DNA from: Paraglaciecola sp.
Lineage (GTDB): Bacteria; Pseudomonadota; Gammaproteobacteria; Enterobacterales; Alteromonadaceae
Assembly (NCBI GenBank): GCA_009993955.1
Contig: JAACSL010000005.1
Span: 1 to 64,000, forward strand
Length of the DNA stretch: 64,000 nt
Direction: 5' to 3'
The notes under the pieces are model-generated. The model saw only the letters and a program-made list of their open reading frames with translations, was not told where the DNA came from and searched no databases. Position numbers and translations under genes: made by a program. The stretch's first letter is position 1, and every line of letters begins with the position of its first letter. This document shows, piece after piece, positions 1 to 64,000 of the stretch.

Positions 1-124
1 CCACTTTCTTGGTCGAAAGATCGGATCTTGGAACAGGCATTTAGTTCAATTTCTTAAACAGGATTGGGGTTAAGTAGATAAGCCAAAGGCTTGTTTGCTG
101 CACCGCTTAGTAAAAGGCCCTTCG

Positions 125-478
125 CTAGTGTAAAGCGCCGCGTTTTCGGCTAGCGGGAGTGGGTTTGGCGAGGTAAAAGCCGACCAGCCAGAGTCCCATG
201 AATAAAAAAGCTGCAGGGATGCGTAGCTCGCCTAACATGCCCTGCTCACCTCCTACGTTAGCGCTTTTCATCGTTGCTTGCTCAACACCAGCGCAAGGCA
301 TTGGATCTTGGGCATCGTGACGTGTGCCAGGCGCTTCTGCTAGAGCCTGTTCGTGCTCACACCCCGACACAGCACTAACAGGTGTCACGTCGCTCATATC
401 AATGGCCATCACCCTAGGGCTAATCAGCGCAATTAATGTGACGATGACGAAGCATTGACGTGTGATGCATGCTTGCAT
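125..478 (-). CDS. Small secreted or membrane protein, unknown function
   Basis: 117 aa that I do not recognise. The N-terminus (residues 1-25, ending PRVMA) looks like a cleavable signal peptide. The middle has scattered Cys and His residues (CEHEQ, TRHDAQ, PMPC). Around residues 87-104 there is one hydrophobic segment (AAFLFMGLWLVGFYLA), followed by a basic tail (SRKRGALH). The expected topology is a periplasmic domain anchored by a C-terminal helix. The ATG at 478 has an AAGGAGT ribosome site about 7 bases upstream, which supports real translation. The Cys/His content could suggest metal handling, but there is no recognisable motif, so this is only a possibility. Confidence 0.55.
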   Translation of the reverse strand: MQACITRQCFVIVTLIALISPRVMAIDMSDVTPVSAVSGCEHEQALAEAPGTRHDAQDPMPCAGVEQATMKSANVGGEQGMLGELRIPAAFLFMGLWLVGFYLAKPTPASRKRGALH

Positions 479-612
479 GATGGTACTCCTTGCTCATTGT
501 GAATAACGGCGTGTGCCGATAGGGATAAAACACCCGACTAGCCTAGGAGATCGCGGTTAAGCTGACAAATGCAAAATTATGACGCTTCAGATTAGTTTTA
601 TTTACCTGAGTT

Positions 613-1521
613 CTACGTTGTCCACTGTAGGTCTTTGAGTAAGGTCGTCAGCCATAGTTCGAAGGCTTTGACGATGGGTTTGTCTTGATCTTTTTTGCGA
701 TAAACCAGACAAGGCTCACCGTAAAAACTGGTTTTTTCGCCAAAGGGAGTGATAAGTTCACCGTCATCAATGAGTCGTTTAATGATGGGCAAATAGCCCA
801 TAGCAATCCCTGCCCCACTGCGCGTAGCGTCAATCACCGCGTTAAAATTATTTAATAACAGTTCATTTTGTTGTGGAGCAATATAACCCCATTGTTTCAA
901 CCACAGTGGCCAATTACCCATGTCGATAGACGTGCGGATCAAGCGACAATTCTCCAAGGTATCTAAATTAGCCAGTGGATTTTTCTGCAAATATAAGGGG
1001 CTACATATCGGCGCGATGGCAATCTTAAAAATCGGTTTATAAATTAAGTTCGGTTCATCCCCTTTTACACGTCTAATTGCCACATCCAAAGACTCAATGG
1101 CAAAGTCAGTGCGTGACGCGTCAGAATCAATTTGAATATTGTAGTTGTGTTGCGATGCTTGGAATTCGTGAATGTTCGGAGCCAGTAAGGTACTCACTAA
1201 CATTGGCACCGTATTGATAATAAAATTAGCGTGGCTCTTGTTATTAATTAACTCGTTGGTGGCGCTTTGTAATTGTTGTAAAGCATATTGCACCTGTGAG
1301 AAATACTTTTCGCCTTGGGGAGACAATACCAGGGCCCGATTGAGACGAGTAAACAACACGATGTCGAGTTGTTCTTCCAAAGTACGAATTTGATGGCTTA
1401 CTGCCGGTGGCGTAATACATAACTCTTCTGCCGCCTTTTTAAAACTTAGATGACGTGCAGCAGATTCAAAAACCCGCAAAATATTCAGGGAAGGTAATCG
1501 ATGATTCTTTTGCTTATTCAC
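613..1521 (-). CDS. LysR-family transcriptional regulator (GcvA-like)
   Basis: About 302 aa. Residues 10-65 form the winged helix-turn-helix of LysR proteins (LRVFESAARHLSFKKAAEEL, then TPPAVSHQIRTLEE), of the GcvA/AmpR subtype. The rest is the substrate-binding-like effector domain. The frame stays open upstream to an ATG at 1626, but that extension is unlike the family. A GTG at 1521, with GGAG 8 bases upstream, gives the usual LysR N-terminus, so I chose it. The gene is divergent from the acyltransferase at 1722, with about 200 bases between them, so it may regulate that gene. Its ligand cannot be read from the sequence. Confidence 0.85.
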   Translation of the reverse strand: MNKQKNHRLPSLNILRVFESAARHLSFKKAAEELCITPPAVSHQIRTLEEQLDIVLFTRLNRALVLSPQGEKYFSQVQYALQQLQSATNELINNKSHANFIINTVPMLVSTLLAPNIHEFQASQHNYNIQIDSDASRTDFAIESLDVAIRRVKGDEPNLIYKPIFKIAIAPICSPLYLQKNPLANLDTLENCRLIRTSIDMGNWPLWLKQWGYIAPQQNELLLNNFNAVIDATRSGAGIAMGYLPIIKRLIDDGELITPFGEKTSFYGEPCLVYRKKDQDKPIVKAFELWLTTLLKDLQWTT

Positions 1522-1721
1522 ACTCACCCTACTCCGAAACCGTGAATGACATCCGATAAAATACAGTATTGTGTTTAGCCATGCTTGGCAACAAAGACTT
1601 ATTCTGCTTTTATCACATTGGCCCAAGTATTGAATTATTCAAACACATACTCGTCATCGAATCGCCACAAATCTGGCACATGTTTGTCACAATTACCTTT
1701 TAGGATCAGAAATATTCCGCC

Positions 1722-3449
1722 ATGTATAGGTCGTGTATGTTTACTGTTCATGAAGTGCTGCTCAAACACTATCCCAATATCGCCAACAAACCTTTTTTGT
1801 CAAAAACCCTGACCTTTTTATTGCGCCGCCTACTGCATGAGCGAGAAATGCAAGAGTTTGCTGAACTCTATCCCCACGTAAGGGGTTTGGACTTTGTTGA
1901 ACAAGTCCTTGACTACTTTAAAATCAGTTACTCCGTCAGAGATGTAGAAAAAGAGCGGATTCCCAGTGAAGGACGCTTAGTGATTGTGGCAAATCATCCG
2001 ATTGGCTCCTTAGATGCGCTGGCGTTGATCAAATTAGTCAGTGAGGTACGCAAAGACATCAAAGTCATTGCCAATCAACTGCTCATGACTCTTTCACCGT
2101 TACACCCTATGTTATTGCCGGTTAACAATATGCAAGGTGGTACACCTAAAGAACACCTGCAAAATATTCAACAACATTTAAGTAATGAGGGTGTGGTCAT
2201 TGTGTTTCCCGCAGGGGAGGTGTCGCGTTTAAGACCACAAGGTATTCGAGATACCCGTTGGAATGCAGGGTTTGTGCGCATTGCCAAACAGAATAAAGCC
2301 GCGATTTTGCCGGTGTATATCGACGCCAAAAACTCGCCTATGTTCTACAGCGTATCTATGTTGTACAAACCCCTCGCTGCCATGTTGCTGGTTACTGAAA
2401 TGTTCAAGCAACAGCATAAACACCTACCCATGCGCATTGGCGAAGTGATCCCCTACGCTTCATTTGCTTTGAGTGAATTGAAGAAAAAACAACTGGCAAG
2501 CTTGTTCAAAAAACATTTGTATCGCATTGGCCACGACAAACGTGGTTTGTTTGTCACCCAAAGCGCCATTGCCGCACCGGAAAACCGTGCAGAGCTCATG
2601 CATGCCTTGAAACACCATTGTGAACGTTTAGGGCAAACTCAAGACGGCAAAATTATTTATCTGTATCAGCATCACGATAGCTCTCCCATCATGCGCGAAG
2701 TAGGCAGACTGCGGGAAATTGCTTTTCGAGCTGTGGGTGAAGGTACTAATAAACGCCGCGATGTCGACTGCTACGACAGAGACTATTATCAATTGTTGTT
2801 GTGGGATCCCGATGCCCTCGAAATTGCAGGCGCTTACCGCTTTGGCGATGCCAAAAAACTCATCAAAAACCGCGGTATAAAAGGCATTTACTCCACCAGC
2901 TTATTTGATTACGGTCCTGCTATGGATCATTATTTCGAGCAGGGTTTGGAGCTTGGACGTAGTTTTGTGCAGCCCAAATACTGGGGCAAACGTAGCCTAG
3001 ATTATTTGTGGTTCGGAATTGGCGCGTTTTTACAGCATCATCCCCAGTATCGTTATTTGTTTGGGTCCGTCAGCCTCAGTAACAGCTACCCTGACGTGGC
3101 AAAAGATTTACTGGTCGAATTTTACAGTATTTACTTCAAGCAACCGCTGCCCGTGGCCAAAGCAAAAATGCCGTTTAAACCCAGCAGTAACGCAAAAGTG
3201 TTCAAGGGCAATGACTATCAACAAGACTTTTGCCTGCTTAAGGAACTGCTGAATGGCATGGGCACCGCCGTGCCCACGTTATACAAGCAATACACCGAAA
3301 CGTATGAAGAAGGTGGCGTATACTTTGTTGATTTCAACATTGATCCAGACTTCAACCATTGTATCGACGGCCTAGTCATCGCAGACATCAACAAACTAAA
3401 AGCCAAAAAACGCGCCAGGTATATGCCCAATGCGGAGCTTCCACTTTAG
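1722..3449 (+). CDS. Two-domain PlsC-type / GNAT-type lipid acyltransferase (OlsF-like)
   Basis: 575 aa with two acyltransferase domains. Residues about 60-290 are a lysophospholipid (PlsC) acyltransferase domain, with the catalytic NHPIGSLD motif near residue 91 and FPAGEVSR later. Residues about 310-480 match the OlsB/autoinducer-synthase-like GNAT fold (REIAFRAVGEG, WDPDALEIAGAYRFGDA). OlsF of Serratia has this order and makes ornithine lipid in one protein: the C-terminal half N-acylates ornithine with a 3-hydroxyacyl group from ACP, and the N-terminal half adds the second acyl chain. The same reaction is inferred here, acting at the inner membrane. The start could be the ATG at 1737; neither has a strong ribosome site. 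A hairpin terminator follows at 3515. Confidence 0.8.
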   Translation: MYRSCMFTVHEVLLKHYPNIANKPFLSKTLTFLLRRLLHEREMQEFAELYPHVRGLDFVEQVLDYFKISYSVRDVEKERIPSEGRLVIVANHPIGSLDALALIKLVSEVRKDIKVIANQLLMTLSPLHPMLLPVNNMQGGTPKEHLQNIQQHLSNEGVVIVFPAGEVSRLRPQGIRDTRWNAGFVRIAKQNKAAILPVYIDAKNSPMFYSVSMLYKPLAAMLLVTEMFKQQHKHLPMRIGEVIPYASFALSELKKKQLASLFKKHLYRIGHDKRGLFVTQSAIAAPENRAELMHALKHHCERLGQTQDGKIIYLYQHHDSSPIMREVGRLREIAFRAVGEGTNKRRDVDCYDRDYYQLLLWDPDALEIAGAYRFGDAKKLIKNRGIKGIYSTSLFDYGPAMDHYFEQGLELGRSFVQPKYWGKRSLDYLWFGIGAFLQHHPQYRYLFGSVSLSNSYPDVAKDLLVEFYSIYFKQPLPVAKAKMPFKPSSNAKVFKGNDYQQDFCLLKELLNGMGTAVPTLYKQYTETYEEGGVYFVDFNIDPDFNHCIDGLVIADINKLKAKKRARYMPNAELPL

Positions 3450-3514
3450 GTTTAGCGTAAACGCGTGGTAAAGCTTGAGCACCGTGTATACTAAAAGCGC
3501 AACTGTTTAAACAC

Positions 3515-3541
3515 AAAAGCCTGACTTGGTCAGGCTTTTTT
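3515..3541 (+). terminator. Rho-independent terminator after the OlsF-like gene
   Basis: Inverted repeat AAAAGCCTGAC / GTCAGGCTTTT with a 3-base loop, followed by a T-run. It overlaps the 3' end of convergent yebG, and the A-run on its left lets it act in both directions. Confidence 0.8.
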
Positions 3542-3820
3542 CTTATCTAATTCAATTACTTCCGCTGAATCCTCAGCCAACACTTGCTGAGCGGTGTTGC
3601 CTTTCAGCAACTTCGTCACTGACGCAGCATTTTTGGCTAACATAATACTCAGATCTTCCAGTACCTTAGCATCCAACTCAAAACCCTTGGCTTCAATGTA
3701 CTCGCCAAAGTTATCTGCCAGCTCCAGCATTTTGTCGTATTTGTCCGCTTCTTTTTTATCTGCAGTCACAAATTTTTCAACCCCTTTATGCTCTACAACA
3801 TATCGAATAATAATGGCCAT
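3530..3820 (-). CDS. yebG: YebG-family SOS-induced protein
   Basis: 96 aa starting MAIIIRYVVEHKG, the characteristic N-terminus of YebG, a small DNA-damage-inducible protein of gammaproteobacteria whose biochemical role is unclear. The ORF is open to 3862, but the ATG at 3820 has AGGAAAG just upstream and matches the family start, so I chose it. A near-perfect LexA box lies 46 bases upstream of the start (3866-3885), consistent with the SOS control known for E. coli yebG. The C-terminus is rich in Lys, Asp and Glu, as in relatives. It converges on the acyltransferase gene and shares its terminator. Confidence 0.9.
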   Translation of the reverse strand: MAIIIRYVVEHKGVEKFVTADKKEADKYDKMLELADNFGEYIEAKGFELDAKVLEDLSIMLAKNAASVTKLLKGNTAQQVLAEDSAEVIELDKKKA

Positions 3821-3865
3821 GTTACTTTCCTTTCGCTTTATCAAGTGCCTAAACATTAGCACAAA

Positions 3866-3885
3866 TACTGTTTTAATATACAGTA
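3866..3885 (-). promoter_or_regulatory. LexA (SOS) box of yebG
   Basis: The sequence is TACTGTTTTAATATACAGTA, which has the CTG-N10-CAG core with an AT-rich centre and the flanking TA/TA of the gammaproteobacterial LexA consensus. It sits directly upstream of yebG, a known SOS gene. Confidence 0.9.
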
Positions 3886-3901
3886 TTTTTAGTCGGCGTA
3901 C

Positions 3902-3930
3902 AAAAAAACCAACCCCTCGGCTGGCTTTTT
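3902..3930 (-). terminator. Terminator of the isc operon
   Basis: On the minus strand AAGCCAGCC pairs with GGTTGGTT (some G-U pairs) around a GAGG loop and is followed by seven T. It lies about 45 bases beyond the fdx stop codon, between fdx and yebG. Confidence 0.75.
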
Positions 3931-3972
3931 GTTATTCAGTTTCACCACACAGCTTGTCGTTAACGGGCTGTA

Positions 3973-4311
3973 CTAATGCCCTTCACTCACTTGGTTAACG
4001 GTGTATTTGGGGATCTCAACCACCAAGTCTTCATCTTTAATGATAGCTTGGCAGCCTAAGCGTGAATCACGTTCCAAGCCCCATGCTTTATCCAACAAGT
4101 CATCTTCGAGTTCGTCACTGGGGTCGAGTGAATCAAAGCCTTCACGGATCAACACATGACACGTAGTACAAGCGCAGGATTTTTCACACGCGTGTTCAAT
4201 GCCGATGCCATTTTGCAAGGCCACATCTAACACTGACACACCGCTTTCCACCTGGATGGCTGCCCCGTCTGGACAGAGCTCGGCGTGGGGTAAAAAAATC
4301 ACTTGGGGCAT
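3973..4311 (-). CDS. fdx: ISC-type [2Fe-2S] ferredoxin
   Basis: 112 aa. The cluster ligands are visible as CEKSCACTTC (C-X5-C-X2-C) and the later GCQA, the adrenodoxin/ISC ferredoxin spacing. Fdx supplies electrons for Fe-S cluster assembly on IscU. A longer ORF (to 4518) overlaps the end of hscA, but MPQVIFLPH at 4311 is the family start. It is the last gene of iscRSUA-hscBA-fdx. No iscX ORF follows before the terminator at 3902. Confidence 0.95.
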   Translation of the reverse strand: MPQVIFLPHAELCPDGAAIQVESGVSVLDVALQNGIGIEHACEKSCACTTCHVLIREGFDSLDPSDELEDDLLDKAWGLERDSRLGCQAIIKDEDLVVEIPKYTVNQVSEGH

Positions 4312-4381
4312 AACGCTATTCCTGTTTATTAAAGTATGTGTAATGGCTATCGCTGTCTTGTTATTTTCACGTAGTCGAGGC

Positions 4382-6250
4382 TTAGATGCGGTCCACCGAC
4401 TGACCAGCAAAAGCTTTGCGAATGGAGTAATCCATACGACGCTCGGCAAAGGACTGACTGAGCTTGTCAAGCTCTTCAATCGCCGCTTTGATGGCTTCTT
4501 TGTCTTGCTCTGTTGCACGTTGCTCTAGTTGAGTTAAACCAAGTTCGATGGCAACGATTTCTTCATTAGTGAGCAGCGCCTCGCCGTCTGCTTTTAAGGC
4601 AGCGCGCAGGGCCTCACTGACTCTTGCAGCTTCAACTTGCTGCTCTTTAAGCATGCGTCCACTCATGTCTTCTTTGGCATGCGCCATGGACGCTTGCAGC
4701 ATTTGGCTAATTTGCTGCTCATCTAAACCGAAAGAGGGTTTCACCGCGATCTGCGCTTGCACCCCGGTAGATTTCTCCATGGCCGTCACATTAAGCAAAC
4801 CATCAGCATCGACTTGAAAGGTGACACGAATATGGGCAGCACCAGCGGCCATCGGCGGAATACCTTGTAAGGTGAACTTAGCTAAGGAGCGGCAATCTGC
4901 CACCATTTCCCGTTCACCTTGCAATACGTGAACTAACATCGCCGTTTGACCATCTTTAAAGGTGGTAAATTCTTGGGCTTTGGCCACTGGAATAGTGGTA
5001 TTGCGGTGAATTATTTTTTCCACTAAACCACCCATGGTTTCGATACCAAGAGATAGGGGCAACACATCAAGTAACAACATGTCACTGTCGGGTTTGTTAC
5101 CCACCAGAATATCCGCTTGGATCGCGGCGCCTATCGCCACCACTTTATCTGGATCGATTGAAGTCAGGGGGCTGCGGCCAAAAAACTCTGCAACTTGTTG
5201 ACGCACATAGGGCACGCGAGTTGATCCACCTACCATTACCACTTCGAGCACGTCTTGACTGTCGAGTTGAGCATCACGCAGGGCGCGGCGGCACGCACGC
5301 AAGGTGGTTTTAATTAAGGGTGCCACCAGCTTCTCAAAGCGCTCAATACTTATGACTACCTCATAGCTTTTGTTTTGATCGTCGACAAACCTGGCTGTCG
5401 CGGCGGCAGCATCACTCAGTTGTTCTTTGACGTGTTTGGCCACATCGAGTAAGCGGCGGTGTAAAGGACGAGATAAGTCCTCAGTGAGACCAGTCTGTTG
5501 GCGAAGATAATCAACTAACAAAATATCGAAGTCATCACCGCCCAGCGCCGAGTCGCCGCCCGTTGCTAACACTTCAAAAACGCCTTTACGTAACCGCAAG
5601 ATAGAGATATCGAAAGTACCACCACCTAAATCGTAGACCGCAATAATGCCCTCTTGGCCTGAGTCTAAGCCATAAGCAATCGCCGCGGCGGTGGGTTCAT
5701 TTAACAAACGCAATACTTTTAGCCCCGCCAAGGTCGCTGCATCTTTGGTACCTTGACGCTGTGCATCGTCAAAATAGGCAGGCACCGTAATGACGGCCCC
5801 GCTCAAGGTGTCCCCTAAGCTCTGTTCAGCGCGAGCACGTAATTCAGCTAATATGTCAGCAGACACCTGCACTGGGTTGACCAAACCACTGGCAACCTGC
5901 ATCTGCACAGAACTATTGTTGTCACCACAAAATTCATAGGGCAAGTTTGGGTAGCTGGTTTGAATGTCGTGTAGATTGCGTCCAAGAAAACGCTTCACTG
6001 AGACAATAGTATTCACCGGATCACTACTGGCTTGTTTGCTCGCTTGATGCCCCACCACCACTTTGTCAGCTTGATAATGCACTACTGAGGGCAATAAGTG
6101 CTCACCCTGCGAATCGGGTAGCGTTTTGGCTGAGCCGCTTTGCACGGTGGCCACCAGTGAATTGGTGGTGCCTAGGTCAATACCCACCGCTAGTTTACGT
6201 TGATGAGGCGCGGCGCTTTGACCAGGTTCAGAAATTTGCAATAAAGCCAT
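4382..6250 (-). CDS. hscA: Fe-S cluster assembly chaperone HscA (Hsp70 family)
   Basis: 622 aa, close to the usual 616. The Hsp70 ATPase motifs are intact: [12 protein letters not shown] near residue 23, [14 protein letters not shown] near 206 and the [14 protein letters not shown] segment. The C-terminal substrate-binding domain begins at [14 protein letters not shown]. HscA, with its J-protein HscB, binds the LPPVK motif of IscU and drives cluster transfer. That motif is present in the neighbouring IscU (LPPVKIHC), so the chaperone and client sites agree. It lies between hscB and fdx in the isc operon. Confidence 0.97.
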
Positions 6251-6287
6251 AAGAGAAAGTCGTTATCATTTTTGAGTGAGAAACATA

Positions 6288-6821
6288 CTACAGGTCATTG
6301 AGGGCGTCTTCTTTGCGCGCAATTTCCTGGCGAATTTTATACATGAATTTCAGTTTACGCACGAGTGTGGCAGCCGCTTGATTGGCTGACTCGGTGTCTT
6401 CCGTAAGTTGAGTGTGTAAGGCTTCAAGTTGCTGGTCTATTAGGGCCTTTATTTCCTGATCAAGGGACAGTAAACCCGCCTCTTGATCCTCGGCATGCTC
6501 AAGCTCTTCCAGTTCTTCACGCCATTGCATTTGTTGCATTAAGAAGGCGTTGTCTTGGATAGTTTGTTGTTCGTGCTGCAATTCGAGGCCCCGCAGAGCC
6601 AAAATATGTTCAGCACGGAATAAAGGTGTTTTGAGCACTTGATAAGCGTCATTCACTTGCGCATTTTTTTGCACCGCAATGCGTTTGTCACGATCGCAGG
6701 CGCTGGCGAACTTATCTGGATGAGTGAGTTGTTGCAATTGCTGGTAGGTGCGCGCTAGTTCATGCAGATCAAGGTCAAAGCTGGTTTTGAGATTATACAA
6801 TTCAAAATAATTCATCATCAC
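6288..6821 (-). CDS. hscB: Fe-S assembly co-chaperone HscB (J protein)
   Basis: About 177 aa. The N-terminal J domain carries the HPD motif (LTHPDKFA, near residue 34). The C-terminal three-helix domain that binds IscU follows (from about residue 100). HscB delivers IscU to HscA and stimulates its ATPase. The start may be any of three consecutive ATG codons (MMMNYFELY). Third from the end of the isc operon, 37 bases before hscA. Confidence 0.95.
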   Translation of the reverse strand: MMMNYFELYNLKTSFDLDLHELARTYQQLQQLTHPDKFASACDRDKRIAVQKNAQVNDAYQVLKTPLFRAEHILALRGLELQHEQQTIQDNAFLMQQMQWREELEELEHAEDQEAGLLSLDQEIKALIDQQLEALHTQLTEDTESANQAAATLVRKLKFMYKIRQEIARKEDALNDL

Positions 6822-6875
6822 CTACTGACCTTGTGCACCGCGTTAACACCTTAAAAAACATGACAAAACGTTGTT

Positions 6876-7205
6876 TTAAACGTTAAAACTCTCGCCACAA
6901 CCACATTCGCCATTGGCATTGGGGTTGTTGAATTGAAAACCTTCGTTGAGCCCTTCTTTGGCAAAATCAAGTTGAGTGCCATCGAGATACACTAGACTTT
7001 TACCATCGATGATTATTTTGATGCCATTGTCTTCAAACACCTGGTCGTCAGGGTTTAATTCATCAACGAATTCCAGCACATAGGCCAAACCTGAACAACC
7101 CGTGGTTTTAACACCCAAACGTAAGCCAAGACCAGAACCTCGGTTTGCTAAAAACGTTTTGGCGCGTTGCGCCGCAGCTTCAGATACTTTAATACCCACC
7201 TGCAC
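6876..7205 (-). CDS. iscA: A-type Fe-S carrier IscA
   Basis: 109 aa with the three conserved cysteines of A-type carriers: TTGCSGLAY near residue 36 and GECGCGES near the C-terminus. It accepts clusters from IscU and passes them to apo-proteins. Length and motifs fit IscA; position between iscU and hscB distinguishes it from ErpA and SufA. Confidence 0.95.
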
Positions 7206-7222
7206 TTCCCCTTCGTGACTGC

Positions 7223-7606
7223 TTACTGCTGATGTTTGCTTTTGTAATCGGCTACTGCGGCTTTTATCGCGTCTTCAGCCAAAATTGAGCAATGTATTTT
7301 CACCGGCGGCAAGGCTAACTCTTGAGCGATGTCGGTATTTTTAATCAAAACCGCTTCATCGATGGATTTGCCTTTTACCCATTCGGTAACCAAAGAGCTT
7401 GATGCAATCGCAGAACCACAGCCGTAAGTTTTAAACTTGGCGTCTTCGATAATGCCATTTGCATCTATCTTTAATTGCAACTTCATCACGTCACCACACG
7501 CTGGTGCACCCACCATACCTGTGGCGATACTAGGATCGTTTTTGTCAAAACCACCTACGTTACGGGGGTTTTCATAGTGATCGATTACTTTTTGACTGTA
7601 AGCCAT
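7223..7606 (-). CDS. iscU: Fe-S cluster scaffold IscU
   Basis: 127 aa starting [18 protein letters not shown], the standard IscU N-terminus. The frame extends to 7720, but the extra residues are unlike the family. The ligands are [20 protein letters not shown] and IHCS. The HscA recognition motif LPPVK is intact just before the third cysteine. It builds the [2Fe-2S] cluster with sulfur from IscS. The gap to iscS is about 100 bases, longer than elsewhere in the operon. Confidence 0.97.
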
Positions 7607-7704
7607 TTTCTTTGCCTCTGGCGAGCCTAAGCTCGCGTTAATGTTAAAAGTGGCATTGGCGAGTCTTGGTGACTCATGCCTTACCATCACGTTTGTTCGT
7701 AAAC

Positions 7705-8928
7705 TTAGTGATGCGCCCACTCAACGGTATTTAAGTCGATGCCTTCTTTATACATGTCCCACAAGGGTGACATTTCGCGCAATTTGTCGATGGCGTTACG
7801 GATCACGCCAATCACATAATCAATTTCTGCTTCGGTGGTAAAACGCCCCATGGTGAAACGAATAGAGCTGTGCGCAAGCTCATCACTTAAACCTAAAGCG
7901 CGCAATACATAAGAAGGTTCTAAACTGGCAGACGTGCAGGCTGAGCCTGATGATACGGCCATGTCTTTTAGCGCCATGATCAAAGATTCACCTTCCACGT
8001 AAGCAAAACTCACGTTGAGGTTACCCGCTACACGATGTTCCATGTCGCCGTTAATATACACAGCTTCAATGTCTTTAATGCCATTCCATAAACGATTACG
8101 TAACATCATGAGGCGTTCGTTTTCTGCAGCCATTTCTAGCTTGGCTAGATGGAAAGCTTCACCCATACCGACTATTTGGTGCGTTGCCATGGTACCTGAA
8201 CGCATACCACGCTCATGCCCACCGCCGTGCATTTGTGCTTCTAATCGAACACGCGGTTTACGACTCACGTACAAGGCACCGATACCTTTGGGGCCATAGG
8301 TTTTATGCGCCGAAAACGACATCAAATCCACTTTCAAGCTTTGTAAATCAATGGCGACTTTACCGGTGCTTTGCGCGGCATCTACATGGAATAAAATTTT
8401 ACGTTCACGGCAGATTTCACCGATCGCAGCAATATCTTGAATGACACCAATTTCATTATTCACGTGCATGATACTGACTAATATGGTGTCAGGACGCATA
8501 GCGTCAATCAATTTGTTCAGATCCACTAAACCATTTGGTTCAGGGTTCAGATACGTCACCTCAAAGCCTTCGCGCTCTAATTGGCGGCAGGTGTCTAACA
8601 CCGCTTTGTGTTCGGTTTTCACCGTGATGATGTGTTTACCTTGTTTACCGTAAAAATTAGCGGCGCCCTTGATGGCAAGGTTATTGGATTCAGTCGCCCC
8701 TGAGGTAAATACAATCTCTCGTGGATCAGCGTTAACCAATTCAGCAATTTGACTGCGTGCAATGTCTACGGCTTCTTCGGCTACCCACCCAAACTTGTGA
8801 GAACGACTGGCAGGATTACCAAAAATTCCATCACTAGTCAGACACTCAGCCATTTTAGTGGCCACTCTTGGGTCAACCGGCGTGGTCGATGAATAATCCA
8901 AATAGATAGGAAGCTTAATATCGCTCAT
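7705..8928 (-). CDS. iscS: Cysteine desulfurase IscS
   Basis: 407 aa, class V PLP-dependent aminotransferase fold. The PLP lysine is in [12 protein letters not shown]. The persulfide-carrying cysteine lies in the loop [20 protein letters not shown]. It takes sulfur from cysteine for Fe-S clusters and for tRNA thiolation. It starts 12 bases after the iscR stop, so the two are co-transcribed from the IscR-controlled promoter. Confidence 0.97.
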
Positions 8929-8940
8929 GGTTTACTCCAC

Positions 8941-9435
8941 TTATAACTGCAAACTGATACTGATTTCTTTGGCAGCTAATTGATTAAAATGCTTATTTTT
9001 GTCTTGACGCTCAGCGACTTTTTTCACGTCTTGCTGAGCCATTAATTCTGCTAAAGTAATATTGTCTAAAAAGATACTGATACGCTCACTCAAGCTCTGC
9101 CATAGATTGTGCGTGAGACAACGCTCACCGCCTTGGCAATCTGACAACCCTTGACAGCGGGTCGCATCCACCGATTCGTCTACGGCACGAATAACTTCTC
9201 CAACCGAGATCTTGACTGGCTCACGACCTAAACGGTATCCACCGCCAGGACCACGGACACTCTCCACCAACTCTTCTTTGCGTAAACGCGAAAAAAGTTG
9301 CTCCAAATAAGACAGTGAAATTTCTTGGCGTTCAGATATATCAGCTAACGACACCGGCCCACGTTGCGCATGCAGAGCCACATCCAGCATTGCGGTTACC
9401 GCGTAGCGACCTTTAGACGTTAGTTTCATAGACAT
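8941..9435 (-). CDS. iscR: Rrf2-family Fe-S regulator IscR
   Basis: 164 aa. The Rrf2 winged helix is at residues 1-80 ([34 protein letters not shown]). The cluster-binding cysteines are in [19 protein letters not shown], with the family spacing. Holo-IscR represses its own operon when clusters are sufficient. Two tandem sites matching the type 1 IscR consensus lie directly upstream (9466-9515). The start could instead be the ATG at 9429, but the GAG upstream is better placed for 9435. Confidence 0.96.
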
Positions 9436-9465
9436 TACTCACTCAATTAGTAAGGCAATTTTCAC

Positions 9466-9515
9466 ATACCCTACTAATTTAGTCAAGTATATACCCTAGT
9501 ACTTTAGTCGGGTAT
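9466..9515 (-). promoter_or_regulatory. Two tandem type 1 IscR operators
   Basis: Two abutting 25-base imperfect palindromes, 9466-9490 and 9491-9515. Each begins ATACCCTA and ends with a half site, TAGTCAAGTAT or TAGTCGGGTAT. Against the remembered E. coli type 1 consensus (ATASYYGACTRWWWYAGTCRRSTAT) the first site has one mismatch and the second has three. They lie 30-80 bases upstream of iscR, where holo-IscR would block transcription. Confidence 0.85.
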
Positions 9516-9527
9516 TATATGAACAAT

Positions 9528-10346
9528 CTAGATAATCGGATCAAAAGACTCTTTAGCTATATCGCTGTTTTGTCCGTGTTGTTGGGTGAACTCTTCTAAC
9601 TCTAGAGTGGGTAGCGATTTACCACAAACCCCGCCCCCCATATTATTGATTGCTTTGCACATTTCTTCTACTTTTGTATCAATAAGATGCACGTGATCCA
9701 CCATCTTGCCAAAGGCTTGAGCGACGGGATCGGGGTTATCAGCTGCTACTGCATACGCATCAAACCCATATTTTTTGGCAATGATTTCACGGTAACCATT
9801 TTTGACGGAATCTTGTTCGCGCTCGACTTTAGATTTTTGCGCGACTATCCGACCAGGAATACCCACCACTGTGGCCCCGTCTGGCACGTCTCTTACCACC
9901 ACAGAATTTGAGCCGACTTTCGCACCCTTTCCCATGGTGATAGGTCCAAGGACTTTGGCACCGGCGCCAATGACCACATTGTCCATTAGCGTTGGATGGC
10001 GTTTTCCCGCCGACCAACTTGTGCCGCCAAGAGTCACGCCGTGATAAATTGTCACATCATTGCCTATTTCAGCCGTTTCGCCGATCACCACTCCCATGCC
10101 GTGATCAATAAAAAAGCGACGACCTAAGGTCGCGCCCGGGTGAATTTCAATCCCCGTCAACCAACGCGAAAACGTCGATAACGAGCGGGCCAGCCATTTC
10201 CAATTAGCGCGCCACAGCCGATGACTAAGACGATGTAACCAAATGGCGTGCAAACCCGGATAATTAAACAACACTTCCATGGTCGTGCGCGCAGCAGGAT
10301 CGCGGTGGAATACACTTTGAATATCTTCTTTGATGCGCTCAAACAT
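9528..10346 (-). CDS. cysE: Serine O-acetyltransferase CysE
   Basis: 272 aa. An N-terminal helical domain (residues 1-130) precedes a left-handed beta-helix with hexapeptide repeats. The catalytic [15 protein letters not shown] segment is present. CysE makes O-acetylserine from serine and acetyl-CoA, the carbon skeleton for cysteine. This fits its place beside iscS, which consumes cysteine. It starts 3 bases after the trmJ stop, so trmJ-cysE is an operon. The C-terminal tail is extended, as in cysteine-inhibited CysE. Confidence 0.95.
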
Positions 10347-10348
10347 AA

Positions 10349-11071
10349 TTAGTCTTTTGCTTTAATGCTTTTTTCTATGGACGCTAGAATACCACGCAAA
10401 ATATTAAACTCTTGCTCATCGGGTCTAGCACGATTAAATATGCGACGAAGTTTGGCCATTACCATACCGGGATGTTGTGGTTTAATAAAATTCGTTTTAA
10501 GCAGGGTTTGTTCCAAATGACTATAAAAAGCTTCTAGATCATCCACCAGCGGATAAGGTAGCGGCGCGTCCACGTGTTGGTTTTGCCCCAAATGTGCCAT
10601 GCGTACTTCATAACATAAGGTTTGCACTGCAGCCGCCAAATTTAACGAACTGTATTCTGGGTTGGCTGGAATACACACATGAAAATGACATTGCTGCAGC
10701 TCTTCATTACTCAGGCCATTATTTTCGCGGCCAAACACTAAGGCAACAGGATATTGCCTGACTTCGCTAACTAATTTCACCCCACATTCACGTGGCTCCA
10801 ACATCGGCCATGGCAGTGTGCGAGAGCGAGCTGAGGTACCCACCACCAGACCACAACCTTGAATGGCTTCTGCCAGGGTTGATACCTGTTTGGCGCTCGC
10901 TAATACGTCGCCCGCCCCTGCAGCTAAAGCACTCGCATGGCCGTCGGGTGGCGACACGGGATCAACCAACACTAAGTTGCTCAAACCCATGGTTTTCATG
11001 GCTCGCGCTGTAGAACCAATGTTGCCTGTATGCGAGGTGTTAACCAACACAATCCGAATATTTTCAAGCAT
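10349..11071 (-). CDS. trmJ: tRNA (cytidine/uridine-32 2'-O)-methyltransferase TrmJ
   Basis: 240 aa of the SPOUT family. The knot motifs are visible: [14 protein letters not shown] near residue 16, [14 protein letters not shown] near 112 and [17 protein letters not shown] near 133. TrmJ methylates the ribose of nucleotide 32 in several tRNAs, using S-adenosylmethionine. In many gammaproteobacteria suhB lies next to trmJ; here a broken acyltransferase and a hydrolase gene separate them. Confidence 0.94.
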
Positions 11072-11144
11072 GTTCTATGTTTAACGTCTTAGTAAAAAGG
11101 CCGCGGATAATAACACATTGCTCAGCACTGATAATCAATTTAGC

Positions 11145-13153
11145 CTACTCGAAGGGCTGCTTGGCTATCACTTCCTGTATAAAGCGCTGAAAAGTTGGGT
11201 ACAAATAGGCATTTCCATAGCCGGTAAGGTGATCACCATCAAAATATAATGGTTGTTGGTTATCGTATATCTGACACACCGTATCTGGACAAAGAGCATC
11301 CATCACGTTCCAAATAATAATGTTTGGAAACTCACTTTGCAGCTGCGCTAAGGTTGTCCATGAATCTTTGCTCATGTTATTTATTTCGGCTCTCGAAAGT
11401 TGCGGACCTTTAGCACAGATGGGATTAGTGTTGGTATACCAGTCAGCACATCGAAACGTTTGATAAGGAAAGACTGGTTTAGGACTATCAACGATAAGGG
11501 TAGGTGTGAGTTTTGTCAGTCGAGCTAAAATCGCTTGGGATTCGGCAAGTGCCAACGTTCTGTTGTGCATGGCCTCTTCACTGTTATTTTCATTGATTAT
11601 TGTCGTTACATCCTTGGCAAAGATATCACTTTGCTTGGCGAGCCGCGCCATCTTCAAGGAGGCGAGAAAAATAATGTCTTGAGGTTTGATTTTACCTTCA
11701 ATTTCTTGTAACCAAGTTGCTAATTTTTGCGCACAGGGACTATCGTCTGTCATGACTGGGTACATTAAATTCAGCACCCCACAACCATTGCGTGAATAGA
11801 CTTTCACGTTAATTCCCGAGTCGGCCTGTAGCATGCCCAACATCTTTTTGTATGCCCCTGCATGAGAATCACCTATGACATAAAGTGTTCTGTCTGCCCA
11901 AGGTTTACTGCCTTCGGCAGGCGGCACGGCAACGTAAGGGCTCCATATTTGACTATTGCTAGTCACACTTAAGCTTACACGATGTTGCGCTTTAAACATC
12001 AGCCAGCCAAACCCATAACTAAGGCAAATGACCAGCAAACCGAGGGGAACGACGACTCTAGAACTTGCTTGCTTAATGGCAGGCAGGGCAGAAAATCTGC
12101 GTTCAATAAAGTGAAAGGACAACATACCGCACACAAATGTCAGTGCTACTGCCGCGCAATATTCAACGACAGATTGCAAACCAACGGACCATCTGAAAAA
12201 TACAAAAATAGGCCAATGCCATAGATAAAGGGAGTAAGATATTTTACCAATATAACGCATCAATGGCATTTCAAGCACTGAGCCCAAAGAGCGCATATGC
12301 GTCGGCTGGCCTACCAATGCGTGGATCAGAAAAGCCGTACCAATGACTGATGGAATGGCCCATGGAAAAGGAAACGCATGCTCATCGGCATAGATCATCG
12401 CAATAGTCACAAGGACAAAACCCACAACAAAAAATGCTTGATTAGCGACACGATTGACCACTTGCACATTGGCGTAAGCTATGAAATTTAAACAGTAACG
12501 AACCCACTGCAAGCTCCCAAAATCGACTGGTCAAATGATAATAAGCTTGTGCTGGGTAATGCTGAGTTTCGTACCAAGAACTGAGTAGAGACAACAAGGC
12601 AGTAAGAAAAACTAGATTAAATATCAGTGACTTAGAAGAAGTAAGGAGATTGCGACTCCAAATAAAGAACATCAGCGGAAACAACACATAAAATTGTTCC
12701 TCCACTGCCAAACTCCAGGTGTGGACAAAAGGATTAAATTCTACTGTTGGTGAGAAATAGGTGTCAGTGTCAGCGGCCAGTATAAAGTTGCTGACCCCAA
12801 AAAAAGCGGCTAAACCAGTATCGTTAAAGCTACGACTCAACCACACCTGCGGAATGAACAATACCGTCAGCAGTATTGATACCCCCCAAGACCACAATCA
12901 AGGCTGGGAATATTCTGACTATCCTGCGCCGATAAAAACCTAAAATAAAAGCCTTGAAATTCTGATGTCCGTAGTTATTCAGCGAACCAGTTACCACGTA
13001 ACCTGAAATGACAAAAAACACGTCGACGCCGCTAAACCCACCGGGTAAAAAAGTACCGTTTAAGTGAAACAAGATGACGGATAAAACCGCAATGGCGCGC
13101 AAGCCATCAATGCCTGCAATGTATTTTTGTTGAGGTAATCCCGAGTTCGACAC
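11145..13153 (-). pseudogene. Frameshifted OafA-type acyltransferase with SGNH domain
   Basis: Three overlapping reading frames together encode one acyltransferase_3/SGNH protein. Frame one (from 13153) has GIDGLRAIAVLSVILFH and FFVISGYVVTG. Frame two (12897-12442) has the membrane helices and WSLAVEEQFYVLFPL. Frame three (to 11145) has KISYSLYLWHWPIF and a C-terminal SGNH hydrolase domain with GDSHAGAYK and DGDHLTGYG. The first shift fits one extra base in a run of six C at 12882-12887. The second lies between about 12442 and 12510. Intact relatives O-acylate surface polysaccharides. All catalytic motifs survive, so this is either a recent pseudogene, phase-variable, or an assembly error in homopolymers. 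Confidence 0.8.
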
Positions 13154-13433
13154 ATCTTCCCCTTTTTACTGAGCTTCGCTCCCCCATCTCAGCACTATGC
13201 TGGATGCACCATCTGGATAATTCGTTACGTTAGCCGCGACTTAGAAACACCAAAGAAAACGTATTCTAAGGAACTTGGCGCATTTGTCATCTTACTTTAT
13301 TGCCCACTTTCGTGATGCGTGGCTCATGCAAACGCATAAATGCCAGCGAGGCAAGCACCATGCTTTTACAGGTAAGGGCTGAGCTTGACGTTTAGAGTTT
13401 ATTTGACTGAGTAACAAAGGGGCATGATTTTTC

Positions 13434-14528
13434 TCAGCGTGATTCCAACAACTTCAATATATGAGGGTATACATCTTTAGCGGCATGTTGACCGATGATG
13501 CAATCGACATGGCCATAAGCTGGAATTTCGGCACGGCTGTATAATTGAGGGTCGTTCACTGAACACAGCAAATCGAAGGTTTGCTGTGTACTTTTTGGTA
13601 GTACACAGTCGTTGTTGCTACCAGAGATAAATAACATGGGCAGTTTCAGTTTATCCACATGGGGCAAATACACGTCGTTACCTGCCGCATCAATTAAGTG
13701 ATTTTTTAATAATATTGCGGTCAACTGTTGCATAGCGGTTAAATTAACCCGCCCAAACATGCGCGCCAAGGCTCGGTGGGTTGCGGGGTTCAGTTGGCTG
13801 TGCTCGTAAAGTTCACCAAAAATACTGCTAATGCGATGACACACTACATTATTACAACGCTCATGCGCCGGAACAGGCATAAACACCATGCTGCCATCGT
13901 ATAATTTGGTTAAAAAGTTCACATTAACGTCGGTATAGGCTGTCATCCATTTTTTACCAAACAAGCGCAACAACTTGGGCAAAGGCAGTCTGGCTTTACG
14001 AATATTTACATCAATGGAATACAAATGCATCGACACTTGTGAGCAGACTGCCGCATTCACACCCTGTAATCCACTCAACAAGGCCATGCTCAGGGTTGAG
14101 GCGCCTACCCCATGAGCCACCACCTGCACAGCCTCAGCACCAGTTAATTCGCGTACTTTTTGCACCGCAGCAGGGTAGTCTTTTGTGGCAACATCATCCA
14201 TGCTGCTTTGCTGATACGAAGCAGGCAGTTCAATGCTTAAGCGATGGTCCAACAACCACACGTCGAACGCGTGACGATAAAGATACTCTAGGAGATTTTC
14301 ATCAATAGTATCAATGGCATACATCAAACTTGATACGCCAATACAGTGAGACAAGATAACCGGCCCCTTAGCGCCGCCTTGATAGCGAGTCAAGCGAATT
14401 TGCACCCCATCAGTCGTAGTAAAATATACCTGCTCAGCCTTACCTACTCTGAGTTCGCGCCTTGGCTCCACACTTAGTTGTGGATCAAAACGCTCTACAT
14501 CGCCAAAGTAATCCGAGATCTTGTTCAT
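13434..14528 (-). CDS. Alpha/beta hydrolase-fold protein with altered nucleophile
   Basis: 364 aa from the ATG at 14528, which has AAGGAC upstream (the ORF is open to 14588). The alpha/beta hydrolase core is clear: ILSHCIGVSS near residue 58, the elbow VVAHGVGAS at about 136-144, the acid region FISGSNNDCVLP, and the histidine in YGHVDCIIG. At the nucleophile position the elbow has Gly140 in place of Ser, Cys or Asp. It resembles the hydrolase domain found fused to GMC/cholesterol oxidases, and the substrate is unknown. It lies alone between the acyltransferase pseudogene and suhB. Confidence 0.75.
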   Translation of the reverse strand: MNKISDYFGDVERFDPQLSVEPRRELRVGKAEQVYFTTTDGVQIRLTRYQGGAKGPVILSHCIGVSSLMYAIDTIDENLLEYLYRHAFDVWLLDHRLSIELPASYQQSSMDDVATKDYPAAVQKVRELTGAEAVQVVAHGVGASTLSMALLSGLQGVNAAVCSQVSMHLYSIDVNIRKARLPLPKLLRLFGKKWMTAYTDVNVNFLTKLYDGSMVFMPVPAHERCNNVVCHRISSIFGELYEHSQLNPATHRALARMFGRVNLTAMQQLTAILLKNHLIDAAGNDVYLPHVDKLKLPMLFISGSNNDCVLPKSTQQTFDLLCSVNDPQLYSRAEIPAYGHVDCIIGQHAAKDVYPHILKLLESR

Positions 14529-14806
14529 TTGCTTGTCCTTGCCATTGTCAATTTGAGGATAACCACTGTGCACTTGCAAGAAAGCCAAGTAACAGCGGAT
14601 TTTGCGACCGCTTCAGTTAGATGAGCCTTAACGATAGAAACCGTATACCCATCCACCATCAACAGTATGGATTGCTATCCACTAAAGCGCCTGACAATAT
14701 TAGCGATTGCTTAAATTTTTCCCTCTGGTAAACTTCGCGCCGATTTTTTGTTCAGCTCCGGTGAGTTGGGCTAAACTAACGTTCTTTCAAAATTGGTGGT
14801 TACTCT

Positions 14807-15580
14807 ATGCATCCTATGCTCAACATTGCGGTTCGTGCAGCGCGCGCGGCCGGTACAATCATTTCTCGTGGTTTTGAAAATCAATCCGATTTGATGACCC
14901 AAGCCAAAGGGGATAACGATTACGTTACCCGTATCGATAGAGAAGCTGAGCAAGCTATTATCAACAAAATAAAACAGTCTTATCCTGAGCACAGTTTTGT
15001 TGGTGAAGAAGGCGGCGTTGTAGCTGGAGATGACGATTACAAGTGGATAATCGACCCATTAGATGGCACTACCAATTTTATCAAAGGCATTCCCCACTTT
15101 GCCGTTTCTATTGCCCTGATGCATAAAGGACGGTTGGATCAAGCGGTTGTCTTCGACCCCATTCGCAGTGAATTATTTACCGCCAGTAAGGGCGCCGGCG
15201 CGCAACTAAATGGTTACCGTATCCGCGCCAGTAAAGCCAAAGAATTGAGCCAAACCGTGCTTGCCACGGCCTTTCCCTTCAAAAACAAAAGCACGGCACC
15301 GCAGTTCATGCAAAGTTTCAGCAAAATTTTTGCTGAAGCGGGTGACATTCGCCGCAGTGGTTCGGCAGCCTTAGATTTAGCGTATGTCGCTTGTGGCCGC
15401 TATGATGGTTATTGGGAACGTGGACTGAAACCCTGGGACATCGCTGGCGGTGAGTTATTAGTACGTGAAGCCGGTGGTTTGGTTACGGATTTTGCCGGTG
15501 GTAATGACCCTATGCACAAAGGCGAAATCGTGGCAGGCGCCCCTAAAGTCGTGCAAGCCTTGGTCAAACACTTAAAATAA
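14807..15580 (+). CDS. suhB: Inositol-1-monophosphatase SuhB
   Basis: 257 aa. The metal-binding motifs of the inositol monophosphatase family are intact: GEEGG near residue 66, IDPLDGTTNF near 84 and WDIAGGELLVREAGG near 211. SuhB dephosphorylates inositol-1-phosphate, and in E. coli it also joins the rRNA antitermination complex with NusA/NusB. It is followed by a strong terminator at 15611. Confidence 0.95.
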   Translation: MHPMLNIAVRAARAAGTIISRGFENQSDLMTQAKGDNDYVTRIDREAEQAIINKIKQSYPEHSFVGEEGGVVAGDDDYKWIIDPLDGTTNFIKGIPHFAVSIALMHKGRLDQAVVFDPIRSELFTASKGAGAQLNGYRIRASKAKELSQTVLATAFPFKNKSTAPQFMQSFSKIFAEAGDIRRSGSAALDLAYVACGRYDGYWERGLKPWDIAGGELLVREAGGLVTDFAGGNDPMHKGEIVAGAPKVVQALVKHLK

Positions 15581-15610
15581 CGGCTTTAGCATTTTTATTT
15601 TCTGTTGCAC

Positions 15611-15635
15611 AAAGCGAGCGTAGGCTCGCTTTTTT
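15611..15635 (+). terminator. Rho-independent terminator after suhB
   Basis: AAAGCGAGC pairs with GCTCGCTTT across a 4-base loop and is followed by a T-run, 30 bases after the suhB stop. Confidence 0.9.
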
Positions 15636-15768
15636 ATTGGCTGTTGAGCATCACACTTGGTCTGATTAAAAGATGGCTGAAAATCAGTGAAAACTGGCTA
15701 CGAAGCGTCGCTCCTTATTTTCAATACACGTTTAAACTTAGGGCTAACTTGATAATTAAGGACTAGCC

Positions 15769-16164
15769 ATGAGCTCTGTTGTTTCCCGTGTACCTGCTGC
15801 TAGCAGCAACGCTGCCCTCGCACATTTTAGCCAACTGTTAGCCTTTGAAACGGATTGCTGGGACGTGCACTTTTGCATCAGCAATAAACGCATGGATTTT
15901 GTGTTAGTGGATGTGCGCGCTGAGGTGTTATACAAACAAGGGCATATTCAACAAGCCATCAATTTGCCACATAAAACCATTAATCAAGCAAGCTTAGCTG
16001 CCTACCCACCCGATACATTGTTTGTTGTTTATTGTGCAGGGCCGCATTGTAATGGCACTGAAAAAGCTGCCATAAAATTTGCCGAACTCGGTAGGCCTGT
16101 GAAAAAAATGATCGGTGGTGTATGCGGTTGGTTAGATGAAGGATTTAGCTTAGAAAGCGAATAA
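15769..16164 (+). CDS. Single-domain rhodanese-like protein
   Basis: 131 aa. One rhodanese domain from about residue 40 to the end, with DFVLVDVRAE, GHIQQAINLPH and the active-site loop VVYCAGPHCNGTEKAA carrying the catalytic cysteine near residue 86. Such proteins move sulfane sulfur, but the physiological acceptor is unknown. It has its own start region and converges on the M16 peptidase gene, with a long hairpin (16199-16233) between them. There is no signal peptide, so it is cytoplasmic. Confidence 0.85.
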   Translation: MSSVVSRVPAASSNAALAHFSQLLAFETDCWDVHFCISNKRMDFVLVDVRAEVLYKQGHIQQAINLPHKTINQASLAAYPPDTLFVVYCAGPHCNGTEKAAIKFAELGRPVKKMIGGVCGWLDEGFSLESE

Positions 16165-16198
16165 ACCACTGTTTATTTTGGTTTTTGCCACAAGGAGT

Positions 16199-16233
16199 AA
16201 GGTGTTCGAGGGCATAGTTCCCTCGAACACCTT
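16199..16233. repeat. Long perfect hairpin between convergent genes
   Basis: Two 14-base arms, AAGGTGTTCGAGGG and CCCTCGAACACCTT, pair perfectly around a 7-base loop. No T-run follows on either strand, so it is not a typical intrinsic terminator. It could block transcription or protect transcript ends for both convergent genes. Confidence 0.8.
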
Positions 16234-16248
16234 GGTCAACCTGATCGC

Positions 16249-19143
16249 TTAACGCAGTGTTTGATGAAAGCTATCAAGGTCGGTAATGGTGATAGCCGTT
16301 GGCGGACTAATAAAATCCTGCTCGGCAAACGCTGTACCACGCATTTGCACTAATACTCGGCCAAAGGCCTTGGCATCCAACAAACTCTGATAAAATACCT
16401 GCACATCTTCTAAGGTCACTTGATTGATGGCGTCAATCATCCGGCTGCGGCTATCGAAGTCGTAGTTTTGGTCACGCCAATCGCCAATGAATCGCCCCAT
16501 TTCTTCACTTAAATTTTTTGGGGGCTGGGTGAGATTAATTAACACACTCTGTTTTGTGGTGGCAAATACATCATCGCTAACGGCGGCTAACTCGGTTTTA
16601 AAATTCTGTTTAAAGTCGTCGATGCGCGCCGCCACCTCACTCAAACCTTTGGCCGGCGACTGAATATAAAAGGCAGACAACAACTGGGTTTTGTTCGTTT
16701 GGCTAATAAAACCCACGGCGTAAGCCAATTGTTCTTCCGTACGAATTTGATTAAATAAGGCAGGTTGCAATAGTTGTGACAATATACGCGCTGTGGCACT
16801 GTCTTTATCATTGCGTTCAGCTATGTAAGCATCGATGAAAGCAATGTCACTTAAAGCCACGTCTTCTTGCCAAGTGTAAACACTGCCGATTTCTGGGCTA
16901 AAACGCGGAGACTCGTACACGGCATGACTTTGTCGATCGGCGGGCAGTTCACGCAGTAGCAGGTTAGCCATGGCATCAATTTGGCTATCGGTATAATTAC
17001 CAAAGGCAAAAACACGCAAATTCGCTTTTTTCAGCATCTCCATTTTGAGCTGCTCAATATCGGCAATACTGATGGGCTCAACTGCCGCTAACAGGGCTTC
17101 ATCACTGTACTCATCCAACATCACTAGTTGGCTAAAAGTCGGGAACAATTGATTCAGTAAGATACCTTTTTTCTTGCTGATCATGTCTGATTTAAACGCC
17201 GCCTTAAAATTGGCCAACTCAGTTTCTGACATTTTATAGGCCATCACTTGTTGAATGGCTTGGCGCAGCAACTCATCTTGTTTATCGCTGAATCCATTCG
17301 CCGTAATAGACAAGCCGTTGTACAAATTCACACCTAAGCCCATCCCTCCGCTTGCTGCTTCATTTTGCAGTTCGGTTAAGCGCTGGCTGAGCCCACGACC
17401 CAGCAATTCGGCGGCTACTTGATTGTGCGCAGACGCCTTAGTGACACTGCTGTTAAGGTCAAGTGTGATACGACCTTTGGGTTGTTCAAAATACGCTGAG
17501 TGACCTAAAAAAGCACTGTAGGCTTGGTTGGCAATTAAGGCTTTAGGTTTGTCAGTATATTGTGCCGCCACCACCGTGAAGTTTTCTGGCATGAGGGTAT
17601 TGGTACGCGGCAAATTCAATACAAATTCACTGCCCATATTTTCCCATGTCGCAATGTGTGCATCAGTGATGTCTTCTAAGGCATAACGTCCAGCAAAATA
17701 CTGCATACCTGTATCACTGGGCTGTGCTTTGTCGATGTAATACACCCGTGCATTCTCTAGGGTCAATTGATCCAAGACTTTTTGAATGGCCACCGGATTA
17801 AAGCGCTGATACTCATAGTTGCTGCTCAATACATATTCCGTGGGAATATGTTGTAAGTCTGCGGCAATCTGCATAGCGTAGTTGTAGTCATTGGTCTTTT
17901 CTTTGAAGCGGAAACTATTACTAAGGCTTTGTTTTATCTCACTAAAATATTTTTTGTCGACACCTTGAGTACGCAACAAATTAAGATACTTTAATACCGC
18001 TGCCATGACGGTATCGCGTTTTTGTACCCCTGCCTCAGTTAAATCGATGTATAAGTTAAAACTGCCGGCATTGCCGTATTCATCTGCACTGTAATTGGTG
18101 TACAAAGATTCGCTTAACCCCAAGTCACGCAGGGTCGACGCCAAGGCGCCGGGCATTTCATTGTTCAATAAATAATTCACATAACCGTTGGGATTGACCG
18201 CAAATTCATCCGCATTGTTTGCCATCACAAATGAAACACGCAGCTGTTTCATCTCGGTTTGTGGTACGTAATGAATGATTTTCTTCAGGTTGGTGACTGT
18301 AGTAACGGGTGTACTCACCACTGGACGAGGTTCATCCTTGTTTGGGATTCGACCAAAATATTGCTTAGCAAGTTCTTCCATCTGGGCAATCGGCTGATTG
18401 CTGACCAGAGCCGCTTTCATCAGGTTTGCAGAGTAATAACGCTGGTAAAATTCCACTAAGGCATCTTGTAATTTTTTATCACCTTGGTCGGCCAACGAAC
18501 TAAGATTCCCCCAGTTAAACTGATGAATAGGATGCTCTGGGTTAAGAGTAAGACCGTCTAACTGGCCTAAAATAACCCAATCATTTGGGCTTTTCATGGT
18601 CCATTCAGAATGCACGGCGTTGCGCTCTTTATCGGCGTATTTTTCATCTAAGGTTGCTTCATAAAAGAAACCAGTGAAACGATTTAACGCTTCTTCAAAG
18701 GCATTGTTATTCACTGCAACCATGTAGTTTGTATGGTCAAGTTGTGTGTAAGCATTCTGCGTACCGCCATTTTGACTGACGAACTCGCTGTATTCCCCCA
18801 CATCGGGATAAGACTTAGTACCTAAAAATAACATGTGTTCCAAATAGTGAGCCAAGCCACCAAATTCCTTAGGCTCTTGAAATGAGCCAGCGCCCACACT
18901 GAGTGCCGCAGCAGACTTTTCAACTGTGGGATCGGAAACTAATACCACTTCTAACTTATTGGCTAAGGTGATTGATTTGTATTCTCGGCTGTCAATGGGA
19001 CTTTTTACGATGGCACTTTGTGGCTCAGGTTGAGTCGATAAAATAAGCGACGAAGATTGTTTTACGGCCGTGCAGGCAGCAAACAACAAGGTTCCACTGA
19101 CCACACACAGCAGTCGCAGACGAGTTGCAGAACTTAACATCAT
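16249..19143 (-). CDS. M16-family zinc metallopeptidase, pitrilysin-like lipoprotein
   Basis: About 964 aa from the ATG at 19143, which has AAGGGAA upstream. The N-terminus is a lipoprotein-type signal (SGTLLFAAC). The inverted zinc motif is HYLEH within GGLAHYLEHMLFLGTKSYP near residue 100, and the following Glu-rich region supplies the third ligand. Four M16 domains fit the length, as in pitrilysin (PtrA) and insulysin, which degrade peptides in an enclosed chamber. The predicted lipid anchor places it on the periplasmic side of the envelope. It is a single-gene unit. Confidence 0.9.
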   Translation of the reverse strand: MMLSSATRLRLLCVVSGTLLFAACTAVKQSSSLILSTQPEPQSAIVKSPIDSREYKSITLANKLEVVLVSDPTVEKSAAALSVGAGSFQEPKEFGGLAHYLEHMLFLGTKSYPDVGEYSEFVSQNGGTQNAYTQLDHTNYMVAVNNNAFEEALNRFTGFFYEATLDEKYADKERNAVHSEWTMKSPNDWVILGQLDGLTLNPEHPIHQFNWGNLSSLADQGDKKLQDALVEFYQRYYSANLMKAALVSNQPIAQMEELAKQYFGRIPNKDEPRPVVSTPVTTVTNLKKIIHYVPQTEMKQLRVSFVMANNADEFAVNPNGYVNYLLNNEMPGALASTLRDLGLSESLYTNYSADEYGNAGSFNLYIDLTEAGVQKRDTVMAAVLKYLNLLRTQGVDKKYFSEIKQSLSNSFRFKEKTNDYNYAMQIAADLQHIPTEYVLSSNYEYQRFNPVAIQKVLDQLTLENARVYYIDKAQPSDTGMQYFAGRYALEDITDAHIATWENMGSEFVLNLPRTNTLMPENFTVVAAQYTDKPKALIANQAYSAFLGHSAYFEQPKGRITLDLNSSVTKASAHNQVAAELLGRGLSQRLTELQNEAASGGMGLGVNLYNGLSITANGFSDKQDELLRQAIQQVMAYKMSETELANFKAAFKSDMISKKKGILLNQLFPTFSQLVMLDEYSDEALLAAVEPISIADIEQLKMEMLKKANLRVFAFGNYTDSQIDAMANLLLRELPADRQSHAVYESPRFSPEIGSVYTWQEDVALSDIAFIDAYIAERNDKDSATARILSQLLQPALFNQIRTEEQLAYAVGFISQTNKTQLLSAFYIQSPAKGLSEVAARIDDFKQNFKTELAAVSDDVFATTKQSVLINLTQPPKNLSEEMGRFIGDWRDQNYDFDSRSRMIDAINQVTLEDVQVFYQSLLDAKAFGRVLVQMRGTAFAEQDFISPPTAITITDLDSFHQTLR

Positions 19144-19296
19144 AGTATTCCCTTTGAATTTCAATATTGGCGTAACAACATGCAACTTAGCTGTCCCATG
19201 TGTGTCGTCAAAAAGTCTTACACAATTTTAAAGTTGGAATATACGGGACTTAAGCAAAGAGTGGGCACATTTTTCTGTTAAAAAATGTGTTCTGAA

Positions 19297-19350
19297 CAAA
19301 AATGACCAGCGCCACAGATGCTACAACAACTGTATTTGCTGGCCATTTTT
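19297..19350 (-). terminator. Probable terminator after the peptidoglycan-binding protein
   Basis: On the minus strand ATGGCCAGC pairs imperfectly with GCTGGTCAT across a long loop and is followed by TTTTTG, about 20-70 bases after the stop codon at 19369. Confidence 0.5.
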
Positions 19351-19368
19351 AGGAGTCTAGATTTTCAA

Positions 19369-19962
19369 TTATTTTTCTCTGAATAAGGTATGCAGAGTCA
19401 TTTGATCTAAATAGTTTGCAGCAGGCAATTTATGCGTTTGGCGAAACTTATTCAGTGCCGCATTCAGTTTTTCTGACACTACTCCGTCCTCGTCACCTTT
19501 GTAATAGCCTTTTTCTTTAAGGGCTGATTGCACGCGTTTTACTACCTGTACATAGGTTTTTTGAGACTGATCACCCAAGGCCATATTCTCTGCACCAACG
19601 TATTCAACAATACGTTCATCATTCATTTCATTGAGTAATTGGGTGGTTGCCTGAAAAAAACTAATTTTAGGATTTTTGGCACAATGGCCTTTCACATAGG
19701 TACCTAACGTTTCTACATCTTCCCACGACACAATATCGAAGGTGTCTTTTAAATGCTGATTGTGAGCTGTGATATAACCGTTTAACCAACCAGCAAATAG
19801 GAATTTTTGTGGGTCATTATTTTCTATTATTTGCACAAATTGCTCGCAACTCACGTTACCCACACCTTTGATGGCAAATTTGCCATTTTTATCTAAAGCC
19901 CATGTTGGTGAGACAACACTCAACAATATCATTGTGCAAAAAATTGTTTGGATCGTGCGCAT
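19369..19962 (-). CDS. Secreted protein with peptidoglycan-binding domain
   Basis: 197 aa from the ATG at 19962 (AGAGAG upstream). The longer ORF start at 19998 lies inside the terminator of the preceding gene, so it is unlikely. A signal peptide (residues 1-23, ending PTWA) precedes a domain with two cysteines (VSCEQFVQI, KGHCAKNP) resembling HdeA-type or Rap1a-type periplasmic proteins. The C-terminal 65 residues are a PG_binding_1 domain (VQSALKEKGYYKGDEDGVV, LNKFRQTHKLPAAN). It probably attaches to the cell wall. Function unknown. Confidence 0.75.
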   Translation of the reverse strand: MRTIQTIFCTMILLSVVSPTWALDKNGKFAIKGVGNVSCEQFVQIIENNDPQKFLFAGWLNGYITAHNQHLKDTFDIVSWEDVETLGTYVKGHCAKNPKISFFQATTQLLNEMNDERIVEYVGAENMALGDQSQKTYVQVVKRVQSALKEKGYYKGDEDGVVSEKLNAALNKFRQTHKLPAANYLDQMTLHTLFREK

Positions 19963-19978
19963 TTTTACTCTCTTTAAA

Positions 19979-20022
19979 ACAAAAAAGTCGTACATCATTA
20001 TCTGAATGTACGACTTTTTTTC
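19979..20022 (-). terminator. Terminator after the PEP-CTERM-like protein gene
   Basis: Arms AAAAAAGTCGTACAT and ATGTACGACTTTTTT pair perfectly around a 10-base loop, with runs of T on both strands. It lies between the stop at 20046 and the next gene, and separates their transcripts. Confidence 0.9.
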
Positions 20023-20045
20023 AATGGTTAATGTTGTTAATTAAA

Positions 20046-21599
20046 TTAACGACGTCTTCTCAAAAACACTGCAACAAATCCACCCATAAACAACAACACG
20101 ATACCCGGTGCTGAAGCAGCTGTAGGGGGCTTGGGATCAGCGATGATAAGGGCGCTCATTAATAGCTCTGTTGGTGAGCCAGTAAAGTCTAAAAACACTG
20201 GAAATGCGGTAGCAAAATCAGGATCAGCAATATCAAGTACTTTTCCTAAGCCAACCAATTTAAAGGTTGAAGTCGTGTAGGGTGACAAATCGAAACTATC
20301 TCCCGGTGCTAATGTACCAACAACTACGCCACCAATCACAATATCAATGGTGCCAAAACCAAATGAAGCATCAGGGGCCATTACTTCAGTAAATAATCCA
20401 CCACCCACTAAAGTATATTCAAAACCGTCAGCAAAGGGAGGATCAAACCATTTACGTGGTTCAGGGGCAACAAACACAAATTCACCTGGTGCAGGCACAA
20501 AGGGCAGTACCGGTACAGCAGCGCTATCACCGGGTTCAACACCACCCACACCGCCAAAGGCAAATAAGAAAGTAGCTGGTGTACCGCTAATTGGACCACC
20601 TTCGCTACCGTCAGTAATCGATGCTGTTGCAGATATACCTACATCACAAACTTCAGCATCACAACCTTCACCGCCATCACCGCCAAAGGAGTTGCCACCT
20701 GAGTATTGACCAAAAGACCAAACGTTGGCACCTAAGGTGTTGATGGCAGAGATCGCATCGGCTTCATTGGCAGTAGAACCATAAAAAATATTAAACGTTC
20801 TGCTTTCACCCGCCGCTAAACTACCAAAAGCAAAATCAAACACTGAACCGTGATCAGTAGGGCCATCATCAACAAAATCAGTGTTTTCGGTGCCATTATT
20901 GATGTAACCCGCATCGTCTCTGGGATCCACTGAGGCAAAGCCGTTATCGCTGGCGTATCTAACATTACCGCCATTGGACTCTAAGTTGGCTTCTACACCA
21001 CCGTGAGTCACATATTCGTTAAATTCGTCAGGTGGAATGTCCCAGTCCATGGCGCGACGATACACAACGTCGTCAATTGCTGATCCGGTATTGTTGGTAA
21101 TGGTAACGGATGCTTGGAATACCCCCATAGCCAAAGAAGGGCCATAAGCATGAGTCACGGTAATCGCTGCATCTGTTAAATTGACGGTAGAGGTGGCGGT
21201 ATTGGCGGTAGAACCAAAAATACCATCGGTAATGCCACCTACGCCACCGTTGTCGATACTGGCAAAACCAGCAATACGTGAGCCAACACCAGCATCTAAT
21301 GTAGCGGCAACGCCCCATCCTTCACATAAACAGCCAGGTGAAGTCGCATCACCAAGACCATTACGAAATAGACCAAAGGCACCGTTGTAGGCGCTGCTGA
21401 GTGGAGGGTCAATAAAATCTGCAGGTAGTTCTGATGGATCTAAAGGTGTGTAGTTGAGGTGACCTTCGTTGTTAACACCTAAGATGGTGTCACCGTATTT
21501 TAGGATTGCACCGGCATAAGAGGTGCTGGGCACCGCCATACCAAGCAAACTGGTTGCAGCCAAGGCAACGAGTAGTTTTTTACTATAATTTTGGAGCAT
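20046..21599 (-). CDS. Large secreted protein with PEP-CTERM-like sorting tail
   Basis: 517 aa. Signal peptide at residues 1-29 (ending STSYA). The long extracellular part is Gly/Asp-rich and acidic with few Lys. The C-terminus has the three parts of an exosortase sorting signal: short motif SAPG, hydrophobic helix IVLLFMGGFVAVFL and basic tail RRRR. The motif is SAPG rather than PEP. Such proteins are cut and anchored by an exosortase. The function of the body is unknown. A -24/-12 promoter candidate lies at 21668-21683, as for the other two tailed proteins at 56-58 kb. Confidence 0.75.
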   Translation of the reverse strand: MLQNYSKKLLVALAATSLLGMAVPSTSYAGAILKYGDTILGVNNEGHLNYTPLDPSELPADFIDPPLSSAYNGAFGLFRNGLGDATSPGCLCEGWGVAATLDAGVGSRIAGFASIDNGGVGGITDGIFGSTANTATSTVNLTDAAITVTHAYGPSLAMGVFQASVTITNNTGSAIDDVVYRRAMDWDIPPDEFNEYVTHGGVEANLESNGGNVRYASDNGFASVDPRDDAGYINNGTENTDFVDDGPTDHGSVFDFAFGSLAAGESRTFNIFYGSTANEADAISAINTLGANVWSFGQYSGGNSFGGDGGEGCDAEVCDVGISATASITDGSEGGPISGTPATFLFAFGGVGGVEPGDSAAVPVLPFVPAPGEFVFVAPEPRKWFDPPFADGFEYTLVGGGLFTEVMAPDASFGFGTIDIVIGGVVVGTLAPGDSFDLSPYTTSTFKLVGLGKVLDIADPDFATAFPVFLDFTGSPTELLMSALIIADPKPPTAASAPGIVLLFMGGFVAVFLRRRR

Positions 21600-21667
21600 A
21601 TTCTTAGTTTCCTTTTAAAAATAATTGCTACTGTGGACCGCTCGACAAACTGAGTCGAGGAGGCTAC

Positions 21668-21683
21668 AGCATAAAAAATGCCA
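21668..21683 (-). promoter_or_regulatory. Candidate sigma-54 promoter
   Basis: On the minus strand TGGCATTTTTTATGCT has GG and GC separated by exactly 10 bases, the -24/-12 arrangement. It lies about 70 bases upstream of the PEP-CTERM-like gene start at 21599. Confidence 0.7.
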
Positions 21684-21896
21684 TCCATTACATGTCATTG
21701 TAAATTATAGATATTTTTAAAATACTTAAGCAGACTAATTTAGATATGTAAAAAATGTTGACAAAAAATTATGTAAGTGTTGCAAACAATGAACAAGGTC
21801 GAGCAAACTCGCTAACGAATAAAAATTATCCCCAAAAAAAAAGAGCCAACTGTTTAACAAGTTTGCTCATAATTTTACCAAAAAATTGCGAATTTT

Positions 21897-22838
21897 TTAA
21901 ATCAGCGCGTCCTGATCGGCACCTTCTTTTTCAATTACGGCTGGCATCAAATCTTCTCGGCTCACACCCAGTTTCAGTGCCACCAAACTCGCCACATAGA
22001 TTGATGAGTATGTGCCAATACCGATACCAAACAACAAGGCAGTGGCAAAACCATGAATGGTCGCGCCACCAATGAAGAACAAGGCTAAGACAACCAGAAT
22101 AGTGGTGAAAGATGTGATCACCGTACGATTTAAGGTTTGGCTCAACGATTGGTTGATGATGTCTTCTACTTCGGTATCGCGAATTTTACGGAAATTTTCA
22201 CGGATACGGTCGAATACAACGATGGTGTCATTGAGCGAATAGCCGATAACCGCTAACACAGCTGCCAGTACCGTAAGATCAAACTCCAATTTTAAAATGG
22301 AAAATAAACCCAAGGTAATGATAACGTCATGGGCTAATGCGACCACTGACCCTAGGGCAAACCGCCATTCAAAGCGCATGGTGACGTAAATCAAAATACA
22401 CAATAAACAGACCAACATGGCTAAGCCACCTTGCTCGGTTAACTCTTCACCTACGCTGGCACTGACATAAGAACTGCCACGCATGACTACACCATTGTCA
22501 GCTTGTTGCAAGATTGCGATAGCTTTGTCACCAAGCTCAGAAGGTTTTACCCCTTCTTGTGACGCTAAGCGGATTAATACATCCTTACTGCTACCAAAAT
22601 TTTGCACCACCGCTTCACGAAATTCGCTTTGCTCTAGTTGCGCACGAATGTTCTCCAAGTTGGCAGCCTGTGGATAACCCACTTCAATCTGGGTACCGCC
22701 AGTAAAATCCAAGCCCCAATTCAGCTGGTTAATGCCCAGAGACACGAGTGATCCCATGACCATGAGAATAGAGAGAATGGCTGCCGGCAACTTCAAATTC
22801 ATGAACTTGACGGTACTTTTCAAACTTAATAATTGCAT
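21897..22838 (-). CDS. secF: Protein translocase subunit SecF
   Basis: 313 aa, six membrane segments with a periplasmic loop. The family motifs NWGLDFTGGTQIEV (near residue 40) and GYSLNDTIVVFDRIRENFR (near 198) are present. With SecD it uses the proton gradient to pull secreted proteins into the periplasm. It starts 10 bases after the secD stop, so the two are translated from one message. Confidence 0.96.
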   Translation of the reverse strand: MQLLSLKSTVKFMNLKLPAAILSILMVMGSLVSLGINQLNWGLDFTGGTQIEVGYPQAANLENIRAQLEQSEFREAVVQNFGSSKDVLIRLASQEGVKPSELGDKAIAILQQADNGVVMRGSSYVSASVGEELTEQGGLAMLVCLLCILIYVTMRFEWRFALGSVVALAHDVIITLGLFSILKLEFDLTVLAAVLAVIGYSLNDTIVVFDRIRENFRKIRDTEVEDIINQSLSQTLNRTVITSFTTILVVLALFFIGGATIHGFATALLFGIGIGTYSSIYVASLVALKLGVSREDLMPAVIEKEGADQDALI

Positions 22839-22847
22839 GCTGATCCC

Positions 22848-24692
22848 CTAAATAGATAACGTGGTCAGACGTTTACCGCCCCACCAAGCATTAACGATGG
22901 CACGTGTCACCAAAATCGCCGTGAACATTGATGTAGCGATCCCGATCATCAAGGTGATGGAGAAGCCTTTTATGGGACCCGTACCGACAGCAAAGAGGAT
23001 GAGTCCTGCAATAAAGGTAGTAATATTGGCATCTAAGATTGTAGAAAACGCACTGTCATAACCCGCGTGTATCGCTTGCTGAGGACTACGTCCATCATTC
23101 TGTTCTTCACGAATGCGTTCGAAAATGAGCACGTTGGCATCCACCGCCATACCCACCGTTAATACGATACCGGCCATGCCTGGCAAGGTCAGAGTTGCAC
23201 CAGGGATCATTGACATAATCCCTACCATCATTATTAAGTTGAGGCCTAAGGCGATATTGGCTACAAAACCAAATTTTTTGTAATTGAGTACCATAAAGGC
23301 AAGCACCAATACAAAACCCCAAATTATCGCTTGTTTGCCCAGCTCAATGTTTTCTTTACCGAGACTTGGTCCAACAGTGCGCTCTTCGATGATTTGGATG
23401 GGCGCAATCAAGGCACCCGCGCGCAATAATAAAGCCAGGTTTTGTGCTTCTTTGGGTGAGTCTAAGCCAGTGGTTTCAAAGGCATTGCCGAATATACCGT
23501 TGATGCGGGCAACACTTATGACGGTACGCTTGGCTTCAAACACCAGCTTACCCTCAGCATCTTTTTCACCCGTGGCTTTGTATTCAATAAATACCACGGC
23601 CATGGGTTTGCCTACAGCGCGCTTGGTAAAGGCCAACATTTTGGCGCCGCCTTTAGAATCCAACTTGATGGATACTTTGGGTAGGCCATTTTGGTCAACC
23701 CCAGAGGTGGCATCAATGATGTGACTGCCTTCGACAATCACCGCTTTTTTCAGCAATTGCGGCACACCATTTTGGTCCGGAAGTAATTCTGAACCCGGTG
23801 GCACTCGACCGCTCACCGCGTCACGTACGTCATGTTCAATATCAACTTCACGGTATTCTAAGGTCGCGGTGGCGTTAAGAATTTCTTTGGCCTTAGCAGT
23901 ATCTTGAATACCAGGCAGTTGTACCACAATGCGATCTGGCCCCTGTTTTTGGACAAGGGGTTCTGCCACGCCAAGTTGGTTGACACGATTGCGCAAGATG
24001 GTGATGTTCTGTTTTACCGCATAATCTCGGGTTTCCAGTAATTTTTGTTCAGACATAGAGGCAAACAATACCAGCTCGCCTTGGTCAGCAAAAATGAAGT
24101 CACGATTGCGGTTTTTGAGGAAAAACTCGGCTTTCTCTAAGGTCTCTTGGTCGCGAAAGTAAATTTCTAAACCCGTTTCAGTTTTCTTTACGGTGCGATA
24201 ACGAATGTCTTCACCCCGCAAAGCGCTGCGAAAATCATCGTCTGCGTCTTCTAAGGCTTTGGTCATGACGCTTTTCATGTCCACTTCCATTAAAAAGTGC
24301 ACACCGCCGCGTAAATCCAATCCTAATTTCATCGGCTCACCGCCAATCCCACTCAGCCAGCTAGGCGTATCTGGCGCCAAATTCATGGCCACGTAGTAAT
24401 TTTCACCCAAGGCTTTTTCAAGGGCTTCACGAGCGAGTAACTGACTGTCGGCGTCATTCACGCGTACTAAAATTTGCTCGTTCTCAAGGCTTATTGCCTT
24501 CGTGGTAATATTGGCAGCGCTCAGTTCTGTTTTTACTGTTTCAACTAAACTTTGGTTGACAACGGCATTACGACCAGCGGAGATTTGAATGGCGTGATCT
24601 TCACCATAAAGATTGGGTGAGGCATACAGAGCACAAACGGCTATCACAATGACAACCAGCAAGTATTTCCATAGCGGAGTTTGGTTTAACAC
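22848..24692 (-). CDS. secD: Protein translocase subunit SecD
   Basis: 614 aa, the usual length. One N-terminal membrane helix precedes the large periplasmic P1 region, and five more helices follow. Family motifs include MKLGLDLRGGVHFLMEVD near residue 116 and AVDANVLIFERIREE near 518. Part of the yajC-secD-secF operon, about 70 bases downstream of yajC, with a hairpin between. Confidence 0.97.
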   Translation of the reverse strand: MLNQTPLWKYLLVVIVIAVCALYASPNLYGEDHAIQISAGRNAVVNQSLVETVKTELSAANITTKAISLENEQILVRVNDADSQLLAREALEKALGENYYVAMNLAPDTPSWLSGIGGEPMKLGLDLRGGVHFLMEVDMKSVMTKALEDADDDFRSALRGEDIRYRTVKKTETGLEIYFRDQETLEKAEFFLKNRNRDFIFADQGELVLFASMSEQKLLETRDYAVKQNITILRNRVNQLGVAEPLVQKQGPDRIVVQLPGIQDTAKAKEILNATATLEYREVDIEHDVRDAVSGRVPPGSELLPDQNGVPQLLKKAVIVEGSHIIDATSGVDQNGLPKVSIKLDSKGGAKMLAFTKRAVGKPMAVVFIEYKATGEKDAEGKLVFEAKRTVISVARINGIFGNAFETTGLDSPKEAQNLALLLRAGALIAPIQIIEERTVGPSLGKENIELGKQAIIWGFVLVLAFMVLNYKKFGFVANIALGLNLIMMVGIMSMIPGATLTLPGMAGIVLTVGMAVDANVLIFERIREEQNDGRSPQQAIHAGYDSAFSTILDANITTFIAGLILFAVGTGPIKGFSITLMIGIATSMFTAILVTRAIVNAWWGGKRLTTLSI

Positions 24693-24749
24693 ATCATATT
24701 CCTTCTATTGCTCAGCATACAAACCAGCAAGACTGATCTGGATGCAAAC

Positions 24750-24773
24750 AAAAAAGGCCAATTAAATGGCCTT
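24750..24773 (-). terminator. Hairpin overlapping the yajC stop codon
   Basis: On the minus strand AAGGCCA pairs with TGGCCTT and a T-run follows. The stem includes the end of yajC. It looks like an intrinsic terminator, but secD-secF lie only 60 bases on, so it may attenuate transcription rather than end it. Confidence 0.65.
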
Positions 24774-25100
24774 CATGGTGCCTTTTGGTAGAACCGCTGA
24801 CACAGATGATTTCTGTATAACGATATTGGTGGTGTCATTTAAGCCGATTTCGATAAAATCTTTATCATCAGAGACTTTGGTAATCTTGCCCACCATACCG
24901 CCTTGGGTTAAGACTTCATCGCCTTTACTTAATGACGACACTAAATTTTTATGTTCTTTCACGCGTTTGGCTTGTGGCCGATACAACATGAAATAGAAAA
25001 TAAGACCAAACACACCTAACATGATGAGCATTTCGAAACCGCCACCTGCGGCGCCACCTGGAGCACTTTGCGCATAAGCGCTAGATATAAATAAACTCAT
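24762..25100 (-). CDS. yajC: Sec accessory membrane protein YajC
   Basis: 112 aa. A single membrane helix (MLIMLGVFGLIFYFMLYRPQAKR, residues about 24-46) is followed by the small soluble domain with LSKGDEVLTQGGMVGKI. YajC associates with SecDF-YidC. It is the first gene after tgt, in the conserved order tgt-yajC-secD-secF. Confidence 0.95.
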   Translation of the reverse strand: MSLFISSAYAQSAPGGAAGGGFEMLIMLGVFGLIFYFMLYRPQAKRVKEHKNLVSSLSKGDEVLTQGGMVGKITKVSDDKDFIEIGLNDTTNIVIQKSSVSAVLPKGTMKAI

Positions 25101-25143
25101 TTTTTCCCCTTTATTTTAGTTGTATTGATTAACGTTTTTTAAT

Positions 25144-26259
<1,116 letters not shown>

Positions 26260-26396
26260 TTATCCTGCTAATCGGAGTACAGTCCGATGCATTAAACGCA
26301 GTAGCGCCACTCAACCCTGCCAAGGTTTATGACCCACTGCAAAAAAGTCGCCGGATTATATACGAAGTGAGGGATTGAGTGAAAAATAAAAAATGC

Positions 26397-27662
26397 TTAT
26401 TGCGCTAAGTCATGACTCAGTGTGGCGTTTATATCTGGCTGCACCTGATATAGGGGGTCAAATTTAATGGGCAGTGGCCATTTCGCTTTACTGACATGCA
26501 AAAAGTCACTCAACACACAGTTATTTGTATCGTCTAAACACCACGTACTCGGTTCCTGCTGCAGCGCGGCATTTTGTTGGTGTCGATAGACTGACACGGC
26601 ATTGTAGACTAAACGTCGCGCGCGATTCAGACTCCCCAAAGGCTGCCACTCCCCTACTCCATGCCATGGGTTCATCGACAGGTTTTCGCAAAACTGACTT
26701 TGCTCCTCGCTGGTAAATGATTGGGGTGGGATGTTGATCCGCGCCACAGGTACAAAGGGCGACGCTGCTTCTGACCACACCACCGTAGCATCATCAAGAG
26801 GCATATTGCTGCCCGGAACTTGTGTTTGTAACATAAAATCAAAACAAGCCCCTTGGTGCTGAAGCTTGGATTGCATCGCTTCGGTTAAATAATCAACACG
26901 GCTGGTATCAACCTGTTCATCGAAGCGCATACCAGCACAGGCTTTGGTTGAAAACTTCACAGCCGTACCACCCAATTGATACGGTAGCATAGAATAATAT
27001 TGGGCTTGCAGAGGCGTTCGAATCTTCCCCGATACTGTTTGAATAGCGCGATAAAAGCGCCTTGGGTGCAAACGGGGCGGGAAAAAACTAATAAACCAAC
27101 GGGTGCGTTCTAACTTCGCCAGATAAGATAAATCATCAACGTAATCATAAATATTTCGGTTGAAAAAGGCTGGGGTATTGGTCATCACAAAATCTTGGGT
27201 GGCAGCACCTAGTAACTCGGGAGCAATTTTCTCACCACTCACTCCCATAAGCTTTATTGCCATACCCCGCGCATCAGGTTTGCCATCAGGCTGAACCAGC
27301 ATGTCACCATTTGAAAAGCGGATCCATGTTTGATATTCCCGGCTTGGTTGCGCAAACACACTGTGCTGAAAATGCTCGGGAATATCGCCATTCACTGAAA
27401 AAGTTGCGCGCAAACAACCAGTGGCTTTGGCATGGGCGTCACGACGATAAGGCAGGCCGTTTTTGCCTTCTGCTTTTTCTGATATCTGTCTCGCGTACAT
27501 TATCGACTGTTTGATCGCTTGTTGTTCTTCTTCGCTTATTTGCATGCCCAACAGCGGCAACGGCAGAGAGGCCAACTGACTCGAATCGGGGGCACTGTAC
27601 ACCATCTGTGGTGCAAGGCTGAGAGTTAGGATGAGGCTGATGGTAGACCAGTGAATCTTCAT
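26397..27662 (-). CDS. Secreted catalase-like heme protein
   Basis: 421 aa from the ATG at 27662. Its ATG overlaps the upstream stop (ATGA), so the two genes are translationally coupled. Signal peptide at residues 1-23 (ending MVYSA). The catalase-like fold is suggested by the distal histidine region RRDAHAKATGCLRATF, WIRFSNGD, DARGMAIKLMGV and FVMTNTPAFF. It is shorter than classic catalases and belongs with SrpA-type catalase-related proteins, which may be peroxidases, so substrate and activity are uncertain. Its partner is a di-heme cytochrome, and together they suggest periplasmic oxidation chemistry. Confidence 0.75.
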   Translation of the reverse strand: MKIHWSTISLILTLSLAPQMVYSAPDSSQLASLPLPLLGMQISEEEQQAIKQSIMYARQISEKAEGKNGLPYRRDAHAKATGCLRATFSVNGDIPEHFQHSVFAQPSREYQTWIRFSNGDMLVQPDGKPDARGMAIKLMGVSGEKIAPELLGAATQDFVMTNTPAFFNRNIYDYVDDLSYLAKLERTRWFISFFPPRLHPRRFYRAIQTVSGKIRTPLQAQYYSMLPYQLGGTAVKFSTKACAGMRFDEQVDTSRVDYLTEAMQSKLQHQGACFDFMLQTQVPGSNMPLDDATVVWSEAASPFVPVARINIPPQSFTSEEQSQFCENLSMNPWHGVGEWQPLGSLNRARRLVYNAVSVYRHQQNAALQQEPSTWCLDDTNNCVLSDFLHVSKAKWPLPIKFDPLYQVQPDINATLSHDLAQ

Positions 27663-29707
27663 TTGCCGTGCCCATGTGAAAGCTGTGCCGTTGTTTGTGG
27701 AAAATGCCAACGATGGGAACGTTCACAAGCGGCACGCAGTTGTGGATCTTGAGGTGGTGAAGGAAAGTTATCCCAATTTAAGGGGTCGCCTTGCAAAGCC
27801 TGATCAAACTGAGGATTGCCCATGACTTTAATATACTCCAATAATGCCATGCGCTGTGCCTCAGTTAAAAGGTCGCCGATACGACCAGGGGCTTCCTCAT
27901 CGGTAAATAGATGGCCACTATTGCGGTTTCCCTCTATCGCGGTATCGTGCAAAAAGCTGCCGGGTGCATAACTTGTTTTATACCCTAATTTTTTTGGATC
28001 ATATTCTCGATTGCCCACATAAAAGGTTGTGGGTCGGGCGCGTAGCGGTGAAAGCAAATCATAAATAGTAGGCACTGAGCCATTATGTAAAAAAGGCGGC
28101 GTCGCCCACACACCGTGTAATGGACGCGATGTGTAGGCTAGCTTGTTTTCGATGCGAAATGGCACATTCAAACCATCAAAATTAGCAACCTGTTCTTCGC
28201 TCACTCCCCACTTTCTGTAAAGAAGCGGCACCAGTCGATTTAACAATACTTGCAAACCATCTCCAGCGTTAACGGGCTCTGAACCCGGCACCAATTTACT
28301 GGCATCGTATTTGTTGTGCATGAAATTACTGGCCAATTTCGGGTCAGTACCAATCACATCGGTGGCCACCCAAGGCAGAGACCAAATGGTTTCTCGCCAA
28401 TCTTGTCTCACAGTTTGCCCATCAACTTCACTCAACTGCCCTGCTTTATCCCATTGCCAGTTCACGGCTAATTCTTTAGCGGGGTTCTGTCCAGGTTCTG
28501 TGGCAACTGGCCAAGCATAAGAACGGGATGGATGCGGACCATGGCAACTGTGGCATTGTTCGGCAAACAGTTCCTTACCTTGCAGCGCTTGGGCAATATC
28601 AATTTTACCTAAAATATCTTCAGGCCAACTGGGGGGCTTGAGATCACGCAAGGTTCCTTCCACACAGTGCATACCATCAATATCGACCACCGTTTCACCG
28701 AACTCTTCTGGGCCTAATAATTCACCTTGCTGATTAACGAGTTTAATGGGCGCCAATACCCCAAGACTCTCACCAACATTGCGCGCCATCGCCTGATTGG
28801 TAAAACCAGTGTATTGCACCCAATCAAAGCGCCAAATGTCCCAAATAAAGGGATAACTCGCCGGCGCATCCGCCACGCGATAATTACTCTCCTCATCTAA
28901 ATCGAAACCAAATACCACGTTGGCGATACGCCCCACTGCATCAGTCCGACCCCGACCTTCTACCACCGGATACAATCTGGCCGCCCCAGCGCCTTGAGCG
29001 AAATCTTTGAGTTTGCTTGAAAAGGCCTTAAATGCTTTTTTCAGTTTTGCACGCGTTTCCTCGTCGTCTCCCACCAGCCGCTCGGCGAACCTGTCCCATT
29101 TTGTCGGTACATATAAAGTTTCAAAGACAGAGGCGCCCAAGGTGGTAATAAATTCGCCTCGCTGGGCGGTGGCAATACTTTGCATCGATTGGCCACCATC
29201 GATACGCAAGGCGGTGCCTTGATAATGCAATTCGCCGGTGTGACACATCGCACAGCCTAAATCGACTTTTTGTCTTCCCGTTTGCTGGTCGGTGTGCCGC
29301 GCGAAACCAACCGGTAAATTACCGGGATTAGTTGGGCTAGGACGCTGCTGCGGATCGACAATAAATCCCCAGCCCCGCATATTTTCTTCGCTGGCCAGAC
29401 GTTCAACCGACAAGGGCAACTCCAAATTCACCAGCCAATCGTATTCAAGACCAAGTAATTCTGTGCCCTGAGGGGTGTAATAAAACGTATTACGCTGCTC
29501 ATCAGACCATCCCGTATTGAGGTATTTAACCTGATATATAGTTTCTTGTGTCAGGTTGGGGCGCAGGTAGTGTTGGGCGACATGATAGCCGAGGATCAAT
29601 ACGCCACCCACCAGCAGCGGAATGCGTAGCCACAAGGGTCCAAGTGCTCGCCACAGGTCAATAAGAGCCAAAACAAGTCCCCACAGCCACTTGGCCCCCC
29701 CCAACAA
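27659..29707 (-). CDS. Membrane-anchored di-heme cytochrome c, RoxA-like
   Basis: 682 aa. One membrane helix (residues about 24-44) anchors a periplasmic protein with two c-type heme sites, CAMCH (near 157) and CHSCH (near 390). The segment NTFYYTPQGTELLGLEYDW and the wide spacing of the hemes resemble the RoxA-like di-heme family, usually annotated as di-heme cytochrome c peroxidase. RoxA itself cleaves rubber with oxygen. Whether this one is a peroxidase or a dioxygenase cannot be decided here. It overlaps the catalase-like gene by 4 bases. The pair sits in the region that splits tgt from queA. Confidence 0.75.
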   Translation of the reverse strand: MLGGAKWLWGLVLALIDLWRALGPLWLRIPLLVGGVLILGYHVAQHYLRPNLTQETIYQVKYLNTGWSDEQRNTFYYTPQGTELLGLEYDWLVNLELPLSVERLASEENMRGWGFIVDPQQRPSPTNPGNLPVGFARHTDQQTGRQKVDLGCAMCHTGELHYQGTALRIDGGQSMQSIATAQRGEFITTLGASVFETLYVPTKWDRFAERLVGDDEETRAKLKKAFKAFSSKLKDFAQGAGAARLYPVVEGRGRTDAVGRIANVVFGFDLDEESNYRVADAPASYPFIWDIWRFDWVQYTGFTNQAMARNVGESLGVLAPIKLVNQQGELLGPEEFGETVVDIDGMHCVEGTLRDLKPPSWPEDILGKIDIAQALQGKELFAEQCHSCHGPHPSRSYAWPVATEPGQNPAKELAVNWQWDKAGQLSEVDGQTVRQDWRETIWSLPWVATDVIGTDPKLASNFMHNKYDASKLVPGSEPVNAGDGLQVLLNRLVPLLYRKWGVSEEQVANFDGLNVPFRIENKLAYTSRPLHGVWATPPFLHNGSVPTIYDLLSPLRARPTTFYVGNREYDPKKLGYKTSYAPGSFLHDTAIEGNRNSGHLFTDEEAPGRIGDLLTEAQRMALLEYIKVMGNPQFDQALQGDPLNWDNFPSPPQDPQLRAACERSHRWHFPQTTAQLSHGHGK

Positions 29708-29835
29708 CTAGACGAATGGCGAGATGAAATGGCCACATAACGACGCGAAAAAATAGATGAGTGCTGTGTTTTGAGTCCATATTAATGCTTATTGTTATGT
29801 TGACTTTAAGCCATGAAACTTCATGGCCTGAGGCG

Positions 29836-30480
29836 TCATGGTTGTATGTAGCGTTCCCGCAAGGCATAAGGCACTTGCTGCGCCTTGCTGAGTTTAGCGT
29901 GGATGTTGTTGAGATAATTTACGATAAAATGTTCTTTAACACTAATTTCTGCCAGATTTTCCCAAAATGAATCTGTGGGCAATTTGCGCTGTAGCGCTTG
30001 ATCTTGATACACATAGTATTGGTTTTTGAGCAAAATAAGTTCTGGGCCAAGATGGGCATATTCGCCGTGAATGGAGTCAAGCAAGGTAATGGGGGGTAGT
30101 AGTGGTACCACGTCATTTTCATCTGCTACACGCAACAGAGGCAGAGATTTGTACACTTCTGTGCCTTGTCGATTGGTCACTTTAGGTTGACCAAAATTAA
30201 TAGACAGTCCTAGTTCAAATTGTTCTTCATACAGATACATCATAATCAAGGTTGAAATTGCCGCTCCTAGCGAATGCCCCGTCAAAACAAGGGTTTTTGA
30301 TTTGTCTAAACAAGGCAGCATGTCTTGGAACACTAAAAATGCATCATGATCAAAACCGCTGTGCACAAAAATCTTCAACTTCGGGTTGTCAGAAGGCACG
30401 TACTCAGCATCGTCTTTGATATTGACGAGGTTTGCTGTTCCCCGAATCGCAATTATTTGTCTGTTCGAATTAGCAGGATT
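29836..30480 (-). pseudogene. 5'-truncated class 3 lipase
   Basis: The lipase core is present: nucleophile elbow LVLTGHSLGAAIS, then GQPKVTNRQG and the acid region RVADENDVVPLLPP. An ATG at 30399 would give 187 aa, but lipase-like sequence continues upstream in frame without a start (RQIIAIRGTANLVNIKDD), up to about 30480. There it meets a decapitated GGDEF domain on the other strand. A complete class 3 lipase would have another 50 or more residues. The remaining protein keeps the serine and aspartate and might still be made from 30399, but it lacks the start of the fold. Confidence 0.65.
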
Positions 30481-30715
30481 TTCATTGTTATTGTGTGGCA
30501 GTAAACAACATGCCTTACAGATGGCTGAGCGTTTACGCGAAGAGATCAGTCAATTGGCAATTGATACACCTAACGGGTTGCTCCAATTCACTACCAGTAT
30601 TGGTGTGGCCCATCTCAAAAATGAAACCATGGTTGAAGAGCTACTTAACTTAGCCGACAACGCCCTATACACGGCGAAACGGCAAGGGCGGAATACGGTG
30701 ATTGAGTCTAATTAG
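30477..30715 (+). pseudogene. C-terminal fragment of a GGDEF (diguanylate cyclase) domain
   Basis: About 80 residues matching the end of a GGDEF domain: ALQMAERLREEIS, TTSIGVAHL and ADNALYTAKRQGRNTV. The homology starts at FSLLLCGSKQ, directly after where the GG[DE]EF signature should be, and the signature itself is gone (LAGF instead). Upstream in-frame sequence (MSEGTYSASS from 30386) is antisense to the lipase and not GGDEF-like. It therefore cannot make cyclic di-GMP. Confidence 0.8.
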
Positions 30716-30777
30716 TCGGTTCAATGTGGTGAGGAGCATGAGACATTGTTTTATGTACATACCCTCAAGTCTGTCAG

Positions 30778-31833
30778 CTAAACGTCTTTTCCAACCCCTT
30801 GCTTTTCAATAAACATAGCATCGCCGTAACTAAAGAAGCGGTATTCTTGACGAATTGCTTCTTCATACGCTGCCATGATGTTTGACTTACCAGCAAAGGC
30901 ACTGACTAACATAATCAGGGTTGATTCTGATAAATGAAAGTTGGTAAGCAAGGCATCGATGACTTTAAACTGGTAACCTGGGTAGATAAAAATGCTTGTG
31001 TCTGCAAAAAATGGTGAGAGCAAAGCTTGTTGACTCGCCTGTGCGGCTGATTCTAATGACCTTACCGACGTCGTACCAACGGCGATGACGCGCTTCCCTG
31101 CCGCTTTGGTGGCCAAAACTGCCTCTACCACATCCTGTGGGACTTCTGCATATTCAGCATGCATTTTATGTTCAAGAATATTATCCACCTTAACTGGCAG
31201 AAACGTGCCCGCTCCCACGTGCAGGGTCACAAAAGCAAAGTTAACGCCCTTGGCTGATAGTGTGTCTAAGGTGCTTTGATCAAAGTGCAATCCAGCAGTG
31301 GGGGCTGCTACAGCTCCAGGCACTTGATTATAAACAGTTTGATACCGTTCCTTGTCGGAATCTTCGTCAGGTCTATCAATGTAAGGCGGAAGCGGCATGT
31401 GACCGTATTGTTCAAGTACAGCTAGTACCGTTTGCTCGGTATTAAATTTCAGTTCAAACAAGGCATCTTGGCGACCGAGCATGTCAACCTGAATGGCTTC
31501 TTCCAAAATAAGACGGCTACCTATTTTGGGTGATTTACTGGCACGTACATGAGCCAGTACGCGATGATCGTCCAATACACGCTCAATCAATACTTCAATT
31601 TTTCCCCCCGAGGCCTTTTTGCCCAGCAACCGCGCGGGAATAACACGCGTGTTATTAAATACCAGCAAATCACCTGCGTCCACTAAGGAACAAATATCCG
31701 TATAGCGCAGATGCTCGATTGAACCGTCTTTACCATCCAAATGCATCAAACGACTAGCGCTACGCACAGGGCTTGGATAACGAGCAATCAGGTGTTCAGG
31801 TAAATCAAAGTGAAAGTCGGCTAATTTCATCAT
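30778..31833 (-). CDS. queA: S-adenosylmethionine:tRNA ribosyltransferase-isomerase QueA
   Basis: 351 aa. Family motifs [14 protein letters not shown] at the N-terminus, [14 protein letters not shown] near residue 56, [15 protein letters not shown] near 150 and [21 protein letters not shown] near 300. It adds epoxycyclopentane from S-adenosylmethionine to preQ1-tRNA, following Tgt. Its start has an AT-rich promoter region upstream. Confidence 0.97.
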
Positions 31834-31988
31834 GGTCTCACGTTATGTCGGCGCGGTATTTTACGTATATTTATATATACCTGCAATCCACTTAGGATAC
31901 CCATAAGCGCTTGCTGTAAAAAGAAAGAGGATTAAGCTAGCTACACAGTTTGATTATTGACGTTTTCTCCCAAGACTGTAACTTCCTC

Positions 31989-32015
31989 GGCGCTATTATA
32001 TAGCGCCTTTTTTTT
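31989..32015 (+). terminator. Orphan plus-strand terminator (possible small RNA end)
   Basis: GGCGCTA pairs with TAGCGCC around a 5-base loop and is followed by eight T on the plus strand. Both neighbouring genes (queA and the gene at 32021) run on the minus strand, so it ends no known gene. An unannotated plus-strand RNA from the 155-base gap is the simplest explanation. Confidence 0.75.
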
Positions 32016-32020
32016 GTCCG

Positions 32021-32314
32021 CTAATTGCCATCAAGCTGGCATCCCATATCAACAAACATCTCAACAATATCGTCGCGTTCAATACGTCGCATATTCAACA
32101 CGTACATGATTTGTAACAACAAATCTGCCCCCATAATGCCTTTGTTAATTTTATTACGTAAGTTGTCGGCACTTTGGTCAACCCCTATGTTTAACAGTCT
32201 GTCGCTGAGGTCTTGGTATTTAGTTCCACGTTTAGACATCTCGGCTTTGAGAAGACGCTGTACGACCTGACGCCAATCTGAAGAACGGGGCTTGTTGTTT
32301 TTGTGTGTATTCAT
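32021..32314 (-). CDS. DUF6471-like small protein
   Basis: 97 aa, basic N-terminus. WRQVVQRLLKAEMSKRGTKYQDLSDRL with DNLRNKINKG resembles DUF6471 proteins, which look like small helix-turn-helix DNA-binding proteins (a K-Y-Q-D-L helix, then a recognition-like N-L-R-N-K-I helix). The role is not known. It stands alone upstream of the divergent yjf operon (start at 32511), so it could regulate that operon. That is inference from position only. Confidence 0.7.
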   Translation of the reverse strand: MNTHKNNKPRSSDWRQVVQRLLKAEMSKRGTKYQDLSDRLLNIGVDQSADNLRNKINKGIMGADLLLQIMYVLNMRRIERDDIVEMFVDMGCQLDGN

Positions 32315-32510
32315 ATTATTAAGGTCACTGAAGTGTTAATTACACGCGTTCGTTAAACTCATTTGTGAATTATAATTTACATTTAAAACTTATTTTAATC
32401 AAATGGTGAAGATATTATTTGACTATATAATTTTCATCAGACTAAACTATGCCCGTTGGTGAAAATAAAGTACATCACGACATAGTCTTTCGACTAACAG
32501 GAGAGAATGC

Positions 32511-32900
32511 ATGACATGGGATCTTAACCAACTTGAGGCCCTATTGAGCGAGAACCATGATTTGGTTGTCACGAACGAAAATAACTGCCTACTCATCGCT
32601 AACAGCGATGGTATTGATGCGTGGCTTGCTATCAGTGGCGAACAAATCATCATTGAAACCCTGTTGTTTGCCAAAAGTGAAGTGAAAAACACGGCGGCGC
32701 TCAACGAAGAAATTTTGAAAACCCACATGCTTTTTCCGCTTACCACAGTGGGTTTATCGCAAATTGGTGGCGAAGATTATTACACCGCTTTTGGTTCACT
32801 CAGCTCACAATCAAAAGCAGAGAGCATCATCATTGAACTACAGACATTATTTCAAAACGTCGAAGCCTTCATTGATGCTTACCAAATCCATTTACAGTAA
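32511..32900 (+). CDS. yjfI: YjfI-family protein (DUF2170)
   Basis: 129 aa. MTWDLNQLEALLSENHDL, DGIDAWLAISGEQIIIETLLF and GEDYYTAFGSLSSQSK fit the DUF2170 family. No signal peptide. The ATG has GGAGAG 8 bases upstream. It is the first gene of a seven-gene operon in the order of the E. coli yjfIJKLM-yjfC group with an added channel gene. The molecular function is unknown, but its constant pairing with a PspA-like protein suggests a part in membrane stress. Confidence 0.85.
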   Translation: MTWDLNQLEALLSENHDLVVTNENNCLLIANSDGIDAWLAISGEQIIIETLLFAKSEVKNTAALNEEILKTHMLFPLTTVGLSQIGGEDYYTAFGSLSSQSKAESIIIELQTLFQNVEAFIDAYQIHLQ

Positions 32901-32914
32901 ACGAGGTCATCACG

Positions 32915-33595
32915 ATGTCAGTTTGGAAAAAATTAGTCACCGCCATTAAAGGTGGTGCAACGGAAGCGGCGCAGTCAGTTGTTGATAGCCAAGCAATCCG
33001 TATTCTAGAACAAGAAATCCGCGAGGCAAAAGAGGAGTTACGTAAATCTGATCATGCTAGAACGCAAATTTTGGCTAAGTGCAAACTCGCTGAACAGAAA
33101 GTCGCCAGTTTGCAAAGTAACATTGAGCAATATGAAGCTCATGCGCGCAAAGCTGTCAACAGCGACCGCCAGTTAGCGTTGGATTGCGCACAGAAGGTAG
33201 CAGATTTAAAAGTTGAACAGGCGGCAGAGCAGCAATACCTTGATCAATTTAAACAATCAGAAAAACAGTTAGCCAACAATATTCACGTAGCCAAAACAAA
33301 CTTGAAACGCTTAGAGCAGCAAGTGGATATGGTGAAAGCAACGGAGTCTGTACAAAAAGCGCAAGTGGCGGTTTCATCACGCCATCTAGGTGCCAATAGT
33401 AAAATGAAAACCGCCACCGAATCGCTGCAACGCATTCAAGAAAAGCAGAATTTGCGCAATGCTGAATTGCAAGCAGCTGAAGAATTGGCAGCGGATGAGT
33501 CAACAGACGATCTTGAAAAACGTCTAGCTGCAGCAGGGATAAAAGGCAGCAAGGTATCGGCAGATGACGAGTTGAGCCGAATTTTAGGTCAATAA
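32915..33595 (+). CDS. yjfJ: PspA/IM30-family protein
   Basis: 226 aa. Nearly all of it is long charged alpha-helix/coiled coil (EQEIREAKEELRKSD, AEQQYLDQFKQSEKQLAN), as in PspA and IM30/Vipp1. These are ESCRT-III-like proteins that assemble on and protect the inner membrane. The N-terminal amphipathic segment MSVWKKLVTAIKGG fits membrane binding. It starts 14 bases after yjfI. Confidence 0.88.
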   Translation: MSVWKKLVTAIKGGATEAAQSVVDSQAIRILEQEIREAKEELRKSDHARTQILAKCKLAEQKVASLQSNIEQYEAHARKAVNSDRQLALDCAQKVADLKVEQAAEQQYLDQFKQSEKQLANNIHVAKTNLKRLEQQVDMVKATESVQKAQVAVSSRHLGANSKMKTATESLQRIQEKQNLRNAELQAAEELAADESTDDLEKRLAAAGIKGSKVSADDELSRILGQ

Positions 33596-33615
33596 CAAGG
33601 CATGACAAAAACAGG

Positions 33616-34680
33616 ATGTTAAGTAAAAAACTGCGCAAACTGATCGTTAGGGTATTCGCAGAGATGCGCTGGTACAGTATTGTGCTGGCGCTTTTGTTTT
33701 ATGCATTGAGCAGCTGGTTGCTGCTGTACGTAGCGGGTGAACACGCCCTCACTGAGCAAACGGATTTTATCTATTGGTTGGTGGTGACGGGTTCAACGGT
33801 TGGCTACGGCGATTTTTCACCCAGCACCGCCCCAGGCAAATATGTCGTGGCATTTTATGTGATCCCCCTCGGCTTGAGTATTTTTGCCTTAGTACTAGGA
33901 CGAGCGGCAAGTTGGGTGTCAGACCAATGGCAAAAAGGAGGACGAGGTTTGAAAGACCTAGATGTGCAAGATCATATTCTGGTACTTGGTTGGAATGGCC
34001 AGCGTACCTTACGTTTATTAAATCTATTGCTGCGTGAGCGCGCTGCCGTAGCAGAAAACCCCACCATCGTATTGTGTGTCAGAGCTGACATTACCAACCC
34101 CATGCCCAATGATATTGAGTTTGTCAAGGTCACTACTTTCAGTAACGACGCAGATATGGATCGCGCCTGTGTCGCCGACGCCAGCGTGATTTTAATGGAT
34201 AACCCAGAAGATGACCTGACCATGACCACCGCTTTATATTGCACGCAACGCAACCCAAGGGCGCAGATGGTAGCATATTTCAACGACGAAAGTTTGGTGC
34301 AACTGCTGCAGAAACATTGCCCCAACATTGAATGTACACCGAGTGTAGCGGTTGAGATGTTGGCAAAAGCTGCCTTTGATCCAGGTTCTAGCCTATTACA
34401 TCACGATTTACTCGATGTGAATCAAGGGAATGCCCAGTACTCTGTGACAGTGCCTGATGGCCTGCCGCTGTTAACCGTGCGTCAGTTATTCAGTGCATTT
34501 AAGCGTGACTACAACGCCACCCTTATCGGTTTATCAAAATCTAAACAAAAACTCAGTATTCAAGTGAACCCCAACTTGGATGATGTGGTACAGGGCGGCG
34601 ACAAAATCTTTTACATTGCCGACGAGCGTATTTTGCACTTCAAATGGCAGGCCTTTGCGGGAGAACCTCATGTTCAGTAA
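33616..34680 (+). CDS. Two-helix potassium channel with RCK/TrkA-N domain
   Basis: 354 aa. Two membrane helices (residues about 14-38 and 74-96) flank the pore loop, with the selectivity filter TVGYGD near residue 61. From about residue 112 there is a cytoplasmic RCK domain (DHILVLGWNGQRTLRLL with a Rossmann-like start, then ADASVILMDNPEDD). Such channels gate K+ flow in response to ligands or Ca2+. The gene lies between yjfJ and yjfK, and its last 11 bases overlap the yjfK start. E. coli has no channel gene at this place. Confidence 0.9.
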   Translation: MLSKKLRKLIVRVFAEMRWYSIVLALLFYALSSWLLLYVAGEHALTEQTDFIYWLVVTGSTVGYGDFSPSTAPGKYVVAFYVIPLGLSIFALVLGRAASWVSDQWQKGGRGLKDLDVQDHILVLGWNGQRTLRLLNLLLRERAAVAENPTIVLCVRADITNPMPNDIEFVKVTTFSNDADMDRACVADASVILMDNPEDDLTMTTALYCTQRNPRAQMVAYFNDESLVQLLQKHCPNIECTPSVAVEMLAKAAFDPGSSLLHHDLLDVNQGNAQYSVTVPDGLPLLTVRQLFSAFKRDYNATLIGLSKSKQKLSIQVNPNLDDVVQGGDKIFYIADERILHFKWQAFAGEPHVQ

Positions 34681-35314
34681 GTGGTTCAGTAAAAAAGCTG
34701 ACAAACCATCCGCTAGTCCTGAAATTATGGGTTTGTATTTGGGTGGGTCTTTTCAAATTGACCCGCTTAAACTTCGCCTACTTGAACCGCTGCTGACCAT
34801 TGAGAAAGCGGCATCCACTCACATTATTCAAGCGGTGGGTGAAGTCAACCTCGATACCGGAGGTAAGATCCTCAGGTACTACACAGACGATGATGCTTTT
34901 TTACAAGTGGTACTAGACGGTGGCGAGACAGAAAACCACATCACCGATGTAAAGCTATGGTACTTTTACGATACCCAAACCATAGGCTCTGAGCAGCAAT
35001 GGCAAAGCCTATTGGAAAGGGACATTTCGCGCCCAGACTACAAGCTTGACGCTCACACGTTCATGCGCGTTTGGAACGCTGTAGGCGACGAGTCTCCTCC
35101 TGTCGCTATGACTGAACGCACATTTGAAGAAGACGGCGATGTCAGTGAAACAGATCAGTTTGTGATGATCTATGAGCGCCAATTAGATGATGAAAATGTG
35201 GAAACGCTGTTAATCAGTGCAGAAGAAAAATTGGTAAATGGAAATTTTGATCGTTGCTTGGTGCGCAGTACCGGGTTCAACTTAAACCAAGGTGACATTC
35301 AGATTAACGGCTGA
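34670..35314 (+). CDS. yjfK: YjfK-family protein (DUF2491)
   Basis: 214 aa from the ATG at 34670 (MFSKWFSKKADKP), close to the E. coli YjfK length. The start overlaps the channel stop by 11 bases, so translation is coupled. Core segments IIQAVGEVNLDTGGKILRYYTDDDAFLQV and RVWNAVGDESPPVAM fit DUF2491. Soluble, no known activity. Together with its neighbours it likely serves the same envelope function. Confidence 0.85.
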   Translation: MFSKWFSKKADKPSASPEIMGLYLGGSFQIDPLKLRLLEPLLTIEKAASTHIIQAVGEVNLDTGGKILRYYTDDDAFLQVVLDGGETENHITDVKLWYFYDTQTIGSEQQWQSLLERDISRPDYKLDAHTFMRVWNAVGDESPPVAMTERTFEEDGDVSETDQFVMIYERQLDDENVETLLISAEEKLVNGNFDRCLVRSTGFNLNQGDIQING

Positions 35315-35361
35315 GGGATGTTTATCCTTGAGCGGGCAAAAACACAAAAAGAGGAAAATTC

Positions 35362-35778
35362 ATGGACAATGTCATGCATTCAATTGCTGGGCTCGGTAAT
35401 TTTGCCCTGTATTTCGCTATCGCCATCGTGCTGCTGTTTTTATTCAAACTCACCTATGCCTTTGTGACTCCCCATGATGAATGGAAGCTGGTCAAAGAAG
35501 ATAAAAATTTAGCGGCAGCCGTTGGTTTTGGCGGGGCGATGATAGGTTTTAGTATTGCTCTTGCCGGCGCGGCGAGTAATTCGTTACATGTCATCGATTT
35601 TGCTATTTGGGGCGTTGTCGCTCTACTAGCGCAATTGCTTGCCTTTGCACTGCTACGTTTTACGTTTATGCCTTTGATTGCAGAACGTATTAATCAAAAC
35701 GAAGTATCTGCAGGTACTATGTTAGCGGCTATTTCGGTGTCGATTGGTCTGTTAAATGCCGCCTGCATGAGTTACTAG
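35362..35778 (+). CDS. yjfL: YjfL-family membrane protein (DUF350)
   Basis: 138 aa with four membrane helices and the DUF350 features GFGGAMIGFSIALAGA and NEVSAGTMLAAISVSIGLLNAACMS. Inner-membrane protein of unknown function, conserved in the yjf operon next to the DUF1190 lipoprotein. The start has AGAGGAAAA upstream. Confidence 0.88.
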   Translation: MDNVMHSIAGLGNFALYFAIAIVLLFLFKLTYAFVTPHDEWKLVKEDKNLAAAVGFGGAMIGFSIALAGAASNSLHVIDFAIWGVVALLAQLLAFALLRFTFMPLIAERINQNEVSAGTMLAAISVSIGLLNAACMSY

Positions 35779-35786
35779 GAGGGCCT

Positions 35787-36410
35787 ATGACACAACCCAC
35801 CAGCCACAGTAAACGCAGCCAACAGATTAACCTGACTAGGATGCGCAAAAGTTTTAGTGTTAAACCCCTGGCTTTGGGCGTTGCTGCTATTTTTCTCGCG
35901 GCCTGCGGAGAAGAAAAACAAGACGCCACCATTTACACCAACGCAGATGAATGCAGTACTGCCAACCCAGGTATGGAAGAACAGTGTCAAACCGCTTTTG
36001 CTAATGCCGTCGCTGAGGCAGAGCGCACCGGCCCAAAATATGATTCAGTCAATGCCTGTGAGAGCGATTTTGGTACCAATCAATGCCATTATGTACGCAG
36101 TGACAGCGGCTCTTTTTTCATGCCCTTTATGGCAGGTTATATGCTGAGCAACTTGATGTCGCCGCGTGGTTACTACAGCCAACCAATGTTTACCTCATAC
36201 TCGCCGTATTCCCCTTATCGGTATCGGTGGGTGGGCACGGACGGTTACGATTTTGGCGACAACCGCCAACGCAATGTGCGAGTCAATCAAGATGCATTTA
36301 AACCAAAACCCACCGTGTCAAAAACCATGAGTCGTGGCGGCTTTGGCAGCAGTGTCAGAGCAAAAAGTAGCTGGGGTAAAAGTACCTCTAAAAGCGGCTG
36401 GGGTAGCTAG
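35787..36410 (+). CDS. yjfM: YjfM-family lipoprotein (DUF1190)
   Basis: 207 aa. After a basic start, the signal ends in the lipobox LAACGEEK (cysteine near residue 40), so it is probably a lipoprotein. DUF1190 features follow: several Cys (DECSTANPGMEEQC, NACESDFGTNQCHY), then a Tyr/Ser/Gly-rich C-terminus ending GGFGSSVRAKSSWGKSTSKSGWGS. Eight bases after yjfL and ten before yjfC. Confidence 0.87.
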   Translation: MTQPTSHSKRSQQINLTRMRKSFSVKPLALGVAAIFLAACGEEKQDATIYTNADECSTANPGMEEQCQTAFANAVAEAERTGPKYDSVNACESDFGTNQCHYVRSDSGSFFMPFMAGYMLSNLMSPRGYYSQPMFTSYSPYSPYRYRWVGTDGYDFGDNRQRNVRVNQDAFKPKPTVSKTMSRGGFGSSVRAKSSWGKSTSKSGWGS

Positions 36411-36420
36411 TTAATACGGC

Positions 36421-37584
36421 ATGTTACGCATCGATATTCAGGAGCGCCCAAATTGGCAGAAAAAAGCCCGCGACTATGGCTTTAGTTTTCACACTATGCA
36501 TGGCCAAGCGTATTGGGATGAATCAGCTTATTATCAGTTTACCTTGCAGCAAATTGAACGAGACTTAGAAAGCCCTACCGAAGAAATCCACCAAATGTGT
36601 TTAGCCGTGGTGGAAGAAGTGGTGAACGATGAAGCGCTACTGGCTAAATTTCAAATACCGCCTTTGTTTTGGCAAAGTGTTGCTGACTCGTGGCGGAATA
36701 AAGATCCAAGTTTATATTCCCGCTTAGATTTTGCCTATTCGGGTCAGGGGCCCGCAAAGCTGTATGAGAACAATGCCGATACACCTACCTCTTTGTACGA
36801 GTCTGGTTTTTGGCAATGGTTGTGGTTAGAGGATCAGGTTAAAGCGGGAAAGTTGAGTCGCCAGGCCGACCAATTTAATTCCCTTCAAGAAAAACTTATT
36901 CGACAGTTCAGAAAGCTCGCTGACCACTATCAAATTGATGCCATGCACTTTGCCTGTTGCACCGATACACAAGAAGACCGCGGCACTGTGCAATATTTAC
37001 AAGATTGCGCTGCAGAAGCCGCCCTTGCCAATGAGTTTGTGTTCATTGAAGACATTGGTTTAGGCGATACGGGGCATTTCACTGACCTAAATGATGGGGT
37101 GATTGCTACGCTGTTTAAACTTTACCCTTGGGAGTTTATGCAGCGTGAGGAGTTTGCCCCTGCTATTCTGCACGCTGGAGTAAACTGGGTGGAGCCGATG
37201 TGGAAGTCTGTTCTCTCCAACAAAGCGTTATTGCCCATGTTATGGCAGCTCTTTCCAAATCATCCCAACTTATTGCCCGCCTATTTTGAAGACCAGTTGC
37301 ATCTGTGCACACAAAGTAAACTCATCAAAAAGCCGATATTTTCTCGGGAAGGTGCCAACGTTAGTTTGATCGAAAATGGCAAAGTGCTGAGTCATGGTGA
37401 CGGACCTTACGGTGAAGAAGGATTTATTTATCAAGCCTATTGCCCGCTACCACAATTTGGTCAAAACCATACCTTGATTGGCTCCTGGCTGGTCAACGAT
37501 AGCGCTGCGGGGATCTCTGTACGCGAAGATTTGTCGGCTATTACCCAAGATTTATCTCGCTACCTGCCACATATTATTTTGTGA
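36421..37584 (+). CDS. yjfC: Glutathionylspermidine synthase-like ATP-grasp protein
   Basis: 387 aa. The synthetase (ATP-grasp) domain of glutathionylspermidine synthases is recognisable by [59 protein letters not shown] and [12 protein letters not shown]. coli YjfC and YgiC are similar but lack the amidase half and probably do not make glutathionylspermidine, so the product here is unknown. Last gene of the yjf operon. No terminator is evident after it. Confidence 0.88.
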
Positions 37585-37713
37585 CAATTTGACATCACCT
37601 TTACACAGCGCTTAGTGCACAATGCTAGCTATGCAGAATATTCTCATTAGAGGCTGCCCGTTCTGGGTAGTCACACCGCAAAGTGGAGATCTCATCTGAA
37701 AACTCAACAGCAA

Positions 37714-38241
37714 TTGAAGTACTTGATGATTGTATTGGCCACCATCAGTGTTATTGAAGTGATTAACCTACTCAGTGGCCGTATGTTAAATCAGTTTGGC
37801 ACGATACCGCGCTATGTGCCGGGACTACGAGGCATAGTCTTCAGCCCTTTTATTCATGGCAGTTTTTCTCACTTTTTGTCCAATTTACTGCCGCTGGCAG
37901 CGTTTAGCTACCTAGTGATGCAATACGGTTTTAAACGCTATGTACAAGTCAGTATCGGGATCATGCTTGTCACAGGATTATTGGTTTGGTTGTTTGCTCG
38001 ACCTGCCACTCACATTGGCGCAAGCGGCTTGATTTACGGGTACTTTGGCTTTTTGCTACTCGCGGGTTTTTTAAGTCGGCAGTTTAAGTTAATGCTAATT
38101 TCGCTGTTGGTAATATTTCTTTATGGCGGTTTAATTTTTGGCGTATTGCCCGGGCAAACTTTTGTATCTTGGGAATCCCACCTCTTTGGTTTTATAGCCG
38201 GATTGATGGCAGCTAAGCTTTGGGCAAAACCCAGTCGTTGA
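37714..38241 (+). CDS. Rhomboid-family intramembrane serine protease
   Basis: About 175 aa with six hydrophobic segments. The rhomboid signature is complete: HGSFSHFLSNLLP (H-x3-H-x3-N), the catalytic serine in HIGASGLIYGYFG and the catalytic histidine in ESHLFGFIAG. It cleaves membrane proteins within the bilayer. The start is unclear: TTG at 37714, ATG at 37726, or CTG at 37696, the last having GGAG upstream at good spacing. It is not obviously a rhombosortase. Confidence 0.85.
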   Translation: MKYLMIVLATISVIEVINLLSGRMLNQFGTIPRYVPGLRGIVFSPFIHGSFSHFLSNLLPLAAFSYLVMQYGFKRYVQVSIGIMLVTGLLVWLFARPATHIGASGLIYGYFGFLLLAGFLSRQFKLMLISLLVIFLYGGLIFGVLPGQTFVSWESHLFGFIAGLMAAKLWAKPSR

Positions 38242-38349
38242 GTTTGCACAACAGCAGGCGCAACGTAAATAAACTCTCAATATTTAATAGGTAAGCTTGG
38301 TTTAGTTCCCTATAATGGCACCTCGCAGTAACAGAGTATGTAAACAAAC

Positions 38350-39051
38350 ATGAGTACAGAAAAACCTAAAAAATCTGGCGGAATGTTAGGCAATTTAGCG
38401 TTTAACATCGTTATCCCCGTTTTGATCATGACTAAGCTCAGCGGCGAAGACAGTTTGGGACCAGCGTGGAGTATCGTGGCGGCTTTAATTTGGCCTATTG
38501 CTTACGGTTTGTGGGATCTCAAACAGTCAGGTAAGGTCAACGCCTTTTCTATTTTGGGCATTATCAGTGTTATTTTAACGGGGGGGATAAGTTTGCTAAA
38601 ACTCCCAGCCGAATATATTGCCATCAAAGAAGCGAGTATCCCTGCCCTCATCGGCATAGCGGTGTTGGTCACGCAAAAAACCAGCAAACCGCTATTAAAA
38701 GTCTTTGTCTTAAATGAGCAAATTATCAATTGGGTGAATTTGAACGCGTCATTGGACGAAAAAAACGCGCAAGAGACATTTGCTAAAAAACTCGCCATAA
38801 GTTCCTACATCGTGGCGGGTTCATTTTTTCTCTCTGCCGCCCTTAATTATATTCTTGCTAAGGTCATTCTGGTGAGTCCACCGGGGACAACAGAATATAC
38901 CGAAGAGTTGGGGCGCATGACCGCATTAAGTTATCCAGTGATCGTTATCCCCAGCATGTTGATGTTATTTGCCGCCTTGTGGTACATCTTCAATCAAATT
39001 AAGAAATTAACCGGTCGTGATTTAGACCATTTTTTAAGTGATGGGCAGTAA
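38350..39051 (+). CDS. VC0807-family inner-membrane protein
   Basis: 233 aa with about six membrane helices. The start MSTEKPKKSGGMLGNLAFNI, PIAYGLWDLKQSGKVNAFSILG and LNEQIINWVNLNASLDEKN fit the VC0807 family of uncharacterised MFS-like proteins. Substrate unknown. Followed by a strong bidirectional terminator at 39084. Confidence 0.8.
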   Translation: MSTEKPKKSGGMLGNLAFNIVIPVLIMTKLSGEDSLGPAWSIVAALIWPIAYGLWDLKQSGKVNAFSILGIISVILTGGISLLKLPAEYIAIKEASIPALIGIAVLVTQKTSKPLLKVFVLNEQIINWVNLNASLDEKNAQETFAKKLAISSYIVAGSFFLSAALNYILAKVILVSPPGTTEYTEELGRMTALSYPVIVIPSMLMLFAALWYIFNQIKKLTGRDLDHFLSDGQ

Positions 39052-39083
39052 CACGATAACGCGACAACAATGAGAAATGGGAT

Positions 39084-39116
39084 AACAAAAAGCCAGCTTT
39101 ATGCTGGCTTTTTGTT
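39084..39116. terminator. Bidirectional terminator
   Basis: AACAAAAAGCCAGC and GCTGGCTTTTTGTT pair perfectly (14 bases) around a TTTAT loop, with T-runs on both strands. It separates the VC0807-family gene from convergent alkaline phosphatase. Confidence 0.92.
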
Positions 39117-39185
39117 GAGTGATGAACGCAGCAAACCCAAGTGCTTCAACCTAAAGTTCAACCCACTCGGAGCGCAAACCCTTTG

Positions 39186-40481
39186 CTAATCTGTTTTACC
39201 CATTAACTTAAAAATATTTTTTGCAATATCAGTATTGTCGAGTTGCCCACGAAACTGCTCACTGCCTTCGCCGAAGGCAAATACAGGTACGTCAACCCCA
39301 GTGTGGCCATGGGTTGTCCAACCACTGATGCTGCGTTCATCAAGTATCGCGGTTACCACTTTGTAATAAGCTTTTTGTTTTTTTTCACTTACCTCAAGCA
39401 ATTGAGCCTTTTCTTGAGGGTTTAAACTAAACCCAAGTACTGATTCGGCCAGCGTCACTTTGTCGCTGCTATCTAGCAAACGTTTGGCCAATGTCTCTGG
39501 TGATGCGCTTAGGTTTTGCAACCACTGTGGTGCCCACTGATATTGTTCTCGCGCACCGATAGTAAAACCACCGGTACTATGATCGGCCGTAACCACAACC
39601 AAGGTATCGGCATGTTGGTCAACGTACTGCTTCAACCAGGTCAAGGTTAATGCAAGATCATGCATTTCCCCCATAGACGCGGCTACATCATTACTATGTC
39701 CCCCCCAATCAATTTGACTGGCCTCCACCAATAAGAAAAAGCCCTGTTTATTTTCGAGTTGCTTAACTGCCGATTTTACCAATGGTGCCAGACGAGTATG
39801 ACCCGGCATATCCAAAGCCCACGGCAGACCCGCATCAGCAAATAAACCCAATAAAGGTTGCTGCGCTTTAACGTTAGCCAGCTGTGCCATATCATCAATG
39901 TATTGATAACCTGCGTGTTGAAATTGGCTCACGAGATCACGATCCGCGCGCTTAAAGTATTTCCAGCCCCCGCCTAACATCACATCTAAGCGAAACTGGC
40001 CATGCAGTTTTGCATCAAAATAACTGTCGGCAATGGCATTATAATTTTGGCGACTCTCGTTGTGCGTACTGAAGCCCGCAGGTGTAGCGTGATTAATTTG
40101 TGAAGTGACTGCTATCCCCGTCTTGCGACCCTGTTGTTTGGCGTATTCTAGAACAGTCAACAGTGGTTGTTTATTCACGTCTACCGCTATCGCACCGTTG
40201 TAGGTTTTAACGCCTGTGGCCAGTGCGGTGGCGCCTGCTGCTGAGTCAGTGACATACCCCTCGCTCATCGCTGGGGTAGTACTGGCCATGCCGACTAAGA
40301 TGCTATCAAAAACGGTAGGTTCTAATTGTGGGGTGGCCGCATCATCGTTATACATGCGATAGGCTGTGACGTATTCAGGCCCCATACCATCACCGACTAC
40401 CATGATGATGTTTTTGGGCGCGGTTTGTGCCGTCACACTGGTCATTGTCAAAACGAACAACAGAAGTGTCGATAATTTCAT
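39186..40481 (-). CDS. Periplasmic alkaline phosphatase
   Basis: 431 aa. Signal peptide at residues 1-18 (ending VTAQ). Catalytic serine in VTDSAAGATALATGVKT near residue 80. Metal ligands are in MVVGDGMGPEY at the start, SQIDWGGHSND, VVTADHSTGGFTIG and THGHTGVDVPVFAFG. This is the PhoA-like family, which frees phosphate from organic esters. No Pho box was seen upstream. It is a single-gene unit. Confidence 0.94.
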   Translation of the reverse strand: MKLSTLLLFVLTMTSVTAQTAPKNIIMVVGDGMGPEYVTAYRMYNDDAATPQLEPTVFDSILVGMASTTPAMSEGYVTDSAAGATALATGVKTYNGAIAVDVNKQPLLTVLEYAKQQGRKTGIAVTSQINHATPAGFSTHNESRQNYNAIADSYFDAKLHGQFRLDVMLGGGWKYFKRADRDLVSQFQHAGYQYIDDMAQLANVKAQQPLLGLFADAGLPWALDMPGHTRLAPLVKSAVKQLENKQGFFLLVEASQIDWGGHSNDVAASMGEMHDLALTLTWLKQYVDQHADTLVVVTADHSTGGFTIGAREQYQWAPQWLQNLSASPETLAKRLLDSSDKVTLAESVLGFSLNPQEKAQLLEVSEKKQKAYYKVVTAILDERSISGWTTHGHTGVDVPVFAFGEGSEQFRGQLDNTDIAKNIFKLMGKTD

Positions 40482-40624
40482 GCGTGCAAGTGGTTCCTTT
40501 TAAGGTTCAAATTAAAGTATACGATAGGATGGATGGCAGAAATATTAAAAATTGCCAATCTTGAAGTTTATCTGGCAAGTCTCACCTTGAATGGATTAAC
40601 ATCTGATTAAAATATAAGCACTTA

Positions 40625-41569
40625 TTATTTTTCTAGCACTTCTCGCATGCGTTGTTGCACAACATCCACCAGTAAATCCGGCTGAAATTTAGAAATAAAG
40701 CGATTGCAGCCTACTTTTTCAACCATGGCTTGATTGAAACTGCCACTGAGTGAGGTGTTCAGCGCGATAAATAAGTCACTCATTCGCGGGTCTTGCCGCA
40801 CTTCTGCGGTCAGTCGATAACCATCCATCTCAGGCATTTCAGCATCAGTAAACATCATTAAGATTTCATCTGTGACTTTTTTGCCCGCATCCGCCCAACT
40901 CTGCAACAGTTTAAGTGCTTTTAGCCCATCATTTTGTTCGATTATGACGATACCCAACTGTTGTAATGTTTCGCGAATTTGCCAGCGAGCTGTCGCCGAG
41001 TCATCTACGATGAGGACTTTTTTACCTTTGAGGTGTTTAACCACCGGATCTTCCAAAATTTCACTAGATATAGTGATGTCGTATTCAACAATTTCGGCCA
41101 GCACTTTTTCAACATCAATGATTTCAACAAGCTCCACTTTACCGTCGATTTCCACTTGGGTAATCGCGGTTAAATAATTATTTTTGCCGGCGGTAGTGGG
41201 TGGAGGTTGAATGTTACTCCAAGAGGTATTGATAATGTTCATCACTTGACCAATGAGAAAACCCTGAACGCTGCGATTGTATTCAGTAATGATGACATTA
41301 GCTGACTGGTAGTCGTCTTTGACACCAATTTTAATGGCCGCCCGCAGGTCAATAATGGGGATGGATGCCCCACGATAATTGGTAACACCTTTTAGATTGG
41401 CATGAGAACCAGGGAGTTGATTGAGTTTAGGGACGGTAATAACCTCACGTACTTTAAATACGTTGAGTGCAAACGTGTGTCGTGTTCCTAACTTGAACAT
41501 CAGTAATTCTAGGCGGTTTTCACCGACTAGCTGGGTGCGTTGATCAACTGACGCTAGTACTCCAGACAT
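40625..41569 (-). CDS. cheV: Chemotaxis coupling protein CheV
   Basis: 314 aa. The CheW-like domain (residues about 15-160: RHTFALNVFKVREV, YRGASIPIIDLRAAI) is followed by a CheY-like receiver (about 180-312). The receiver has the acidic pair in VLIVDDSATARWQ and the phosphoacceptor aspartate in MMFTDAEMPEMDGYRL. CheV couples chemoreceptors to CheA and helps adaptation. It stands alone here, away from other motility genes. A 15-base palindrome lies upstream at 41595-41609. Confidence 0.93.
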   Translation of the reverse strand: MSGVLASVDQRTQLVGENRLELLMFKLGTRHTFALNVFKVREVITVPKLNQLPGSHANLKGVTNYRGASIPIIDLRAAIKIGVKDDYQSANVIITEYNRSVQGFLIGQVMNIINTSWSNIQPPPTTAGKNNYLTAITQVEIDGKVELVEIIDVEKVLAEIVEYDITISSEILEDPVVKHLKGKKVLIVDDSATARWQIRETLQQLGIVIIEQNDGLKALKLLQSWADAGKKVTDEILMMFTDAEMPEMDGYRLTAEVRQDPRMSDLFIALNTSLSGSFNQAMVEKVGCNRFISKFQPDLLVDVVQQRMREVLEK

Positions 41570-41594
41570 AAATCCTCGTTAGCTCTTCTAACCC

Positions 41595-41609
41595 TTCACA
41601 CAGTGTGAA
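41595..41609. promoter_or_regulatory. 15-base palindrome upstream of cheV
   Basis: TTCACACAGTGTGAA is a perfect palindrome around a central A, 26 bases before the cheV start. It is placed where an operator would act. I cannot name a regulator. Confidence 0.35.
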
Positions 41610-41855
41610 TCAGTATATACCTTGATGACAAGGACAAATAGTAGCCTGTGTCATGAGCATTTACCTAATCCCCCGTCCGCCATTTTATCATCTCGGGTGC
41701 TTATCTCGACACGACATTCACATTATGAATAATGAAAATGAAAGATATCATCTTTTTATATGGGGCTAACCTGATTAGGATGAGCTCAAACGGTGAACCC
41801 ACCCATCATTACAGTTCACTTTAGCTCGATACCCTACTATTACAAGGAACCTAAC

Positions 41856-43457
41856 ATGTCGACTTATCACAACGATATCGCATCATTTGAAAAATTACGC
41901 AGTGCACAAAAAGGGACTTGGAATGCTATCAGCCCTACCTATGCGGCGCGTATGAAAGCACAGAACCGCTTCAAAACTGGTTTAGACATTGCCAAATATA
42001 CTGCTGCGATTATGCGCAAAGACATGGCTGACTACGACCTCAACCCCGCTGACTACACACAGTCTTTGGGATGCTGGCACGGCTTTATTGGTCAACAAAA
42101 AATGTTGGCAGTGAAAAAACATCACGGTACAACTGACAAACGTTATTTATATCTGTCTGGCTGGATGGTTGCAGCATTGCGTTCTGAATTTGGTCCGCTG
42201 CCTGACCAAAGTATGCATGAAAAAACCACGGTACCCGCCCTTATTGAGGAATTGTATACCTTCTTACGTCAAGCCGATGCCCGTGAACTAGGTGATTTGT
42301 TCAAACAGCTGGATAAAGCCGAAGCTGAAGGCAAAGACATGAGTGCCATTCTCAAACAAATCGAAGAATATGAAACCCATGTCGTACCAATTATCGCTGA
42401 CATTGACGCAGGTTTTGGCAACGAAGAGGCCACGTATTTATTAGCTAAAAAAATGATTGAAGCCGGTGCTTGTTGTATTCAAATTGAAAACCAAGTGTCT
42501 GATGCTAAGCAATGTGGTCACCAAGACGGCAAAGTCACCGTTCCCCATGAAGATTTCTTAGCCAAGATCAACGCCGTGCGTTATGCCTTTTTAGAACTTG
42601 GTGTAGATGATGGTGTGATTGTGGCACGCACTGACTCTTTAGGCGCTGGCTTAACCCAAAAAATCCCCGTGTCTCAATCTGCGGGTGACCTAGCAGCCCA
42701 ATACAACAGTTTCTTAGAGACCACGGTTGTTAATTCAATTGATGAATTGCAAGAAGGTGACTCAGTTTTAAAACAAGATGGTAAATTAGTGAAACCTGTG
42801 CGTTTACCCAATGGTTTGTATAAATTTAAAGACGGCAGCGGCTTTGATCGCGTGGTATTGGACTGTGTGACGTCCTTGCAAAATGGTGCAGATTTATTGT
42901 GGATTGAGACCGAGAAACCACACGTAGGGCAGATTGGTGATATGGTTCGCGCGATTCGTCAAACCATCCCTAACGCTAAATTAGTTTACAATAATTCACC
43001 GTCGTTCAACTGGACCTTAAACTTCCGTCAACAAGTGTTTGATTTATGGCAGTCAGAAGGCCGTGACTTGAGTGCTTACCAACGTGAAGCCTTAATGTCT
43101 GTGCAATATGACGATAGCGAGTTAGCAAAAATTGCTGATGAAAAAATCCGCACCTTCCAAGCAGATGCAGCGCGTGAAGCAGGTATTTTCCATCACTTAA
43201 TCACCCTGCCCACTTATCACACTGCCGCCTTATCAACTGATAATTTGGCAAAAGGTTATTTCGGTGCCGAAGGTATGTTGGCCTATGTGAAAGGCGTTCA
43301 GCGTCAGGAGTTACGTCAAGGTTTAGCCTGTGTGAAACACCAAGCCATGGCCGGATCGAATTTAGGTGATGATCATAAAGAATATTTCTCGGGTGAGCAG
43401 GCACTGAAAGCATCAGGCAAAGACAACACCATGAACCAGTTCGATATGGCGGTTTAA
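41856..43457 (+). CDS. aceA: Isocitrate lyase (large form)
   Basis: 533 aa from the ATG at 41856 (AAGGAAC upstream); a longer frame from 41793 lacks support. Active-site loop DAKQCGHQDGKV holds the catalytic cysteine near residue 220. Substrate-binding segments PIIADIDAGFGNEEATYLL and VARTDSLGAGL are intact. The length fits the large ICL of Pseudomonas and Alteromonas rather than the 434-aa E. coli form. It splits isocitrate into glyoxylate and succinate. Malate synthase G lies 1.3 kb downstream, so the whole glyoxylate shunt is here. Confidence 0.96.
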   Translation: MSTYHNDIASFEKLRSAQKGTWNAISPTYAARMKAQNRFKTGLDIAKYTAAIMRKDMADYDLNPADYTQSLGCWHGFIGQQKMLAVKKHHGTTDKRYLYLSGWMVAALRSEFGPLPDQSMHEKTTVPALIEELYTFLRQADARELGDLFKQLDKAEAEGKDMSAILKQIEEYETHVVPIIADIDAGFGNEEATYLLAKKMIEAGACCIQIENQVSDAKQCGHQDGKVTVPHEDFLAKINAVRYAFLELGVDDGVIVARTDSLGAGLTQKIPVSQSAGDLAAQYNSFLETTVVNSIDELQEGDSVLKQDGKLVKPVRLPNGLYKFKDGSGFDRVVLDCVTSLQNGADLLWIETEKPHVGQIGDMVRAIRQTIPNAKLVYNNSPSFNWTLNFRQQVFDLWQSEGRDLSAYQREALMSVQYDDSELAKIADEKIRTFQADAAREAGIFHHLITLPTYHTAALSTDNLAKGYFGAEGMLAYVKGVQRQELRQGLACVKHQAMAGSNLGDDHKEYFSGEQALKASGKDNTMNQFDMAV

Positions 43458-43483
43458 TACCTCAATTGGTTTGCATCTAAAAG

Positions 43484-43516
43484 CTCGGCCGTCCAAGCGG
43501 ACCGCCGAGTTTTTTT
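43484..43516 (+). terminator. Terminator after aceA
   Basis: CTCGGCCGTCC pairs with GGACCGCCGAG (one mismatch) around AAGC and is followed by seven T. Confidence 0.88.
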
Positions 43517-43725
43517 ATATTTATCGTATTACCTCATCGATAATGTGAATGTTTTAACAAGCTTAAAAATTCGACTTTTTAAATAAAACATTTAGTTCAT
43601 AAATTTATGTATTTGTTTTTATTAGAGTAATTTTAATATTATCCATTTTAAGAATTATCTGGTCTTCTTAAGCAAGCTAGGTAAAATTCAGTATTAGTAT
43701 TTTATTTCCTGGTCACATCAACAGT

Positions 43726-44667
43726 ATGAATATTGCAAAAATTGATCTTAATTTACTGGTTTACCTTGATGTATTACTCCGCGAGGGCAGTGTCACCAAA
43801 GCGGCCAATCATCTGAGTATTACCCAACCAGCAATGAGCAATGGTCTGAAACGCTTACGTGATGTGTTCAAAGACCCCTTGATGGTGCGCACCAGTGATG
43901 GCATGACACCCACCAAACGAGCCCAGGAGCTCCAACCAATTATTCGCGATGTATTGGCCAAACTCGAATCAGCGATTCAACCTGAAACCGAGTTTTCGCC
44001 TTTGTCGAGTGAACGAACGTTTCGCATTATGGCTAGCGATTACGCTGAATCGACCTTACTCATGGAAGTGATCCGACGCCTAGGGCATTTGGCACCGAAT
44101 ATTACCCTTGATCTTATTACCCCCAGTGACGTGAGTTTTCATGATGTCGAGCAGGGGCGCGTAGACATGGCCATTAATCGCTTTGAGGAACTTCCTCTGT
44201 CCTTTCACCAAAAAGTGATTTGGTACGACACCTTTTCCTGTGTATTGAACGCCACCAATCCAGTGGTAAAGCAACTTGATCTCAATAACTATTTAGCCAG
44301 CAAGCATATATGGGTGAGTAAAACCGGTTTTGGCGTGGGCGTGGGCATTGATCCTACCGAAGTGCAAAAGCTCGGGTGGGTAGATGCAGAACTCACAAAA
44401 ATCGGCAAAAAACGTGATATTCGAGTGTTCACTCGCCACTATCATGTGGCTTTGCAGTTGGCAAAGGCGCAAAACTTGATCGCTACCCTGCCGAGCAAAG
44501 CTGCAAACTTATATCGCAATGATCCGGAAGTTGAAATTGTGGTACCTCCCTTTGATATTCCGCCTATCGCGTTGAAAATGGCCTGGAGTGCCTTGCTCCA
44601 GCATGATGCTGGCCATATTTGGTTACGACGCCTCATTACTGATATTGGTGCTGAACTAGCCGGTTGA
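43726..44667 (+). CDS. LysR-family regulator between the glyoxylate-shunt genes
   Basis: 313 aa. N-terminal winged helix (LLVYLDVLLREGSVTKAANHL, TQPAMSNGLKRLRDVF, residues 8-66) of the NodD/LinR-like LysR subtype, then an effector domain. Its position between aceA and glcB, on the same strand, suggests that it controls one or both. It is separated from aceA by a terminator and a 210-base AT-rich gap, and lies 116 bases before glcB. The ligand is unknown. Confidence 0.87.
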   Translation: MNIAKIDLNLLVYLDVLLREGSVTKAANHLSITQPAMSNGLKRLRDVFKDPLMVRTSDGMTPTKRAQELQPIIRDVLAKLESAIQPETEFSPLSSERTFRIMASDYAESTLLMEVIRRLGHLAPNITLDLITPSDVSFHDVEQGRVDMAINRFEELPLSFHQKVIWYDTFSCVLNATNPVVKQLDLNNYLASKHIWVSKTGFGVGVGIDPTEVQKLGWVDAELTKIGKKRDIRVFTRHYHVALQLAKAQNLIATLPSKAANLYRNDPEVEIVVPPFDIPPIALKMAWSALLQHDAGHIWLRRLITDIGAELAG

Positions 44668-44783
44668 TTAATTGTAGCAACTCAATATCATTTTCATGAA
44701 TAGCTAGGATGCATATCATAAATTAAACAATATAAAAGCAACGGCCTATGATGCGCTCATGTTTAGATTTTTGTGAGACGTGC

Positions 44784-46973
44784 ATGCAAGATTATATCGC
44801 TTTGGGTCAACTACAGGTTGCCCCTTCCCTACATCACTTTATTAATAAACAAGTATTACCAAACAGCGGGCTTAGTGAGACCGAATTTTGGTCAGGCCTG
44901 GCATTGTTATATGCCGAATTAATGCCGGTTAATCGGGCTTTATTAGATAAACGCGACGCCCTACAACAATTATTAGATAACTATTGCACAACACATAAAA
45001 GCCAAGATTTCGAGCACTACAAACAGTTCTTGGCTGACATTGGCTATTTGCTTCCAGCACCTGACGATTTTGCCATTGGTACACAAAACGTCGATGTTGA
45101 AATTGCGCAAATGGCAGGCCCACAGTTAGTGGTGCCCATCAACAATGCCCGCTTTGCACTTAATGCGGCCAACGCCCGTTGGGGCAGTTTATATGATGCT
45201 GCCTATGGCACGGACGTGATTGATGAGCTTGCGGGAAAAACGAAATCAGGGCCATTTAACCCTACTAGGGGCAAAGCTGTGGTTGAATATGCTAGGCAGT
45301 GGTTAGACCGTATTTTGCCCTTAACAACAGGTAGCCACAAAGATGCCATTCACTACTCTTTAGCAAATGGTGCGTTGTTGGTTAATTTTAGCAATGGCAC
45401 CACTGCAAGTCTTGAGGATGCCAAGCAACTTATCGGTGTTAGCGGTAGCGTTAATGCGCCACAAAGTTTGTTGTTTAAACACCACAACTTGCATGTTGAG
45501 ATGGTTTTTGACGGCGATCACAAAAATGCCAGTGGTGATCCCGCAGGCATCAAAGACATTATTATCGAAGCCGCCCTCACCACTATTATGGATTGTGAAG
45601 ATTCAGTGGCGGCAGTGGATGCAGAAGATAAAACGGCGGTTTATCAAAATTGGCTTGGACTAATTTTAGGTAACCTAAGTACAGATTTGTCTCAGGGGAC
45701 ACGCACCGTCACGCGGCGTTTGAATGACGATCGCCAGTATCAAACACTCGCTGGTGAGTCATTTTCATTAAATGGGCGCAGTCTGATGTTTATCCGTAAT
45801 GTTGGCCATCTGATGACCAGCGATGCCATGTTATTTGAAGGGCAAGAAGTTCCGGAAGGCATTATGGATGCGGCGGTGACCGCACTGATTGCTAAACATG
45901 ATTTACTTGGCCACGGTAAATACAGAAACAGCAAAACAGGCAGTATCTACATCGTGAAACCTAAAATGCACGGCCCTGAAGAAGTGGCTTTTGCCAATAC
46001 GTTGTTTAGTCGCGTGGAGACGCTGCTTAAACTGCCGCAAAATACCATAAAAATGGGGATCATGGATGAAGAGCGCCGCACCAGCATCAATTTAAAAGCT
46101 TGCATTCATGCGGCGAAAGACCGAGCGGTTTTTATTAATACCGGCTTTTTAGACCGCACCGGCGATGAAATCCATTCTTCTATGTTATTGGGTGCCTTTG
46201 CGCCTAAAGCCGAGATTAAAACTAAACCTTGGTTAGCGGCTTATGAAAAGCTGAACGTGATCAACGGTATAGTTACCGGCATGTCTGGTAAAGCGCAGAT
46301 TGGTAAAGGCATGTGGCCCATTCCCGATCAAATGGCCAACATGATGACCAATAAGCTTGGACATGTGCAGTCTGGCGCCAATACCGCATGGGTGCCTTCG
46401 CCTACGGCGGCCACCTTACACGCCCTGCACTATCATCAACTGGACGTCTTCAAGCTGCGCGACACCCTAGAGCTTAATGGTGCCGGTATGCTGGATGACA
46501 TCTTAACTATTCCTTTGGCAACGAATATTGAACAATTGAGCCAGCAAGCTATCGAGCAGGAGCTAACAAACAACGTACAAGGCATCTTAGGCTATGTGGT
46601 GCGTTGGGTTAATCAGGGCATTGGTTGCTCAAAAGTGCCAGACATCAATAATGTAGGACTAATGGAAGACCGCGCAACATTGCGCATTTCTAGTCAACAT
46701 ATTGCTAATTGGTTAGAACATGGCATCGTTAGTGCCGCACAGGTTGACGAAGCACTAGAAAAGATGGCCGTGTTAGTTGACCAGCAAAACGCCCATGATG
46801 CTGGTTATATTAAGATGACCCCTAATACTGCTGAGTCTATTGCTTTTAAGGCGGCACGGGATTTGATTTTTGAGGGAAAAACACAACCGAATGGTTATAC
46901 AGAGCCATTGTTACATGCGAGCCGTCGATTGTTTAAACAAAACAACTTAATACCCGTAGAACAGACCAAGTGA
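44784..46973 (+). CDS. glcB: Malate synthase G
   Basis: 729 aa from the ATG at 44784, which gives the family start (MQDYIALGQLQVAPSLHHFIN); the ATG at 44748 is a possible alternative. Features include ALNAANARWGSLYDAAYGTD, the acetyl-CoA/glyoxylate site in MDCEDSVAAVDAEDK, TVTRRLNDDR and GIMDEERRTSINL. It condenses glyoxylate with acetyl-CoA to malate. Its stop is only 2 bases from the stop of the convergent nucleotidyltransferase gene. Confidence 0.96.
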   Translation: MQDYIALGQLQVAPSLHHFINKQVLPNSGLSETEFWSGLALLYAELMPVNRALLDKRDALQQLLDNYCTTHKSQDFEHYKQFLADIGYLLPAPDDFAIGTQNVDVEIAQMAGPQLVVPINNARFALNAANARWGSLYDAAYGTDVIDELAGKTKSGPFNPTRGKAVVEYARQWLDRILPLTTGSHKDAIHYSLANGALLVNFSNGTTASLEDAKQLIGVSGSVNAPQSLLFKHHNLHVEMVFDGDHKNASGDPAGIKDIIIEAALTTIMDCEDSVAAVDAEDKTAVYQNWLGLILGNLSTDLSQGTRTVTRRLNDDRQYQTLAGESFSLNGRSLMFIRNVGHLMTSDAMLFEGQEVPEGIMDAAVTALIAKHDLLGHGKYRNSKTGSIYIVKPKMHGPEEVAFANTLFSRVETLLKLPQNTIKMGIMDEERRTSINLKACIHAAKDRAVFINTGFLDRTGDEIHSSMLLGAFAPKAEIKTKPWLAAYEKLNVINGIVTGMSGKAQIGKGMWPIPDQMANMMTNKLGHVQSGANTAWVPSPTAATLHALHYHQLDVFKLRDTLELNGAGMLDDILTIPLATNIEQLSQQAIEQELTNNVQGILGYVVRWVNQGIGCSKVPDINNVGLMEDRATLRISSQHIANWLEHGIVSAAQVDEALEKMAVLVDQQNAHDAGYIKMTPNTAESIAFKAARDLIFEGKTQPNGYTEPLLHASRRLFKQNNLIPVEQTK

Positions 46974-46975
46974 GA

Positions 46976-48088
46976 TTATTTAGCGGTTGAAGTCTGGGTA
47001 TCTGTTTGTTTTCCCAGAATATGTTGCAAAAAAGCTAACCATAGCTTAACTGAAAAATGTTTACACAATACGTGTATGGGCATTTTTAACCAATGCCCAC
47101 GCACGTAAGCAACACTTCTTGCAGTGGCACTTCTCCATGTAGTGAGCAATGTGTGATTTGGCGTGATGGCGTGCTGATAAACGTTCAATAAAAGGCGATT
47201 ACTTGGTTTTGCGGCGAAAGTTTGCACCTCATTTGTCAATTCTCTTGGCACATCCCCTCTAAATAAACGAGCACGAAGAACAAGCGCCATCGATAACTCA
47301 TCTTGAAAACCGGTTTGTTTTGCAAGCTCAGTTAAATTTTGCCAAAAATCCGTACTCTGGTAGTCAGCGATTAGCAAATGAATATCCAGCATATCACGAT
47401 AGGCATTGGTGAAGTCTTCATTCATAAAAAGGTGAATAATCGAGTGCAGCAATGACGCTGGCGCATTAAGCACGATACTTCCATCATCTAGTTGCTCTGT
47501 ATGCTGCCAAAACAGCTCTATCTTTGGGGCTCTGCCGCTTATCGGAAGATAAAGATTGTGATGCATATCAACGACTGTGCCGCGCAGTGGATGTCGCAGA
47601 GGAGGGATCTCGTGAGCCCATTTTCGGTAATATTGTTCATCGTAATCGGAGACTTTTTTGAGCTGCCAATTATTTAATTTGAACATCTTCTCAGCTTCAA
47701 GCAGCTCACCTTGTTTAACAAGAATATCAATGTCTGACAATATCCTGCCCTTTGCCGTGGAGCATTGACGCAATATATAATTGGCACCCTTCAAAAAAAC
47801 ACACTCAATACCAGAGGCAACCAGAATGCGTTTTATCTCAGATACTTCGTACAGCACCTGCTGTTGTTGGCGCTGCTGATAATTCCGCGCAGAAAACAAA
47901 TGACGCTGCACCTGTTCCGGATAAGACTCAATGCACTGGTGCTTTTCAGCCTGCCAATAAAAACTGGCCAAGAGATTTGCATGACGAAGCATAAATAACC
48001 ATTCTTGCCACTGCTCCAGGGAAAAGTGTGCAGCCCGCTGTGGAAAGAGTATTGACTGAGAAAGATCGTCTACGGTCCAACGATTCAT
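46976..48088 (-). CDS. Nucleotidyltransferase-family protein of the HPr-rel-A cassette
   Basis: 370 aa. The segment GIECVFLKGANYILRQ followed by RILSDIDILVK (near residue 117) is the nucleotidyltransferase-fold signature with the D-x-D metal site, as in the uncharacterised NTP_transf_5 family. The ATG overlaps the stop of the kinase gene by 4 bases (ATGA), so the two are translationally coupled. In lasso-peptide clusters related nucleotidyltransferases act with HprK-like kinases on the peptide. A similar job here is inference. Substrate unknown. Confidence 0.8.
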   Translation of the reverse strand: MNRWTVDDLSQSILFPQRAAHFSLEQWQEWLFMLRHANLLASFYWQAEKHQCIESYPEQVQRHLFSARNYQQRQQQQVLYEVSEIKRILVASGIECVFLKGANYILRQCSTAKGRILSDIDILVKQGELLEAEKMFKLNNWQLKKVSDYDEQYYRKWAHEIPPLRHPLRGTVVDMHHNLYLPISGRAPKIELFWQHTEQLDDGSIVLNAPASLLHSIIHLFMNEDFTNAYRDMLDIHLLIADYQSTDFWQNLTELAKQTGFQDELSMALVLRARLFRGDVPRELTNEVQTFAAKPSNRLLLNVYQHAITPNHTLLTTWRSATARSVAYVRGHWLKMPIHVLCKHFSVKLWLAFLQHILGKQTDTQTSTAK

Positions 48089-48927
48089 CTGACTAATTCA
48101 TCCAAACAATCACTCAACTCGACGTAATCAGCATATTGACACTCAAAAAACTCTGCACGGTTTGCAAGGCGTCCCATGGTCTCAAAGCCCAGTTTACCCA
48201 TCACATCATAGTTGAAGGCATTTTTGATTACCCGAGAAAACCCTTCTACTTTGTCCAACTGATAAAAACTAAATTCACAGCCGTTTTTATACTGCGGGAA
48301 CACTACAGCGGCGATTTCGCACGGTGTAAAGTTACTATGTTCATGCCAGGTTAAGGCTTTCAAATGAGCAACATCACCCTTCTGAGTATCTCGGCAAGTA
48401 GGGGTAAATTGTGCTTGTGGAAAGTGTTTTTTGATTAAATCAATGGAGTTGTTTTTCAAACAGACAGGTCTGTATAGCGGATGTACCAAGGCACTAGATG
48501 GTTCAATAATTGCCATCTCGTCTGAGTAGAGTTGCCAGCCACTCAGACTAAAAAATGCGGTTAATGTGCTCTTACCTGAACCTGGCATCGCAGGGAAAAC
48601 TATGGCCTTGTTATTCTTGACCAACACCGCTGAATGCAAAATTAAGCGGGTAAACTCATGAGCGGCAATACACCAATTCATGCCCCATTCTAACAAGGCA
48701 AAAGCATGTTCAGCAGGCAAGGGCATAAAGGGTTTGTATTGGTTAACTTCAAACATCACATGAGGTTTGATGACTCTGCGTAACATGGACCCAGTAGTGA
48801 GTGCGACGGGAAAGTCTATGAAATCGGATACAGTAGGCACATCTCCATAGATTAGCTGCAATGCCCGGTCAATATTCTGATGGGTTCTTTGCAAACTGAA
48901 GCAATATAAACCTGTATTTATATGCAA
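48085..48927 (-). CDS. HprK-related kinase A
   Basis: 280 aa. The P-loop is PAMPGSGKSTLTAFF near residue 112 and a Walker B-like LYSDEMAII follows about 22 residues on, as in the C-terminal half of HPr kinase. The rest does not match HPr kinase, and no HPr gene is nearby. This fits HprK-related kinase A, a family known from cassettes with a PqqD-like protein. Relatives such as PadeK phosphorylate a serine of a lasso peptide. It starts 10 bases after the PqqD-like gene and overlaps the nucleotidyltransferase. Confidence 0.85.
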   Translation of the reverse strand: MHINTGLYCFSLQRTHQNIDRALQLIYGDVPTVSDFIDFPVALTTGSMLRRVIKPHVMFEVNQYKPFMPLPAEHAFALLEWGMNWCIAAHEFTRLILHSAVLVKNNKAIVFPAMPGSGKSTLTAFFSLSGWQLYSDEMAIIEPSSALVHPLYRPVCLKNNSIDLIKKHFPQAQFTPTCRDTQKGDVAHLKALTWHEHSNFTPCEIAAVVFPQYKNGCEFSFYQLDKVEGFSRVIKNAFNYDVMGKLGFETMGRLANRAEFFECQYADYVELSDCLDELVR

Positions 48928-48936
48928 GTTAAACCC

Positions 48937-49203
48937 TTAGGTGATGCAGTATTGATGTTTGGTTAACCAGTCCAAACCAGCACAAGTTTGTGCATCAGGA
49001 AGCTTAAAACACTGGGCTAGTTGATCATAAGAAACCGATTCACCGGCTAGGAAATGAATAAGTGTTTCGCTGACGTCGGCGACATCTACACAAATAGTAT
49101 TGCCAGAACCATTATCATATAAACAAAAGCCACTATTGTCGTTTAACAATAGTGACTCGCAGTTGGGATTTAATACAATACTTGTTGTCACTGTGTTAAT
49201 CAC
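48937..49203 (-). CDS. PqqD-like (RRE-type) protein of the HPr-rel-A cassette
   Basis: 88 aa starting at a GTG (49203). Small winged-helix-like protein (DVADVSETLIHFLAGESVSYDQLAQCF, LDWLTKHQYCIT) in the size class of PqqD and RiPP recognition elements, which bind leader peptides and present them to modifying enzymes. The sequence match alone is weak; the call rests on size, pattern and the HprK-related kinase directly downstream. 53 bases after the Tat-signal gene. Confidence 0.7.
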   Translation of the reverse strand: MINTVTTSIVLNPNCESLLLNDNSGFCLYDNGSGNTICVDVADVSETLIHFLAGESVSYDQLAQCFKLPDAQTCAGLDWLTKHQYCIT

Positions 49204-49256
49204 CGATATTGCAATGAGACTCGCTAATTACCGCGACTACACAATGTTCCACAAAT

Positions 49257-49913
49257 TTATGGTTTTACTGTGCTTAACGCTGAGCACTCTAACAATTCAT
49301 AAGTGGTACTTGTATTACTGACATCAAAGTTAAAATTGAATGTAGCAGCTCGACCTTGATTGGCTTCAGTGACCAAGTACAAAATGATACTGTTAACAAG
49401 TGCACTGGCAACTTCATGATTATTAGCGTTGTCAATGTTGTATAAACCAAAATATGAGTTTAAATACACACCTGCTAGATTAAATTCTAAAGAGCCATCA
49501 GCACCACCATTTGACTCTAAAGCCGCTCGCAAATTATCAGAGGGGCCGGTAAACAAACTATTCAAATCCATACTTGTTGTATCGATGAACTCATTCACAT
49601 AATTTCGGTAACACTTGTTTCTTGGGCTGTCTTTTGCACCCGAATTTACAAAGATTGCATGGCACATTTTACGAATATTTTTCCATGCGCCAGGTGAGCG
49701 TCCACCAACAATTGGCGGTATTTCACATTCATGACGACTGAAACTTGATAAATTTCCTGACATAGCTCCGGATACAGAGCATGCTCCCCAAGCCGAAGTG
49801 GCAGGCAATGCAGTAATAACCGCACCGGCTGCGGATTTTTTCAAGAAAATACGACGTGGAGTGTTGCCACCATTACCAGCGCTACTGATGTCCTTTTTTT
49901 CTACATCACTCAT
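49257..49913 (-). CDS. Tat-exported protein, candidate client of the modification cassette
   Basis: 218 aa from the ATG at 49913 (AGAGG upstream). The twin-arginine signal is PRRIFLKKSAAGAVITALPATSAWGA (residues about 18-45, given in the protein as PRRIFLKK followed by a hydrophobic stretch). The mature part has five Cys (ACSVSG, HECEIPP, KMCHAIF, NKCYRNY, LECSAL), a Trp/Gly segment SPGAWKNIRKM, and ends LSTVKP. Fold unknown. Tat export implies folding, or modification, in the cytoplasm before export. It is first in line before the PqqD, kinase and nucleotidyltransferase genes. A -24/-12 promoter candidate is 36 bases upstream. Confidence 0.75.
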   Translation of the reverse strand: MSDVEKKDISSAGNGGNTPRRIFLKKSAAGAVITALPATSAWGACSVSGAMSGNLSSFSRHECEIPPIVGGRSPGAWKNIRKMCHAIFVNSGAKDSPRNKCYRNYVNEFIDTTSMDLNSLFTGPSDNLRAALESNGGADGSLEFNLAGVYLNSYFGLYNIDNANNHEVASALVNSIILYLVTEANQGRAATFNFNFDVSNTSTTYELLECSALSTVKP

Positions 49914-49948
49914 GAGAACCTCTATAAAAACGTAAACTAACATTCCTT

Positions 49949-49964
49949 AGCAATAATCAAACCA
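49949..49964 (-). promoter_or_regulatory. Candidate sigma-54 promoter of the Tat-protein cassette
   Basis: On the minus strand TGGTTTGATTATTGCT has GG and GC exactly 10 bases apart and a good -12 half (TTGCT). The -24 half is weaker than at the PEP-CTERM genes. It would start transcription about 24 bases before the ATG at 49913. Confidence 0.5.
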
Positions 49965-50045
49965 ATATATAAAACATTGAAATATATAGATTTATTGCAA
50001 ATGAACGCTTTAGGTGTAAATTTATTTGACAACATAATTGGCAAA

Positions 50046-50822
50046 TTATAGCGCTATTCCATTGCGCTTGGCGAGCTTTCTTAAATGACTGATTGGAATA
50101 GCATAGCTGATGCCACTTGGTTTTTCTAACACCGTTTCTTTTGTTTCTTTGATAAAAACTTTATTTAAAATACCTATCACCTCTCCGGTTTCAGACAAAT
50201 AAACAGGGCTACCACTATTCCCAGGATAGGCCGTAATATCTAACTGATAAATAAATTGAGGGTTCTGCAAGCGCTCAATTATGGTGTTATTTAAATTTTG
50301 CGCGTTGGCGGTGGGAATAACGTCTGGAGTAGTTGCTGCAACAATACCACGGTGGGTGGCAGGGTAAAGCCCTAAAACTGCACCAATTGGAAAACCAGTG
50401 AGCAATATTTCGCTGCCATCAGCGACAAAGTCATCCCCCGCCAATCGAATTGGTTGTAACTTTTCGCTCATTTTTAGAAGCGCTATATCATGTTCTTGAT
50501 CTACATCTAATAACTCAACTTTGTAGATATTTGGTTTACGACCGATGCCCGCAAAGACGATATGGTATTCGACTATTTTACTATCCAGAGGCTGTGACAC
50601 CACATGATAATTTGTCACAATAAGTGAGCCATCACCCACAACAAACCCCGTGCCCCTCAGTTGATGAGTTTGGCTTGCCATCGCATTGTAACGCCCTATG
50701 CCAACTACAGATGATTTGGTGGCGCTCACCACCTCAGTAAGCGAATGTGCGACACATTGGCCTTGCATTACACTCATTAAAAAAAGACTTGAAAGCAGTG
50801 AGTGGATAGTCAGTCTAAACAT
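50046..50822 (-). CDS. Secreted trypsin-like serine protease
   Basis: 258 aa. Signal peptide at residues 1-25 (ending QCVAHS). Chymotrypsin-fold catalytic triad: His in VTNYHVVSQ near residue 73, Asp in EHDIALLKMSE near 115 and Ser in YPGNSGSPVYL near 201. No PDZ domain, so it is not a full DegP/DegQ. The gene is upstream of and co-directional with the Tat-protein cassette, 132 bases away, with the candidate promoter in between. It may process exported proteins of the cassette, which is inference from position. Confidence 0.87.
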   Translation of the reverse strand: MFRLTIHSLLSSLFLMSVMQGQCVAHSLTEVVSATKSSVVGIGRYNAMASQTHQLRGTGFVVGDGSLIVTNYHVVSQPLDSKIVEYHIVFAGIGRKPNIYKVELLDVDQEHDIALLKMSEKLQPIRLAGDDFVADGSEILLTGFPIGAVLGLYPATHRGIVAATTPDVIPTANAQNLNNTIIERLQNPQFIYQLDITAYPGNSGSPVYLSETGEVIGILNKVFIKETKETVLEKPSGISYAIPISHLRKLAKRNGIAL

Positions 50823-50938
50823 GGTTGACTCGAATGATTGTATTTAAGTAAAGTCTTATCATGACAGAGGTTTACGCAGCGTTAAATGCTAGACTGCAAA
50901 CCACAACTCGCTAATTCCAATATTTCAGGGGCATAATT

Positions 50939-51955
50939 TTGAAAATTCTCGTAACAGGTGCGGCTGGTTTTATTGGTTTTCATTTAAGTAAATATTTATT
51001 AGCGCGTGGTGACACCATTATCGGCATTGATAACCTAAATGATTATTATGATGTTGGTTTGAAACAAGCGAGACTAGATGAGCTCTTAAGTTCAGATACC
51101 TCCTCATGTTTCACCTTTAAAAAAATGGACATTGCTAATCGCGATGACATGGAGAAATTATTTAAAGAAGAGCAGTTCGACAAAGTTGTACATTTGGCCG
51201 CACAGGCTGGTGTGAGATATTCAATCGACAACCCTCATGCTTATGTTGAGAGTAATCTGATAGGTTTTATGAATGTGTTAGAAGGGTGCCGACATAATCA
51301 TGTACAGCATTTAGTGTACGCCTCTTCGAGCTCAGTTTATGGTGCGAATGAGACCATGCCCTTCTCTGTCAATGACAATGTTGACCATCCAGTATCCCTT
51401 TACGCAGCGAGCAAAAAGGCTAACGAATTAATGGCTCACACCTACAGTCATTTGTATAAACTACCTACAACAGGGTTAAGGTTTTTCACGGTGTATGGGC
51501 CGTGGGGTAGACCAGATATGGCTTTGTTTAAATTCACGCAAGCAATCCAAAATAATCAAGCGATAGATGTTTACAATTATGGGGATCATCAGCGTGACTT
51601 TACCTACATTGACGACATTATCCAAGGTATAGTGTTGAGTTTGGATCAACACGTACAAGGAAACCCAGCGTGGAGTGGCTTGAATCCTGATCCAAGTACA
51701 AGCAGAGCGCCTTGGAAGATATACAATATCGGCGCACAAAAACCCGTCAATCTGTTGAATTTTATTGAAACCCTTGAGTCTGCGTTGGGTAAAAAAGCCA
51801 TTAAGAATATGCTACCTATGCAGGCAGGGGATGTTCAAAATACCTATGCTGATGTGTCTGCCTTAAGTACCGATGTAGGTTATCAACCGCGTACTAGCAT
51901 ACAACAAGGCATCAAAGCTTTTGTCGATTGGTATTTAGACTACTATGGCGTTTAA
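50939..51955 (+). CDS. NAD-dependent epimerase, UDP-glucuronate 4-epimerase-like
   Basis: 338 aa. Extended short-chain dehydrogenase: NAD motif [18 protein letters not shown] at the N-terminus, [19 protein letters not shown], catalytic [13 protein letters not shown] (Y-x3-K) and [18 protein letters not shown]. These features fit UDP-glucuronate 4-epimerase, which makes UDP-galacturonate for surface polysaccharide. The start is a TTG (50939) with AGGGG upstream. It is divergent from the protease gene and opens the plus-strand surface cassette. Confidence 0.9.
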
Positions 51956-52029
51956 TTAAAGAAATTGCGCTCTAGCCAAATAAGTTATGCGTTTGGGTTG
52001 AAATGGCAATGTAATGGGAACTAGAGTAA

Positions 52030-52797
52030 ATGTTCAGTGATCTCGCAAATGCATTGTCGTCTCCGCTTGTACACGGTCCTATCACATTCATTATTCTGCG
52101 CATTCTGTTACGCTTCACTGAGCGAAAGTGGTGGCAACAGGCCTTTACCTACTTACCCGTGGCGTGGGTATTTTTATGTGCTTCCACTTACCCAAGCATA
52201 CTTTTAGTTAGACATTTAGAGAACAAATTTCCTCCTTTACCTTTGGCGTCCACGTCTTGGCAAAGCGCTGACACTATAGTCGTGATGGCTTGTTATTATT
52301 TCGATGATGAAAATTTGCCGTTGGTGAGTCGTTGGCCACGATGCTCATTGCAAAGAAACTTGCAAGCAGCCATGCTGTATAAAATAAAGAAATTGCCGAT
52401 ATACTTGGCTGGAGGAAAACTATTTAGCGAAGATAGAATGTCTCAAGCAGAGTTTAATAAGTCAGTTTTAGTAAAACTCGGTGTGGATGAGCGCGACATT
52501 GTCGTTATATCTAAAGGCTACAATACCCAGACTGAAGTGCATGCTTTGACTGACAATTTGTCAGCTAAAAAGATAGTTTTGATCACATCAGCCGCTCATA
52601 TGCCAAGAGCTGTTGGATATTTTTCCCACTCAAGTACCAATATTATTGCAAGCCCTGTTGATTATCTTGCCAGAACCGACGTTGGCTTCAAAGTGACATT
52701 ACCAAACGCGCAAAGTTTGTATCGAAGTGAGCGAGCAATCCATGAATATTTAGGCTTATTTGAGCAACACTTTCAATTGCAAACTGCTATACATTAA
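52030..52797 (+). CDS. YdcF/ElyC-family membrane protein (DUF218)
   Basis: 255 aa. One or two membrane helices (residues about 33-60) are followed by a DUF218 domain: DTIVVMACYYFDDE, LPIYLAGGKLFSEDRMS, ISKGYNTQTEVHAL and IVLITSAAHMPRAVGYF. Relatives act in envelope biogenesis (ElyC, SanA), but their chemistry is unclear. Located between the epimerase and patatin genes. Confidence 0.85.
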   Translation: MFSDLANALSSPLVHGPITFIILRILLRFTERKWWQQAFTYLPVAWVFLCASTYPSILLVRHLENKFPPLPLASTSWQSADTIVVMACYYFDDENLPLVSRWPRCSLQRNLQAAMLYKIKKLPIYLAGGKLFSEDRMSQAEFNKSVLVKLGVDERDIVVISKGYNTQTEVHALTDNLSAKKIVLITSAAHMPRAVGYFSHSSTNIIASPVDYLARTDVGFKVTLPNAQSLYRSERAIHEYLGLFEQHFQLQTAIH

Positions 52798-52850
52798 TCA
52801 CCTAAAATGCTTTTTTATTTTGTTCAAGCAGACGTAATACTGGATGCTAC

Positions 52851-53684
52851 ATGATTGAAACGAGTTCTAAACAGAAAATCGTACCGATATTGTCAGGTGG
52901 GGGCACTCGACTCACTGCCCACATCGGCGTCATAAAAGCATTAAATGATTTAGAGTTAAATTTTACACATATGGTTGGTGTGTCTGGCGGTTCAATTGTT
53001 TCTTCGCTCTACTGCGCTGGAATGCCGCTGGACGATATTAAGCGTTTGTCCATCGATACAGATTTCAAAATATTCCGTGGATTCTCACTTTTCAGATTAT
53101 TGCGACAAGGTGGATTAAGCTCCGGTGATAAATTTGAACAGTGGATGGATAAACATTTAAAAGGATTAACGTTTAACGAGCTTGAAAAAGACCTCCATAT
53201 TTTAGCAACTGATGTTAATGGTGGAGGACCGGTAGTATTCAATCGCCAAACAAGTCCTAATCTAAAAGTGTCACAAGCGGTCAGATATTCGATGTCAATC
53301 CCACTTTTTTTTAGCTTCAAGCACTATAACGACCACCTTTTGGTTGATGGGGCAATTTTGTCTGAGGATGCCTTGTATCAAGACTGGGCCGGCGATGGTA
53401 CTAAGATTATTTGCTTCAGATTGAAGAGTGACCACATTGCAAGTCGAGTAATAAAAAAGAGTTGGTTGCCTCTTGGGCAATATGTAATGATGTTGATTCG
53501 GACCTTTATGATAGCGTTGTCACGAGAATATGTTCACGCTAATAATTGGCATAGCACCATCGTCATCAATACGGGCATTTTGTCTCCTGTTGATTTCAAC
53601 ATTTCTAGTGAACAAAAAGAACAGCTTTTTCAAATCGGCTATAATACAACTCTCGAATACGTGCGCAAAAGACTTGGTTTTTAG
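52851..53684 (+). CDS. Patatin-like phospholipase
   Basis: 277 aa. Oxyanion motif LSGGGTRLTAHIGVIKAL, nucleophile in GVSGGSIVSSLY (G-x-S-x-G, Ser near residue 46) and catalytic aspartate in LVDGAILSED (D-G-A). A cytoplasmic acyl hydrolase of the RssA/YjjU type. No signal peptide. Next gene begins 48 bases later and is a fatty-acyl N-acyltransferase, so acyl-chain chemistry is likely a theme here. Confidence 0.88.
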   Translation: MIETSSKQKIVPILSGGGTRLTAHIGVIKALNDLELNFTHMVGVSGGSIVSSLYCAGMPLDDIKRLSIDTDFKIFRGFSLFRLLRQGGLSSGDKFEQWMDKHLKGLTFNELEKDLHILATDVNGGGPVVFNRQTSPNLKVSQAVRYSMSIPLFFSFKHYNDHLLVDGAILSEDALYQDWAGDGTKIICFRLKSDHIASRVIKKSWLPLGQYVMMLIRTFMIALSREYVHANNWHSTIVINTGILSPVDFNISSEQKEQLFQIGYNTTLEYVRKRLGF

Positions 53685-53731
53685 TCACAATGGACGTTTA
53701 TGCAGACAAAAATGATAAGAGATAGAAGCTG

Positions 53732-54553
53732 ATGAAGGACTTGCGTAACTATGCTGACAAACCATTTATTGGTCCGCTTGTCAAAAAAGTCATTAACTTC
53801 ACCGTTAGTCGCCAAGCCAGTCAAATAGCTTCGCACTTCAATGAATATTTGCGACCTGAAGTTGCATTTACTGACTCGTTGCGAAATGAGTCGTTTAAAA
53901 TTCGTCATAACGTGTATTGTGAAGAATTAAAATTTGAAGACATTAAGCAGGATGGGATGGAAAAAGATGGCTTCGATCTTCATTCTACTCATTGCCTTAT
54001 TCGACACAGACCAACCGGTGCATTTGCAGGCACCGTCCGCATAGTCAGAGCAGACAGCAAAGACCAACTGCTGCCAATCGAAAAATACTGCATTCATTCA
54101 ATTTCAGACGAAAAAGTACATCCGAGTGACTTTCCTCGTCACGAGATATGTGAGATCTCTCGCCTAGCCGTCCCCGCTCAGTTCCGTAAAAGGGCTGCTG
54201 ATAAATTCAGTGGCTCCGCAACAGGTGTGATCAATGAGCACATATATTCTGAAAAAGAACTACGTTGTTTTCCTTTTATCGCCGTTGGCCTTTATCTGTC
54301 TGCTGCGTCAATTACCCTGCAACATGGTATTCAACATTGTTTTGTCATGATGGAGCCGAGATTAGCCAGAAGTCTACGATTTGTTGGCATCCCATTTGAC
54401 CAAGTTGGGCCAGTTGTTGAATACCATGGTAAACGTGCTCCTTTTTATATCAGCCGAGAATTGCTGATGAATGGACTTAGCCCAGGCTTTAAAAACATGC
54501 TCAAAAGCATAGATAAAGAAGTTAACAGCCAGTTTAAACAGCATAAACGCTGA
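53732..54553 (+). CDS. PEP-CTERM/exosortase-associated N-acyltransferase
   Basis: 273 aa. FKIRHNVYCEELKFEDIKQDGMEKDGFD and the later HEICEISRLAVPAQFR fit the exosortase-associated acyltransferase family, which is related to N-acyl amino acid synthases (FeeM) and autoinducer synthases of the GNAT type. The expected reaction is transfer of an acyl group from acyl-ACP to an amino group. Its presence supports the reading of this region as part of a PEP-CTERM/exosortase system. The acceptor is unknown. Confidence 0.87.
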   Translation: MKDLRNYADKPFIGPLVKKVINFTVSRQASQIASHFNEYLRPEVAFTDSLRNESFKIRHNVYCEELKFEDIKQDGMEKDGFDLHSTHCLIRHRPTGAFAGTVRIVRADSKDQLLPIEKYCIHSISDEKVHPSDFPRHEICEISRLAVPAQFRKRAADKFSGSATGVINEHIYSEKELRCFPFIAVGLYLSAASITLQHGIQHCFVMMEPRLARSLRFVGIPFDQVGPVVEYHGKRAPFYISRELLMNGLSPGFKNMLKSIDKEVNSQFKQHKR

Positions 54554-54617
54554 TTTTCAGTTTTAAATTTACACATGCTCATTGTAAGCTTTTTAAGCAA
54601 CAAAATTAGGAAACCCT

Positions 54618-55466
54618 ATGTTTGAATATAATGATGCATTCTCAAGAAACATTGGTTGGCTAAGCCCTGACGAACAACAAATCTTAAGGGCCAAGAAGAT
54701 CGCCATTGCAGGTGCTGGGGGAGTTGGAGGCGAGCACCTGATTACCATGGTCAGACTTGGCGTGGGCAATTTTAATATTTCAGATTTTGACGAATTTGAA
54801 GTGCACAATTTCAATCGTCAATGTGGCGCCTTCATGAGCACGGTTAAGCAACCAAAATGCCGAGTTATGTTGGACATAGCTAAAGATATTAACCCCGAGC
54901 TACATATCGCTATGTTTGAAAATGGCGTAAACAAGGAAAACGTTGACGAATTCTTAGCTGACGTCGACCTTTACATTGATAGTTTGGACTTTTTTGCTTT
55001 AGATGCGCGTAAATTAGTGTTCCAAAAATGCCAAGATAAAAAAATACCAATAGTAACAGCTGCTCCATTAGGTATGGGGGCTGCCCTCCTGTGTTTTAAA
55101 CCTGGCAGCATGACATTCGAAGAATACTTCTGCTTCGGCCAACATTCCAAACATGAGCAATTGCTGAGATTTTTAGTAGGCCTTTCACCTAGCATGTTAC
55201 AGAGACCATATTTGGTGATGCCTGAAAAAGCAGACTTTAAAGCAGAGAAAGGCCCTTCTACGCCTATGTCAGTAAAAATGTGTGCAGGTTTAGCTGGAAC
55301 TTATGCCTTGAAAATATTATTGAATAGAGGAAAAGTACTTGCCGCTCCTCACGGATTACATTTTGACGCTTACACTAACCAGTTCAAAAAAACGTATTTA
55401 CCATTTGGTAACAAAGGGCTAATCCAACGTTTAAAAATATGGATTGCTCGTAAAATTGTTTTGTAG
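54618..55466 (+). CDS. E1/ThiF-family adenylyltransferase
   Basis: 282 aa. ATP-binding loop IAIAGAGGVGGEHLITMVRLGVG near residue 30, then DFDEFEVHNFNRQCGA with the arginine that contacts ATP, and the DLYIDSLDFFALDAR region. Family members adenylate the C-terminus of a small protein or a carboxylate. There are no zinc CxxC pairs, and no ubiquitin-like or ThiS-like gene is adjacent, so the substrate is unknown. It closes the cassette and is followed by a bidirectional terminator. Confidence 0.87.
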   Translation: MFEYNDAFSRNIGWLSPDEQQILRAKKIAIAGAGGVGGEHLITMVRLGVGNFNISDFDEFEVHNFNRQCGAFMSTVKQPKCRVMLDIAKDINPELHIAMFENGVNKENVDEFLADVDLYIDSLDFFALDARKLVFQKCQDKKIPIVTAAPLGMGAALLCFKPGSMTFEEYFCFGQHSKHEQLLRFLVGLSPSMLQRPYLVMPEKADFKAEKGPSTPMSVKMCAGLAGTYALKILLNRGKVLAAPHGLHFDAYTNQFKKTYLPFGNKGLIQRLKIWIARKIVL

Positions 55467-55544
55467 CTTCCACCTCTACGCTAAACCTATCCATTTTTAA
55501 TTTAGATTGTACAAATAGATATTTGTGCCACGAATACTGCCAGC

Positions 55545-55576
55545 AAAAAAAAGCACCTTAATTAAGGTGCTTTTTT
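55545..55576. terminator. Bidirectional terminator between thiF-like and PEP-CTERM genes
   Basis: AAAAAAGCACCTTA and TAAGGTGCTTTTTT pair perfectly around an AT loop, with T-runs on both strands. Confidence 0.93.
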
Positions 55577-55593
55577 CACTAGAATATAAGTAA

Positions 55594-56571
55594 TTAGCTA
55601 TTTTTTCTTCTTGCGTTCATTGCTAAACCGAACAAACCAAGTCCAAGCAACGCTAAGCTAGCAGGAGCAGGTACTAGAACCGCTCTAATGGCAAAAGAAG
55701 CTTCAAGTAAATTTGATGCAAGCTCTTCAGTTCTGAAACCTAAACACGGAGTTGATTGACTACCGCAGTATAAAGTGTTGATCGCCAAACCAGTTAAACG
55801 AGTGGTCACTTCATATTTGGTTACTAGGTCTAACGATGCAGCTAGAGCAGCAGGGAAGCCTAAATCAACTAAGTCAAAGGTGTTTTTGAACTCAATGTAA
55901 TCGTTGCTGGGGTCTGCATCGCCCAAATCGTTAATTGTAATCGTTACACCTGCAATTGGCGAAATGATAAAATAGTCATCACATCCAAAATTTGGCGCAT
56001 TAGGATCTGTACCTGCTACAGAACCGTCGATACAAATGCCGCCTTGAGGAACACCAGCGATAATGCCAGCAGGGCTGTTAGGCGTTTCTAAGAATTCAAA
56101 CGAAATCTCTAGCTCTGGTGCCAAGCCTTCTATCAGTGCGATAGGTGCAGCTGGCACAACGTTCCAAGCTTGAGCAGTCAATTTCAAACCATCAAGAATC
56201 TTGGCGTTGTCAAGGCTTGCACCACTGATTCTGTAGTTATTGTGTCTGATGTCAGTACCCTGCTCAAAATCACCATCAACCAAAGCACCAGTCGCGGTTG
56301 TGATAGTGCCTGTAACTGGGGTATCGATTTCAAGGAAACTGTTTCCATCAACTGGGTTAACAGCTGTGCCCCAGCTCAATTTTTTCCATGTGTCTGCACT
56401 AAGGATTGTTGATCCAGCGCTTTGAAAACCACTTTTGACTACGCTTGCTGGGCTTGGATCAGTAAAACCCGCTTCGTTTACATAACCCCACTGGGTAATC
56501 ATTGCAGCGTTAGCCAAACCACTAACACCAAGGGCAATAGCTGCGACGGTAGCTTTAATAGACGTTTTCAT
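55594..56571 (-). CDS. THxN-type PEP-CTERM surface protein (paralogue 1)
   Basis: 325 aa from the ATG at 56571 (GAGGAAC upstream). Signal peptide at residues 1-22 (ending LANA). The body has DTWKKLSWGTA, RHNNYRI (the H-x-N signature region), GLAPELEISFEFLETPN and FGCDDYFII. The sorting tail is VPAPASLALLGLGLFGLAM followed by ARRKNS: a PAPA motif in place of PEP, a hydrophobic helix and a basic end. It is expected to be secreted, then anchored or released by an exosortase. Paralogue of the divergent gene at 57264. Has a candidate sigma-54 promoter at 56655. Confidence 0.85.
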   Translation of the reverse strand: MKTSIKATVAAIALGVSGLANAAMITQWGYVNEAGFTDPSPASVVKSGFQSAGSTILSADTWKKLSWGTAVNPVDGNSFLEIDTPVTGTITTATGALVDGDFEQGTDIRHNNYRISGASLDNAKILDGLKLTAQAWNVVPAAPIALIEGLAPELEISFEFLETPNSPAGIIAGVPQGGICIDGSVAGTDPNAPNFGCDDYFIISPIAGVTITINDLGDADPSNDYIEFKNTFDLVDLGFPAALAASLDLVTKYEVTTRLTGLAINTLYCGSQSTPCLGFRTEELASNLLEASFAIRAVLVPAPASLALLGLGLFGLAMNARRKNS

Positions 56572-56654
56572 ATATATGTTCCTCAACCTGATGAATTCCA
56601 ATTTTCAGCGCCTCTACTACTACTTTACTGTGGGGCGTTTCTCACTTTATTTAA

Positions 56655-56670
56655 AGCATAAATGATGCCA
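56655..56670 (-). promoter_or_regulatory. Candidate sigma-54 promoter of PEP-CTERM paralogue 1
   Basis: On the minus strand TGGCATCATTTATGCT, with GG-N10-GC spacing, about 85 bases before the ATG at 56571. Confidence 0.7.
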
Positions 56671-56893
56671 GCACTATAAACTTATGATTTTATTTAATTT
56701 ATTTTTTTAAAAATATTTTAATGAACCGTTCTTGTAAAAAATGCTGACATGCTATGTTGAATAAACTGTGTAAACTTGCAGAATAATTTTATCAGGCAAC
56801 CACCGTGTCGAATCCTGACATGTCACAGATTTCCGGGAAACTCAAAAATCAGAGATACCACCAAGTTGGATTTTCACTTTAACTACAACTCTG

Positions 56894-56925
56894 GAACTTT
56901 AGAACTTTAGAACTTTAGAACTCTA
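56894..56925. repeat. Four tandem copies of an 8-base unit
   Basis: GAACTTTA occurs three times in a row and then once as GAACTCTA. It lies in the centre of the divergent promoter region. It may be slippage-prone, or may contain half sites for a regulator. Confidence 0.8.
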
Positions 56926-57183
56926 AGATTAGGTGCGATCTATTATGTATGAACAAGTTAAAGAAGAAAACGGAACAAACGTTATGTCAGATATACAATA
57001 GGAACTCATCGAGCACGATGAATGTCCGCATTGAGCACGTTTGTAATTGTTGTAATTAAAGGTATGCCTTCCATTTATATCAAAGATGACCAAAACCCGT
57101 TTAAGTGTTGATATATTTTACACTTTCAACAACCAATCAAAACGAAAATCAATAAAATTCAATAAAAACAACAATATATAAAA

Positions 57184-57199
57184 TGGCACGCTTAGTGCT
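57184..57199 (+). promoter_or_regulatory. Candidate sigma-54 promoter of PEP-CTERM paralogue 2
   Basis: TGGCACGCTTAGTGCT: the -24 half matches the consensus TGGCACG exactly and the GG-N10-GC spacing is correct. It lies about 65 bases before the ATG at 57264. Confidence 0.75.
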
Positions 57200-57263
57200 T
57201 AAACAAATTGTCTTCATCAACAACTCATTGCAGTACATATTGCAGTAAATAGGAAATATGATT

Positions 57264-58226
57264 ATGAAAATTTTGAACAAGATTGCTTTATCAGTTGCAC
57301 TGCTTGGCGCAACTTCTATCGCTAACGCTGGTATGATTACTCAATGGAGTTATATCAATGAAGCGGGTTTTACCGCAGCTGAACCAAATGCTGTAACTAA
57401 GTCTGGTTTTGTTTCTGCCGGTAGCAGCATTTTAACTCAAGACACGTGGAAAAAGTTGAGCTGGGGCGATGCACTTACTCCGTCTGGCAAAAGCTCGTTA
57501 GTGGTTGATAGCCCAGTAACTGGTGTTATCAATACTGCAAACGTAGGTCAATCACTGGCAGATAGCGATTTCCAACAAGGCACTGACCTTATCCACAACA
57601 ACTACCGTATCGGTGGTCCAAGCTCAAATGCATTGACTGGCGCTACTTTGCTTGACGGTTTGAAATTATCTGCAGCGAACTGGGATGTGCCTTTTGATTT
57701 GAGCGGCATTGAAGGTTTAGCGCCAGAGTTATCCATCAAGTTTGACTTTTTGGAAACCCCTAATCGCCCAGCTGGTAAATGTGTTGATGGCTCCACGCCC
57801 GGAACAGATGTTAACGATGTTGACCCTAACGAAAAATTTGGCTGTGATGACTATTTCATTTTAGACCCATTAAGCGGTTTAAATGTAACGTTGAATGACC
57901 GTGGCGACCTTGACCCAACTAACGATTTTGTTGAATTCACAACAACTTTTGATTTGATCGATTTAGGTTTCCCTAAAGCCCTTGCACAATCATTACAGTT
58001 GGTCACTAAATATGAAGTGGTAACACGTTTAACTGGCTTAACAGTTACAACATTATTCTGTGGCAATCAAGCAGCACCATGTTTAGGTTTTGCCACTGAA
58101 GAATTGAAAAAGAACGTATTGTTTGCTTCTTTCGCGGTTCGTGCTGTTCCAGCCCCTGCCGGTCTTGCTTTCCTTGGCTTAGCTTTATTGGGTCTTGGCA
58201 TCAACGCACGTAGAAAAAAAGCGTAA
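57264..58226 (+). CDS. THxN-type PEP-CTERM surface protein (paralogue 2)
   Basis: 320 aa from the ATG at 57264 (AGGA at 9 bases); an ATG at 57258 is too close to the ribosome site. Signal peptide ending SIANA. Closely parallels paralogue 1 along its whole length: MITQWSYINEAGFT, DTWKKLSWGDA, LIHNNYRIGG, GLAPELSIKFDFLETPN, FGCDDYFIL, TKYEVVTRLTGL. The tail is VPAPAGLAFLGLALLGLGI then ARRKKA, a PEP-CTERM-type signal with PAPA. Function of the family unknown. Confidence 0.86.
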   Translation: MKILNKIALSVALLGATSIANAGMITQWSYINEAGFTAAEPNAVTKSGFVSAGSSILTQDTWKKLSWGDALTPSGKSSLVVDSPVTGVINTANVGQSLADSDFQQGTDLIHNNYRIGGPSSNALTGATLLDGLKLSAANWDVPFDLSGIEGLAPELSIKFDFLETPNRPAGKCVDGSTPGTDVNDVDPNEKFGCDDYFILDPLSGLNVTLNDRGDLDPTNDFVEFTTTFDLIDLGFPKALAQSLQLVTKYEVVTRLTGLTVTTLFCGNQAAPCLGFATEELKKNVLFASFAVRAVPAPAGLAFLGLALLGLGINARRKKA

Positions 58227-58546
58227 TTAAAAACTGGGTTTAATCTAATTAAATTCGCTTGAAATAAATTGAAAGGTAGTGCCAAAAGCACTACCTTTTT
58301 TTGTGCGTCACAGCTTAAATACTCAGCTTTTTAGCCTTCATTCGATTTTTTGCTTCACGTCTTCGCTTCCGTCACCCTTGCTGTAGAGACTGTGCAGCGT
58401 TTTGCCAAAAGACGGGCGCTCCATTCACGTCATCCTGCAGTTAAATTTGGTTTATTAGTATTAAAATTAGAAGTGACAGTTTAGTATATTCATAGAGTTG
58501 CCTATCTACTCCCTCAGGCAAATAATGTGAATACGGACGACATTCA
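58227..58546. other. Intergenic region upstream of prsT
   Basis: 320 bases. The first part holds the terminator of the preceding gene (58272-58302). In the rest I find no gene, no sigma-54-like site and no clear RNA structure. Confidence 0.6.
58272..58302 (+). terminator. Terminator after PEP-CTERM paralogue 2
   Basis: AAAGGTAGTGC pairs with GCACTACCTTT around CAAAA and is followed by a T-run. Confidence 0.92.
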
Positions 58547-61303
58547 ATGAATACTTCGAACATACTGCTTCGCGCCATTTCAGTTACACTTTTGTTAGTA
58601 ACCTTAGCTGCATGCACAAAACATGATGCAAGTTACTATATAGATTTAGCCAAATCAGCTGAACAGAGTGGTAACGTTAATGAAGCTGTCCTGCACTACA
58701 AATCTGCAATCGGTTTAGAGCCGCAGAATACGTCTTACCGAGAGGCACTTGGTCTCCTTTATAGTAAAGCTGGTGACTTGGAAAGTGCTATTAAAGAACT
58801 GGAGTTGGCAGCAAAAACAACTCCCCTAAGCTTGGCGTTGTTTTATCACTTATTGGAAAACCACTATTTTTTAGAAGCCGACCAACGGGTCGTTAGCTTA
58901 TACAAAGAACATGCTGATTCCTTTCAAGCAAGCGAAATATTCCATGCCACAATTATTGCCATTGTTGCCAATCGCCGGATGGGAAATCTGCAATTCGCTA
59001 AGCAGCTAGCTGAAAAACTTCAAACAATTAACCGCTCGGTTTACCAAGGTCTATTAGCTTATATCGATAATAACTACAGTGAAGCCCTGGCCAAATTACG
59101 AGAAAATGAAGATGTAATGACTCAACGAGTCGGCACAACCTTGATTTTAGCTGAACTTGCCTCCGCTTCAGCTGACCATCGATACAGCGTTACCTTGTAT
59201 GAAAAAGTCACGAATGCAATTCCCGACTTTTTGCCGTTCCAGTTATTTCTTGCCAACGGCTACATACTCATTGAACAATTCGACAACGCCCAGCCGATTA
59301 TCACCAAACTCATCAAAGGCTACCCCAATCACCCCTACATCAATTACTTGTCGTCTATCTTAAAAATTAAGAAAAATGATTTAGAAGGGGCTAAATTAGC
59401 TGCAGAAAAAGCAATAAGTTATGGATTCAATACACCACAAGTTAAGTCTATTGCGGGTATAGCCAATTATTTTTTAGGCAATTATGAGTCAGCATATAAA
59501 AACCTAAAATACCTAACTGAAGAGAAAGGGCCAAAAGGCTTTCTCTACGGCGTCTATCTCGCTGCAAGTATCGAACTAGGATACTCCGAGGATGCCTTAT
59601 CCAACCTTTCGGCTGATGGTGGTGGCGAAGAAACAAATAAGTTAACGGCATTTTTTGCTCAGCAAATTCTGCAGAATCGATCACTAAGTTTAGCCGACCA
59701 ACTTATCTATGAAAGGCTGTCAAAACCTGGGGCTGCATTGAATAAGCAAACTGCTATTGCTGCGACGGTTATTGGTGATAGTGCAATGTGGCCAGATTTG
59801 ATTAGCTTTGTGAATCAGCATTTAGAAGATGAATTCCTTGTGCAGTTATTTATTGCTCAGCAAATCAGAAATCAACAATTTGATACTGCACTGGATATTG
59901 CTAAACGTTGGCAACAGACTAAACCTGAAGCGTTAAACGCCAATCAAACACTGAGCTTAACCTATGCGTTATCAGGGCAGCCTTTACAAGCGATCAAACA
60001 AGCTGAATACACCTTGGTACGTTTTCCTAACGACTTAGCATCAACATTTCTTCTGCATAAAGTACGTGCCAGCGACGCTGGTTATGCAGAGGCCAAACAA
60101 GCGATGGAAGCCGTTTTTGCAATAGAACAATTACACGTGGGTGCGTTCCGGTTTTTGAGAGAAAAAGTAACCACCATTGTTGAGATGCGTGACTTTACGA
60201 CATTCTTAGAAGGGACATTGGTGAAGGCAGGGGTGACAGACAGTGAGCTAAATATAATGTTGTTTGAGCTCAAATTAGCCCTGAATCAATCACAAAGTGT
60301 CATCGATGCCCTTGCCTTGCGTGATTTATCCTCCATGGATGACAAATACAGCATTATCTTGGCTCAGGCTTATGTCAACCTAGGTAAACCGGAGAAGTCT
60401 ATTGAACTCCTCAAGAGTAAATTAACACACAGCCCAGGCAGCAGTTTACTGGTTTCAGCTCTGTTGTCCGTTCAGGCAACTATGCAGAATTATTCTGCCG
60501 TGTTTAACACGCTAGACAGACGCATGCAGTCAGTGGAAAGTGATAGTCAACTATTAATTCTAAAGGCTGATTATCAGATCGCCAGTGGAGATGTCACAGC
60601 CGCGAGTGCCAGTTTAGCAAGTGTGAAAAATCCTAGCCCATTTCAATCTGCCATGATCGATATGTTGAATGGTAAAATTGCCTTCAAACAAGGCCGCTAT
60701 GCTGATGCAGTGAAGGGTTTAACCAAACTTTATGTGTCGCAAAAAGATGCAAAAAGTTTGGCAATGTTGTTCTGGGCTTATTTGTATTCAGGTGATCAGA
60801 ATCAAGCCTATACCTTGCTTGAAAATCATACTTCAATATTCCCAGGAGATTTAAGTGCGATAAGCTTTGCTGCCGAAGCTTATGTTGGGGTGGATAATGC
60901 AAAAGCCATAGAGCATTACCTTTCATTACATCACTTCAATGCTGAAAATCCAGCTACTTTAAATAACCTAGCCTATTTATACCGGGCTGAGGGGGATCTT
61001 GATTTGGCGCTCAAATATTCGAGTCAGGCAGCAGATTACGCCCCACTCAATGAAGACATCCTTGATACTCACGGCGTTAATCTCATGATGGCAGATAAAA
61101 GTGAGGAAGGTGAAAAAGTACTCAGCAAAGCCTTTAACATCAGTCGTCGCAGTGATATTGGCATTAATCTAGTGCAGGCTCTCTACAATAACAAAAAGAT
61201 TAAAGAAGCTGATGCCATTGTTAAAATACTGAGTGCAAAAAATGATGTACAAAAACAACAAATTACTATGTTGACTGAACGCATAAAAGCAGCCATGAAG
61301 TAG
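58547..61303 (+). CDS. prsT: XrtA/PEP-CTERM system TPR lipoprotein PrsT
   Basis: 918 aa. Lipobox LAACTKHD (cysteine near residue 23). Then almost continuous TPR-like helical pairs, e.g. EQSGNVNEAVLHYKSAIGLEPQN and AEGDLDLALKYSSQAADYAPLNEDILD. Size, lipid anchor and repeats match PrsT, the TPR protein found in XrtA (EpsH) exosortase loci, probably an envelope scaffold for polysaccharide export or sorting. No exosortase gene is in the window. The next gene starts 5 bases after the stop. Confidence 0.88.
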   Translation: MNTSNILLRAISVTLLLVTLAACTKHDASYYIDLAKSAEQSGNVNEAVLHYKSAIGLEPQNTSYREALGLLYSKAGDLESAIKELELAAKTTPLSLALFYHLLENHYFLEADQRVVSLYKEHADSFQASEIFHATIIAIVANRRMGNLQFAKQLAEKLQTINRSVYQGLLAYIDNNYSEALAKLRENEDVMTQRVGTTLILAELASASADHRYSVTLYEKVTNAIPDFLPFQLFLANGYILIEQFDNAQPIITKLIKGYPNHPYINYLSSILKIKKNDLEGAKLAAEKAISYGFNTPQVKSIAGIANYFLGNYESAYKNLKYLTEEKGPKGFLYGVYLAASIELGYSEDALSNLSADGGGEETNKLTAFFAQQILQNRSLSLADQLIYERLSKPGAALNKQTAIAATVIGDSAMWPDLISFVNQHLEDEFLVQLFIAQQIRNQQFDTALDIAKRWQQTKPEALNANQTLSLTYALSGQPLQAIKQAEYTLVRFPNDLASTFLLHKVRASDAGYAEAKQAMEAVFAIEQLHVGAFRFLREKVTTIVEMRDFTTFLEGTLVKAGVTDSELNIMLFELKLALNQSQSVIDALALRDLSSMDDKYSIILAQAYVNLGKPEKSIELLKSKLTHSPGSSLLVSALLSVQATMQNYSAVFNTLDRRMQSVESDSQLLILKADYQIASGDVTAASASLASVKNPSPFQSAMIDMLNGKIAFKQGRYADAVKGLTKLYVSQKDAKSLAMLFWAYLYSGDQNQAYTLLENHTSIFPGDLSAISFAAEAYVGVDNAKAIEHYLSLHHFNAENPATLNNLAYLYRAEGDLDLALKYSSQAADYAPLNEDILDTHGVNLMMADKSEEGEKVLSKAFNISRRSDIGINLVQALYNNKKIKEADAIVKILSAKNDVQKQQITMLTERIKAAMK

Positions 61304-61308
61304 CACTT

Positions 61309-62229
61309 ATGGGCATGTATTATTTGGTTAAAACAAATAGGTACTTGAGTAAACTGATTAAACCTTTTAGGTTTTTGGTGCATGCCCTTAAATTTAATGC
61401 CTTCACCGATAAACAATATATTCAAAAGACCTTTGAACGACTGCAAGGTTACTCACCTAACCTTATTACTCCGCGTACCTTTAGTGAAAAAATACAATGG
61501 TTTAAGCTACACGTACGCAACCGACAATACTCCGAGTTGACCGACAAAATACAGGTCAGAGCTTATGTAACATCGAAAATTGGAGAGCACTATCTCATTC
61601 CCTTGTATTTTACTACTGCACGTCCACAAGACATTACGATTGCTTCCCTGCCCGCCACCAATTTTGTAATAAAAACCAATCACGCTAGTGGTAAAGTGTT
61701 TATCTTCAAACATCGCGATGAGGTTAATTTTAAACAGCTGCATAAGGATTTGTTACTCCTAATGCAGTTCAACTTTTACCACGCGCATCGTGAACACCAT
61801 TATAAAAATATTCGTCCTCAAATCATGGTTGAACAGTTTATCCAAACGGAGCAAGGTGAAGTACCCAACGATTATAAGTTTCACTGTTTTGATGGGTGTG
61901 TTCATGCCATCCAAGTTGATACACAGCGTTTTACCAACCATTGCCGGATTTTTTATGACACCGAGTGGAACAAGCTGCCGATTGCTTTGCGTTTTCCACT
62001 TGCAAGCTCCTTACCTCGACCCAAAATGCTCAGTAAAATGCTTGAACTAGTGGCAACCTTGGCTGCAGATTTTGTTTATGTGAGGGTGGACTTATATGCC
62101 ACAGACGATGCCATTTATTTTGGTGAGCTTACCTTTACCCCTGGCGCTGGTTTTGAAAAATTTTCACCACTTCAAATTGATGAAGAATGGGGTAAGCTAT
62201 ACCAACTTAACATTTATCCTGGCGTATGA
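61309..62229 (+). CDS. TupA-like ATP-grasp protein
   Basis: 306 aa. TPRTFSEKIQWFKLH near residue 50, FVIKTNHASGKVFIFKHRDE near 124 and NDYKFHCFDGCVHAIQVD near 188 fit the TupA-like ATP-grasp family. The acidic metal-binding end is VRVDLYATDDAIYFGELTFTPGAGFEKF. Such enzymes are found in polysaccharide loci and probably join an amino acid or sugar acid by an amide bond. It is translated with prsT. Its stop is 4 bases from the convergent sulfotransferase. Confidence 0.85.
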   Translation: MGMYYLVKTNRYLSKLIKPFRFLVHALKFNAFTDKQYIQKTFERLQGYSPNLITPRTFSEKIQWFKLHVRNRQYSELTDKIQVRAYVTSKIGEHYLIPLYFTTARPQDITIASLPATNFVIKTNHASGKVFIFKHRDEVNFKQLHKDLLLLMQFNFYHAHREHHYKNIRPQIMVEQFIQTEQGEVPNDYKFHCFDGCVHAIQVDTQRFTNHCRIFYDTEWNKLPIALRFPLASSLPRPKMLSKMLELVATLAADFVYVRVDLYATDDAIYFGELTFTPGAGFEKFSPLQIDEEWGKLYQLNIYPGV

Positions 62230-62233
62230 AAGG

Positions 62234-63043
62234 TCAGATTTGTGTACTCCGAGGGAAGTTGCTGGGCAACAATTTAAAACGCACCAAACAACGCCTCAAC
62301 GCCTCCACATAACGATATTTTTTGCGACTTCGTAATTCATTTTCAGAGAAATACTCAGGCAGATGACTACGCGTTGTAGATGCCTCAATCCCCGTAAGTG
62401 CAGACAACCAAGCTTTATCTGTTTCGTAACCGAATTCAATCAAACTGCCACTAATATCACCATGCGCCTGCAACTGTTGAACGATTCTTGGCAAATGGTG
62501 TTTCCAAGCACCAATCCCAGCGCCGCTGATTGGTCTTAGTTGTTTCAGGGCGTGTTGCGACTCAACGGAAGGCTTAGCAACTAAATGATAGTCACTGAAC
62601 TTGTAACGCTGTTCTAATGCTGGGATGCGATTAATCAGTAGCCGTTGAATTTTGTCAGGCTCACACGCAAAGTCTTCATAGCGAATCACAATAAATCTAG
62701 GATGATGTTGATAAGCTTTAATCAGTGGCGTAAATGCCTGCCAATAACGCAGTGTGCTCCAATACTGTTCTTTATCTTTGCCGTGCTGACTTACCACAGC
62801 ATCACGAGGATCACGTAACAAACAAATCACGTACAAACGCGGGTCAACCCGCAGTGAAGGCCAAACGACAAACAAATCGGAAGGATATTTAGTTAAGAAC
62901 ATGTCTACCGGTTGACGTGGTCTAGCAAATAATTTGTCTTCGTGTTCCGAAGCATAATCTATGTTGCAGCAAAATTTCATCGCCTCAGCGAGTAAGGTAG
63001 TACCGGTGCGAGGCCCAGAACCAACGATGTGAATGTGCACCAT
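62234..63043 (-). CDS. Sulfotransferase-family protein
   Basis: 269 aa from the ATG at 63043, which lies just after the stop of the preceding gene; the frame is open to 63136, inside that gene. The PAPS-binding loop GSGPRTGTTLLAEAM is at residues 7-21, and the 3'-phosphate region is seen as VICLLRDPRDAVVSQHG. It would transfer sulfate from PAPS to a sugar hydroxyl, fitting sulfated surface polysaccharide in a marine bacterium. Follows a glycosyltransferase in the same operon. Confidence 0.85.
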   Translation of the reverse strand: MVHIHIVGSGPRTGTTLLAEAMKFCCNIDYASEHEDKLFARPRQPVDMFLTKYPSDLFVVWPSLRVDPRLYVICLLRDPRDAVVSQHGKDKEQYWSTLRYWQAFTPLIKAYQHHPRFIVIRYEDFACEPDKIQRLLINRIPALEQRYKFSDYHLVAKPSVESQHALKQLRPISGAGIGAWKHHLPRIVQQLQAHGDISGSLIEFGYETDKAWLSALTGIEASTTRSHLPEYFSENELRSRKKYRYVEALRRCLVRFKLLPSNFPRSTQI

Positions 63044-63071
63044 AATTAATTCGCCAAACCATTCATCTTCT

Positions 63072-63956
63072 TCAAAAGACCTTATTGCCAGTAATTTTTG
63101 AATACTGCCATTTAGCAAGTGATTGCATGTGGGCAAAAAAATCGCGCAATTTTAGTGCTAAATTTTGTTTGTGCTCAGGAATAAAACTGTAAGGAACATG
63201 GAAGGTATCGCAAAACTTTTTGTCGATTGGCAAGCCCGCATCACCACCCGCCGTTTGAGACACGTTTTCCCCTGTTCCTTGGATCCAGCAAGCAGCACGC
63301 AAAGGAATGGGCTTGGGTTTGCTACCCATATTTTTATAATGCTGATAATTGATCAAATGATTTGAGAGTAAATTGATCACAAAAAACTCTGAAGTAGCAG
63401 CAATTAACGCTTGTTGAGTTGAGGCAGCATCAATGTTGTTTTTGATGTCAGCCACCTTCATTAGAAAATGGTAGTCATAAACAAAAGTAGAACCACAATA
63501 GCGTAATAAGCCCGCGCGTTTTTTATACTCATTTGTTTCTAAATTAACAAAACATCCAGCATCTACATACCAAACCGGTGCAGGTTTACATTGTTCGAAA
63601 AATTTGACGATATCAACATTAACCCAATCATCAGAGTCAACAATGTATACGTAACTAGGATTAAACTGCTTGGCAAAAAGTAAACCAGACAAATATTTGC
63701 TGCCTTTATCGGTAAATTTTTCCACAGGATGGAGCTTGCCATTTACTTTGCTCACGGGTGGAAAGGCAACATGATGAAAATGAATGCGTGGATCTTTCGG
63801 CTCAATATCCGGCACTCGATTACACACCACCACTATTTTAAAGTGCTCGCTCGTTTGTCCGAGTAAGGAGTGCAAGGTCGTACTCAGCAGACGCTCTACA
63901 GTGGCGTAGTCATTTGCTGTGTCTGGATGTTTTAAGGCCAATAAAAAAACAAACAT
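63072..63956 (-). CDS. Family 2 (GT-A) glycosyltransferase-like protein
   Basis: 294 aa. The GT-A start is FVFLLALKHPDTAND with LLSTTLHSLLGQTSEHFKIVVVCN, and the metal-binding DSDDW is near residue 107 (YVYIVDSDDWVNVDIVKF). The C-terminal region is not characteristic. It likely adds a sugar during polysaccharide assembly. The ATG at 63956 has GGGGA upstream. First of the two-gene operon with the sulfotransferase. Confidence 0.82.
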   Translation of the reverse strand: MFVFLLALKHPDTANDYATVERLLSTTLHSLLGQTSEHFKIVVVCNRVPDIEPKDPRIHFHHVAFPPVSKVNGKLHPVEKFTDKGSKYLSGLLFAKQFNPSYVYIVDSDDWVNVDIVKFFEQCKPAPVWYVDAGCFVNLETNEYKKRAGLLRYCGSTFVYDYHFLMKVADIKNNIDAASTQQALIAATSEFFVINLLSNHLINYQHYKNMGSKPKPIPLRAACWIQGTGENVSQTAGGDAGLPIDKKFCDTFHVPYSFIPEHKQNLALKLRDFFAHMQSLAKWQYSKITGNKVF

Positions 63957-64000
63957 GAGTTCCCCAGTTGAAAGTTCATTTAAAATGAATTTCAGTGATT

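Follow-up and report, generated by a model that had tools for sequence, protein, structure and literature searches.

A conserved HPr-rel-A cassette that may modify its own Tat-exported client protein

The window, a 64,000-nucleotide stretch of a Paraglaciecola sp. contig (JAACSL010000005.1), encodes an HprK-related kinase and a nucleotidyltransferase (NTase) beside a Tat-signal protein and raises the question of what the two enzymes modify. A reading made from the letters alone (the sequence-only reading) had proposed that their client is the adjacent Tat protein, modified in the cytoplasm and then exported folded. All four open reading frames (ORFs) of that proposal were found where it had placed them on the minus strand, in the order client, PqqD-size protein, kinase, and NTase. 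The ATGA overlap it described between kinase and NTase was also present, 4 bases long, and is the commonest gap in relatives too (34/104). The features of the locus are as follows.

46976..48088, minus strand: NTase, PF14907 NTP_transf_5 (134.9 bits); D119, D121, and D174 invariant in 103
48085..48927, minus strand: HprK-related kinase A, TTG start; TIGR04352, 293.5 bits; PEPCK/HprK fold in the model
48937..49203, minus strand: putative PqqD/RRE-like protein, 88 aa; 15.7 bits to a profile made without it; lies between client and kinase
49257..49943, minus strand: client, Tat-signal protein, 228 aa as ORF; homologues in 103/107 loci
49344..49694, minus strand: predicted helical domain of the client, residues 84-200; AlphaFold2 block pLDDT 71-92
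49746..49772, minus strand: S58-x3-S62-x3-S66 segment directly behind the signal peptide; predicted acceptor serines
49782..49856, minus strand: twin-arginine signal peptide RRIFLKK...ATSAWGA, R30, R31 to A54; RR conserved; strict Tat pattern
49949..49964, minus strand: sigma-54-like -24/-12 site TGGTTTGATTATTGCT upstream of the client; score 23 of 29
50046..50822, minus strand: trypsin-like protease gene (PF13365), upstream on the same strand; optional partner, membership uncertain

The cassette gene order was found again in approximately 100 loci, far above chance, and matches the gene order of an annotated plasmid (HPr-rel-A); in both of two plasmid copies the client is annotated "hypothetical protein." When duplicates (L037 and L041) and one locus without a kinase ORF (L097) were left out, 103 of the 107 non-redundant loci that remained had a client homologue adjoining the kinase. 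Two loci without a client, L082 and L109, both end at a contig edge near the enzymes. Moreover, an order-wide sample gave a client match in 27/28 kinase genomes versus 3 of the 267 genomes without the kinase, and a phylum sample of 58 kinase genomes and 291 without a kinase over the cut-off gave a match to the client profile in just 24/58 of the former and the client domain in 3/291 of the latter; p-values for such counts overstate, because loci and genomes share kinship. A domain related to the helical part of the client also occurs in proteins outside the cassette. We conclude that client and kinase form a near-constant genetic pair, and thus that absence of the Tat protein from most homologous cassettes, an outcome that the sequence-only reading had set against its own proposal, did not occur.

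The window kinase scored well over the NCBIfam TIGR04352 cut-off of 200 bits, and its P-loop, GSGKS, reported earlier as intact, is invariant in 105 aligned kinases, as are H98, K119, D136, and E137 (the catalytic His, the P-loop Lys, and two acidic residues); kinases below the cut-off (L030 and L031) were excluded from these conservation counts. A kinase profile gave weak HprK matches, with these residues opposite the H, GKS, and DD in 1jb1 (E 0.11), and the structural model (pLDDT 93.6) gave a clear fold match in Foldseek, to PEPCK (E 3.9e-6) and HprK 3tqf (E 4.1e-3). The window kinase was unmatched by Hpr_kinase_C (PF07475), and three relatives matched at 0.00043 to 0.0051, under the gathering score of 33.3 bits. 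A phmmer search of the single kinase against the PDB gave one match, an antibody, which was rejected as due to chance. We conclude that the kinase has an intact H-K-D-E active site and is predicted to adopt a PEPCK/HprK fold. The NTase likewise exceeded the PF14907 cut-off of 31.2 bits and has a homologue in 106/110 scanned loci; the D-x-D noted earlier is present and, with the third aspartate, invariant in 103 aligned NTases. By eye, no export signal was seen at the start of any enzyme ORF.

The small protein between client and kinase matched no PqqD/RRE library model. A profile of the proteins that hold the same place elsewhere, built with the window protein left out, gave it 15.7 bits (E 9e-5 with 130 positional candidates searched, 0.0043 with 6,227 ORFs), and its PqqD assignment is therefore weak and rests mainly on position. 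Four of nine relatives reached the TIGR04353 cut-off of 35 bits, four fell below it, and one had no match, as was true of the window protein. PF05402 also gave no match to the window protein, and the best of five relatives, at 22.4 bits, did not reach the gathering score of 23.4. The two best solved matches to the family profile (A3) were the lasso B1 proteins TbiB1 (0.0027) and TfuB1 (0.014), E-values that are modest and that belong to the family, not to the window protein alone. We conclude that the small proteins at this position, taken as a family, probably belong to the PqqD/RRE group.

When the client was searched together with 72 relatives, no model for it turned up in Pfam or NCBIfam, and all that came up was weak matches to Tat signals and stray ones; the curated Tat models TIGR01409 and TIGR02811 matched weakly in 4 and 5 of the 73 members and not in the window client. 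The window client shows the twin-arginine motif RRIFLKK, an uncharged h-region, and an AxA-like site. A strict Tat pattern was found in 89/109 clients versus 19/872 other predicted ORFs and missed 20/109 clients, most of them with a visible RR signal. The clients are strongly divergent, and what is nearly invariant among the 106 that were aligned is the twin arginines (98 to 99%) and S58, S62, and S66 (Ser in 94, 98, and 97%, respectively). Three of 109 rows were dropped from this alignment: L055 and L077, which have long false N-terminal extensions, and one of two L039 pieces. The spacing S-x3-S-x3-S was present in 96/106 clients versus 13.5% of shuffled copies. The five-cysteine pattern singled out earlier proved to be no family feature and was rejected as a rule for clients; the alignment keeps two cysteines, a pair that co-varies.

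An AlphaFold2 model of the client (whole pLDDT 69.7, pTM 0.66) placed the serine segment in a block of pLDDT 48 to 57, a low-confidence linker, and a fold search of the model against the PDB gave nothing below E 1. Thus modeled, S58, S62, and S66 lie in a flexible-looking linker that leads from the signal peptide to the helical domain. They are predicted from their conservation to be candidate acceptor serines, although conserved serines could instead be structural. Elsewhere in the phylum there are further Tat-signalled client types, in which a Ser close to the C-terminus is conserved as part of CWxS[FL] or C[FY]ASL, and the Tat pattern was found upstream in 30/51 of these other loci versus 2/51 and 6/51 in two control windows. 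The S-x3-S-x3-S segment is absent from these other client types, and therefore the acceptor site cannot be identical everywhere; what the types have in common is the Tat signal and not the mature part.

One precedent for such an assembly is lasso peptide tailoring (PadeK/ThcoK and PsmK/PsmN; paeninodin and pseudomycoidin), which likewise joins an HprK-like kinase, an NTase, a B1/PqqD-type protein, and a ribosomal substrate. The HprK-like PadeK is reported to phosphorylate a Ser of its precursor, and PsmK and PsmN are reported to be required for phosphate and hexose (PMC9266682). The lasso kinases carry H-K-D-D according to the same paper, whereas the window kinase carries H-K-D-E, and lasso clusters act on a short peptide, whereas the enzymes here would act on a folded protein of about 20 kDa that Tat exports. 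Also unlike lasso clusters, the genome had 0 matches to PF13471 (B2-type leader peptidase), in agreement with the earlier description of the cassette as stand-alone.

By analogy with PadeK and PsmN as reported there, we infer modification of the client, and we lean toward the view that the HPr-rel-A cassette modifies its own exported client, an RRE-guided kinase and NTase acting on serine before Tat export. The PqqD-like protein would bind the N-terminal region of the client (leader plus Tat signal) and hand the client to the kinase, which would phosphorylate one or more linker serines. The NTase would then put a nucleotide on the phosphoserine or lead to a sugar, as is reported for PsmN. The modified, folded client would leave through Tat rather than Sec, because the kinase and NTase are presumed cytoplasmic. 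The proposed order, cytoplasmic modification and then Tat export, appears to fit because the catalytic residues are kept and the enzyme ORFs show, by eye, no export signal at their start.

Alternatively, the client could be a precursor of a small RiPP-like product, which an exported protease such as the trypsin-like neighbor would release once the enzymes have modified it over a short length. An RRE-like family with lasso-type tailoring genes and conserved serines directly behind the signal peptide would suit a precursor, and a trypsin-like gene does lie near 21/80 named cassettes, but the other 59/80 have no clustered protease homologue, window-type clients have a confident helical domain after the serines, and the genome has no lasso B2-type match; we consider a precursor improbable. 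The trypsin-like homologue was found in 28/110 scanned loci, many of them just about 3 to 4 kb long. As a general component of the system the protease was rejected on the count among named loci, and its presence near just some of the loci does not point to a maturation step.

Another possibility is that the PqqD-like protein serves as a chaperone in Tat proofreading, with export timed by reversible, regulatory phosphorylation or nucleotidylation. That client types share the Tat signal and not the mature part would be expected of such timing, but the strong Ser conservation falls in the mature segment and most of the named loci (80 in all, some clusters being unannotated) have no extra gene, e.g., for a phosphatase, clustered with the cassette, and we give this account little credence. 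It is also unlikely that the kinase and NTase target something else (HPr or a small molecule) beside a merely co-expressed Tat protein: the window RRE assignment is weak by sequence and an HPr gene does exist, but the pairing with a client family otherwise little conserved is near constant, the RRE-like family sits between client and enzymes, and the lasso-cluster kinases with H-K-D-D are reported to have peptides as their substrates (PMC9266682). The earlier statement that there is no HPr gene is true of the cassette but not of the genome, which carries one on another contig.

NCBIfam already names the kinase (TIGR04352) and PqqD peptide chaperone (TIGR04353) families the "HPr-rel-A system," and searches found no statement of a substrate for these genes. 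The cassette resembles that system in that the window kinase is over its cut-off, the PqqD of 4/9 relatives reach theirs, and an NTase family protein adjoins; it differs in its Tat client, for which NCBIfam and Pfam yielded no model and which two plasmid records list as a hypothetical protein. By pointing to a particular family of clients, to serines that may be the acceptors, to a class of promoter, and to a biological context, the analysis makes the substrate question directly testable. Some likeness to the SynChlorMet cassette was also seen, in that the kinase weakly resembled ScmC (0.045) and one PqqD relative resembled ScmD (0.0016), but these matches were far under the cut-offs.

The promoter class was assigned from sequence. 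The sigma-54 consensus is TGGCACN5TTGCW, and sites were scored by a scheme of our own built from it (maximum 29, threshold 23). Sigma-54-like sites scoring at least 23 precede 88/107 clients versus 35/175 control genes and, in a second comparison, 16/106. Because the window site lies at 49964-49949, the client start was placed at M11 (49913), the probable true start, which would yield a protein of 218 aa.

Exosortase was found in 28/28 kinase genomes versus 46/267 others in the order sample and in 29/58 kinase genomes in the phylum sample. Obligate exosortase dependence was rejected for the phylum, as none was found in the other 29/58, many of which are fragmented, yet one (G300) is listed as a single contig. 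Compared with the XrtA/PEP-CTERM system (PrsK, PrsR, PrsT; sigma-54 promoters; PMC1569441), the cassette shares the neighborhood in part of the loci, a sigma-54-like promoter, and genome co-occurrence in the order sample. PEP-CTERM models had no match at 0.01 in any of 73 clients, and the link to the cassette differs in being regulatory and genomic, not one of sorting. Given a promoter of sigma-54 type and its association with exosortase and with PrsK/PrsR, the cassette would belong to an exopolysaccharide/PEP-CTERM surface program.

A bolder version, which we hold tentatively and rather doubt, is that the region of the Tat signal also acts as a leader, as in RiPPs, within a widespread, unrecognized protein-modification pathway. 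The RRE would dock a protein of ~20 kDa, the kinase and NTase would build a phosphodiester-linked nucleotide or sugar on the linker serines (on the C-terminal serine in other client types), and Tat would export the finished, folded, glycan-bearing anchor or primer of an exosortase/exopolysaccharide layer. If client modification is true, RiPP-type leader-guided tailoring extends to folded, Tat-exported proteins, and exosortase-linked biofilm biology gains a covalent-modification branch. The cassette recurs in many bacteria, often ones with a biofilm-linked surface-protein system.

The sequence-only reading had described four minus-strand genes, encoding a Tat-signal protein (the client), a PqqD-like protein, an HprK-related kinase and a nucleotidyltransferase, and all four were confirmed in place. 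The kinase scored 293.5 bits against TIGR04352, the model of HprK-related kinase A (cut-off, 200), and the nucleotidyltransferase 134.9 bits against PF14907 (cut-off, 31.2); searches of family libraries with the client and the PqqD-like protein returned no family, only stray matches above E 0.05. No HPr gene lies at the cassette, as that reading had held, and the single HPr gene of the genome sits on another contig. Two features bear on the start of the client:

49943, minus strand: opening of the client open reading frame (ORF), with an alternative start codon, M11, at 49913
49964-49949, minus strand: sigma-54-like site of 23 points, upstream of the client

The top-scoring sigma-54 match of the window (25 points) falls within the upstream protease gene, and thus the 23-point site nearer the start was chosen. 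As that site would place the transcription start behind codon 49943, M11 is the likely translation start. Client residues are nevertheless numbered here from the codon at 49943.

To collect related loci, an order-wide sample of 295 genomes, 33 with a kinase match and 28 with one over the cut-off, was combined with the best 80 of 101 loci from a second collection. Removal of two duplicates and one locus without a kinase ORF from the 110 scanned left 107. Of the 107, 103 contained a client homologue, 109 proteins in all; in 87 loci it lay upstream of the kinase and in 16 downstream of the nucleotidyltransferase, which bears out the predicted pairing of a Tat-signal protein with HprK-related kinase A. 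The four client-less loci either have below-cut-off kinases (L030 and L031) or end at a contig end (L082 and L109). Client homology has support besides the iterated profile, since the lone window sequence already matched 42/110 loci at 1e-3. The nucleotidyltransferase was found in 106/110 loci, the PqqD-like protein was recognised by profile in 89/107, and the kinase and nucleotidyltransferase genes overlapped by exactly 4 bases in 34/104. Variants included two opposite-strand cassettes, the kinase ORF of one being short at 615 bases, in Paraglaciecola sp. MB-3u-78 (L065, 3031-9940); tandem client genes behind a single enzyme set (L069, L070, L080 and L092); a Catenovulum sediminis client spread over two overlapping frames (L039, 7009-7356 and 7173-7736), so that either the gene may be disrupted or the sequence may be in error; and a complete cassette on a Vibrio alfacsensis plasmid (L229, 2770-5837), the PqqD-size ORF of which (3607-3861) is absent from the distributed gene table.

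The client profile, A1, matched 30/295 genomes of the order sample: 27 of the 28 kinase genomes versus 3 of the 267 without kinase (Fisher 8.6e-34, only a guide because genomes are related; A1 rows come partly from genomes apparently in this sample, as locus L037 has the kinase of G272 and L041 that of G172). The sole kinase genome missed, G052, has a Tat-signal protein at the right place that matched A1 weakly (1.6e-6 among 260 ORFs, mostly through the signal), and the three extra genomes (G016, G173 and G215) encode different proteins sharing only the helical domain (profile positions 73 to 181). Relaxing the limit to E 10 still gave a single client match in the window genome. We conclude that the client is very probably the partner of the enzymes.

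The alignment held 106 of the 109 clients, and 72 relatives were 16 to 46% identical to the window client. Conserved residues were the twin arginines R30 and R31 (98 to 99%), S58 (94%), S62 (98%), S66 (97%) and N162 (92%). The candidate acceptor serines form an S-x3-S-x3-S motif found in 96/106 clients versus 13.5% of shuffled copies (residues 16 to 150). A five-cysteine pattern had been proposed as shared; only C55 and C73 were kept, both in 88 of the 106, neither in 14 and one in 4. Their joint presence or absence suggests a disulfide. AlphaFold2 modeled the client with a mean pLDDT of 69.7 and a pTM of 0.66, with a helical domain at 84-200 (block pLDDT, 71 to 92) and low confidence around the conserved serines; a PDB fold search with the model found no similar fold (best E, 1.3). 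The helical domain (G-[ST]PG[YF]WK ... LNA) likewise forms the C terminus of further proteins that look secreted, encoded by genomes with no kinase over the cut-off:

L120, 1842-4094: helical-domain protein outside a cassette
L121, 5185-6003: the same
L122, 4043-4876: the same
L219: the same, N-terminus possibly missing at the contig end
L220: the same, with twin arginines

Five domain carriers without a cut-off kinase (G016, G173, G215, G550 and G453) lack S-x3-S-x3-S within residues 16 to 150, two carry it elsewhere, inside or behind the helical domain, and the signals of two or three look by eye like ordinary Sec-type ones. The L120 and L122 proteins matched no Pfam family over its score, and the helical domain may be an undescribed extracellular domain.

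In a phylum-wide sample of 349 genomes, 58 with kinase over the cut-off, A1 matched only 24 of the 58 versus 3 of the other 291. We examined the 51 that lie outside the window's family, plus 4 below the cut-off and 2 without kinase. A strict Tat-pattern ORF started 350 to 1700 bases upstream on the same strand in 30/51 loci (controls: 2/51 in the same interval downstream, 6/51 upstream on the opposite strand). Some pattern misses have visible twin-arginine signals on reading (e.g., L166, L205, L207 and L209); in other misses no such signal was seen, some having insufficient upstream sequence. Twenty-seven "type B" clients, alike in signal because selected by RR..LLK...P..TL, share a C-terminal motif that was not selected for, C-W-x-S-[FL] (Ser in 27/27, Cys in 26, Trp in 24; L189, L194 and L212 are atypical). 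Five "type C" clients, picked by another signal pattern, all end C[FY]ASLQMPR, an ending that located a sixth, and a Sphingomonas plasmid client ends CFLSVQNPRT. The client types thus have the Tat signal in common and differ in the probable acceptor serine, which argues against one universal modification site.

The catalytic residues are kept: kinase H98, G116, G118, K119, S120, D136 and E137 are invariant in 105 relatives, and nucleotidyltransferase D119, D121 and D174 in 103. Pfam did not place the kinase in HprK/P; its model (pLDDT, 93.6) matched PEP carboxykinases (E 3.9e-6) and HprK 3tqf (4.1e-3). PEP carboxykinase and HprK share one fold. For the PqqD-like family profile, the two best solved matches were the lasso B1 proteins TbiB1 (0.0027) and TfuB1 (0.014). 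Membership of the window's own small protein is weak: against a profile of 88 others it scored 15.7 bits, with an E-value of 9e-5 when 130 positional candidates were searched and of 0.0043 for 6,227 ORFs.

According to the review PMC9266682, PadeK phosphorylates the C-terminal serine of a precursor, lasso kinases have His-Lys-Asp-Asp in common, and PsmN is responsible for hexoses on phosphoserine; the review leaves room for nucleotidylation and then the action of a host enzyme. PsmN may be a PF14907 protein, like the window nucleotidyltransferase. HPr kinase, PqqD and nucleotidyltransferase are reported near lasso clusters (PMC7533575). A search of the window genome for PF13471, the lasso B2-type family, gave no match. 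The modification chemistry that we infer is as apt to be wrong as right. Literature searches, most subscription papers aside, returned no mention of HPr-rel-A, HprK-related kinase, SynChlorMet, TIGR04352, TIGR04353 or "PqqD family peptide chaperone," and among the matches listed by the combined searches no title or abstract start concerned such a cassette. The accessible part of the RRE-Finder paper (PMC7470986) lacks kinase, HPr and Tat as whole words.

Sigma-54-like sites were scored by our own scheme on the sigma-54 consensus, for clients up to 260 bases upstream of the twin-arginine codon. Sites of at least 23 points preceded 88/107 clients (2 skipped) versus 35/175 other genes preceded by a long gap and 16/106 pre-kinase regions; at 25 or more, the counts were 67, 19 and 1. 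An earlier scoring form gave at least 24 for 73/109 clients, 90/810 other genes and 15/545 shuffled regions. Sigma-54 sites, PrsK, PrsR and PrsT are tied to PEP-CTERM genes in PMC1569441, the main text of which lacks "HPr" and "nucleotidyltransferase." Exosortase (PF09721) was present in 28/28 kinase genomes versus 46/267 others of the order sample and in 29/58 versus 38/291 of the phylum sample. In the window genome, exosortase lies ~44 kb away on the same contig and PrsK on another contig. The window also contains:

50939-55466: genes in a row, sugar-nucleotide epimerase-like, ElyC-like, patatin-like, exosortase-associated acyltransferase and ThiF/E1-like
55594-56601 and 57258-58226: two THxN-family PEP-CTERM proteins
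58547-61303: PrsT-like TPR protein, below cut-off (254.7 of 312.2 bits)

Near cassettes, the best 80 of 101 loci had a PrsR-cluster gene in 21, PrsK in 18, the acyltransferase in 14, a trypsin-like protease in 21 and the E1-like gene in 9, the PrsR, PrsK and acyltransferase clusters each being named by NCBIfam from one member (for PrsR, a fragment below the cut-off). We conclude that the exosortase/sigma-54 setting is probably right for those of the examined loci that come from gamma- and betaproteobacteria. The window cassette is flanked by an ORF that is isocitrate lyase-like by eye and by malate synthase G (41793-46973).
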